Assembly (NCBI GenBank): GCA_902543405.1
Contig: CACBYC010000013.1
Location: 1-38,315, forward strand
DNA: 38,315 nucleotides
Source of the DNA: an uncultured Pelagibacteraceae bacterium
Lineage (GTDB): Bacteria; Pseudomonadota; Alphaproteobacteria; Pelagibacterales; Pelagibacteraceae
Reading direction: 5' to 3'
The stretch's first letter is position 1. The number at the start of each line of letters is the position of its first letter. A program made the translations under genes and the position numbers. Of this stretch, positions 1-38,315 are shown one piece after another. Below the pieces are notes generated by a model. That model was not told the DNA's origin. It made no database searches and saw only the letters and a program-made list of their open reading frames with translations.

Positions 1-5
1 GTCAT
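1..5 (-). CDS. Probable start of the next gene of the transporter operon (window edge)
   Basis: On the minus strand an ATG at 5-3 shares its A with the TAA stop (7-5) of the MalG-type permease, the TAATG coupling also seen inside this operon. An AAAGGA Shine-Dalgarno-like run lies at 13-8. Only the start codon and two further bases are in the window, so the product is unknown; it would be the next gene of the ABC transporter operon. Confidence 0.35.
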
Positions 6-886
6 TATCCTTTAATGGCACCAGCGGTTAATCCACTTATAACTTGTCTTTGAAAAAACATTACTAATAGAAATAATGGAGCTGTAGCAGACACAACTGC
101 AGATACAGCCCACATTAAATTTCCTTCATGCTGATTGGTTCCAAGGTAACTTTGAATTTTGGGAACCATAGTATGGTTCTCTTGGTTTAATAATAAAGCT
201 GTTACAGTAAAGTCATTATAAGCTAACATGAGACTAAACAATCCAGCTGTGATTACCCCAGGCCACATCACAGGCATGATAATATGTCTAAAGGCTTGAA
301 AGTATGAGCAACCATCAATCAAGGCACTTTCATCTAATTCTTTAGGCACAGTTTTAAAAAATGAATAAAGGAGCCATAAAGTAAAAGGTTGATTGATTGC
401 AACAAGAACTACAATAGTGGTTGGTAAAATTCCCCAAATTTGTAATTGAAAAAAAGGAAATAGATAACCTGACACCAATGTTATATGCGGCATTGCTCTA
501 AAAATTAAAGCAATGATTAAAATCCAAAATGCATAATTTTTTGTAGATCTGGATAGTGCGTATGCTCCTAATGTGCCAAGAAATAATGAAATTGAAACAA
601 CACTTATTGTAACTATCACTGTGTTTCTTGAAGCTTTCCAAAATTCACCCTCAAACCAAGCGCCACTGTAAGCTTCCTTTGTAAATCTAGCGCCAGTTTC
701 AATTAAAGTATTAAAAGCTGTTATTGCATACCACCAATCAGCTCTTGAGAAAAAGTCAGCTCTGACTTTAAAGGATCCCCAAAACGTCCAAATAAATGGA
801 AAACATGCAAGTAACAACCATATAACGATAAATATTGTGTTGAAGGTTTTTAAACTGTTTGATTTTTTATCTAATCCAAAATCCAT
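5..886 (-). CDS. ABC transporter permease, MalG/UgpE type
   Basis: Inner-membrane permease subunit of a carbohydrate-type (CUT1) ABC importer. The 293-residue length is normal for the MalG family. Six hydrophobic segments are visible, and the EAA loop that docks the ATPase is seen as ELDESALIDGCSYFQAFRH around residues 185-203. A periplasmic stretch between the first two segments (about residues 36-85) is longer than in minimal permeases. It lies 2 bases after the partner permease, so the two are translated together. Family assignment is firm. The substrate cannot be read from the sequence, and the neighbouring cupin, SnoaL-like and MetE-like genes argue against a plain sugar. Confidence 0.9.
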   Translation of the reverse strand: MDFGLDKKSNSLKTFNTIFIVIWLLLACFPFIWTFWGSFKVRADFFSRADWWYAITAFNTLIETGARFTKEAYSGAWFEGEFWKASRNTVIVTISVVSISLFLGTLGAYALSRSTKNYAFWILIIALIFRAMPHITLVSGYLFPFFQLQIWGILPTTIVVLVAINQPFTLWLLYSFFKTVPKELDESALIDGCSYFQAFRHIIMPVMWPGVITAGLFSLMLAYNDFTVTALLLNQENHTMVPKIQSYLGTNQHEGNLMWAVSAVVSATAPLFLLVMFFQRQVISGLTAGAIKG

Positions 887-888
887 AA

Positions 889-1917
889 TTATCTATTTGT
901 TCTAAACTCTTTCCAAGTTCTCAGTAAAACTGGCGTTAAAATTATTGATATTCCTACAATAGTCATAATCGATGTTGCTGCTGCTGATCCAAATAAAATT
1001 ACTTCCTCATTAACTAAGTTATCATAAATCAACCATGATAAAGATTGGGCACTACCTTCAGCACTAAAACCTATGATGGGTTCAAATACTCTAAAATTAT
1101 CCATTAATGAAATTAAAGCAACAAAGGTAACTACAGGGTATATATGTGGTAAAACTATATGTTTAACTCTTTGAAATCTTGAAGCACCATCTATAATTGA
1201 AGCTTCCAATGGTTCTTGTGGAACAGTTTGAAGTGCTGCATAAAAAACAACAAAAGCAAAAGGGGAGTGATGCCAAACTCCATAAATAATAATTGTAATC
1301 CAAGTTAAAGCTTTTGATGATTTAACAGATAAGTAAGGATCATCCATTAATATTTGAAGATTTGCACCTATAATTCCTTCTGCATCAATCATCCAGAATA
1401 ACACTAGAGAACCTACCAAAGGAGTTACAATCATTGGTAAAATTGTACCAAAAATAAGAGGACCTCTAATTTTTCTAGAAATTGCGTTTAGACTTAGCGC
1501 AATAATAAATCCTAAAAGCAGAACGCACGGTGTAACAATTACACAATAGGTTAAGGTAAATACTAAAGCTTTGTAAAATGGAAGATTTCCTACCTTGCCA
1601 ATAAATTCACCTACTGATTTACTCTCACTCCAAAATTCTGACACTTGATCAGATGCCAAGTGATTTCTATCAATGTATGTACCAAAACCATTAAATTTTC
1701 CTAATGGTTTCTCTTCTTTAATTTTTGAAGTAGCTTCTTGATCTACAACTACTGATGTTTTGCATCCAAATGGATCACATTTTTTAACTTCAATAAGTAT
1801 TTGATCATGTTGAGCGTAAAAAGATTGAATGCCTGTTGAAATAATTGGCAGCCCAATGAATAAAATCATTGCTAATCCTGCTGGGAGAAAAAACCAGAAA
1901 AAACTTCTATTGGGCAT
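889..1917 (-). CDS. ABC transporter permease, MalF/UgpA type
   Basis: Second membrane subunit of the same CUT1 importer, 342 residues. A first membrane helix (about 9-30) is followed by a periplasmic stretch of about 80 residues that contains a CDPFGC pair of cysteines, then the five-helix permease core. The EAA loop is seen as EPLEASIIDGASRFQRVKH near residues 235-253. The large domain between helices 1 and 2 is in the same place as the extra domain of MalF but has no recognisable similarity to it. The gene follows the binding-protein gene after a 51-base gap containing a strong hairpin. Substrate unknown. Confidence 0.9.
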   Translation of the reverse strand: MPNRSFFWFFLPAGLAMILFIGLPIISTGIQSFYAQHDQILIEVKKCDPFGCKTSVVVDQEATSKIKEEKPLGKFNGFGTYIDRNHLASDQVSEFWSESKSVGEFIGKVGNLPFYKALVFTLTYCVIVTPCVLLLGFIIALSLNAISRKIRGPLIFGTILPMIVTPLVGSLVLFWMIDAEGIIGANLQILMDDPYLSVKSSKALTWITIIIYGVWHHSPFAFVVFYAALQTVPQEPLEASIIDGASRFQRVKHIVLPHIYPVVTFVALISLMDNFRVFEPIIGFSAEGSAQSLSWLIYDNLVNEEVILFGSAAATSIMTIVGISIILTPVLLRTWKEFRTNR

Positions 1918-1926
1918 GATAAATAT

Positions 1927-1956
1927 TTAAGTGGGGATAATTATACCCCCACTTAA
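1927..1956 (-). terminator. Intercistronic hairpin after the binding-protein gene
   Basis: A perfect 10-base inverted repeat, TTAAGTGGGG (1927-1936) and CCCCACTTAA (1947-1956), with a 10-base loop, lies between the binding protein and the first permease. There is no clean T-run after it on the minus strand, so it is more likely an mRNA-stabilising or partial terminator element than a full stop. It would give more binding-protein message than permease message. Confidence 0.6.
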
Positions 1957-1968
1957 TTAATTTATATT

Positions 1969-3189
1969 TTATAGAAAACCTTGTTCTTTTGCTTTAGTGA
2001 TATAAGCAGCTTCAACATCTTTTAACGCTTGTTCAGCTGACTCATTTCCTTGCAAAAACTCAACAATTTCACTACCCAAAGCACCATGCATTAATCCCAT
2101 TTGTGGTAACATTGGATAAGGTTTTGCTCCCATTTTAACTGCTTCAATTACTCCGACAGATTTTGGACCAGGCACAAAGCCTTCTACTAACCAAACAGCT
2201 TGATCAGCAGCTTTCGCAACCATCTCTTTTGATGATGCTGCATGAGCCATTGCTCTAAAAGAAGCTTCTGCATCTGCGTCAGATCTATTTTTAGCAAGTG
2301 TAAATCCATCCCACCAAAGTGTTGCTGCAGGAATGTTACCTCCACCAACTGTTGCAGGAGCAACTAACTTAGTAGCAGCAGTTATTTTAGCATCTCCTTC
2401 ATCATCAAGTAATGTTCCAGATCTAGATGCCCATAAAGTCATAATAGCTACGTTTCCTGATTCCCATTCAACTTTAATAGCTTCACTATCATGTGTTAAA
2501 TAATCAGGGTTACTTAAATCAGCTAGTTTTTTTAACATATTTAAAGTTGCAACACCTTTAGCATTATTGATGTTTGGTTGTGCACCACCATCTTTAAAGA
2601 ATTCACCACCATGACCAATGTACATGTTTACAAATTCTTCAGCTAAATTCCATCCAGCTTTATATGCCGCTGCATATGGGTATTTCATTTTTCCAGCTGC
2701 TCTTATTTTTTCAGCAGCTGCTACAACTTCCTCGTAAGTTTTTGGAATAGCAATACCATTTTCTTCTAATACATCTGTTCTTACATAAAGATGTTGTGTA
2801 TTAGCCATAAATGCTACAGCCATTACTTTTCCATCAATTGTAATAAGCTGTGACTCTTGAATTCCTTTTCCATATTTTTTAACTAGATCATTCATTGGTC
2901 TAATTAAATCCGCATTCATTAATGGAACTATAGAACTGTTAGCAGCAACTCTAACTGAAAATTCAGAAGGATTTGCTGTTAAAGCTGGTACTGCAATTTT
3001 GTTGTGTTCAGCTGAGTGAGTGACTTTAAAGTCAGCACTTCCTTTACATTCTTTTGCAGTTTCAACTAAAGTTCTTAGAGCAGGAAAATCATTTGCTAAA
3101 ATATTTATTGATCCACTTTTAATGTTACAGTCAGCGTTAGCTACTGTCCCAAAAAGTAAAAACAATAAAGTAACTAGTATTTTTTTCAT
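1969..3189 (-). CDS. ABC transporter substrate-binding protein, family 1
   Basis: Periplasmic binding protein that captures the substrate for the two permeases downstream. A typical signal peptide covers residues 1-19 (MKKILVTLLFLLFGTVANA, cleavage before DCN). The length of 406 and the overall pattern are those of the SBP_bac_1 (maltose/glycerol-3-phosphate) cluster. Two cysteines soon after cleavage (C21 and C48) could form a disulfide. The gene follows the MetE-like gene after 80 bases that carry a candidate promoter, so it probably has its own start as well as read-through. The ligand is unknown. Confidence 0.9.
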   Translation of the reverse strand: MKKILVTLLFLLFGTVANADCNIKSGSINILANDFPALRTLVETAKECKGSADFKVTHSAEHNKIAVPALTANPSEFSVRVAANSSIVPLMNADLIRPMNDLVKKYGKGIQESQLITIDGKVMAVAFMANTQHLYVRTDVLEENGIAIPKTYEEVVAAAEKIRAAGKMKYPYAAAYKAGWNLAEEFVNMYIGHGGEFFKDGGAQPNINNAKGVATLNMLKKLADLSNPDYLTHDSEAIKVEWESGNVAIMTLWASRSGTLLDDEGDAKITAATKLVAPATVGGGNIPAATLWWDGFTLAKNRSDADAEASFRAMAHAASSKEMVAKAADQAVWLVEGFVPGPKSVGVIEAVKMGAKPYPMLPQMGLMHGALGSEIVEFLQGNESAEQALKDVEAAYITKAKEQGFL

Positions 3190-3205
3190 TTTATTCTCTC
3201 TTTTG

Positions 3206-3232
3206 TTAATATTAATAAGTTTTACTTGTCAA
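3206..3232 (-). promoter_or_regulatory. Candidate sigma70 promoter for the binding protein
   Basis: On the minus strand a perfect TTGACA (3232-3227) is followed after 15 bases by TATTAA (3211-3206), about 17 bases before the ATG of the binding-protein gene. The spacer is shorter than the usual 17 bases, and the region is AT-rich, so the -10 assignment is uncertain. Confidence 0.4.
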
Positions 3233-3269
3233 AAATATACATATACGCTTATGTTTATAAAAGTAAAAA

Positions 3270-4397
3270 TTAGATTAGTTTTGACGCAAGTTCAGCACCT
3301 GCGACAAGTGCTTCAAGTTTTTTGTAAACAATATCTTCATCTACATTTCCATAGCCTGCAAAGGTACTAAATCCACAATCTGTTCCTGCCATTAATTGAT
3401 TTGGCTCAAGTACTCTAGAAAAAGCTAAAATTCTATGTTTTATAACATCTGGGTGTTCTATAAAATTAGAAGTAGACTCAACAACTCCAGGAATAATCAT
3501 CTTATCTTTTGGTACTTTTATATTTTCAAATACTTCCCATTCATGAGCATGTCTAGGGTTAGCAGACTCAATTAAATATTTACTAACATTAGCCTTAAAA
3601 GCTAATCCAATTATTTTATCTAGTCCAATATCATGAGTATGAGGTCCTTCATAATTTCCCCAGCATATATGCATTCTTACTTTAGATGGATCTATATTAG
3701 ATAATGAATTATTTAAAACTTCCACATGTTTGTTAGCTCTTTCCAAAAAATCTTTTTCTGAAATTTCTTTGTAAATCATATGCCTTGATAATGCGAGATC
3801 TGGACAATCAATTTGAATAGATAATCCATTCCCGGTTATTTTCTCATATTCAAACTTCATTATATCTGACAGTTTCTCAAGATACTCATCATCATTTTTA
3901 TAAAACTTGTTGGGTAAAAAATTACATATAACTCCTGGAGATGGAGAATTCATAAATCCATCAGTATGTGAATTTTCTTCTAAGGCATTTTTAAAATTTA
4001 GAATATCTTTGTTAATTGAATCTTCATCTTTTATTTTAAGTTCACTTGTACAACATGGTCTTTTATATGTTGGAGTTCCGCCTGATAGAATAAGTTTTTT
4101 TTTAAAAGATGGAAAATCATCTAAATCTTTTGGAGCTTTTCTCTCACTTTCACCAGAAAAACCATCAACTCTATCTTTTATATAAGTTGCGTAACTTATT
4201 TTTGACATCTCTCCATCACTCACAGAGTCTATTCCTGTATTGATTTGCTTTTTTACAACCTCAGATACATTTTTTTTAACCACTTCATCAAAGCTGATAA
4301 TATCTATTTTTTCATGATTATCTTTAGAAGCAAGAAGAATGGAGAGTTCATTTGATCTTGGTAAGCTACCAACATGTGTAGTTTTTATTTTAACCAT
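3270..4397 (-). CDS. MetE C-terminal-like zinc methyltransferase family protein
   Basis: A 375-residue protein of the cobalamin-independent methionine synthase C-terminal fold (UROD/MetE-like; the family also includes epoxyalkane:CoM transferase). It starts with the family signature THVGSLPR (residues 7-14). Likely zinc ligands are H243 and C245 in RMHICWGN, E278 in YLIESANPRH and C341 in GTDCGF, matching the His-x-Cys, Glu, Cys set of MetE. The separate N-terminal half of full MetE is absent. The start overlaps the stop of the SnoaL-like gene by 8 bases, so they are co-translated. It could transfer a methyl or other alkyl group from the imported compound to a thiol; that is inference from context. 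A plain methionine synthase role is possible but less likely. Confidence 0.8.
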   Translation of the reverse strand: MVKIKTTHVGSLPRSNELSILLASKDNHEKIDIISFDEVVKKNVSEVVKKQINTGIDSVSDGEMSKISYATYIKDRVDGFSGESERKAPKDLDDFPSFKKKLILSGGTPTYKRPCCTSELKIKDEDSINKDILNFKNALEENSHTDGFMNSPSPGVICNFLPNKFYKNDDEYLEKLSDIMKFEYEKITGNGLSIQIDCPDLALSRHMIYKEISEKDFLERANKHVEVLNNSLSNIDPSKVRMHICWGNYEGPHTHDIGLDKIIGLAFKANVSKYLIESANPRHAHEWEVFENIKVPKDKMIIPGVVESTSNFIEHPDVIKHRILAFSRVLEPNQLMAGTDCGFSTFAGYGNVDEDIVYKKLEALVAGAELASKLI

Positions 4398-5358
4398 GGT
4401 TCAATAGTATTTGTTTCCATACAGCAACTTCATCAAATAAAACCCATTCTCTAATAATCGAGTTATTATTAAATTCAGCATGGTTAATACCCATTATAAA
4501 TATTTTTTTATTTGATGCTTTTCCATATTCATCACTTTCATTAGCATGTTCTCCTTCTAAAAACCATCGGACTGACACTCTTGGATTTTGCTTAGGCTCT
4601 TCTAAAAATCCCACATGCTCAATACTAAATTTTATATTTGTGAATATTTTCTTAATGGAATTCCATTTTTCAATAATATCTTCTCTTCCGTGACCAAGTT
4701 TATTTCCTGGCCAAAACAAACTTGCTGCTCTATCATAATCTTTATATTCGTAACTTTTATTAAAAATATTATTTAACACCTGCGTATATTTTTCAGCGAT
4801 TGATCCATCTTTATAACTCTCTGCTTTATAATCTGAATTTTTATCAGAATTGGCATTATACAATTTACTTGAATTTGATACACCTCCTTCTTTTTCAATC
4901 ATTTTTCTAGCAAACTCCTCTGGGGAATAACCAATCTGTCTGACCATTGCCCCTTGATCTCTAACGATCCATTCATCATAAACTTGATTATTCTTACAAG
5001 CACAATCAGCAATAACCCTATAATAAATATCTTTATTAGTGGGTTCACCATAAAAGCCTTTTCCAAGATGAGTTCCTTTGCTTAAAATTCTATGTGATGA
5101 GTGATATCCTATTTCATCATTTCCATTCCAAATAATGTCCTCACCTAATAACTGCCTGTTTGGAAATTCTTTTAAAGTTGAATAGGTGGCATCTATAACG
5201 GCTTTGTTTCCATATGTAACACCAAATGGTGATCTAACAGGTATGTCATTGGTATAAAAGTCACCAATTGACTCAACATCTTTATTTTCCCAAATTTGTT
5301 CTGTGATTTTTAAAATAAAGTCTGGAAAATCTTTATATTTTTTATCAAAACCTCTCAT
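4390..5358 (-). CDS. Tandem SnoaL-like (NTF2-fold) protein, copy A
   Basis: A 322-residue protein with two SnoaL-like domains, roughly residues 10-145 and 185-322, joined by a polar linker. The first contains FPNRQLLGEDIIWNGND, typical of SnoaL-like polyketide cyclase relatives; the second has LFWPGNKLGHGREDI. These NTF2-fold proteins bind or isomerise small organic molecules. I chose the ATG at 5358, which overlaps the stop of the upstream cupin gene as TAATG, over a TTG six codons earlier. A second tandem-SnoaL protein of different sequence lies at 6355-7440, suggesting two steps on related substrates. No exact reaction can be assigned. Confidence 0.75.
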   Translation of the reverse strand: MRGFDKKYKDFPDFILKITEQIWENKDVESIGDFYTNDIPVRSPFGVTYGNKAVIDATYSTLKEFPNRQLLGEDIIWNGNDEIGYHSSHRILSKGTHLGKGFYGEPTNKDIYYRVIADCACKNNQVYDEWIVRDQGAMVRQIGYSPEEFARKMIEKEGGVSNSSKLYNANSDKNSDYKAESYKDGSIAEKYTQVLNNIFNKSYEYKDYDRAASLFWPGNKLGHGREDIIEKWNSIKKIFTNIKFSIEHVGFLEEPKQNPRVSVRWFLEGEHANESDEYGKASNKKIFIMGINHAEFNNNSIIREWVLFDEVAVWKQILLNHG

Positions 5359-6302
5359 TAGATGCTTGATACACAATTAAGATATGAAACTTCACTTTCA
5401 TCAATCTCAATATTAACATTCACACCTAATGGAACTGAAATAGTATCTTTAAAATTTATTTCTTTCGAAAACTTTTCTATTTCAATTTTCCAACTTCCTT
5501 TTTGTGAAAAAAGTATAGTAGGTTTATTAAAAATTAAATTTTCAACTCTCCCTTTTTTTGATTTGAAACAACTCAAACTAAAACCTGTATCTTGTTTTAT
5601 TATTGGATTAATAGACTTATCTTGAAATATGTTTCCTAGTATGTGTGAAATTTTAATATTATCTCCAATATCTATCTCATTTTGAATTCTATTACTGAGA
5701 GTAGATATATTATTTTGTAATTGACCTAACTTATAATTATTAAATTTTTTTATTTCATCATTAGATATAGGTTCTAATAATCTCCTGCCATTTGGTATTG
5801 CTTTAATATTTAGATCTATTAATGAATTATCATCTAAAAGTGCCATGCCTGTCTTTTTTGCTCTCTCTAATACCTCGGGTATCCAAGTGACAATTCCTGG
5901 GTCATCACCTCCTAGTACAACAAAAATTAAGCCTTCTTCATCACCAGCATTTTCAAATGCCCTAAACATATTTGTTGGCATTGAAATAATATCACCAGAA
6001 TTTAAGATTGTTTCATCTTTACCTTCAGATCCCCAATAAAACCTCCATTTACCTGAATAAATTATAAACACTTCTGCAGTTAAATGGCTATGAAGACCTG
6101 ATCCATTAAAGGGCTTTGCTGATACTGCTCCTAAATTAAAACCATGAGGTTCAGATATTTTTATAGATTGGTCTGCATCTTCTGCAACACCTGGGCCTAG
6201 AATTGAATAATTCTTTCTTTCTTTATGTCCATCTAGCTTGCCTTCAACAAATGGTAAAGTACTAGGAATTAAATCTTTAAATTTTGCTAATCTAATATTC
6301 AT
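5358..6302 (-). CDS. Cupin-fold protein, probable bicupin
   Basis: First gene of the minus-strand operon, 314 residues. The N-terminal cupin has motif 1 as GSGLHSHLTAEVFIIYSGKW (H71, H73 and E77 as metal ligands) and motif 2 as GDIISMPTNMFRAFEN (103-118), where the usual third histidine is replaced by R114. The C-terminal half (about 200-314) is beta-rich and looks like a degenerate second cupin without the metal motif. It could be a dioxygenase, isomerase or sensor for the imported compound. It has translational coupling to the SnoaL-like gene downstream and a 52-base divergent promoter region shared with the plus-strand operon. Confidence 0.75.
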   Translation of the reverse strand: MNIRLAKFKDLIPSTLPFVEGKLDGHKERKNYSILGPGVAEDADQSIKISEPHGFNLGAVSAKPFNGSGLHSHLTAEVFIIYSGKWRFYWGSEGKDETILNSGDIISMPTNMFRAFENAGDEEGLIFVVLGGDDPGIVTWIPEVLERAKKTGMALLDDNSLIDLNIKAIPNGRRLLEPISNDEIKKFNNYKLGQLQNNISTLSNRIQNEIDIGDNIKISHILGNIFQDKSINPIIKQDTGFSLSCFKSKKGRVENLIFNKPTILFSQKGSWKIEIEKFSKEINFKDTISVPLGVNVNIEIDESEVSYLNCVSSI

Positions 6303-6354
6303 ATTTTTTTAATTATAATATTGTGATACACGAATATTTCCAACAAATAAATAT

Positions 6355-7440
6355 ATGCAAATAGAACAATTTGATACAGGTCTAAAAACAAAAACAAATG
6401 TAGAGAACATTGTTCTTTCACCAGAAAAAAATTTCCAAAATAAAAATTTAATCCGAGGTCATCTTAATAAAATTATTACATCAGGAGTAAGTGAAATAGA
6501 TAAGAATTTAGAAGAAGCATTTATAACTGATGTAAAGATAAATAGTTTTTATCCTATCAACGAATTTGAAGGACTTAAAAATCTTAAAGAAAAAATCTTT
6601 ATACCTTTATTTGAGGCTTTTCCTGATCTTGAGAGAAGAGAGAATATTGTAGTAGGAGGTGCTTTTAGAGACAAAGTTTTAGTTGGTTCGTACTCAGTAC
6701 TCTCAGGATATTTTATAAAGTCGTGGTTAGGAATAAAGCCAAATTACAAAATGATTAATCTTAGATGTTGTGAAATTCATGAGCTTAAAGAAGAGAAAAT
6801 AATAGAAAGCCATATCTTAATTGATGTTATGGATTTTTTAAGACAGTGTGGTATTTCATCAATAAATCCATCTAGAGGCTCAGAGGGAGCATGGCTTCCA
6901 CCAATGAACACTGATGGAGTAAATTTTTTTGAAAAAGACATAGAGGTTTCAAATGCAAGTTTGAGACAATCATTAACTATGAACAGAAGTTTAAATTTCA
7001 AACCAGAAAAAGAAAACCTTTCAGATAAAGAATTAAAAAAAAGATTATTAAACCACCCTCAAAAAGAATACTGGCATAAAAAAATGATTTGGTATGGACC
7101 ATGTGGAATAGGTACCTCAAGATCACTCGAGGGATTTATTGATATGCATCAGTTACCTTTTAGAAAATCTTTTACTGAAAGAGACTATTATAAACTAGGG
7201 CATTATTGTGAGATAGGAGATGGTAAGTTTTCCTTGTGTGCAGGTTGGCATAGTATAGAAGCATATTACGGTTCAAATGATTGGCTAGGATATAAGGCAA
7301 ATAAGCAAAAATTAACAATGCGTGTTATGGATTTTTACCATCATGATGAGGGAAAAATCCGTGAAAATTGGGTACCAATTGATATACTTCATATACTAAA
7401 ACAAATTGGGGTAGATGTTTTAGAAAAAGTTAAGGGTTAA
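6355..7440 (+). CDS. Tandem SnoaL-like (NTF2-fold) protein, copy B
   Basis: A 361-residue protein with two SnoaL-like domains, about residues 25-170 and 225-355. The first contains FPDLERRENIVVGG followed by the strand ending EEKIIESHILIDVMDFLRQCG; the second ends RENWVPIDILHILKQIG. Both endings match the pattern by which SnoaL-like ester cyclases close (strand, acidic residue, then DhxxxxxQxG). It heads the plus-strand operon and is followed after one base by the transporter ATPase, tying it to transport. It shares domain layout but little direct identity with copy A. The reaction is unknown. Confidence 0.75.
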   Translation: MQIEQFDTGLKTKTNVENIVLSPEKNFQNKNLIRGHLNKIITSGVSEIDKNLEEAFITDVKINSFYPINEFEGLKNLKEKIFIPLFEAFPDLERRENIVVGGAFRDKVLVGSYSVLSGYFIKSWLGIKPNYKMINLRCCEIHELKEEKIIESHILIDVMDFLRQCGISSINPSRGSEGAWLPPMNTDGVNFFEKDIEVSNASLRQSLTMNRSLNFKPEKENLSDKELKKRLLNHPQKEYWHKKMIWYGPCGIGTSRSLEGFIDMHQLPFRKSFTERDYYKLGHYCEIGDGKFSLCAGWHSIEAYYGSNDWLGYKANKQKLTMRVMDFYHHDEGKIRENWVPIDILHILKQIGVDVLEKVKG

Positions 7441-7441
7441 A

Positions 7442-8491
7442 ATGGCAAATATAAAATTTTCTGGAGTACATAAATCATTTGGCTCTAATAAGATTATTAC
7501 AGACTTTAATTTATCAGGTAAAGATGATGAATTTCTAGTATTAGTTGGTCCATCTGGTTGTGGTAAATCAACATTATTGAGAATGATCGCAGGTTTAGAA
7601 AAGATTGATGAAGGTGAAATATTTATAAACGATCAAAAAATTAATGATCTACATCCTTCTAAACGACAAACTGCAATGGTATTTCAATCATATGCACTTT
7701 ACCCACATATGAATGTTTATGAAAATATGTCTTTTGGGTTAAAAATTGAAAAAAAATCTAAGGAAGAAATTCAAACAAAAGTAATGCAAGCAGCTAAGAT
7801 TTTAAAAATTGAGGAGTTATTGGAAAGAAGACCCAAACAATTATCTGGAGGACAAAGACAAAGAGTTGCAATCGGACGTGCTATCACCAGAAATCCAAAA
7901 ATTTTTTTATTTGATGAACCTTTATCAAATTTAGATGCTGCTCTAAGATCAGAAATGAGAGTAGAAATTTCTAAATTACATAATCAAATTAAAACAAATA
8001 TGATTTATGTTACACATGATCAAGTGGAGGCAATGACTCTTGCCGACAGGATTGTAATATTAAACCTTGGTAATATTGAACAAGTTGGTACTCCAGATGA
8101 AATTTATAATAATCCAGCAAATATTTTTGTAGCTCAATTTATTGGAACTCCAAAAATGAATATTTTACCTTTAAACAATGAAAATATTATCTCAGAAAAT
8201 AAAATTAAGTTTTTGGGTAATCAAATTATTTTTGAAAAAACTAAATTTGACAAAAAAAAATATTTTTTGGGAATAAGACCAGAGCATTTTAATTTATCTA
8301 ATGAATCACAATTTAAATTTAAACCTAAAATTGATCTTGTTGAAAATTTAGGAAATGAAAAGATTGTATATATGAGTAACGATAACTTAGAGCTTAGTGC
8401 AAAAATTTCTAGTCAGGAAGATTTTCAAAATCAGATAAATTTTGATTCCAAAGATATTTTTATTTTTGACGAAAACGGAAGAAGAATTTAA
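7442..8491 (+). CDS. ABC transporter ATP-binding protein, MalK/UgpC type
   Basis: ATPase that powers the CUT1 importer encoded on the opposite strand at 5-3189. Walker A GPSGCGKST is at residues 36-44, the Q-loop at FQSYALYPHM, the signature LSGGQ at 134-138, Walker B IFLFDEP at 154-160, and the switch histidine in YVTHDQVEAMTLADR. A C-terminal MalK-like regulatory (TOBE) domain occupies about 235-349, containing LGIRPEHF. It is the only nucleotide-binding subunit near the permeases. Its placement with the second SnoaL-like gene makes the two divergent operons one functional unit. Confidence 0.92.
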   Translation: MANIKFSGVHKSFGSNKIITDFNLSGKDDEFLVLVGPSGCGKSTLLRMIAGLEKIDEGEIFINDQKINDLHPSKRQTAMVFQSYALYPHMNVYENMSFGLKIEKKSKEEIQTKVMQAAKILKIEELLERRPKQLSGGQRQRVAIGRAITRNPKIFLFDEPLSNLDAALRSEMRVEISKLHNQIKTNMIYVTHDQVEAMTLADRIVILNLGNIEQVGTPDEIYNNPANIFVAQFIGTPKMNILPLNNENIISENKIKFLGNQIIFEKTKFDKKKYFLGIRPEHFNLSNESQFKFKPKIDLVENLGNEKIVYMSNDNLELSAKISSQEDFQNQINFDSKDIFIFDENGRRI

Positions 8492-8518
8492 ATTTTCTTT
8501 AAGTAATAATAATTTAAT

Positions 8519-9418
8519 ATGAATTGGATAGTTGTTACAATTATTGCAGCCTTTTTTCAGAACTTAAGGTCTTCATTTCAAAAAAAAATTAATAAAGATG
8601 TCTCAACTATAGCATCAACTTATGTAAGGTTTTCTTTTGCTCTACCATTAGCATTAGTATTATTTTTTATTTATTTCAGAGATATTAATGTAATTTATGA
8701 CGTAATTAATCAGCCTGGTTTTTTAATAAATGTAACTTTAGCATCAATTTTTCAAGTAATATTTACATTTGTCTTATTATATCTTTTTAAGTTTTCAAAC
8801 TTTGTTGTTGGTACCTCTTTAAGCAAAACAGAAGTTGTACAAGTTGCAATATTTGAATATTTTATACTTAATGAAAAGCTAAGTAAATTAGGAATAAGTG
8901 GAATTATAATTTCTACATTAGGAGTTATAATATTATCTATTAAAGATTTAAAATTATTTTTACAAAATATATTTTCAAAAACTACATTAATAGGTTTAAT
9001 ATCAGGATTATTTTTAGCTTTAAGTATTGTTTATTTTAGATCTGCTGCATTATCTTTAGAAAACTTCAACTCAAACTTTGAAAAAGTAATAACAACTTTA
9101 TTATTTGGACTTTTGATACCAACTATAATTTTAACTATTTATCTTCTATTATTTGAGAAAAACGAATTTATAAAACTTTATAACGATAAATACGATTGTA
9201 TGTTAATAGGGGTTGGTGGATTTTTTGCATCTTTATCTTGGTTTTATGCATTTACATTAATACAAGCTTCATTCGTTAGGGCGGTTGGGCAAATCGAATT
9301 ATTATTCAGTTATTTTTCCTCAAGATATTTCTTCAAAGAAAAAGTAAGAGTTACAGAGATAATTGGTATAATAATATTTGTTTTTGGAGTTACAATTTTA
9401 CTATTTTCTAGAATCTGA
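8519..9418 (+). CDS. EamA/DMT family transporter
   Basis: Ten-helix membrane protein of 299 residues made of two EamA repeats (about 1-140 and 150-299), the drug/metabolite transporter architecture. It starts 27 bases after the ATPase gene and is probably the last gene of that operon. Members export or import small metabolites; here it could export a product of the SnoaL/cupin/MetE-like module. The specificity cannot be seen. It ends 5 bases before the oppositely directed HisD-like gene. Confidence 0.85.
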   Translation: MNWIVVTIIAAFFQNLRSSFQKKINKDVSTIASTYVRFSFALPLALVLFFIYFRDINVIYDVINQPGFLINVTLASIFQVIFTFVLLYLFKFSNFVVGTSLSKTEVVQVAIFEYFILNEKLSKLGISGIIISTLGVIILSIKDLKLFLQNIFSKTTLIGLISGLFLALSIVYFRSAALSLENFNSNFEKVITTLLFGLLIPTIILTIYLLLFEKNEFIKLYNDKYDCMLIGVGGFFASLSWFYAFTLIQASFVRAVGQIELLFSYFSSRYFFKEKVRVTEIIGIIIFVFGVTILLFSRI

Positions 9419-9423
9419 CTTTA

Positions 9424-10710
9424 CTAATTTTGAAACCCATATTTTCTTAGTCTAACATCTCCCGTTCTTGCATGTGCCTCCATACCCTCATATCTTGAAA
9501 TTCTAGCACACGCTGCACCTACTTCTTTGGTTGATTCCTTAGTCATTCTTTGAAAGCTTAAAGTTTTAATAAATTTTCCTACAAATAAACCACCTGTATA
9601 TTTTCCTGCACCTTTTGTTGGTAAAATATGGTTTGTTCCAGAACATTTATCTCCATAAGCAACTGTAGTTTCTTCACCAATAAATAATGATCCATAGTTT
9701 TTTAATCTATCATGAAACCATTGAAGGTTTTTAGTTTGTATCTCTAAATGTTCGGGAGCATATTCATCACTGATTTTAGCCATTTCTTCGTCTGTATCGC
9801 ATAAAATAACTTCTCCATAGTCTCTCCAAGCTGCACCAGAGTTTTCTCTTGGTAAGTCTGGTAAATCAGCAATTAATTCTGGTACTCTTTTCATTACATA
9901 TTCAGCTAATGATTTACTAGTAGTAAATAACCATGCAGGAGAGTTGTAACCATGCTCTGCTTGTCCGACTAAATCGAAAGCAACTAATTCTGGATCAGCT
10001 GTTTCATCTGCTATAACTGCAATTTCTGTAGGACCAGCAAATAAATCTATACCTACTTTGCCAAATAAAATTCTTTTTGACTCTGCAACAAATTGATTTC
10101 CAGGACCAACAAGCATATCTGCAGGAGCATTTCCAAATAGGCCATAAGTCATTGCAGCAATAGCCTGAACACCACCTAAATTCATTATTACATCTGCTCC
10201 ACATAAATCTGCAGTGTAAACTATGGCAGGATGAACTCCAACCCCAGGTTTTGGTGAGCTGCAAACAATAATATTTTTAACACCAGCAACTTTAGCTGTA
10301 GTAACACTCATTACTGCAGAAGCAATATGAGCATATCTTCCTGCAGGTACATAACATCCAGCCGTATTAACTGGAATTAATTTTTGTCCAGCAAATAAAC
10401 CATCAGAGAGCTCTACCTCAAAATCTTGGCCATAATTTTTTAATTGTGCTTCAGCAAACTTTCTTACTCTTTCATGAGAGAATTGAATGTCATCTTTCGT
10501 TTTAGGATCTAAATTTTTTTTAATTTGTTCAATTTTTTCTCTTGTAACAATTACTTCTCCTTCATATTTATCAAATTTTTTTGATAATTCGATGCATCCT
10601 TTTTCTTTTGTTTTCTCTATGTCCTTTAAAATGTTCTCTACAATCTCTCTTGTTTTTGAATCATCAGTTGAAGATGTTTTAGGTGATTTTTTTAAATAAT
10701 TTATTGCCAT
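9424..10710 (-). CDS. HisD-family dehydrogenase, HpsN-type (sulfopropanediol 3-dehydrogenase-like)
   Basis: A 428-residue NAD-dependent zinc dehydrogenase of the histidinol dehydrogenase fold. The zinc set is intact (Q250 and H253 in VGQAEHGYN, D354 in YGDKCSGTNH, H413 in MEAHARTGDVRL), as is the catalytic pair E320-H321 in YAPEHLEIQ. The MAINYLKK start and HARTGDVRL ending resemble the HpsN paralogues that oxidise 2,3-dihydroxypropane-1-sulfonate to sulfolactate, rather than biosynthetic HisD. No other his genes are nearby; a phosphotransacetylase-like gene precedes it by 41 bases. HpsN is my best guess at function. True HisD, or another polyol oxidiser, remains possible. Confidence 0.8.
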   Translation of the reverse strand: MAINYLKKSPKTSSTDDSKTREIVENILKDIEKTKEKGCIELSKKFDKYEGEVIVTREKIEQIKKNLDPKTKDDIQFSHERVRKFAEAQLKNYGQDFEVELSDGLFAGQKLIPVNTAGCYVPAGRYAHIASAVMSVTTAKVAGVKNIIVCSSPKPGVGVHPAIVYTADLCGADVIMNLGGVQAIAAMTYGLFGNAPADMLVGPGNQFVAESKRILFGKVGIDLFAGPTEIAVIADETADPELVAFDLVGQAEHGYNSPAWLFTTSKSLAEYVMKRVPELIADLPDLPRENSGAAWRDYGEVILCDTDEEMAKISDEYAPEHLEIQTKNLQWFHDRLKNYGSLFIGEETTVAYGDKCSGTNHILPTKGAGKYTGGLFVGKFIKTLSFQRMTKESTKEVGAACARISRYEGMEAHARTGDVRLRKYGFQN

Positions 10711-10751
10711 GTTTAAATCTTAATTTAATTATTTTTTTTTTCAATATTCAT

Positions 10752-11663
10752 TTAGTCCAAAGCTACCACAGCTGCAGCAATAGAAGCTAGTCTTGCTGTC
10801 GCATCATCTGATCTGCTTGTAATTACCACAGGAACTTTCCCTCCTATAACCACACCTGCCGCACATGCACCCATAAAATAAATCATCATTTTAACAAGGG
10901 CATTTCCTGTTTCAACGTTTGGAACTAGTAATACATCGGCGTCTCCAGCTACTATATTTTGAATGCCTTTTATCTCTGCTGATTTTTTTGATACACTATT
11001 ATCAAAGGCAAGAGGGCCGAATATATCTGCATTTAAATTTTCTTTCTCAGCTAATTTACATATTTCTTTAGCATCAATTGAGCTTTGCATGCTATCTAAA
11101 ACCTCTTCTGTTGCAGACAATATAGAGACTTTAGGTTTTGCAATTTTAATTCTATGACAAAAATCAACTACATTTTTCAGAATATGCATTTTTGTTTTAA
11201 CATTTGGATTAACATTTAAAGCTCCATCAGTTATTATTAATGGTTTATCTTCTTTGTCTAAAGTCATATGCCAAATATGACTCAATCTTTTTTTACCAAT
11301 CAAATTATATTTTCGTAACAAAACTTCTTTCATTAAAATATCAGTATGTATATGACCTTTAACAATTATTTTTACTTCTCCATCTCCAGCAAGCTTTGCA
11401 GCAATTTTAGCAGTGTTATTTTCAACTGTCTCATTTATTATTTCATATTCAGAGATATCGAATTTTAAATCTTCCGCAGTTTTTTTAATTTCTATTTCAT
11501 CACCTATTAAAACAGGAATAATTAATTTTTCTTTCACGGAGTCCATTACAGATAGCATGGGAAGTCTTTTGCCTGCATTTACAATTGCCGCTTTAGCTCC
11601 TCTTTTTTGGTGAGCGATATCAAGTAAATTGATAGGACAAACTGTTGATTTATCTGAAAGCAT
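10752..11663 (-). CDS. Phosphate acetyl/butyryltransferase family protein
   Basis: A 303-residue protein of the Pta/Ptb family, which exchanges acetyl (or butyryl) groups between phosphate and CoA. The family C-terminal core is seen as ADVLLVPNVETGNALVKMM and GGKVPVVITSRSDDATARL (about residues 243-290). The N-terminal regulatory domains of long Pta enzymes are absent. No acetate kinase is nearby. In sulfonate catabolism a lone Pta converts the acetyl phosphate released by sulfoacetaldehyde acetyltransferase to acetyl-CoA; with the HpsN-like gene downstream that is an attractive but inferred role. Confidence 0.8.
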   Translation of the reverse strand: MLSDKSTVCPINLLDIAHQKRGAKAAIVNAGKRLPMLSVMDSVKEKLIIPVLIGDEIEIKKTAEDLKFDISEYEIINETVENNTAKIAAKLAGDGEVKIIVKGHIHTDILMKEVLLRKYNLIGKKRLSHIWHMTLDKEDKPLIITDGALNVNPNVKTKMHILKNVVDFCHRIKIAKPKVSILSATEEVLDSMQSSIDAKEICKLAEKENLNADIFGPLAFDNSVSKKSAEIKGIQNIVAGDADVLLVPNVETGNALVKMMIYFMGACAAGVVIGGKVPVVITSRSDDATARLASIAAAVVALD

Positions 11664-11715
11664 TGAATTTATATATACTAAAATAATAAAAAAACTAATA
11701 TACTATTGTTGATAT

Positions 11716-11729
11716 AAGGATAAATAGTG
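11716..11729 (+). promoter_or_regulatory. Shine-Dalgarno and GTG start of the BASS transporter
   Basis: AAGGA at 11716-11720 sits 6 bases before GTG at 11727. This decides for the GTG start; there is no in-frame ATG nearby upstream. Confidence 0.7.
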
Positions 11730-12575
11730 GAAGTAGTTACTAAAATAGCTCCGATCGCTCTAGCTCTTATAATGTTAGGTCTTGGATTAGGATTAACGGG
11801 ACGCGATTTTTTAAGAGTAATCAATAATCCTAAAGATTTTATAATCGGCTTTATCTGCCAATTGATACTTTTACCAATAGTTGCATTTATAATTGTATTA
11901 ATATTAGATTTGCCAATTGAAATTGCTGTAGGCGTTATGATTATAGCTGCAGCTCCTGGTGGAGTAACATCAAATGTAATGACAAAATTTGCAAATGGAG
12001 ATGTTGCATTATCAATCTCATTAACCGCTATAATAAGCCTGATTAGTATTATTTCTGTTCCTTTTATTATTTTTAAATCAGCAAATTTATTGGGAGTTAC
12101 AGATATATCTTCTGATATCACCATGACTGGCATTGCATTAAAAATGGCTCTAGTTGTTACAGTGCCTGTTATTTTAGGAATGATTATAAGGAAATTTGCA
12201 GAAAATTTTGTTTCTTCAAATATTTCTATAATCGAGAAAATCACAACTTTATTATTTGTAATTGTTTTTGCAACAATATGGATTGAAGAAAGAGAGAATA
12301 TACTCAATTACTTAAAACAAGCGGGTTTTGCTGTTCTTGTACTTAATATTATCATGATGGTACTTGCATATTACATAGCCAAGTTATTAGCCACTGGCAT
12401 AAAGCAAAGAAAGTGTATTTCAATTGAGTGTGGACTTCAAAATGGCACATTAGCAATATTTGTAGCTACACAAATATTTAGTGACATTAGTTATATTATA
12501 CCAACAGCAGCATATGCTCTGATTATGTATTTAACTGGCTTTATAATGATTTTTATACTTAGAAGATCTACTTAA
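11727..12575 (+). CDS. BASS-family (bile acid:sodium symporter) transporter
   Basis: A sodium-coupled transporter of 282 residues with about nine or ten hydrophobic helices. Family features are the GLGLTGRDF segment after helix 1, AAAPGGVTSNVMTKFANGDVALS (about residues 70-92) and IECGLQNGTLAIFVATQIF (about 230-248), which build the crossed-helix sodium sites. BASS proteins carry bile acids (including sulfonated ones), pyruvate and other organic anions. It is divergent from the phosphotransacetylase and HpsN-like operon across 63 bases, so a sulfonate or short organic acid is plausible. Its 3' end overlaps the regulator gene by 8 bases tail to tail. Confidence 0.88.
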   Translation: MEVVTKIAPIALALIMLGLGLGLTGRDFLRVINNPKDFIIGFICQLILLPIVAFIIVLILDLPIEIAVGVMIIAAAPGGVTSNVMTKFANGDVALSISLTAIISLISIISVPFIIFKSANLLGVTDISSDITMTGIALKMALVVTVPVILGMIIRKFAENFVSSNISIIEKITTLLFVIVFATIWIEERENILNYLKQAGFAVLVLNIIMMVLAYYIAKLLATGIKQRKCISIECGLQNGTLAIFVATQIFSDISYIIPTAAYALIMYLTGFIMIFILRRST

Positions 12576-13518
12576 TATTTATTTGTTCAAATATCTTAAA
12601 GATTAAATAAGAAAGTGAGATTACATTTTTCTCCTGCAGTTTAATGGTATCAGATAAAGCTTTATCTTGCATGTTAACATTAAACAGTTTTTTTTTATTA
12701 ACACTTATATATTTATTTTTTAGCAAAAAATTTAATTTTCTAACAACAGTTGGTCTTGGAATATGAGTTATTTCTGAAATTGACATGGTATTTACACCAG
12801 TTTCAGGAACTATTATTTTGTTCTTTTTCCACTTTGAAAAGTTCCATCCATTAGCTTCATAAGATTTAGTAACAAGTGAATGCCACATTATAACCATTCC
12901 AACTGAAAATATTTCAAGATCTCCCACTTGTTTTTTCCATCTATTTGTAAAAATAAAAACAAAATCTAAGAAAAAATACCAACAATATGTGAAATTATTT
13001 TTAATTTCATTTGAGATTTCATCAAATTGCCTAGATTGATTAATTAAATTATTTTTTTCACACAACTCAGCAATCTTTGAAAGCAATGCACATAAATTTT
13101 GAAGAGTATTTTTAGGTTGAACCAGTCTAAAAGCCGATCTATCGATATATATCTTTTTGCCAATTTTTTTTAGTACACCAAATTCTTCTAAGCGAAGAAT
13201 TTTTCTTCTAGCACTCTCCTTGGGAATAATTAAATTTTTTGATATTTCAATAATATTTATTCTGTCTAGTTCTAATGATTTATCATATAAGAAAAAAGTA
13301 TCATAACTTTCTACAAGTCCATTTTGGAAATAATAATCAAAATCTTTATTTATAAGATAAAGAATTATTAAATACTTATCTATGTCTTGAAATGTTTCAT
13401 AGGATGAATTAGTCCATTCAGACAATAACTTGTAGTAAAAGGGAGCTATTTCATCAAAATTTTCTACAATAACTTTTTGAATTTTGTTTTCACTTAATAG
13501 TGACGAGTTTTTACTCAT
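12568..13518 (-). CDS. Putative transcriptional regulator with two winged-helix domains
   Basis: A 316-residue protein of no family that I can name. Two helix-turn-helix/wing units of similar wording are visible: residues 87-130 (INIIEISKNLIIPKESARRK, then a GVLKK..KKIYID wing) and 244-281 (TMSISEITHIPRPTVVRKLN, then a YISVNKKKLFNV wing). Both have an IS-I-x(4)-IP-[KR] start and an RK-[IL] recognition helix, which suggests internal duplication. A middle region (140-225) rich in aromatic residues could bind a ligand or form the dimer. Its promoter carries several copies of an ACCCATTTYRGACA motif, as expected of an autoregulated DNA-binding protein. Regulator status is inferred. Confidence 0.65.
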   Translation of the reverse strand: MSKNSSLLSENKIQKVIVENFDEIAPFYYKLLSEWTNSSYETFQDIDKYLIILYLINKDFDYYFQNGLVESYDTFFLYDKSLELDRINIIEISKNLIIPKESARRKILRLEEFGVLKKIGKKIYIDRSAFRLVQPKNTLQNLCALLSKIAELCEKNNLINQSRQFDEISNEIKNNFTYCWYFFLDFVFIFTNRWKKQVGDLEIFSVGMVIMWHSLVTKSYEANGWNFSKWKKNKIIVPETGVNTMSISEITHIPRPTVVRKLNFLLKNKYISVNKKKLFNVNMQDKALSDTIKLQEKNVISLSYLIFKIFEQINIK

Positions 13519-13592
13519 TTTCTATAAACTCATTTTAGTCTTTTGACCCCATTTTGGACATCAAATAAAATTTTTATAACCCATTTCGGACA
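13513..13592 (+). repeat. Tandem operator-like repeats upstream of the winged-helix regulator
   Basis: Two good copies, CCCCATTTTGGACA (13547-13560) and ACCCATTTCGGACA (13579-13592), are 32 bases apart, about three helical turns. A weaker copy ACTCATTTTAGTCT (13528-13541) and the repeat ACTCATTTT (13513-13521), which covers the regulator start codon, extend the series. A further copy in inverse orientation lies in the tauA/tpa intergenic region. These are the likely binding sites of the regulator. Confidence 0.6.
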
Positions 13593-13638
13593 CTTGGGAA
13601 ATAGCATCAAAATTTATATATGTTTTAATAGTATTTAT

Positions 13639-13851
13639 ATGAGTTTGAACAGCCTAAATAGAGCATCTAACATTGAAATTTCTTCTCAATTAACAGGTGA
13701 CGTAAACATTGATACCCCTCAAAAAGTAAATGTTGATGCTCTTAAACTGAAAATGATAAAACAAGAAAAAAAAGAAAATTTTACAAATAAAGCTATCGTC
13801 GTATCAATATTTTTTGGATTAGGAGTACTTGGATATTTTATTTCTATTTAA
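13639..13851 (+). CDS. Small tail-anchored hypothetical protein
   Basis: A 70-residue protein with a polar N-terminal half (residues 1-48, containing SSQLTGDVNIDTPQKVNVDA and a KMIKQEKKE run) and a single hydrophobic segment at the C terminus (about 50-69, AIVVSIFFGLGVLGYFISI). That arrangement suggests a tail-anchored inner-membrane protein. I chose the ATG at 13639; a longer reading from 13543 would translate the operator-like repeats and is unlikely. It is divergent from the regulator and may share its control region. Function unknown. Confidence 0.6.
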   Translation: MSLNSLNRASNIEISSQLTGDVNIDTPQKVNVDALKLKMIKQEKKENFTNKAIVVSIFFGLGVLGYFISI

Positions 13852-13942
13852 CTTTAATAATCAAAGAAATAATCTAAAAATTTAGGCATTCTCAACAATT
13901 ATCGGTTATTGTAATAAATAAGAATTAGTAAATAATAAAGAT

Positions 13943-14278
13943 ATGAAACCTTTTGCAGGATATTTAATTTTAGCCCTAGGAATTACTACAGGCATAGCTG
14001 CAAACAGTTTTGCTAAAATTTCAGATGGCTTTACAAAAATAACACCAACTATCGCTTGCTTACTTTTAATGAGTGTTACAATGTTTTCTCTGGCTAAAGC
14101 AATGTCAGTGATACCTGTTGCATTTAGTTACTCAACTTATAGCGGATTAACAGTTGCGGGTGTAGTTTTGTTTGGGATATTAAAATATAATCAAGTTCCT
14201 AATCTTTATGGATTGATTGGTATTTGCTTAATTGTAACTGGGGTTATTATGGTAAATTATCTAGGACGAGCTGGTTAA
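13943..14278 (+). CDS. SMR-family small membrane transporter lacking the canonical Glu
   Basis: A 111-residue four-helix protein that aligns along its length with EmrE-type small multidrug transporters, including the AKISDGFTK turn after helix 1 and the closing IVTGVIMVNYLGR. The membrane glutamate of EmrE (E14), which couples protons and substrate, falls on G17 here, and the W63 position is a tyrosine (YSTYSGL). A quaternary-ammonium efflux mechanism is therefore doubtful; it may move lipids, polyamines or another metabolite, or work as half of a heterodimer whose partner is elsewhere. Confidence 0.82.
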   Translation: MKPFAGYLILALGITTGIAANSFAKISDGFTKITPTIACLLLMSVTMFSLAKAMSVIPVAFSYSTYSGLTVAGVVLFGILKYNQVPNLYGLIGICLIVTGVIMVNYLGRAG

Positions 14279-14287
14279 CAATTTAAT

Positions 14288-15292
14288 CTATTTCAATAGA
14301 ACACGAATATCCTCCATGATATTATCTGGAATTTTAATCTCAGATTTATAATTTTTTTTAAATCTTCTTAACTTGTTTTCTCCTGGATATAATATTTCTT
14401 TAAGTCCTTTTAATTTAGGAAGTTTTTTAATTCTTTTTATGTTTTCTTTTATTCTTTTTTTATAATTAGATTGAAATAAGTTTGCTTTCATCACAATGAA
14501 TAAATGACCAATATTTTGTGGGCCAGAAAAATCATCAAAAGGATCTTTCACTTTCCCACCGTGATTACCCCCTGTGTAAACACCACTTAATATATCGACC
14601 ATCCATGCAAGTCCTGATCCCCTAAATCCAGCTATAGGAAGTTGAACACCTTCAAGTGCTTTTTTAGCATCTGTTGTTGGATTACCAAATTTATCCAAAG
14701 CAACTCCTTCAGGAATTTTTGAATTTGATCTTGATGCAACTCTAATTTTTCCTCTATTAATCATAGAGACAGATGTATCCAATATAAATGGAACTTTAGA
14801 ACCAGTTGGCGATCCAAAGCAAATAGGGTTTGTGCCAAACAAAGATTTTATAGCACCATGTGGAGCAATAGCAGGCGGTGCATTAGTGAATACTAAAGCT
14901 ATCATGTTTTTTTTTACAGCTTGTTCAGCGTAATATCCCGACATTCCGTAATGGCCACTGTTTTTTACAGCGACCAATCCTATCCCTGTTTTCTTAGCAT
15001 TTTTTATGGCTTTTTTTATAGCTGAATCTGCAGCAACGAAACCAATGCTGTCATCGGCATTTATATGGGTAACAGATTGGGAAATATTTTTTAGTTTGAT
15101 TTTAGGTTTTGGGTTAATCAGTTTTTTTTTAATACGATCACAATACATTTTTAATCTTGATAATCCATGGGTTGGGGCACCTACTAACTCTGCATTAATT
15201 ATTGCTTCAGCACATATTTGTGAATGTTTTTTTGAAAGTTTATGTTTTTTTAATATTTCAATTATTATTTTTTTAAGTTTGTTTTTGTGCAT
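14288..15292 (-). CDS. Ldh2/malate-lactate/sulfolactate dehydrogenase family oxidoreductase
   Basis: A 334-residue NAD(P)-dependent 2-hydroxyacid dehydrogenase of the Ldh2 fold, unrelated to Rossmann-type lactate dehydrogenase. Family landmarks are GAPTHGLSRL (about residues 38-47), NSGHYGMSGYYAEQA (about 111-125), FGTNPICFGSPT and the GFRGSGLAWMVD segment near the C terminus. Members act on malate, lactate, ureidoglycolate or (R)-sulfolactate (ComC). The start directly follows the stop of the epoxide hydrolase (TAAATG), so they are one operon. The exact substrate is open; the sulfonate genes in this window make sulfolactate worth testing. Confidence 0.85.
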   Translation of the reverse strand: MHKNKLKKIIIEILKKHKLSKKHSQICAEAIINAELVGAPTHGLSRLKMYCDRIKKKLINPKPKIKLKNISQSVTHINADDSIGFVAADSAIKKAIKNAKKTGIGLVAVKNSGHYGMSGYYAEQAVKKNMIALVFTNAPPAIAPHGAIKSLFGTNPICFGSPTGSKVPFILDTSVSMINRGKIRVASRSNSKIPEGVALDKFGNPTTDAKKALEGVQLPIAGFRGSGLAWMVDILSGVYTGGNHGGKVKDPFDDFSGPQNIGHLFIVMKANLFQSNYKKRIKENIKRIKKLPKLKGLKEILYPGENKLRRFKKNYKSEIKIPDNIMEDIRVLLK

Positions 15293-16444
15293 TTAAAGTT
15301 TGTTTAAATCTTTATTGAAAAATGAACTTATATCTTTGACTAAAATATTAGGTTCCTCCAAAGCTGCAAAATGACCACCGTTTGAAAATTTATTCCATCT
15401 TTTTACATTAAAAATTCTACTTACATACGATTTTGGCGGCCATTCTAACATTTCTTTTGGAAAAATTGCTATTGCAGTAGGGACTTTTATTTTTTTAAAA
15501 TTTTTAGGAAAAGATCTTCCACCTTCTTTTCTTCTTCCAAAATATATCCAAGAAGCAGTATTAAAACTTTTGGTTATTATATAAATCATTATATTTGATA
15601 ATAGTTCATCTTTTGAAAATGTTTTTTCAATCTTACCCATTTTTAAATCTGACCAACCATGAAATTTTTCCAAAATCCATGCTGCTGTTCCTACAGGACT
15701 ATCTATCATTGCATAAGATAAGGTTTGAGGTTTAGTAGCTTGTTGAGTTCTATATCCCTCCTGCATGATTTGATCAAAGTTAAATTTTTTTTCCCATTTT
15801 CTCTCTTTTATATTTTTTGTTCCTTTTGGATGTCTAAGAGGTAAGCAATTAATATGTATTCCTTTACAATTCTTTGAGCTATCAAGACCAATCCATCCTG
15901 CAATTGTTGCTCCCCAATCGCCACCTTGTACGAAATAATTTTTATAGCCTAAGTTTTTAACCATAAATTTATTTAATATTTTTCCTATTTTTCTTGGGCC
16001 TAGGGCTTTTTTAATTTGCGACGAAAATCCAAATCCTGGTAAAGAGGGAACAATTATATCAAATCCGTCTTCAATTTTTCCTCCAAATTTTTCTGGGTGA
16101 GCAAGTCTTGGAATGATATCTAAAAATTCAGTTATGCTTCCTGGCCATCCATGTAAAAGTAATAATTGTTTAGAATTAGGATTTTTACTTTTTTCAAAAA
16201 TAAAGTGTAAGTTTATATCTTCAACTTTAGTTTTATAATTTTTAAATGAATTGATTTTGTTTTCAAATTTTTTCCAATTATACTTTGTAATCCAGTATTT
16301 AGATATGCTCTTAAGATAATTCAAGTTGGTTCCATACTCCCAACCATTCATATTTTGGGTAGCACTCCAAGGAAAGTTTCTAACTTTTTTATAGATGTTA
16401 TTAAGCGTGCTTTTAGGCACACTTATTTTGTATTTTTTGATCAT
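15293..16444 (-). CDS. Epoxide hydrolase-like alpha/beta hydrolase
   Basis: A 383-residue alpha/beta hydrolase with the N-terminal domain typical of microsomal-type epoxide hydrolases (about residues 1-85, with FPWSATQNMNGWEYG). The oxyanion motif HGWPGS is at about 98-103, the nucleophile D175 is in GGDWGATIAGW, and the catalytic histidine is in GGHFAALEEP near residue 360. It opens epoxides to diols without cofactors in the cytoplasm. I chose the ATG at 16444; a TTG codon just upstream is also in frame. It sits between the aldehyde dehydrogenase and the Ldh2-family gene as a catabolic cassette. Confidence 0.87.
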   Translation of the reverse strand: MIKKYKISVPKSTLNNIYKKVRNFPWSATQNMNGWEYGTNLNYLKSISKYWITKYNWKKFENKINSFKNYKTKVEDINLHFIFEKSKNPNSKQLLLLHGWPGSITEFLDIIPRLAHPEKFGGKIEDGFDIIVPSLPGFGFSSQIKKALGPRKIGKILNKFMVKNLGYKNYFVQGGDWGATIAGWIGLDSSKNCKGIHINCLPLRHPKGTKNIKERKWEKKFNFDQIMQEGYRTQQATKPQTLSYAMIDSPVGTAAWILEKFHGWSDLKMGKIEKTFSKDELLSNIMIYIITKSFNTASWIYFGRRKEGGRSFPKNFKKIKVPTAIAIFPKEMLEWPPKSYVSRIFNVKRWNKFSNGGHFAALEEPNILVKDISSFFNKDLNKL

Positions 16445-16447
16445 CAA

Positions 16448-17935
16448 TTAATTATGACTTATCCAAATTGTTTTTGTTTGAAGAAATGAATTTAGAGCCT
16501 CAGTTCCTTGATCTCTACTTAGTGATCCTGACTGCTTATAACCTCCAAATGGAGTTTTGATATCTCCTTCAGAAAAAGTGTTTACTGATACAGTTCCACA
16601 AGGCAAACTTTTAGCTAAATGAAATGCTCTATTAATATCTTGAGTAAAAACACTAGCGTGTAATCCATATTTTGAATTACTTGCAATTTTTAAAGCCTCT
16701 TCATCATTTTTAACCGTTAAAACACCAAGCACCGGTCCAAAAATTTCCTCTTGAGCGATGGTCATATTTTCTTTTAATCCATCAAATAGTGTTGGTTTTG
16801 CATAAAACCCTTTTTGCTTTTTACTTGAAACTCCTCCAGATAAAAGTTTTGCTCCTTCATCTATTCCTTTTTGGATATATCCATCAACGGTTTGCAAATG
16901 TCCTTTTGAAATCATAGATCCCATATTTGATTTTAAATCTAATGGATCTCCTACTTTCAGCTTTTTAACTTTTTTAATTACTTTGTCTAAAAATTCATCT
17001 TTAACTTTTTTATGAACTATCTGTCTCATATTTGCTGAGCAGTTTTGTCCACCATTCCAAAATGCAGAATTCATAGCATTATCAATTAAATCATCTGTAA
17101 TTTTAGCATCTTCCAAAACTATAAACGGACTTTTCCCCCCCATCTCTAATGCAACAGGTTTTAAATTACTTTCGCTTGAGTATTTTAAAAAATAACCACC
17201 AACTTCCGTTGAACCTGTGAAAGAAACTGCATCAACATCTTTGTGTCGACCTAAAGCCTCGCCAACATCACCATAACCAGGTAGAACATTCAAAACTCCA
17301 TCTGGTATACCAGCCTCTTTTCCAATTTGAGCAACTCTGATTGCTGTAAGAGGTGTATCCTCTGCTGGTTTAATTATTACTGAACAACCAGCTGCAAGAG
17401 CTGGAGCCATTTTCCATACTGCCATCATTAAAGGAAAGTTCCATGGAACAATTCCAGCAACAACTCCTATTGGTTCTTTAACAATTAAACTAGTTATAGA
17501 TGGTTCTGTCGGACCAACTTTTCCAAATACTTTATCAATTAATTCTCCATACCACTGAAAATGCATTGGCGCATCATTTGCAACTTCATTAATACAGTCG
17601 GCGATAAGTTTACCTGTATCTATGCATTCTAAAACTGAATTTTCATCACCATGTTTTCTGAGTAATTCAGCAAATTTTAATAAAACGTCTTTTCTATGTT
17701 CAGGTGAACTCTTAGACCAAACACCGCTATTAAAAGCTTTTCTTGAAACTTTTACTGCTAAATCAACATCTTTATGATTGCATTTTGCAACAGCACATAG
17801 CTTTTGACCAGTTGCTGGATTAATTGTTTCAAACTTTTTACCATCAATAGCATTTACATATTTACCATTAATGAATGCTCTTCCTTCAAATTTAAGTTTA
17901 TTAGATATTGCTTTATATTTATTTCCTGAGCTCAT
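16448..17935 (-). CDS. NAD(P)-dependent aldehyde dehydrogenase
   Basis: A 495-residue cytoplasmic enzyme that oxidises an aldehyde to its acid. It has the PWNFPLMMAVWKMAPALAAG segment (164-183), nucleotide-binding FTGSTEVG (239-246), general base E264 in LEMGGKSP, catalytic C299 in GGQNCSAN, and the EEIFGPV and PFGGYKQSG motifs near the end. It resembles the gamma-glutamyl-gamma-aminobutyraldehyde/betaine-aldehyde group, but the substrate cannot be fixed. It is first in the operon with the epoxide hydrolase and Ldh2-family gene, and is divergent from the TRAP genes, suggesting that it acts on the imported compound. Confidence 0.9.
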   Translation of the reverse strand: MSSGNKYKAISNKLKFEGRAFINGKYVNAIDGKKFETINPATGQKLCAVAKCNHKDVDLAVKVSRKAFNSGVWSKSSPEHRKDVLLKFAELLRKHGDENSVLECIDTGKLIADCINEVANDAPMHFQWYGELIDKVFGKVGPTEPSITSLIVKEPIGVVAGIVPWNFPLMMAVWKMAPALAAGCSVIIKPAEDTPLTAIRVAQIGKEAGIPDGVLNVLPGYGDVGEALGRHKDVDAVSFTGSTEVGGYFLKYSSESNLKPVALEMGGKSPFIVLEDAKITDDLIDNAMNSAFWNGGQNCSANMRQIVHKKVKDEFLDKVIKKVKKLKVGDPLDLKSNMGSMISKGHLQTVDGYIQKGIDEGAKLLSGGVSSKKQKGFYAKPTLFDGLKENMTIAQEEIFGPVLGVLTVKNDEEALKIASNSKYGLHASVFTQDINRAFHLAKSLPCGTVSVNTFSEGDIKTPFGGYKQSGSLSRDQGTEALNSFLQTKTIWISHN

Positions 17936-18141
17936 AAATTTCTTTCTATAAATTATGTTTTATTTAATTTTTAAATTTTAAATCTAAGGCACCTTTAGAC
18001 CAAAATAAATAGATTAACTATTAATTATTGATACAACTTTTGATTGTAACCCTTTTTGATAATAAAAGTTTCTTTTTTGTTTTACTTCCTTCTCAAATTG
18101 AATTTAAATAATAATAATTCAATTAATTAAAAGGAAATTTT

Positions 18142-19182
18142 ATGTTTATTAAAAAAATTTGTAAGTCATTACTTACAGTAATTGCAGTTACTTTCTTTGC
18201 TCAGGCAGCGTATGCAGAATTAACTCTGAAGCTTGGGACAACTGGTAGATTAGGTATGCCAATTGGAGATGCTATAGATCAAGCGCTTATACCAGCTATG
18301 GAAAAAGCATCTGGTGGTAAAATGAAAATCGAACCACATTATCAAAGAAGCTTATGTGCAGAACAAAAATGTGGAGAACAAGCCAACCAAGGTCTTATAG
18401 CTCTATGGACTAGTTCTACAGCAAACTACGGTAACTTTGGACCAGAGTTAGCAATTTTTGATTTGCCTTTCATTTTTAAATCACTGGAAGATGCAAAAAG
18501 AATATCAGATGAATGGTTAGCTGAAAGACAGTGTAAGCTCGCACTTGAAAATGCCGGTCATATTTGCCTTTCTGTTTATTCAAGTGGTGGATTTAGACAA
18601 CTTGGAAATGCAACTAAACCAGTTCATGAACCTGATGATATGAAGGGACTAAAATGGCGTACTACAAAAAGTCCAGTTGAGTTCATGCTAGTTAAAAATT
18701 GGGGTGCAACTCCAACGCCTTATGACTGGAGCCAATTATATCAAGGTCTACAGTCGGGTGTAGTTGAAGGCCAGTATGTAGCATCACCTTGGCAGCATGT
18801 TGCAAAACTTCATGAAGTTGCTAAGTATTTCACAGAGATTGGTGGAATGTGGTCAGGAAACATTTTAGCAATGGACGCAAAACAATATAATGCATTGTCT
18901 GATCAACAGAGAAAATGGTTACACCAGGCAGCTGATGCTTATGGAGAAAAAGTAAACGAGTTAGACAACGCTTGGATTAAGAATGGTGAAGATGCAATTA
19001 AAGCATCTGCTAAAGAATGGTATGTACCAACAGAAGCGGAAATGACTAAGTGGAGAGCGGGCGCAATTGGTGCTTGGTTAGACGCTAAAGGTACTTTTGA
19101 ACCAGAAGTAGCCAAAAGAGTTCTTATGGAACAAGGCATGGATGGATTTGTAGCTCAGTTAGAGGCAGCTGGGGCTCTGTAA
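18142..19182 (+). CDS. dctP: TRAP transporter substrate-binding protein, DctP family
   Basis: Periplasmic receptor of a sodium-driven TRAP transporter, 346 residues. A signal peptide covers 1-25, cleaved at AYA-ELTL. The conserved arginine that binds the ligand carboxylate is R173 in GLKWRTTKSP, so the substrate is probably an organic acid. Four cysteines (C72, C77, C131, C142) in the mature protein are unusual for DctP and may form disulfides. An AAAAGGAA Shine-Dalgarno-like run precedes the ATG. The 206-base gap upstream shared with the aldehyde dehydrogenase holds the divergent promoters but no clear consensus that I can defend. Confidence 0.9.
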   Translation: MFIKKICKSLLTVIAVTFFAQAAYAELTLKLGTTGRLGMPIGDAIDQALIPAMEKASGGKMKIEPHYQRSLCAEQKCGEQANQGLIALWTSSTANYGNFGPELAIFDLPFIFKSLEDAKRISDEWLAERQCKLALENAGHICLSVYSSGGFRQLGNATKPVHEPDDMKGLKWRTTKSPVEFMLVKNWGATPTPYDWSQLYQGLQSGVVEGQYVASPWQHVAKLHEVAKYFTEIGGMWSGNILAMDAKQYNALSDQQRKWLHQAADAYGEKVNELDNAWIKNGEDAIKASAKEWYVPTEAEMTKWRAGAIGAWLDAKGTFEPEVAKRVLMEQGMDGFVAQLEAAGAL

Positions 19183-19200
19183 ATCGTTCAAAAAAATAGT

Positions 19201-19244
19201 GTAAAGATCATTTAGCTCATTTATTAGAGTTAGATGATCTTTAC
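19201..19244 (+). terminator. Intercistronic hairpin between dctP and dctM
   Basis: A perfect 11-base inverted repeat, GTAAAGATCAT (19201-19211) and ATGATCTTTAC (19234-19244), has a 22-base loop that itself contains CTC/GAG pairing. There is no T-run after it, so it probably protects the 3' end of the dctP message or partly terminates, keeping receptor expression above that of the membrane subunits. Confidence 0.55.
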
Positions 19245-19273
19245 GTAAAATAAATCATAACTTATAAATATTT

Positions 19274-20557
19274 ATGGAAAGTATTATTTTACTTGTAGTA
19301 TTGCTTTTTCTAATTTTATTAGGAGCTCCTATTGGTTTTATATTAATATTGATACCATTTGTTTATATTTTACTAACAGATGCTGTGCCCCTTGTATTAA
19401 TACCTAGTCAAATGTTTACCGCCATTGACTCTGTTCCATTGACCGCGATTGCATTCTTTATGTTGACGGGTGAATTAATGACAAGTGCTACGATTACAGA
19501 TCGTTTAGTTGCTTTGAGTAGGGCGTTAATTGGACGAATAAAAGGAGGGTTAGCTCAAGTAAATGTACTTGTTAGTATGTTTTTTGCTGGCATGAATGGC
19601 TCTGTCGTAGCAGATACAGCTACAGTCGGGGCATTAGTTTTACCAGCAATGAAGAAAGCAGGTTATCCTGCTGCATTTTCAGCTGCTGTTACAGGAGTAA
19701 GTTCCACTATAGGAGGGATCATTCCACCTAGTATCATGATGATTGTACTTGCTAACGCAACTGAGATTTCGATTGCATCTTTATTTGCAGCTGGGATTGT
19801 TCCAGGAATCTTAATTGGAGTTGTGATAATGGTAATTAATCATTACTTTGCAGTTAAATATAACTTCGAGCGTAGCGATGAACCATTTTCGGTACGTCGA
19901 GCTGGTAAAGAATTATATCGATCTTCATTCGCCCTTTTGATACCTTTAGTTTTAGTAGGTTCAGTAATGGGAGGTGTAGCATCGGTTGTTGAGGCTGGAG
20001 CCATCACTGCTTTGGTTGCTTTATTTACAGGTGTATTTGTTTATCGAACTATCAAATGGAGAGATTGTACAAGTGCTTTTCGTCGGGCATTCCGTAATTC
20101 TGCAATGGTCTTTATTATAATAGCTGCTTCAGGTCCTTTTAGTTGGTTGCTTACTTCTCTTGGTGCAATTGGTGATCTCGAAACCTGGCTTTTAGGATTA
20201 GCAGATTCCCCCATATTATTTATTTTGGCTTTAATATTATTCATTTTTCTTCTTGGAACGGTAATGGACTCAGCAGTTAACATTATAATTGTTGGCCCAG
20301 TACTAGTAAATGTTATGTCTCAAGCTGGATTTCCAGAGGTGCAAGCAGCTATGGTTGTGATAGTTGGTTTCTTAATAGGATCAGTAACACCTCCAGTTGG
20401 TGTTGCCTATTTTACCTCAGCAACAATAGCGCAAGTCCGTCTTGAAAAGGTTGCTATCGCGTTGATTCCTTATTTGATTGGATTGTTTTTACTTTTATTT
20501 TTTATTCTTGTTGTGCCAGAATTAACAATGTTTCTTCCAAACTTATTGAGTAATTAA
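19274..20557 (+). CDS. dctM: TRAP transporter large permease, DctM family
   Basis: A 427-residue membrane protein with about twelve helices that carries the sodium and substrate path. Family wording is seen in MNGSVVADTATVGALVLPAMKKAGYPAAFSAAV (about 110-143, GSxxAdtAtvG with PAMkkaGY), GGIIPPSIMMIV and GSVTPPVGVAYF. The gene follows dctP after a hairpin and precedes dctQ, so the order is P-M-Q instead of the common P-Q-M. Arginine codons are mostly CGT or CGA, whereas neighbours use AGA, suggesting recent acquisition of this gene and the next. Confidence 0.93.
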   Translation: MESIILLVVLLFLILLGAPIGFILILIPFVYILLTDAVPLVLIPSQMFTAIDSVPLTAIAFFMLTGELMTSATITDRLVALSRALIGRIKGGLAQVNVLVSMFFAGMNGSVVADTATVGALVLPAMKKAGYPAAFSAAVTGVSSTIGGIIPPSIMMIVLANATEISIASLFAAGIVPGILIGVVIMVINHYFAVKYNFERSDEPFSVRRAGKELYRSSFALLIPLVLVGSVMGGVASVVEAGAITALVALFTGVFVYRTIKWRDCTSAFRRAFRNSAMVFIIIAASGPFSWLLTSLGAIGDLETWLLGLADSPILFILALILFIFLLGTVMDSAVNIIIVGPVLVNVMSQAGFPEVQAAMVVIVGFLIGSVTPPVGVAYFTSATIAQVRLEKVAIALIPYLIGLFLLLFFILVVPELTMFLPNLLSN

Positions 20558-20561
20558 TGAA

Positions 20562-21071
20562 ATGATGAAATTTTTGAACAGCATAGATCGTTTTGTCCAT
20601 CGAATGTTGGAAGCTATGTGCTCACTCTTGTTGGCTGCCATGGTTGGTTTTACACTTTATAATGTTACTATGCGATATGTTTTTAATAACCCTCCTGTAT
20701 GGGGTGATTTGCTAACAGTATTAAGCAATATTTGGTTGATGTTTATAGCACTTTCTCTGACAGCTAGAGATAATGAACATGTAGCTTTAAATTTAATTTA
20801 TGAAAAATTACCAGAAAGAGTTTCTTTATTCATACGCCAGTTCTGGAAAATTATGATTATGATAATTGGCGTAGTCTTAATTATTTACGGAATTGAACTT
20901 GTAGAAGGTATGCGAGGAAAATATTGGGAAATGTGGTATTTTGAAATTAGTATGCAAGGGATTGAGTTCAAAGAGAATTATATGCCAAAAAAATATGCAG
21001 TTGCAATCTTACCATTAGCTGGATTTTTGACGACTATTGGTGCTGCTATTGGTTTTTTCAAAAAGGTTTAG
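20562..21071 (+). CDS. dctQ: TRAP transporter small permease, DctQ family
   Basis: A 169-residue four-helix subunit that partners DctM. It shows the usual pattern of a first helix, TMRYVFNNPPVWGDLLTVLSNIWLMFIALS, then a charged loop (TARDNEHVALNLIYEKLP). It starts 4 bases after dctM. An alternative ATG lies one codon downstream. Arginine codons again include CGT, CGA and CGC, as in dctM. It ends 16 bases before the oppositely oriented tauC. Confidence 0.9.
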   Translation: MMKFLNSIDRFVHRMLEAMCSLLLAAMVGFTLYNVTMRYVFNNPPVWGDLLTVLSNIWLMFIALSLTARDNEHVALNLIYEKLPERVSLFIRQFWKIMIMIIGVVLIIYGIELVEGMRGKYWEMWYFEISMQGIEFKENYMPKKYAVAILPLAGFLTTIGAAIGFFKKV

Positions 21072-21087
21072 TTCACAAAATTGAATT

Positions 21088-23013
21088 TTAACCTTTACCT
21101 CTCCAAGGAATAGTTTTATCTATTATTTTTCTTAAAGTAATATCAAACAATAACCCTAACATTCCCATGATAAAAATTGTTATCCAAATTACTTCATATT
21201 GAAAATATTTTTTTGCAACGTTCTCAACAAATCCAATACCAGTTGTTCCAGCTAAAAATTCTGCAGCTACTAAAGTTCCCCAACACATTCCAACTGCAAC
21301 TCTAATACCTGTAAGTATTTCGGGTAAAGAATTTGGAAATATCACATGTCGAAGTATTTGTCTTTTAGATGCACCTAATGAGTGAGCAGCATGAATTTTA
21401 GACAGTTGCGTTCCTGATGCCCCAGCTCTTGCAGAAATAATCATAATTGATAAAGAGACCATAAATAATAAAAAAACTTTTCCAGTATTATCAATTCCAA
21501 GTACTGAAATAATAAGTGGAGCCCAAGCCAGTGGAGGCACTGGTCTATATAATTCAATCAAAGGATCAAAAAATCCTTTAGCAAATCTATTTAGTCCCAT
21601 AAACAAACCTAATGGAACCCCTATAATTATTCCAAAAACTAATCCTAAAAATACTCTTAAGAACGAGTCCCAGATATGGCCATAAGGTACAGGGATATTA
21701 AATAATTTAAAATCACCCGTAACAATTTTTAAAACTTTACCTTTAAAGTTTTCTTTAACTATACCTTCACTAGTATGAACAGGGTAGTTACCTGGCAAAA
21801 TATCAGCAATCCAATCTGGTAAAATAAATCCAATTATTGAACTAACATCAATCATTTCTATCCAGAGAAGAGGTATATTTTTATATCCAACATTTGGATT
21901 AGACATTAAGATGAATTTATTCAATGTATCTGACGGTTTAGGTAACCATCTTCCTGAGCCTTGTTCTGAGCAACTCGGCCCACTAGCTACAATTGTTCCA
22001 GCTGGAAATAAAATTATATCAATTAATCTAAGACCAGCTTGTTCTTTTTCCTGAAGGTCATCAAATTCAATAATCGCCTTTTGCATTTCATTAAGTGCAT
22101 TTGGTGGATAAATGCTTGCAAATTCAATTCTTCTTGCAATTTTGACTATATTTTTTGCGTAATCTGAGGCAATTTCCTCATTATCATCCAAACTTTTTCT
22201 ATAAGTTTTTACTTCATCTTTCAGTTCTTTAATTGAACTTTTGAACAGTGGATTGTGATTTCTTAATTTAAAAAATTTATCGTTAATTTTTTTCAGTTCC
22301 TCTGCAGCAGCTTGAAATTTTAAACCTTTTGAAGTTTCTGCAACAAACGGAACTTCAATAGTATTTTCTATTGTACCAGTTCCTGATCTAACCGTTGTTA
22401 TGCCCCAGTTACCTTGTTCAGATATTGTTTTTAATCGTTCACTTTTTTCAACTTCTGTTTCAAATGGATAATCTTCTTTTTTAAAATTTGAACTTAATTG
22501 TTTTATCTCATTGGTCATTTCACTTATTTTAATTTTAGTATCCATCTCAATTAAATCCTCATTAGTTAATAAAGGAATTAATTGTTTAGTTTTATTTATA
22601 AAATCAACTAAAATTGTTTTTTGTTGATTACTAAGATCTTTAGAATTTTGTATTTCAGCTGTTATTTTTTGAAGATTTTTATTTTCAATTTTAATTATAG
22701 AGGTGCTTTTAAATTCACGTTCCTCTATTGGAAATTGATATTTCAATCCCAGTAAAGACTCGTTTATTTTAGCTACCTGACATAATTCGTTTGCTGATTT
22801 TGGATAAAAACCTTTTGCTATGTCCCAAGAGTAATAAAGCCATACTAATAGTATTGCAGCACTTCCAACAATAACCCAATGAGTTCCACCTTTAGCTCTT
22901 TCAGGATTTCCAAATACAGCATCAACTCTTTCAGTCTGGATTAATCTTCTGCCATACATAATACATCCAATTATGGATACAAAAATAAGTATGGTTATTA
23001 TTTGAGTTAACAT
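21088..23013 (-). CDS. tauC: Taurine/sulfonate ABC permease TauC with a very long N-terminal extension
   Basis: A 641-residue permease of the TauC/SsuC/NrtB group. The normal permease core is only the last 200 or so residues (from GHIWDSFLRVF near 445), with ELYRPVPPLAWAPL and the EAA loop AHSLGASKRQILRHVIFPNS (about 543-562). Before it are one or two membrane helices (3-21, 45-63) and about 350 residues of charged, lysine/glutamate-rich sequence with probable coiled coils, likely periplasmic. Usual TauC is about 275 residues. It abuts tauB without a gap. The extension is seen directly; its role is unknown. Confidence 0.88.
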   Translation of the reverse strand: MLTQIITILIFVSIIGCIMYGRRLIQTERVDAVFGNPERAKGGTHWVIVGSAAILLVWLYYSWDIAKGFYPKSANELCQVAKINESLLGLKYQFPIEEREFKSTSIIKIENKNLQKITAEIQNSKDLSNQQKTILVDFINKTKQLIPLLTNEDLIEMDTKIKISEMTNEIKQLSSNFKKEDYPFETEVEKSERLKTISEQGNWGITTVRSGTGTIENTIEVPFVAETSKGLKFQAAAEELKKINDKFFKLRNHNPLFKSSIKELKDEVKTYRKSLDDNEEIASDYAKNIVKIARRIEFASIYPPNALNEMQKAIIEFDDLQEKEQAGLRLIDIILFPAGTIVASGPSCSEQGSGRWLPKPSDTLNKFILMSNPNVGYKNIPLLWIEMIDVSSIIGFILPDWIADILPGNYPVHTSEGIVKENFKGKVLKIVTGDFKLFNIPVPYGHIWDSFLRVFLGLVFGIIIGVPLGLFMGLNRFAKGFFDPLIELYRPVPPLAWAPLIISVLGIDNTGKVFLLFMVSLSIMIISARAGASGTQLSKIHAAHSLGASKRQILRHVIFPNSLPEILTGIRVAVGMCWGTLVAAEFLAGTTGIGFVENVAKKYFQYEVIWITIFIMGMLGLLFDITLRKIIDKTIPWRGKG

Positions 23014-23811
23014 TTAGTTTTCTTTACCCATAATTTCTTCTTCCATATTCCAAATCATGGATAATATTTCTTCACGTTTAGATGAAAATTCTTTATTTTT
23101 TTTTATTTCTCTTAAATCTTCCTTTAAACCCATTTCTGCAAAAGGTAGATTGTATTCTTTATGTATTCTTCCTGGTCTTGGTGCCATTACATAAAGTCTT
23201 TCACCAAGTAACAACGCTTCTTCAACTGAGTGAGTGATTAAAATTATAGTTTTTCCTGTCTCTTTCCAAATTTTAAGAACCAAAGATTGCATTTTCTCCC
23301 TAGTTAACGCATCCAGCGCGCCTAGGGGTTCATCCATTAATATTAAATCAGGATCATTTATTAGACATCTTGCTAGAGCCACTCTTTGTTGCATCCCTCC
23401 AGATAATTGGTAGGTAGGAGTGTTGCCAAACCCCTTTAAACCTACAATTTCTAGCCATTCTTCAACTCTTTGAGCGGTTTTTATTGGATCTTCTTTTTTC
23501 ATTCTAAGTCCAAAATCAACATTTTCAGCAACTGTTAACCACTCAAATAAAGCTCCTTGTTGAAAAACCATTCCTCTCTCAACTCCTGGACCATTAATTT
23601 CATTGCCAGCTAAAACAATAGAACCTGAGGTAGGTCTCAAAAAACCAGCAGCAATATTTAAAAGGGTAGTTTTCCCACATCCTGAAGGACCAAGAACAGT
23701 AAGAAGTTCTCCTTTCTTTAAGGTAAAATTTACATCTTTTAATGCGTGAACAGTTTCTCCTTTTGGAGTTTTAAAAATCATATTTAGATCTTTGGAAACT
23801 AAGTCACTCAT
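23014..23811 (-). CDS. tauB: Taurine/sulfonate ABC transporter ATP-binding protein
   Basis: A 265-residue ATPase of the TauB/SsuB/NrtD group. Walker A GPSGCGKTT is at 41-49, the Q-loop at FQQGALFEWLTVAENV, the signature LSGGMQQRVALAR at about 137-149, Walker B LILMDEPLGALD, and the switch histidine in ILITHSVEEALLLGERL. It lies between tauA and tauC. The 85-base gap after tauA contains a terminator-like hairpin, so tauB and tauC are probably made by read-through. Confidence 0.92.
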   Translation of the reverse strand: MSDLVSKDLNMIFKTPKGETVHALKDVNFTLKKGELLTVLGPSGCGKTTLLNIAAGFLRPTSGSIVLAGNEINGPGVERGMVFQQGALFEWLTVAENVDFGLRMKKEDPIKTAQRVEEWLEIVGLKGFGNTPTYQLSGGMQQRVALARCLINDPDLILMDEPLGALDALTREKMQSLVLKIWKETGKTIILITHSVEEALLLGERLYVMAPRPGRIHKEYNLPFAEMGLKEDLREIKKNKEFSSKREEILSMIWNMEEEIMGKEN

Positions 23812-23839
23812 AGAAATAACTTTATATAAAACTAATGTT

Positions 23840-23873
23840 AAAAAAAATAGGCGCTAAATAATTAGCGCCTATT
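23840..23873 (-). terminator. Rho-independent terminator-like hairpin between tauA and tauB
   Basis: AATAGGCGCTAA (23846-23857) and TTAGCGCCTATT (23862-23873) form a perfect 12-base stem with a 4-base loop. On the minus strand the stem runs straight into a run of eight T residues. This is a full intrinsic terminator placed inside an operon, so it should reduce tauBC relative to tauA. Confidence 0.8.
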
Positions 23874-23896
23874 AAATTTGTTTTACTCTTTATATA

Positions 23897-24838
23897 TTAT
23901 AAAGGTAAAAAACTAGTATCAACGGCACCGCCCGGTGTTCCCATACCTTTTAGGAAACCATCAAGATTACCGCTCTCCATTGACTGTTTAGTCTCTTCTG
24001 GAGTAAGAAATTTAAATCCACTTAAAGTTTCTTTCATATCAGCAACTTTCATTTCTGAAGCTTTTGACATTGCGTTCATATCGCTTTTACCAGATCTATA
24101 TCTGTCATTTGCTTCATGAGTTACTTCTATAAAAGTTCTAAGCATACCTGGATTTTCTTTCATGAATTTGTCAGTTACAGATGTAATATCTATTCCTAAG
24201 ATACCAGCATCTCTTGCTTCTTGAACTGTTAAAAGTCTTGAACCAACTGCAACTGCAGCTTTGATAGAATTTCCACCAAATAAACATGCCATCACAACAT
24301 CACCACTTACTAATGCAGCAGCACCTTCTTCAGGATCCATTTGAATTATATCCATTTTACTTCTGTCAGCTCCAACAACTTTCATACTTTCGTCAAAGAC
24401 GTACTCAGCCATGGTTCCAAGTGGAACTGCAACTTTTTTACCTTCTAATTCAGAACCATTTGCTTTTGTAATTCCAGAAGCGTTAGATGTAACACAAGTT
24501 GTTCCGCCCATTCCATATTCCATTGCAATATCAACTAATTTGATAGGTGCATTAGATTTTACAGCATTAATAAAAGGTACTAGACCTTGAGAATAAGAAA
24601 TATCAATATCCCCAGCTAGCATTGCATCAGTCATAGCTCCACCGTTAGTGAAGTTAGTCCATTTCACTGGAACTCCTAGTGCTTTAGCAAAATTCTTTTT
24701 TTGCATGTCCTCTAAATTTGGACTTGGCCATTCTAGGAAGTAAGCAACTCTTACTTCATTTGCAGCAGCATTTGCAGCTGAAATAGACAAGTTAAGAGCG
24801 AATAAACTTCCTAAAATAAAGCTAATTAGTTTCTTCAT
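23897..24838 (-). CDS. tauA: Taurine/sulfonate ABC transporter substrate-binding protein
   Basis: A 313-residue periplasmic receptor. A signal peptide covers about 1-24 (ending SAANA), and the TauA/SsuA-like start is VRVAYFLEWPSPNL. Further family features are FTNGGAMTDAMLAGDIDISYSQG and GKKVAVPLGTMAEYVFDESM. A good AAGGAG Shine-Dalgarno precedes the ATG. It is divergent from the aminotransferase and alanine dehydrogenase that would process taurine, which supports taurine as ligand. The family also includes receptors for other sulfonates. Confidence 0.87.
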   Translation of the reverse strand: MKKLISFILGSLFALNLSISAANAAANEVRVAYFLEWPSPNLEDMQKKNFAKALGVPVKWTNFTNGGAMTDAMLAGDIDISYSQGLVPFINAVKSNAPIKLVDIAMEYGMGGTTCVTSNASGITKANGSELEGKKVAVPLGTMAEYVFDESMKVVGADRSKMDIIQMDPEEGAAALVSGDVVMACLFGGNSIKAAVAVGSRLLTVQEARDAGILGIDITSVTDKFMKENPGMLRTFIEVTHEANDRYRSGKSDMNAMSKASEMKVADMKETLSGFKFLTPEETKQSMESGNLDGFLKGMGTPGGAVDTSFLPL

Positions 24839-24922
24839 TTTATCTCCTTAATTAAATTTAATTACTCTCATTTAAGTTCAATTTTAGATATATGTAAACG
24901 TATTTTGTAAGCACATTAATCA

Positions 24923-24981
24923 TAGGTGATTTGAAAATGTCTAAAATGGGTTCAACTTTAAGTTGTATTTGATGTCACCTA
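24923..24981. promoter_or_regulatory. Candidate regulatory region of the tauABC / tpa-ald divergon
   Basis: The 228-base gap between tauA and the aminotransferase holds TGTCTAAAATGGG (24938-24950), the inverse of the motif repeated before the winged-helix regulator. It is flanked by an inverted repeat TAGGTGA (24923-24929) / TCACCTA (24975-24981), with an odd palindrome CAACTTTAAGTTG (24953-24965) between them. The first matches another locus in this window and is the stronger signal; the palindromes may be additional sites. Confidence 0.5.
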
Positions 24982-25066
24982 ATGACATACTTATAATGCA
25001 TAGAAATTATTTTCTATTTTTTTATTTTAGTCTATGAAAGAGTAATAATTACATTAAAAAATTTTT

Positions 25067-26410
25067 ATGAGTTCAGAAAAACCACAAATACCAAATTCTT
25101 TAAATGAACATTGGATGCCATTTTCATCCAATAGAGATTTTAAAGCAAACCCTAGATTAATTGTTGAGGCAAAAGGTGTTTATTTAAAAAATCATCAAGG
25201 CAAGACACAGATCGATGCAAGTTCAGGATTATTTTGTAATCCATTGGGACATGGTAGAGAAGAAATAATTGAGGCAATCACAAAACAATTAAGAACAGTA
25301 GACTACGCTCAACCATTCCAACAAGGCTTTGGTGGATCATTTGAATTAGCAACAAGAATTTCAAAACATACACCAGGAAATTTAAATAGAATTTTTTATA
25401 CTATTTGTGGGTCAACTGCAGTTGAAACAGCAATAAAAATTTCAGTAGCTTATCATAAAGCTAGAGGTGAAGGGGAACGATTTAGATTTGTAGGAAGAGA
25501 AAGAGCTTACCACGGTATGAATATTGGAGCAACCTCAGTCGGCGGAATGATCAACAATGTTAAAACATTTGCTAGTGTATTGATGCCGGGTGTTGTTCAT
25601 ATGAGACATACGCATTTACCAGAACATAAATTTATATCAGGCCAACCAGAAACAGGTGTCGAAATTGCTGAAGACTTAGAAAGAATTTGTACAAACTTTG
25701 GATCAGAAAATATTGCAGCATGTATTGTAGAACCAATTGCAGGATCTACAGGAACTCTAGTCCCACCAAAAGGATATTTACAAAGACTAAGAGAAATTTG
25801 TGATAAGCACGGCATATTATTAATTTTTGATGAAGTTATAACTGGATGGGGAAGAACTGGCTCTCCATTTGCATCACAAGAATATGGTGTTACACCAGAT
25901 ATTATAACTATGGCAAAAGCTACAACAAATGGAATAAGTCCTTTGGGTGCAGTTGCATGCAAAGAAGAAATCTATGATACGGTAATGGATGGATCACCAA
26001 AAGGATCTATAGAATTATTTCATGGTTACACATACTCAGGAATACCTGTTTCTGTTGCAGCAGGTTTAGCTGTTCAAGATATATTTGAAAAAGAAGATAT
26101 ATTTAATAGAGCTAAAAATTTAGCACCATATTTCCAAGAAGGTTTGATGTCTTTAAAAGATATAGACGTTGTTGATAACATAAGAGGTTATGGAATGATG
26201 GGTGGAATTGATATTAAAATGGATAAAAAACCTGGAGCAGCAGGATTTACATGCTTTAAACACTGTTATGATGCTGGAGTGAATTTTAAAGCAACAGGGG
26301 ATTGTTTAATTATTGCACCAATGTTTATTTGTGAAAAAAAACATATCGATGAAATAATAGATAAATTAAGAACAGGGATTACAAATTATTCAAAAAGCAA
26401 AAAAAATTAA
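25067..26410 (+). CDS. tpa: Omega-amino acid:pyruvate aminotransferase, probably taurine:pyruvate
   Basis: A 447-residue PLP-dependent class III aminotransferase. PLP is bound by K284 in TMAKATTNG, with D255 in LLIFDEVITGWGR and GSTAVETAIK (115-124). The N-terminal wording (HWMPFSSNRDFKANPRLI) is also that of beta-alanine/omega-amino acid:pyruvate enzymes, so sequence alone does not separate the two. The context does: divergent tauABC and a following alanine dehydrogenase that turns the alanine product back to pyruvate. It would convert taurine to sulfoacetaldehyde. The sulfoacetaldehyde-consuming enzyme (xsc) is not in the window. Confidence 0.85.
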   Translation: MSSEKPQIPNSLNEHWMPFSSNRDFKANPRLIVEAKGVYLKNHQGKTQIDASSGLFCNPLGHGREEIIEAITKQLRTVDYAQPFQQGFGGSFELATRISKHTPGNLNRIFYTICGSTAVETAIKISVAYHKARGEGERFRFVGRERAYHGMNIGATSVGGMINNVKTFASVLMPGVVHMRHTHLPEHKFISGQPETGVEIAEDLERICTNFGSENIAACIVEPIAGSTGTLVPPKGYLQRLREICDKHGILLIFDEVITGWGRTGSPFASQEYGVTPDIITMAKATTNGISPLGAVACKEEIYDTVMDGSPKGSIELFHGYTYSGIPVSVAAGLAVQDIFEKEDIFNRAKNLAPYFQEGLMSLKDIDVVDNIRGYGMMGGIDIKMDKKPGAAGFTCFKHCYDAGVNFKATGDCLIIAPMFICEKKHIDEIIDKLRTGITNYSKSKKN

Positions 26411-26419
26411 TCCACTTAT

Positions 26420-27535
26420 ATGAAAATAGGTGTTCCAAAAGAAATAAAGTCTCAAGAAAATAGAATTGGCCTTACTCCTGAAAGTGTAAAAATACTAACC
26501 TCAAATGGAAATGAGGTGCTAGTAGAAAATAATGGTGGTTTTGAAGCTGGATTTTATAATGAACAATATAAATCTGCAGGTGCAAAAATTTTAGATAAAG
26601 CTGAAGATATTTTTGATGATGCAGAAATAATCGTAAAAGTAAAAGAACCACAACCAAGCGAGGTAAAAATGATTAAAGAAAATCAAATTGTTTTTACATA
26701 TTTACATCTAGCGGCTGCAAAAGAACTTACTAAAGGCTTAGTAGACTCTAAATCAGTTTGTATTGCTTATGAAACGGTTACTGACAACAACGGTAGATTA
26801 CCTTTATTAGCTCCAATGAGTGCAGTTGCTGGAAGAATGTCAGTTCAAGCCGGTGCACATTGCCTTGAAAAAAATCAAAAGGGAAGAGGACTTCTTTTAG
26901 GAGGAGCGCCTGGTGTTGATCCTGGAAATGTAGTGATTTTGGGTGGTGGAGTTGTTGGTGAAAATGCAGCAATTATTGCCACAGGTATGAAAGCAAAAGT
27001 TCATATAGTAGATAAATCAGAGCAAAGACTAAACGAATTATCAAAAAAATTTGGTGATCTTATAATACCAAAATTGAGTGATGAAACTGATTTAGAAAAA
27101 TTAATTTCAGAATGTGATTTATTAGTTGGAGGTGTTTTAATACCAGGTGCAGAAGCACCAAAACTTGTCACAAAAAAGATGCTTAAAAACATGAAAAGAG
27201 GATCAGTAATAGTTGATGTTGCAATAGATCAAGGAGGATGCGTTGAAACAAGTAAACCTACCACATTCGCTGAACCAACATACATTGTAGATGATATTGT
27301 TCATTATTGTGTAGCAAATATGCCAGGTGGTGTCCCTAGAACATCAACTATCGCATTAAATAATGCTACGCTTCCTTTTTTAAACAGAATAGCTAGTGAT
27401 GGTTATTATAAAGCTTTAAAAGATGATCCAAATTTCTTAGCTGGCTTAAATGTCCATAAGGGTGAAGTGACATACAAAGCAGTTGCAGATGTTTTCGGAT
27501 ATAATTATTTAAGTGCAGGTGAGGCTTTAAATTAA
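26420..27535 (+). CDS. ald: Alanine dehydrogenase
   Basis: A 371-residue NAD-dependent enzyme that deaminates alanine to pyruvate and ammonium. It begins MKIGVPKEIKSQENRIGLTP, carries FTYLHLAAAKEL (about residues 93-104), and has the NAD-binding VVILGGGVVGENAA motif near 171-184. It starts 9 bases after the aminotransferase and is clearly in the same operon, regenerating the pyruvate acceptor and releasing nitrogen. Its stop overlaps the stop of tesA by three bases. Confidence 0.95.
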   Translation: MKIGVPKEIKSQENRIGLTPESVKILTSNGNEVLVENNGGFEAGFYNEQYKSAGAKILDKAEDIFDDAEIIVKVKEPQPSEVKMIKENQIVFTYLHLAAAKELTKGLVDSKSVCIAYETVTDNNGRLPLLAPMSAVAGRMSVQAGAHCLEKNQKGRGLLLGGAPGVDPGNVVILGGGVVGENAAIIATGMKAKVHIVDKSEQRLNELSKKFGDLIIPKLSDETDLEKLISECDLLVGGVLIPGAEAPKLVTKKMLKNMKRGSVIVDVAIDQGGCVETSKPTTFAEPTYIVDDIVHYCVANMPGGVPRTSTIALNNATLPFLNRIASDGYYKALKDDPNFLAGLNVHKGEVTYKAVADVFGYNYLSAGEALN

Positions 27536-28143
27536 TTAATCAAACTAGTTATCTTTTTTTCAATATTTTTGCTTATAATTTGAACACCTTTAGGATTTGG
27601 ATGCATCCCGTCCTCAAGATTTAGCTCTGGCTTTAAGGCAACACCTTCTAGAAGAAAAGGTAAAAAAGTTAAGCTATATTTATCTGAAAGGTTAGAGTAA
27701 ATTATATTAAATTTATCTCTGTATTCTTTACCATGACTTTCAGGGGCAATCATACCTGCTAATATAATTTTAATATTTTTATCAATTATAATTTTAATTA
27801 TTTTCTCTAAATTTTCTTTTGTCTCTTTTGGCTTTATACCTCTTAACATATCATTTGCGCCTAAACCCAAAACCAAAATATCAATATTCTTTTCAGATAT
27901 AGTCCAATTTATTCTATTTAAACCTCCCGCAGTTGTATCACCTGAGACACTTGCATTTATAATTCTGACATTTAATCCATTATTATTTAAATTTTTTTGA
28001 AGCACTGTGGACAAATGGTCTTCTTTATTAAGTCCGTATCCAGCCATCAAACTATCTCCAAATAAAACAATTTTATTCTCAGCATTTACCCCAAATGCAA
28101 CTAGACATAATATAATTATTTTAATAATACATTTTTTAAACAT
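27532..28143 (-). CDS. tesA: GDSL esterase/lysophospholipase TesA-like
   Basis: A 203-residue periplasmic SGNH hydrolase. A signal peptide covers about 1-21 (ending NA), the nucleophile S31 is in LFGDSLMAGYG, block III is GLGANDM, and the catalytic Asp-His pair is in DGMHPNPKG near the end. It hydrolyses acyl thioesters, esters or lysophospholipids. Its start codon overlaps, as CATG, that of the divergent ATPase gene, reproducing the conserved tesA/ybbA/ybbP neighbourhood of other proteobacteria. Both ends of this gene overlap neighbours. Confidence 0.92.
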   Translation of the reverse strand: MFKKCIIKIIILCLVAFGVNAENKIVLFGDSLMAGYGLNKEDHLSTVLQKNLNNNGLNVRIINASVSGDTTAGGLNRINWTISEKNIDILVLGLGANDMLRGIKPKETKENLEKIIKIIIDKNIKIILAGMIAPESHGKEYRDKFNIIYSNLSDKYSLTFLPFLLEGVALKPELNLEDGMHPNPKGVQIISKNIEKKITSLIN

Positions 28144-28807
28144 GACTAAACTTCTTAAACTAACAGATGTGAACTTAAACTATAATACTGATAACAATCT
28201 TATAAATGTTTTACAAGATGTAAGCTTTGAGGTTGATTATAAGGAAACAATATCTGTGGTAGGAGAAAGTGGGTCAGGAAAGACAAGCTTAATAATGCTG
28301 ATAGGCGGTTTGGAAAAAGTATCTTCAGGAAAAATTGAATTTAAAAACTTTGAGATTTCGAGTTTAAAAGAAGATGAGATTTCAGAGATAAGACGAAAGG
28401 ATATTGGCATTGTTTTTCAATCATTTTATTTAATTCCCAATTATACAGCTATAGAAAATGTGAGTTTAGCATTAGAAATTAATAAAATTAAAGATCCAAT
28501 TAATAAAGCAAAAGAAATTCTAGATAAATTTGGCCTTGGAAAAAGGTTAAATAATTTACCCAGTCAATTATCTGGGGGAGAACAGCAGAGAGTAGCAATT
28601 GCACGTTCAATTATTATGAAGCCTGAATTAATTTTAGCAGATGAGCCTACTGGAAATTTAGATAGTGAAAATTCTGAGCTAATCTCAAATATTCTTTTTG
28701 ATTATGTGAAAGAAGAAAATGCAAGTTTAATTATGGTTACGCACGATAATAAATTGGCAAATCTTTCTAAGAGAATTATTAAAATAAAGGATGGTAAAAT
28801 TGAATAA
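28142..28807 (+). CDS. ybbA: ABC transporter ATPase, LolD/YbbA type
   Basis: A 221-residue ATPase. Walker A GESGSGKTS is at 41-49, the Q-loop at FQSFYLIPNYTAIENV, the signature LSGGEQQRVAIAR at about 141-153 and Walker B LILADEPTGNLDSE. I chose the ATG at 28142, from which the MTKLLKLTDVNL start matches the family; an in-frame extension upstream to 28007 is antisense to tesA and unlikely. It partners the FtsX-like permease that overlaps its end. The pair belongs to the MacB-type mechanotransmission class, thought to extrude lipidic molecules together with TesA. Confidence 0.9.
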   Translation: MTKLLKLTDVNLNYNTDNNLINVLQDVSFEVDYKETISVVGESGSGKTSLIMLIGGLEKVSSGKIEFKNFEISSLKEDEISEIRRKDIGIVFQSFYLIPNYTAIENVSLALEINKIKDPINKAKEILDKFGLGKRLNNLPSQLSGGEQQRVAIARSIIMKPELILADEPTGNLDSENSELISNILFDYVKEENASLIMVTHDNKLANLSKRIIKIKDGKIE

Positions 28808-31325
28808 AAATCAAAATTTTGGTCTTTATTTTAAATATGCTCTTAGAGATTTAACAAGAAGTTATAATAAGATCTCAAGTATAATTATTACGCTTTTTAT
28901 TAGTCTCTTTATTTTAAGTTCTATAATGACAATTGAAGATAGTCTAGAAAATGAACTTAATGAAAATGCAAAATTATTATTAGGGGGTGATATAGAAATT
29001 GACTACAACAATAGAGAAGGTGATCAAACTAAAATAGATAAAATTACTAAATTTGCTACAGTCTCTCAAATGGTTGAATTTAGTACAATGATCTCAACTG
29101 TAAATAAAAAAATCAATAAAACTTCATTTACTAGAGTAAAATCAGTTGATCAATTTTATCCATTGTATGGCAATGCACTCTATGAACCCAATGACGCTTT
29201 AGAAAAATTAAATCAGATAGAAAGTTCAATACTAGTAAATGAAAATATTTTTAAAAATTTAAACTTAAAAATAAATGACATTGTAAAAGTTCAAAACCAA
29301 GAGTTTAAAGTTATTGGTATAGTTAAAGTTTTACCAGATATTGGAGGTGCATTTGTATTTGGAGATTTTGCCTTAACAGGTAAAAAAACCTTAGATAAAT
29401 TAGATCTAAATACCCTTGGTAGTTTTTTAAATTATGAATATAAAGTTAAATTTAATAAATCTATTAACAGTAAAGAGGGCATTAAAAGAGTAGAGAGCTT
29501 ATTTAAAGATCAAAATAGAGTTAGATTAAGATATCCTGAAAACTCAGCGGGAGGCATTAGACGGATTGTTGATAATTTCTCACAATTTTTATCACTTGTA
29601 TCAATAAGTGCTATGTTAATTGCTGGCATTGGTATAGCGAATACTCTTCTATCATTTATAAACCAAAAAAATTCATCAATTGCAGTTCAAAAAGCAATAG
29701 GTGTATTTTCTGGAAATATAAAAATAATATATTATTTACAATTAGCTATCTTACTAGTCTTAATCACCGTATTTTCATATGGGTTAAGTTTTTTTTTAAT
29801 CCCAATAGTCGATAAATATATTTCAGATGGTTTGGGTTTAAATATAGAAGCAAGTTTTTCTATTATAAATTTAATAATAGTTTTTTTAGTTGGAATGTTG
29901 GTAATGATAATATTTTCTATACCAACTGTTAATTCTATAGATCAAGTTAAAGCATCAAATTTATTTAGAAATGTATTTCAAAGTCTTCAATTTAATTATT
30001 CAGTGAAATCAGTAATAATTAGCATAGTATTATTACTAATATTGATTAGTCTTTTTGCAATTAGGTCTTCAATACCATTTTATAGTGTTGGATATTTCGT
30101 ATCATTTTTTATTTGTTTATTAATTTTTTATTATCTTTCTGTAACAATTATTCATTTATTAAAAAAATACAAAAATTCTAAGATTTTAGTAAAAATAGCT
30201 GTTAAAAATATAACTCAATCAAAAAGTATCACACCCATTACAATAATGTCTTTAGGTCTTGGAATGACACTTTTGTTAACGCTGGCATTTGTAGGCTCAA
30301 ATTTTAAAAGAGAAATTTCCAAATCTATTCCAGAAATTGCACCAGATTATTTTTTCTTAGGAATTCAAAATGATCAACGAGAAAAATTCGAAAAAATAAT
30401 ATTTAATTCTGATAATAAGTCAAAATTAGAGGTAGTTCCTATGGTTTCAGCAGGTCTTGTAAAAATAAATGGGATAGATCCCAATTCTTATATCAAAAAT
30501 ACTAATGACAGTTATTGGGTTATAATGAATGATAGAAGAATATCTTGGTCAGATGAGATACCAAAAGATAATCCTTTAACACAAGGCAAGTGGTGGGATT
30601 TATCAAGCCCAGACAAACTACAAATTTCTTTGGATAGCAAAGTGGCAAAAGATTTTGGAGTAAAAATTGGAGATATATTCACTCTCAACATTTACGGAAG
30701 AGAAATAGATGGCGAGGTAGTAAATTTTAGACTAGTTGATTATAGAGATCTGAGCATTAATTTTGCAATGTTGCTAAACCCTCAATTTGCAAATAAAATT
30801 CCACATGAATACCTTTCGACAGTAAAGTTTAATAATATTGATAAATTCGATGATATTAATTTTTTAAACAAATTCCCTAGTGTTTCTATTGTAAAAATTT
30901 CTGATTATTTAACAAAAGTAACTGATGTTCTCAATAAAGTATTTATAGCGGTCATTATAATTTCAACTGTTACAGTGATAATAGGATTGGTTGTTATATC
31001 CAGTGCAATTATAGTACAAGGAAAAATAAAAACTTTCCAAAATTTAGTTTTTAAGATTTTAGGGTTTTCAAAAAAAGAAATAATTTACTCATCTTTAATT
31101 GAATTTATAATTACATTTTTTTCTATAATTCTTTTTTCTACAATTTTTTCTATAATTTCATCAAAATTTATTATTGAAAATATTTTTCAACTAAAATGGC
31201 TATTTGAATTTGATATATTCTTAAATGTAACAATTACAGTTGGATTAGTAACAATGGTATTGATAGTTTTTACAAACCTTAAGTATCTAAGTCCAAAAGT
31301 TTATCCACTTGTTAGAAATGAATAA
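28791..31325 (+). CDS. ybbP: FtsX-like ABC permease, YbbP type
   Basis: A large permease of 844 residues with the YbbP layout: an N-terminal helix (about 25-45), a periplasmic domain, three FtsX helices (about 265-385), then a second helix pair (about 405-460), a further periplasmic domain and three closing helices (about 715-840). The ATG at 28791 lies inside ybbA, overlapping by 17 bases; a TTG at 28800 is an alternative start. Expected to form the membrane part of the YbbA-YbbP complex acting with TesA. Substrate unknown. Confidence 0.88.
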   Translation: MVKLNKNQNFGLYFKYALRDLTRSYNKISSIIITLFISLFILSSIMTIEDSLENELNENAKLLLGGDIEIDYNNREGDQTKIDKITKFATVSQMVEFSTMISTVNKKINKTSFTRVKSVDQFYPLYGNALYEPNDALEKLNQIESSILVNENIFKNLNLKINDIVKVQNQEFKVIGIVKVLPDIGGAFVFGDFALTGKKTLDKLDLNTLGSFLNYEYKVKFNKSINSKEGIKRVESLFKDQNRVRLRYPENSAGGIRRIVDNFSQFLSLVSISAMLIAGIGIANTLLSFINQKNSSIAVQKAIGVFSGNIKIIYYLQLAILLVLITVFSYGLSFFLIPIVDKYISDGLGLNIEASFSIINLIIVFLVGMLVMIIFSIPTVNSIDQVKASNLFRNVFQSLQFNYSVKSVIISIVLLLILISLFAIRSSIPFYSVGYFVSFFICLLIFYYLSVTIIHLLKKYKNSKILVKIAVKNITQSKSITPITIMSLGLGMTLLLTLAFVGSNFKREISKSIPEIAPDYFFLGIQNDQREKFEKIIFNSDNKSKLEVVPMVSAGLVKINGIDPNSYIKNTNDSYWVIMNDRRISWSDEIPKDNPLTQGKWWDLSSPDKLQISLDSKVAKDFGVKIGDIFTLNIYGREIDGEVVNFRLVDYRDLSINFAMLLNPQFANKIPHEYLSTVKFNNIDKFDDINFLNKFPSVSIVKISDYLTKVTDVLNKVFIAVIIISTVTVIIGLVVISSAIIVQGKIKTFQNLVFKILGFSKKEIIYSSLIEFIITFFSIILFSTIFSIISSKFIIENIFQLKWLFEFDIFLNVTITVGLVTMVLIVFTNLKYLSPKVYPLVRNE

Positions 31326-31351
31326 GATTTAATATTTTGTAGATTTTAGTT

Positions 31352-31747
31352 TTAAATAGAAGCCTTTAAAGCTTCATAAATTAAATCCTCTGTAGTTTCA
31401 CCAATACTTCTATAAACTTCTGTATCACCCTTGAAGATTAATAGAGTAGTTTGATAAAGAACATCAAACGAATTTGCTATATCCCTATTTGTTACGTCAA
31501 ATGAAAAATATTCGATATTATCGAATTTAATATCTAATAATTCACCTTCTTTTTTTGCTTTTTGCAAAACTTTCATTTGATTTGCACAAGATCCACAATA
31601 TTCGATCCAAGAACTGATAACTATAATTTTACCCTCAGACTGGGCTTTGCTGAACAAATCTTTATCAAATGTAGTTTTCTTTTCCATTGAATTTGCAGCA
31701 AATGCAAAAAAACAGAAAATAAAAATAAAAAACTTTTTCATAGACAT
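31352..31747 (-). CDS. Small secreted thioredoxin-fold protein
   Basis: A 131-residue protein with a hydrophobic signal peptide (about 1-20) and a thioredoxin-like domain whose active site is C51-G-S-C54 in SSWIEYCGSCANQMKVL. The later SFDVTNRDIANSFDVLYQTTLLIFKGD segment matches the strand before the cis-proline of thioredoxins, but threonine replaces the cis-proline (TTLLIF). It resembles the C-terminal domain of DsbD, so a role in passing electrons in the periplasm is likely. ATG codons exist at residues 1 and 3. Partner unknown. Confidence 0.75.
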   Translation of the reverse strand: MSMKKFFIFIFCFFAFAANSMEKKTTFDKDLFSKAQSEGKIIVISSWIEYCGSCANQMKVLQKAKKEGELLDIKFDNIEYFSFDVTNRDIANSFDVLYQTTLLIFKGDTEVYRSIGETTEDLIYEALKASI

Positions 31748-31839
31748 CGTAAATTTACACCTTTAGGCAACTAAAGAAAATAATTTATAGTGACACATCT
31801 GTTTCCAATTTAGGCTGAAAATTCAATAAAATTTCTTCT

Positions 31840-31864
31840 CTAGGCTTCAATCTACGAAGCCTAG
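31840..31864 (-). other. Hairpin in the 5' leader of the thioredoxin-like gene
   Basis: CTAGGCTTC (31840-31848) and GAAGCCTAG (31856-31864) pair perfectly over 9 bases with a 7-base loop. On the minus strand a TATAAT lies just upstream (31871-31866), so a transcript would start at or in the hairpin, which would then cap the 5' end of a leader of about 110 bases. There is no T-run on either side, so it is not a terminator. Confidence 0.4.
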
Positions 31865-31953
31865 TATTATAATTAACTTATAATAAGAGAGAGAAATTAT
31901 TAATTACAACATTATTTATATTTTAGGAGCGCTAATAGTGAATAATAGCTATG

Positions 31954-31959
31954 TATAAT
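31954..31959 (+). promoter_or_regulatory. Candidate -10 box for the thiV riboswitch transcript
   Basis: A consensus TATAAT lies about 60 bases before the riboswitch P1 stem. No convincing -35 is seen 17 bases upstream, so this rests on the -10 alone. Confidence 0.35.
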
Positions 31960-32013
31960 TCATATAGTTGCTTAACATCTCTCTTTACTTATATACCATT
32001 TAATATAAAAATT

Positions 32014-32080
32014 ATTTTGGGGTGCCATATGGCTGAGAAATACCCAAAGAACCTGTCCGGTAATTCAGAAAGGGAAAAAT
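32014..32080 (+). ncRNA. TPP riboswitch (THI element), compact form
   Basis: The conserved THI-box parts are in order: GGGGTGCC (32019-32026), a tetraloop-closed P3 (GCC-ATAT-GGC), GGCTGAGAAATACCC (32031-32045), AACCTG (32050-32055) and AGGGAAA (32071-32077). P2 is GGGGT with ACCC, and P1 can form between ATTTT (32014-32018) and the AAAAT that runs into the start codon. AGGGA is also the only Shine-Dalgarno-like sequence, so binding of thiamine pyrophosphate should block translation. P5 is shorter than in E. coli thiM. Confidence 0.9.
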
Positions 32081-33509
32081 GGATCAAATAAACATATTAA
32101 ATCAATCATCTGCAATTTTATTAACCTTAATTATTAGTATCATTTTTGTAATAGTTGGCCTTGTATATTCAAAAAAATATCAAGGGTTAAACAATTATTT
32201 AGTTGCAAGTAGATCTGTAGGGACTTTTTCACTAACAACTAGTTTAGTTGCATCTGCTCTAGGTGCATGGATTTTATTTGGTCCGGCATCAGCAGCAACT
32301 TGGGGAGGAATAGGGGCTGTTATTGGATATTCTCTAGGTACTGCATTCCCTCTTTTTATCTTAACTTATTTGGGAAAAAAATTTAGAGATAATTATCCAA
32401 GAGGGAAATCTTTAATTGAAGTTGTAAGATCTAGATTTGGCTCACTATTATTTAAGCTGATTTTGTTTTTATCAATTTTTTATATGTCGATTTTTTTAAT
32501 TGCAGAGGTTACTGCAGTTTCAATTTTAATAAACTATATTTCAGGAACAGATTTATGGATTACAGCTTCAATCGTAATCATAAGTTCGCTCATATATACT
32601 TTGTACGGAGGGTTAAGAGCCTCAATTTTTACAGATAATATTCAATTCATAGTATTTGTTCTATTATTATTAATATCATTTTCATATTTAATCTCCTTTA
32701 ACTCAAATGAGTTTAGTTTCGAATTTATAAAACAGAACAAACCAAATTTAATAAGCCCAGGTTACTTGCCAAATTTCACTGCTGGCTTAACATTTTTTAT
32801 AGCTGTAGCAGCAACCAATCTTTTTCATCAGGGAAATTGGCAAAGAGTTTATGCTGCTAAAGATAATAGAGTTTTAAAGAATAGTTTAATTGTCTCATTT
32901 TTAATAATCATACCAATAGTATTTATGATGGGTTTTGCAGGATTAATTGCAACTTCTCAAAACTCAAATGTTATTACTGATCTTGCATTTTTTTCTTTAT
33001 TGCTGAAAGATAATGCTATTTCTTTATCAGTTATAATTATCGTTTTAGCAATTTCTTTAACAGTAAGCAGTATAGATACTTTAGTAAATGCTATTTCAAG
33101 CCTAATAATTGTCGATGGGAATAAAGTCTTAAAATTTAAAGGTGACTACTTAAAACTTTCAAAGCAAATAATAATAATAATCTCTATAATTTCATTTTTT
33201 GTAGCATCAAAAGGATTGAGTATTTTATATTTATTTTTATTGGCTGATTTATTTTGTTGCGCAGCAGTACTAAGTATATTTTTTGGATTTTACTCTAAAA
33301 AGTTTAATGAAAAAAACGCATATGTATCAATTATCGTTGGCTTGATCGGAGGAATTCTTTTATTTCCCAGTCCTGACTTTTCAAAATCAATTCTGGTCGG
33401 AATATTACTGCCAATAGATTTTTTACCGGCATTTGTCTCTCAATCCTTGCTGTTTTGTTCTTTTGTAGTTGCAACATTTTTACCCATTTTAACTTGGAAA
33501 CTAAAGTAA
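32079..33509 (+). CDS. thiV: Sodium:solute symporter under TPP control, probable HMP transporter ThiV
   Basis: A 476-residue, roughly 13-helix member of the sodium:solute symporter (SSS) family; typical segments are SLTTSLVASALGAWILFGPASAA, LYGGLRASIFTDNIQFIVF and ATNLFHQGNWQRVYAAKD (about residues 245-262). The ATG lies at the 3' edge of a TPP riboswitch, which ties it to thiamine nutrition. In SAR11 bacteria such a riboswitch-linked symporter was named ThiV and proposed to import the pyrimidine precursor HMP, for which these bacteria are auxotrophic. Specificity is from that knowledge and context, not from residues. Confidence 0.88.
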   Translation: MDQINILNQSSAILLTLIISIIFVIVGLVYSKKYQGLNNYLVASRSVGTFSLTTSLVASALGAWILFGPASAATWGGIGAVIGYSLGTAFPLFILTYLGKKFRDNYPRGKSLIEVVRSRFGSLLFKLILFLSIFYMSIFLIAEVTAVSILINYISGTDLWITASIVIISSLIYTLYGGLRASIFTDNIQFIVFVLLLLISFSYLISFNSNEFSFEFIKQNKPNLISPGYLPNFTAGLTFFIAVAATNLFHQGNWQRVYAAKDNRVLKNSLIVSFLIIIPIVFMMGFAGLIATSQNSNVITDLAFFSLLLKDNAISLSVIIIVLAISLTVSSIDTLVNAISSLIIVDGNKVLKFKGDYLKLSKQIIIIISIISFFVASKGLSILYLFLLADLFCCAAVLSIFFGFYSKKFNEKNAYVSIIVGLIGGILLFPSPDFSKSILVGILLPIDFLPAFVSQSLLFCSFVVATFLPILTWKLK

Positions 33510-33554
33510 ACCATTATTTACATCTTGTTAATATAAATATATTATAAATTAATT

Positions 33555-34661
33555 ATGAATTTTATTTTGCCATTTATAATATTAATTATTGTAGTTGTAT
33601 TTATTCATGAATATGGACATTATTATTTTGCAAAAAAATATGGAGTTGGGGTAACAGATTTTTCAATTGGTTTTGGAAAAGAATTGTTCGGTTGGAATGA
33701 TAAATCTGGAACAAGATGGAAGATTTGTTGGATACCCTTAGGAGGTTATGTAAAATTTTTTGGAGATAGAAATGTTTTTTCTCAAGCTGATCAAGAGGAA
33801 CTATTAAAAAAATACAATAAAGAAGATCAAGAAAAGCTATTTGTAACGAAACCACTTTACCAAAGATCTTTAATCGTTGCAGGCGGTCCAATAGCAAATT
33901 TTGTTTTAGCAATATTCATTTTTTTATTCATATACATGTTTGCTGGTAAAGACTTTACACCAGCAGTTATTGATGAAGTTCAAAAAGATAGCCCAGCAGA
34001 AGTAGCTGGGATGCAAAAAAATGACATAATTCTTGAAATTGATAGCAATAAAGTAGAAAGCATTCTTGATGTTTCTAAACTGATTTTAATGTCAACCTCT
34101 GATATAGTTGATTTTAAAATTTCTAGATATGATCAAGAAGTATTATTAAAGGTTAAACCAAAAATTGTTGCAGGTGTTGATAATTTAGGAAATAAAATAA
34201 ATAAAAGAATAGTTGGTATTAAATTAAGTCCATACAATAACGAAATAAATCATAAACGATTAGGGCCAGCAAATGCATTAATAGAGTCTGTTAAAGAAGT
34301 CTATTTTGTAACAACTTCATCTCTTAAATATATGGGTTCAATGATTACTGGATCTGGAGATAGTTCCCAGTTAGGTGGACCAATTAGAATAGCAAAGATA
34401 TCAGGACAAGTGGCTGAATTTGGAATATTGCCATTTATTAGCATGATGGCATACATATCGATAAGTTTAGGCTTAATTAATCTTTTTCCAATCCCACTTT
34501 TAGATGGGGGTCATTTAATGTTTTATGCATTTGAAAAGGTTTTAGGAAAGCCATTAAGTCAAAAAACACAGGAAGGTTTTTTTCGAATCGGAATGTTTTT
34601 ATTGTTAACTTTAATGTTTTTTGCAACGTTCAATGACCTTAAAGATTTAGGCTTATTTTAA
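33555..34661 (+). CDS. rseP: Site-2 zinc metalloprotease RseP-like
   Basis: A 368-residue intramembrane protease. The zinc motif HEYGH is H18-H22 in the first helix; a single PDZ domain follows (about 125-195, containing SPAEVAGMQKNDIILEID); and the third zinc ligand is in the LFPIPLLDGGHLMFY segment near 310. It cleaves membrane-anchored regulators such as anti-sigma factors or signal peptide remnants. In many proteobacteria rseP sits before bamA and lpxD; here it is alone, between thiV and hup, so an operon role cannot be inferred. E. coli RseP has two PDZ domains and is about 450 residues. Confidence 0.9.
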   Translation: MNFILPFIILIIVVVFIHEYGHYYFAKKYGVGVTDFSIGFGKELFGWNDKSGTRWKICWIPLGGYVKFFGDRNVFSQADQEELLKKYNKEDQEKLFVTKPLYQRSLIVAGGPIANFVLAIFIFLFIYMFAGKDFTPAVIDEVQKDSPAEVAGMQKNDIILEIDSNKVESILDVSKLILMSTSDIVDFKISRYDQEVLLKVKPKIVAGVDNLGNKINKRIVGIKLSPYNNEINHKRLGPANALIESVKEVYFVTTSSLKYMGSMITGSGDSSQLGGPIRIAKISGQVAEFGILPFISMMAYISISLGLINLFPIPLLDGGHLMFYAFEKVLGKPLSQKTQEGFFRIGMFLLLTLMFFATFNDLKDLGLF

Positions 34662-34706
34662 AGGGATTTTCTAACGTAAAAAAAGCTTTATAAATCAATA
34701 CTTATT

Positions 34707-34723
34707 CACAACTATATATTGTG
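34707..34723. promoter_or_regulatory. Inverted repeat upstream of hup
   Basis: CACAA (34707-34711) and TTGTG (34719-34723) flank a TA-rich centre about 90 bases before the hup start. It could be a binding site for a dimeric regulator or part of the promoter. The 151-base gap has nothing else clear except the CCGGAG Shine-Dalgarno just before the ATG. Confidence 0.25.
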
Positions 34724-34812
34724 GTAAATTTAATTAGAGACACAAAAAAAAAGCTTGAATTATCAACGATTTTGTTAAGTATATAAATATAACCTTTTAA
34801 ACCGGAGCTAAA

Positions 34813-35088
34813 ATGAACAAAAAACAACTTATTGCAAAATTAGCAGGGTCATTAAATCAAAGTAAAGCTGATGCTGAGCGTACATTTGATACGATTACCA
34901 ACACTATTTTGGACGCATTAAAAGGCGACGATAATGTGAAAATTGCTGGTTTTGGAACTTATAAAGTGGCTAAAAGAAAAGCTCGAATTGGTCGAAATCC
35001 AAGAACTGGAGAACAAATCCAAATCGCTGCTTCTCAAAAGGTAAAGTTTTTGCCTGCAAAAGCGCTTAAAGAAGTTTTCAATAAATAA
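34813..35088 (+). CDS. hup: HU-family nucleoid DNA-binding protein
   Basis: A 91-residue HU protein of standard length. It has the dimer-forming helices at the N terminus, VKIAGFGTYKVAKRKARIGRN (about 43-63) and the DNA-arm signature GRNPRTGEQIQIAASQKVKF. It bends and packs chromosomal DNA. It is a single gene with its own CCGGAG ribosome binding site and its own terminator, so it is probably transcribed alone. Confidence 0.96.
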   Translation: MNKKQLIAKLAGSLNQSKADAERTFDTITNTILDALKGDDNVKIAGFGTYKVAKRKARIGRNPRTGEQIQIAASQKVKFLPAKALKEVFNK

Positions 35089-35094
35089 ACTTTT

Positions 35095-35140
35095 AAAACA
35101 GCCTTTATTAAAAATTAGAATTTAATAAGGGCTGTTTTTT
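35095..35140 (+). terminator. Rho-independent terminator after hup
   Basis: AAACAGCC plus TTTATTAAA (from 35096) pairs with TTTAATAAGGGCTGTTTT (35121-35138), giving a long stem with GC-rich base and a closing run of T residues (TTTTTT at 35135-35140). Confidence 0.85.
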
Positions 35141-35162
35141 ATACAAGCATATGGTGTACTAC

Positions 35163-35177
35163 ATGCAAATACTGCAT
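35163..35177. promoter_or_regulatory. Inverted repeat in the amt leader
   Basis: ATGCA (35163-35167) and TGCAT (35173-35177) with a 5-base centre lie 77 bases before the amt start. GCATAT is also repeated at 35147 and 35174. Possible operator of a nitrogen regulator; the sequence does not match an NtrC consensus that I can verify. A strong GGAGGTGA ribosome binding site at 35245-35252 precedes the start. Confidence 0.25.
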
Positions 35178-35253
35178 ATCTCTTTTAAATAACAATCAAT
35201 AGTTTTTAGTTTTATTAATTCTATAACTTCCTCTTTAATTAAACGGAGGTGAA

Positions 35254-36555
35254 ATGGTTAAACTTTTAAAAAAACTGGCTGGTCCATTAGTAAGTATATT
35301 TTTCTTACTAAATATGACTAGTGCAGGTTATGCTGAAACTACAGTTTCAGCTGAAGTTGGTTTCATATTCAATACATTTCTTTTCTTGGTTTGTGGTTTC
35401 TTAGTAATGTTTATGGCAGCAGGTTTTGCCATGCTCGAATCAGGGATGGTAACATCAAAAAGTGTATCAGTAATATGTGCCAAAAATATCGGATTATTTT
35501 CAATAGCTGGAATTATGTTCTGGATGGTTGGATATAATTTAGCATACGGAATTCCAGAAGGTGGATACATTGGAAGCTTTACTCCATGGTCTGATGCAAG
35601 TTCAGTGGACACTGGATATGCAGATGGATCTGATTGGTATTTCCAAATGGTTTTCTGTGCAACAACAGTTTCAATTGTATCTGGAACATTAGCTGAAAGA
35701 ATTAAATTATGGCCGTTCTTTTTATTTGCGGCTATTCTATCAGGAATTATCTATCCAATCGTTATGGGTTGGCAGTGGGGCGGTGGCTGGTTGGCAGCTG
35801 CTGGTTTCTCTGACTTTGCAGGTTCAACGCTTGTTCACTCAACCGGAGGTGCAGCAGCATTAGCTGGAGCAATTCTTTTAGGAGCTAGAACTGGTAGATT
35901 TGATAAATCTGGAGCAGCTAAACCTATGAAGCCATTTGCAGCTTCTTCTGTACCATTGGTAACAGTTGGTGTATTTATTTTATGGCTAGGTTGGTTCGGA
36001 TTCAATGGTGGATCACAATTAGCAATGGGAACATTTGATGATGCAGTAGCAGTTTCAAATATTTTCATTAATACAAACTTAGCAGCCTGTGGTGGTGTAT
36101 TAGCAGCTGGTGCAATAACAAGATTAATGTCGGGTAAAACTGATGTTATTCAAATGCTTAACGGAGCAATTGGTGGTCTTGTTGCAATTACAGCTGAACC
36201 ATTAATGCCTTCACCGTTAGCAGCAATTCTTATAGGTGCGATCGGTGGAATAATAGTTGTCTTCGGAACTAAATTATTATTCTCACTAAAAATCGATGAT
36301 GTAGTAGGTGCAGTACCTGCTCACTTGTTCGCCGGAATCTGGGGAACTTTAGCAGTTCCACTAACTAACGGTGATGCATCATTCGGAGCGCAGCTTCTAG
36401 GAGTAATTTCAATCAATGCATTTGTATTCGTAGTATCTCTAATAGTATGGGGAATTATGAAAGGAACAATGGGTATAAGATTGAGTAAAGAGGCAGAAAG
36501 ACTTGGTACAGATGTTACAGAGTCTGGAGTAATCGCATACGCAATAAGAGACTAA
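35254..36555 (+). CDS. amt: Ammonium transporter
   Basis: A 433-residue Amt protein. A cleavable signal peptide (about 1-27, ending GYA) is followed by eleven helices. The pore twin histidines are in STLVHSTGGAAALAG and VPAHLFAGIWG, and the family motifs FMAAGFAMLESGMV and GFNGGSQL are present. It moves ammonium into the cell under nitrogen limitation. The PII gene (glnK) often next to amt is missing here. It stands alone with a strong ribosome binding site and a strong terminator, consistent with high expression. Confidence 0.96.
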   Translation: MVKLLKKLAGPLVSIFFLLNMTSAGYAETTVSAEVGFIFNTFLFLVCGFLVMFMAAGFAMLESGMVTSKSVSVICAKNIGLFSIAGIMFWMVGYNLAYGIPEGGYIGSFTPWSDASSVDTGYADGSDWYFQMVFCATTVSIVSGTLAERIKLWPFFLFAAILSGIIYPIVMGWQWGGGWLAAAGFSDFAGSTLVHSTGGAAALAGAILLGARTGRFDKSGAAKPMKPFAASSVPLVTVGVFILWLGWFGFNGGSQLAMGTFDDAVAVSNIFINTNLAACGGVLAAGAITRLMSGKTDVIQMLNGAIGGLVAITAEPLMPSPLAAILIGAIGGIIVVFGTKLLFSLKIDDVVGAVPAHLFAGIWGTLAVPLTNGDASFGAQLLGVISINAFVFVVSLIVWGIMKGTMGIRLSKEAERLGTDVTESGVIAYAIRD

Positions 36556-36586
36556 AGAATAACTATCTCTCTCTCTATAGTTGATA

Positions 36587-36613
36587 AAAGGCCCCTTAAC
36601 TGGGGCCTTTTTT
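36587..36613. terminator. Terminator between amt and bcp, probably bidirectional
   Basis: AAAAGGCCCC (36586-36595) and GGGGCCTTTTT (36602-36612) form a GC-rich stem with a 6-base loop and a T-run of eight on the plus strand. On the minus strand four T residues follow, so it can serve both convergent genes. Just upstream, AACTAT/ATAGTT (36561-36566, 36577-36582) encloses a pure CT loop. Confidence 0.9.
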
Positions 36614-37057
36614 TTAGTAATTTTTTATGAAATCTAAAACTTCTGCAGCATGACCCGCTGCCTTAACGTTTCGCCATTCCTTAATAATTTTATTTTTCTC
36701 AATAATAAAAGTGCTTCTTACTGTACCCATAAATTCTCGACCCATAAATTTCTTTTTGGCCCAAGATTTGTAAGCTTTTAAAGAAGTTTTATCCTCGTCT
36801 GCTAATAGTTCGAATTTCAAGTTAAGTTTTTTACTCCATTTTTCATGACTTTCTAAACTATCTTTTGATATTCCAAAAATTGTGCATCCAAGTTTCTCAA
36901 ATTTACTTAAAAGTTTATTAAAATCATTTGTTTCAATTGTACATCCACTTGTATTATCTTTCGGATAGAAATAGATGATGATAAATTTGGATTTTACTTT
37001 ACTTAACTCAACAGTTTTACCTGAGGTTGATGATAATTTAAAATTTGGAGCTTTCAT
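36614..37057 (-). CDS. bcp: Peroxiredoxin of the Bcp/PrxQ family
   Basis: A 147-residue thiol peroxidase that reduces hydrogen peroxide and organic peroxides. The peroxidatic cysteine is C39 in YPKDNTSGCT. The resolving cysteine five residues later, common in Bcp (CxxxxC), is absent: the sequence reads CTIETNDF. It should therefore work as a 1-Cys enzyme or use another thiol partner. It shares a short divergent promoter region (58 bases) with the rhodanese gene. Confidence 0.92.
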   Translation of the reverse strand: MKAPNFKLSSTSGKTVELSKVKSKFIIIYFYPKDNTSGCTIETNDFNKLLSKFEKLGCTIFGISKDSLESHEKWSKKLNLKFELLADEDKTSLKAYKSWAKKKFMGREFMGTVRSTFIIEKNKIIKEWRNVKAAGHAAEVLDFIKNY

Positions 37058-37115
37058 TTAATAACCTTTGTTTAATTTATATAGTAATATTTTTAATTTA
37101 GTGTAATAAACATTT

Positions 37116-37502
37116 ATGACAATTAAATCAGCATCAACTTTAGTCGCAGAAGCTTTAAAGGAAATTAAAACAATATCACCTGAGGAAGCTCTAGAAAAAT
37201 TAAATAATGATACATGTAACCTTATTGATATCAGGGATGTAAGAGAATTAGAAAGATTAGGAAGAATAGAAAAGTCTTCTCACATACCAAGAGGAATGCT
37301 GGAATTTTGGATGGATCCAGATAGTCAATATTTTAAAGATGGTAAAATCGATATGAATAAGGAAATGGTTCTTTTTTGTGCTGGCGGTCTAAGATCAGCA
37401 TTAGCAACAAAAACTTTACAAAGTATGGGTTTTAAAAATATTTGCCATGTAGATGGCGGTTTTGGATCAATGCAAAATTCAGGTTTTAAAGTAGTAAAGT
37501 AA
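37116..37502 (+). CDS. Rhodanese-like domain protein
   Basis: A 128-residue single-domain rhodanese. The CH2A-like start is TCNLIDIRDVRELERLGRIEKSSHIPRG (DIRD near 38-41), and the active-site cysteine lies in VLFCAGGLRSALA (about residues 87-99). Such proteins transfer sulfane sulfur or bind sulfur compounds. An N-terminal extension of about 20 residues (STLVAEALKEIKTISPEEA) is common in this subgroup. No sulfur partner gene is adjacent. Confidence 0.9.
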   Translation: MTIKSASTLVAEALKEIKTISPEEALEKLNNDTCNLIDIRDVRELERLGRIEKSSHIPRGMLEFWMDPDSQYFKDGKIDMNKEMVLFCAGGLRSALATKTLQSMGFKNICHVDGGFGSMQNSGFKVVK

Positions 37503-37510
37503 TTTAGCTC

Positions 37511-37984
37511 TTAATCTAACAAATTAATTCTTTTAGCGTAGAACATTCTTATTATCCAATAAATAACTAAACCTAAGGGGCCGATAAAATAAGTTATTAT
37601 TATTGGAATAAAGACTATATATCTAGACATATATAATTTGTGACTATCTTTCATGATCCACGCTCCACAAAATAAGTTTATTGCTAAAAAGTGTGTCCAA
37701 AACATTATCAAAAAAGCTTCAGCTTCAAAAAGATTTCTCAAGTCATAAAGACCTAGGTACAACGTAAAATTATAATCAAAATCATATCCAGAAATGTAAA
37801 AATAATAACCTAGATAAACATAGACAGCCGTTAAAATTAAAAAAGGAAACACAGAAGTAACCAATAATCCACAAATCTTTGACTGTGGAAAAATAATCAG
37901 AATTAACCAGAAGGGTATTACACCTATATTTATCCACAAATAAATCATCTCAATGGTAAAAAAAGCTGCTATTTGTTCAATCAT
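37511..37984 (-). CDS. ABA4-like (DUF4281) membrane protein
   Basis: A 157-residue four-helix membrane protein. The pattern NIGVIPFWLILIIFP, WTHFLAINLFCGAWIMKDS and GPLGLVIYWIIR matches the ABA4-like family, which takes its name from a plant protein needed for neoxanthin formation and is found in many bacteria without known function. It is convergent with the rhodanese gene, 8 bases apart. A role in retinoid or carotenoid chemistry is only a family-level possibility. Confidence 0.7.
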   Translation of the reverse strand: MIEQIAAFFTIEMIYLWINIGVIPFWLILIIFPQSKICGLLVTSVFPFLILTAVYVYLGYYFYISGYDFDYNFTLYLGLYDLRNLFEAEAFLIMFWTHFLAINLFCGAWIMKDSHKLYMSRYIVFIPIIITYFIGPLGLVIYWIIRMFYAKRINLLD

Positions 37985-38013
37985 ATTATTTTTATATTAT
38001 ATTAAATAAAACA

Positions 38014-38315
38014 ATGATTCCCATAAAAAATAAAAAAAAGACATTAGAATTAACCGTGGATGAGATGACGAATTTTGCACTTAATTATGTAGAAAAATTT
38101 GCACCTTCTAAACAACAGTTAAGAACATATCTACTAAAAAAATATTTAACATCAAGAACTCCAAATATAAAAAAAAATGATGTTTCTAATCTCATAGATA
38201 TTGTTCTTGAGGATTTAGAGAAATCAAAGTTTATAAACGATAAATTTTATTCAGAGTCAAAAGCAAAAAGTTTAATTCAAAGAGGATCATCTATTAATAA
38301 AATAAGAAATTACTT
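38014..38315 (+). CDS. recX: RecX-family regulatory protein, truncated by the window edge
   Basis: About 100 residues are visible from the ATG at 38014, running off the right edge. The wording fits RecX: FALNYVEKFAPSKQQLRTYLLKKY, then IDIVLEDLEKSKFINDKFYSESKAKSLIQRG and SSINKIRNY, the helical repeats that bind RecA filaments. RecX limits RecA activity. The gene is divergent from the ABA4-like gene by 29 bases. Confidence 0.75.
   Translation, partial: MIPIKNKKKTLELTVDEMTNFALNYVEKFAPSKQQLRTYLLKKYLTSRTPNIKKNDVSNLIDIVLEDLEKSKFINDKFYSESKAKSLIQRGSSINKIRNY

Follow-up and report, generated by a model that had tools for sequence, protein, structure and literature searches.

What do the transport and enzyme genes at the start of this stretch of SAR11-like DNA (38,315 nucleotides, hereafter the window) import, and what becomes of the imported molecule? 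SAR11 bacteria are among the most abundant marine heterotrophs, and what they import is a central question. A CUT1 importer, a MetE-like protein, two tandem SnoaL proteins and a bicupin are encoded at window positions 5-8491, including a receptor with 89-100% identity among the 36 genomes that have it, all of one genus; it thus probably binds one defined ligand. It is hypothesized, with a probability of roughly 40%, that the locus serves to import a methylated organic molecule, to pass its methyl group to homocysteine and to process the remainder. We infer the substrate and every reaction step from co-inheritance, gene order, homology, folds, key residues and operon partners. No paper describing this gene set was found among the best-ranked matches (for example, the best 10 of 269) in the open-access literature without preprints. 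The features are as follows:

5..886, minus strand: CUT1 permease 2; stop codon overlapping the start of a HAD-fold gene that the contig end truncates (bases 1-5)
889..1917, minus strand: CUT1 permease 1 (profile match and relative loci)
1969..3189, minus strand: receptor, SBP_bac_1 (profile match)
3270..4397, minus strand: MetE-like catalytic domain, without folate domain (profile match, residue alignment)
4390..5358, minus strand: SnoaL-1, tandem NTF2/SnoaL protein (8-base overlap with the MetE-like gene)
5358..6302, minus strand: bicupin (H71, H73, E77 and R114 invariant)
6303..6354, no strand: divergent intergenic region, 52 bases, candidate promoter region
6355..7440, plus strand: SnoaL-2, tandem SnoaL protein (profile match and relative loci)
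7442..8491, plus strand: UgpC-class ATPase of the importer (at that place in 10 of 20 relative loci)

A sequence-only reading had placed nine ORFs here in two divergent operons. All nine are present with the families that it named (two BPD permeases, SBP_bac_1, Meth_synt_2, two SnoaL plus SnoaL_2 proteins, Cupin_2, a UgpC-class ATPase and EamA), and the divergent gap measures 52 bases as it had said. The first SnoaL gene is likewise present, although its start is most likely ATG 5358, where relatives begin, and not TTG at 5376. Nothing was matched in an Rfam search at gathering thresholds.

Across 197 genomes of the order, the receptor was found in 36, the MetE-like gene in 36 and the SnoaL gene in 34, all within the same 37 genomes. 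All three (with SnoaL-2) occur in 32 of these 37 carriers, and, to judge by the coordinates, the genes of the other five are incomplete or lie at or close to a contig end. The receptor and MetE-like genes occur jointly in 35 genomes, an overlap that argues against chance pairing. The module order is complete in 19 of 20 relative loci. Since the grouping had been made to depend on whether the SnoaL, cupin and MetE-like genes accompany this transporter elsewhere, and they do so in SAR11-like genomes and in a homologous operon, it survived its own refutation test. The module genes almost certainly form one functional unit.

The borders of the unit needed adjustment. EamA (8519-9418), originally counted as a member, was rejected because it is found in only 4 of 20 relative loci and is not a stable part. 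Conversely, a HAD-like gene belongs to the module and had been missed owing to the contig end: it directly follows permease 2 in 19 of 20 loci, and the window shows only its overlapping start (TAATGA). The ATPase (465 bits against a cut-off of 432) had been called the only one, which is true locally but not genome-wide, as a second UgpC-class ATPase is encoded in the same genome at C11:14974 (447 bits). Of the ten relative loci that show no ATPase after SnoaL-2, nine lack it at that place and the tenth is truncated at a contig end. The HisD gene at 9424-10710 was not adopted and is probably not in the module, although it may have a role in the pathway. At E 1e-160 its type occurs in 113 of 197 genomes, namely 33 of 37 carriers, where it is usually next door to the module, and 80 of 160 non-carriers; it is thus enriched in carriers. 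It is nearest to sulfopropanediol 3-dehydrogenase (539 bits), is up to 59% identical to a HisD outside the operon in locus L084, and represents another subfamily than the operon HisD described below (46-50% identity).

Many marine Alphaproteobacteria carry a larger homologous operon that adds HisD, SDR, hydrolase, RraA and LacI genes. The same families occur in one operon of Ruegeria conchae at 30-65% identity, and the culturable Roseobacters with this operon (Ruegeria, Phaeobacter italicus, Leisingera, Tateyamaria) are a place to find the ligand. Around SnoaL-1, the 72 loci longer than 15 kb (of 80), with families counted at at least 38% identity, contained importer genes in 68-71, cupin in 69, MetE-like in 65, SnoaL-2 in 70, HisD in 69 and RraA in 63. 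As judged from homology, the module is a short SAR11 form of this operon, and it very probably belongs to a catabolic pathway common to both. The original module reading therefore held for the grouping, while the locus appears to be only the short form of a longer pathway. Counting against the explanation, operon-type HisD, RraA/HpcH and hydrolase genes were absent from all 20 SAR11 loci. Elsewhere in SAR11, a search of 16 carriers found RraA in just 1 (in none of a first single carrier and in 1 of 15 others) and in 0 of 5 non-carriers; HpcH, which all 16 carriers have, occurs in 3 of the 5 non-carriers as well and is therefore uninformative.

In the proposed mechanism, the CUT1 importer would take up an organic molecule bearing a methyl group, which the MetE-like zinc protein would transfer to homocysteine, giving methionine. 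The SnoaL proteins would perform hydrolysis or carbonyl chemistry on a ring or side group, and the bicupin, a putative metal-binding protein, would act on the demethylated core. In the larger operon, the HisD-type dehydrogenase, SDR, PcaD-like hydrolase and RraA/HpcH aldolase would finish the breakdown to central metabolites. Uptake of a methylated or cyclic molecule, with dealkylation or ring chemistry, had been suggested from the window itself; residues, relatives and operon partners now lend support to predicted methyl removal and ring or keto chemistry.

Zinc ligands H243, C245, E277 and C341 of the MetE-like protein align with MetE and are invariant in 12 SAR11 sequences, and S11, E63 and D197 align with the homocysteine-site residues of MetE, of the kind that excerpts of PMC7857596 name for core methionine synthases. 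The protein has no folate domain, and a 45%-identical relative is encoded beside syringate O-demethylase, MetF, FolD and PurU genes on two Sphingomonadales plasmids. From the conserved residues, the missing domain and these neighbours we infer methyl transfer to homocysteine, so that homocysteine-dependent demethylation of the substrate is rather probable. This suggests a zinc methyltransferase that would route methyl groups of dissolved organic matter directly to methionine, without folate. Locus L193 combines a TRAP transporter with HisD, SDR, cupin, MetE-like, hydrolase and RraA genes but has no SnoaL, which indicates that the MetE-like gene belongs with the core; against the explanation, no MetE-like gene is seen in 18 of the 78 core loci that have SnoaL.

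For the SnoaL and cupin proteins, models were built from chosen sequences (31 of 102 for SnoaL-1, 22 of 97 for the cupin). SnoaL family membership was borne out by a PF07366 match above the cut-off and an NTF2-like fold; the second SnoaL_2 match of 6355-7440 fell under the Pfam cut-off (22 against 27 bits). Each half of SnoaL-1 folds like SnoaL-type polyketide cyclases and limonene epoxide hydrolases (Z 14-17), from which SnoaL-1 differs in its tandem fusion, its place in a catabolic operon and an identity of 7-20%. The bicupin fold resembles oxalate decarboxylase and quercetinase (Z 21-23). Seed storage proteins score nearly as well and fill the fold list, so the fold alone does not set the reaction. 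Cupin dioxygenases of the quercetinase/ARD kind have a 3-His/1-Glu metal site. In the bicupin this site was not found: H71, H73 and E77 are kept and the fourth position is the invariant R114. This Arg in place of the His that is usual in the second cupin motif counts against the explanation.

The best-fitting substrate class is, tentatively, a C7 cyclohexenone of the gadusol/mycosporine (sunscreen) type, and it is possible rather than probable that SAR11-type and other marine Alphaproteobacteria have in common an undescribed catabolism of such sunscreens. Among the best-ranked matches in the open-access literature without preprints, no description of a bacterial mycosporine or gadusol pathway was found. 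The CUT1 importer would bring in the substrate and SnoaL, with an amidase in some operons, would free the amino acid from the ring; the MetE-like protein would pass the ring O-methyl group to homocysteine, and HisD would oxidise the CH2OH group. The bicupin and hydrolase would then open the reductone ring to 4-carboxy-4-hydroxy-2-oxoadipate, which the RraA/HpcH aldolase would split into pyruvate and oxaloacetate; in variants without HisD, the aldolase would yield 3-oxo-tetronate for OtnK. SAR11 would retain just the portion that imports the molecule, handles its amino acid and harvests the methyl group. Should the substrate prove to be a mycosporine or gadusol, the module would represent a bacterial sink for algal sunscreens.

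The operon partners bear on these lower steps. The operon HisD is nearest to sulfopropanediol 3-dehydrogenase, an enzyme that oxidises C(OH)-CH2OH. A sulfonate substrate, suggested by this HpsN-like HisD, is not favoured because no sulfite-releasing enzyme is annotated within the operons viewed. The operon hydrolase is PcaD-like. RraA, a point against the explanation, reaches only 27 bits where the CHA-aldolase cut-offs are 179 and 304.5. In 84 loci with the cupin-hydrolase-aldolase core, 77 have HisD only, four OtnK (3-oxo-tetronate kinase) only, none both and three neither. This alternation fits a branched C7 ring acid that would give pyruvate and a C4 unit. The count examined 164 loci and left out three overlapping duplicates, L069, L071 and short match loci; the genomes in its sets may overlap, and because reference genes served as probes, unrelated replacements would be missed. 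Of 40 further places, 20 were examined in addition to some covered before, and nine of the 20 (L204-L212) hold other cupins that lack the core. Against the explanation, OtnK loci number only four, and most HisD loci come from related Rhodobacterales. The three loci with neither gene (L115, L119, L192) may have been truncated where contigs or records end. Three loci also place OtnI next to OtnK, an arrangement that would suit a 2-oxo-tetronate route too and likewise counts against the explanation.

It is somewhat unlikely that the substrate is instead a methylated or unusual sugar, uronate or O-methyl inositol degraded by a non-phosphorylative route, in which an SDR would form a lactone, the hydrolase would open it, cupin or SnoaL would isomerise or dehydrate, and RraA/HpcH would split a 2-keto-3-deoxy acid. 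A CUT1 importer with a LacI regulator is typical of sugar systems, and the receptor, two permeases and MalK/UgpC-type ATPase form a complete importer of the same families as Ugp/Mal-type carbohydrate importers. However, its adjoining genes are not sugar kinases or glycosidases, neither of which is annotated inside the Roseobacter operons viewed, and the receptor and both permeases fall well short of all NCBIfam equivalog cut-offs. HpcH relatives include 2-dehydro-3-deoxyglucarate aldolase, and excerpts of PMC8563752 describe an RraA-family enzyme in alginate-sugar breakdown; tandem SnoaL proteins, amidases and a MetE-like methyltransferase are nevertheless not usual sugar enzymes. OtnK and OtnC belong to acid-sugar metabolism, and OtnK of the OtnK/OtnC/OtnI 3-oxo-tetronate pathway replaces HisD in the four core variants, but it was not detected in the 20 SAR11 or 80 named loci, and the alternation of HisD and OtnK points to a branched C7 acid, not a linear sugar acid.

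It is unlikely that the substrate is some other cyclic or aromatic compound with a methyl group, whether methoxyaromatic, methylated aminocyclitol or arsenosugar-like, degraded through cupin ring opening and an aldolase as in protocatechuate 4,5-cleavage. Relatives of the MetE-like gene do lie beside syringate O-demethylase and protocatechuate dioxygenase genes, with an NTF2-like neighbour in the syringate/vanillate clusters of Sphingomonadales, and the hydrolase is related to PcaD. Those clusters, however, have their own THF-dependent O-demethylase, DesA/LigM, which like their dioxygenase is missing from the module, and neither a CUT1 importer nor HisD is expected for aromatics.

That the MetE-like protein is simply the organism's methionine synthase, a core MetE using another methyl donor beside an unrelated importer, is very unlikely. 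It is the sole PF01717 match in the window's genome (82% complete), and its homocysteine residues are intact. It shares a single catalytic domain with aligned zinc and homocysteine residues with the folate-independent MesA-MesD, as excerpts of PMC7857596 present them, but unlike those its gene sits in an import/catabolic operon, here and elsewhere, and it occurs in only 36 of 197 genomes, together with the receptor and SnoaL genes. A MesD/MesX type was not adopted, as the protein scores below all NCBIfam methionine synthase cut-offs (best 94.6 bits against 406).

An accidental patchwork at a variable site, which the variable right flank (EamA, ATPase, inserted genes) and the occurrence of the adjacent HisD in half the non-carriers might suggest, is extremely improbable: 19 of 20 loci keep a fixed order, and Ruegeria conchae has the same families in a single operon. 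Rough dN/dS values were below 0.3 for five module genes (six pairwise comparisons each, with dS near saturation).

The window spans one whole contig of a 1.13 Mb source genome that is 82% complete; judged by its size, base composition and gene content, the genome is of SAR11 (Pelagibacter-type) origin. ORF calling and family profile searches recovered each of the nine ORFs, with their named families, that the sequence-only reading had grouped into one divergent import-and-processing module:

Minus strand: permease 2, permease 1, receptor, MetE-like protein, SnoaL-1 (start most likely at position 5358), bicupin
Plus strand, 52 bases away: SnoaL-2, ATPase, EamA

Co-inheritance was assessed in 197 genomes from the order, in which carriers all belong to one genus and are thus phylogenetically narrow. 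The receptor and the MetE-like protein were each present in 36 genomes and SnoaL-2 in 34; 35 genomes shared the first two, 32 had all three and 37 had at least one. In the five incomplete carriers (G056, G058, G074, G167 and G179), matches were partial or close to a contig start. The order permease-permease-receptor-MetE-SnoaL1-cupin / SnoaL2 was kept in 19 of 20 fetched loci, the remaining one ending at a contig edge. The ATPase directly followed SnoaL-2 in 10/20 loci, and six carriers lacking a local ATPase have UgpC-class ATPases elsewhere in the genome. EamA was found in 4/20 loci, and a HAD-fold gene lay directly past permease 2 in 19/20. The module is genuine and conserved as grouped, save that EamA is to be removed and the HAD gene added. 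In distant loci receptor identity is still at least 89% and enzyme identity falls to 60-71%; dN/dS, a rough estimate with dS close to saturation, is below 0.3.

At the contig edge, the start of the window's HAD-fold gene (5-1, minus strand) overlaps the permease stop. The gene also adjoins the homologous module of another family in the class (L077). HAD_2-fold proteins conserved with the module are:

L033:5029-5685, minus strand
L037:3210-3845, minus strand
L045:5108-5752, minus strand
L077:15829-16428, plus strand

The usual catalytic motif of HAD proteins is DxD; the four sequences inspected carry FGSIGT at that position, and the protein is possibly a non-catalytic HAD.

A tblastn search of plasmids with the MetE-like protein as query uncovered a larger operon. 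In Roseobacters it encodes UgpC, the receptor, two permeases, a short SnoaL, HisD, SnoaL-2, SDR, LacI, SnoaL-1, cupin, MetE-like protein, alpha/beta hydrolase and RraA, and two Ruegeria operons add a divergent SnoaL and an amidohydrolase. Between Ruegeria conchae and the window, identity is 50% for the receptor, 54% and 65% for the permeases, 52% for the MetE-like protein, 43% for SnoaL-1 and 30% for both cupin and SnoaL-2. Among the best 80 of at least 466 SnoaL-1 relatives in named genomes, 72 loci longer than 15 kb were counted; these held importer genes (68-71/72), SnoaL-2 (70), cupin (69), HisD (69), SDR (68), MetE-like protein (65), RraA (63) and hydrolase (55). Loci L075-L077, from other families of the class, are closer to the window (MetE-like protein 62-64%, SnoaL-1 50-51%); all have operon-type HisD, and two of the three have RraA- and SDR-like genes. 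The window module is a short form of this wider operon, for which no description turned up among the papers listed by literature searches.

Several operons carry further genes. In 23 of the 72 long loci (L104-L183) the operon includes a gene for a class I SAM-dependent methyltransferase, placed between the cupin and MetE-like genes in Ruegeria AD91A; a methylase gene is thereby paired with a putative demethylase gene. In variant clusters (L096, L097, L100, L102, L187) on Roseibium, Alloyangia, Novosphingobium, Pantoea and Martelella plasmids, the SnoaL gene has an amidase and a second HisD next to it. On Marinovum algicola pMaD9 (L067:14800-18915) the operon has close neighbours whose annotation reads DMSP demethylase or DMSP-breakdown protein.

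The MetE-like protein is a catalytic domain alone. When aligned to MetE structures, H243, C245, E277 and C341 match zinc-ligand positions, and S11, E63 and D197 match the homocysteine-site positions given by Price et al. (PMC7857596). The acceptor is therefore likely a thiol, probably homocysteine, and the methyl donor likely something other than methyl-THF. Relatives occur in syringate O-demethylase clusters on plasmids of Croceicoccus marinus (45% identity) and Novosphingobium pentaromativorans (42.5%), where the O-demethylase genes score 840 and 850 bits (cut-off 800) alongside methylene-THF reductase, FolD, PurU and protocatechuate 4,5-dioxygenase genes. Judged by gene content, these clusters are a second methyl-ether setting for MetE-like relatives.

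A confident model (pLDDT 91) shows SnoaL-1 as a tandem NTF2/SnoaL protein; its nearest structural matches are SnoaL-type cyclases (Z 15-17), followed by limonene epoxide hydrolases (Z 14-15). The bicupin model (pLDDT 89) resembles oxalate decarboxylase and quercetinase at Z 21-23, with seed storage proteins almost equal in score; H71, H73, E77 and R114 are unchanged in 22/22 sequences. The closest solved structure to the operon HisD is sulfopropanediol 3-dehydrogenase (384 bits).

Elsewhere, the core of cupin, hydrolase and aldolase is paired with CUT1, TRAP or MFS importers. The MetE-like gene was seen in 60 of 78 SnoaL-bearing core loci and one of six without SnoaL (L193, a TRAP locus), so it is not a requirement of the core at every locus. 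Across 84 core loci, 77 had HisD without OtnK (3-oxo-tetronate kinase), four OtnK without HisD, three neither and none both. The OtnK-only loci are from Ensifer adhaerens NER9, Vibrio pelagius, Salinivibrio kushneri and Thioclava electrotropha; each of the four OtnK assignments is firm, at 456-570 bits against a cut-off of 350, with Ensifer OtnC slightly below its cut-off (240.8 vs 250) and Thioclava OtnI under its own (279 vs 325). R128-D129 is kept in eight operon RraA sequences and, matched by motif rather than structure, would correspond to the Arg-123/Asp-124 pair reported for a known RraA-like aldolase (PMC5065237). Operon RraA scores far below the CHA-aldolase cut-offs.

4-Deoxygadusol and gadusol, which form the cores of mycosporines, share a C7 cyclohexenone ring bearing an O-methyl group, reductone-like 1,2,3-oxygenation and a C(OH)(CH2OH) carbon. 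As free molecules these cores are acidic, a property that would suit transport by a TRAP system. Without HisD, gadusol would yield pyruvate and 3-oxo-tetronate, the OtnK substrate. In the inferred mechanism, CH2OH oxidation by HisD, demethylation and oxidative C1-C2 opening would give 4-carboxy-4-hydroxy-2-oxoadipate, which an RraA-like aldolase uses as substrate (PMC5065237). Because these steps fit chemically, a sunscreen substrate ranks above other methylated cyclic compounds; gadusol/mycosporine is the best-fitting substrate class, as a fit and not a demonstration.

The 20 SAR11 loci yielded no match to an operon-type HisD, hydrolase, SDR or aldolase; RraA was not found in the window's genome and was present in 1 of 15 other carriers. 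The SAR11 module would therefore probably serve to import the compound and strip its methyl group, with gain of methionine; the compound would perhaps also lose an amino-acid side group, and the remainder would be handed to enzymes encoded elsewhere or released. The HisD adjoining the module is widespread, belongs to a different subfamily from the operon HisD and is enriched in carriers (33/37 vs 80/160 non-carriers). Neighbouring genes in the window are:

9424-12575, adjoining the module: HpsN-like HisD (closest to sulfopropanediol 3-dehydrogenase), PTA_PTB transferase, SBF-family transporter
14288-17935, a single run: Ldh_2 dehydrogenase, epoxide-hydrolase-N (EHN) alpha/beta hydrolase, aldehyde dehydrogenase

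The 316-aa protein at 12568-13518 had no Pfam match at E 0.001; its relatives in neighbouring loci are 42-95% identical. Beside the Ldh_2/EHN/aldehyde dehydrogenase run, 18142-21071 looks, from its sequence, like a TRAP transporter. Two forms of the HpsN-like HisD, about 73% identical, occur within the genus.
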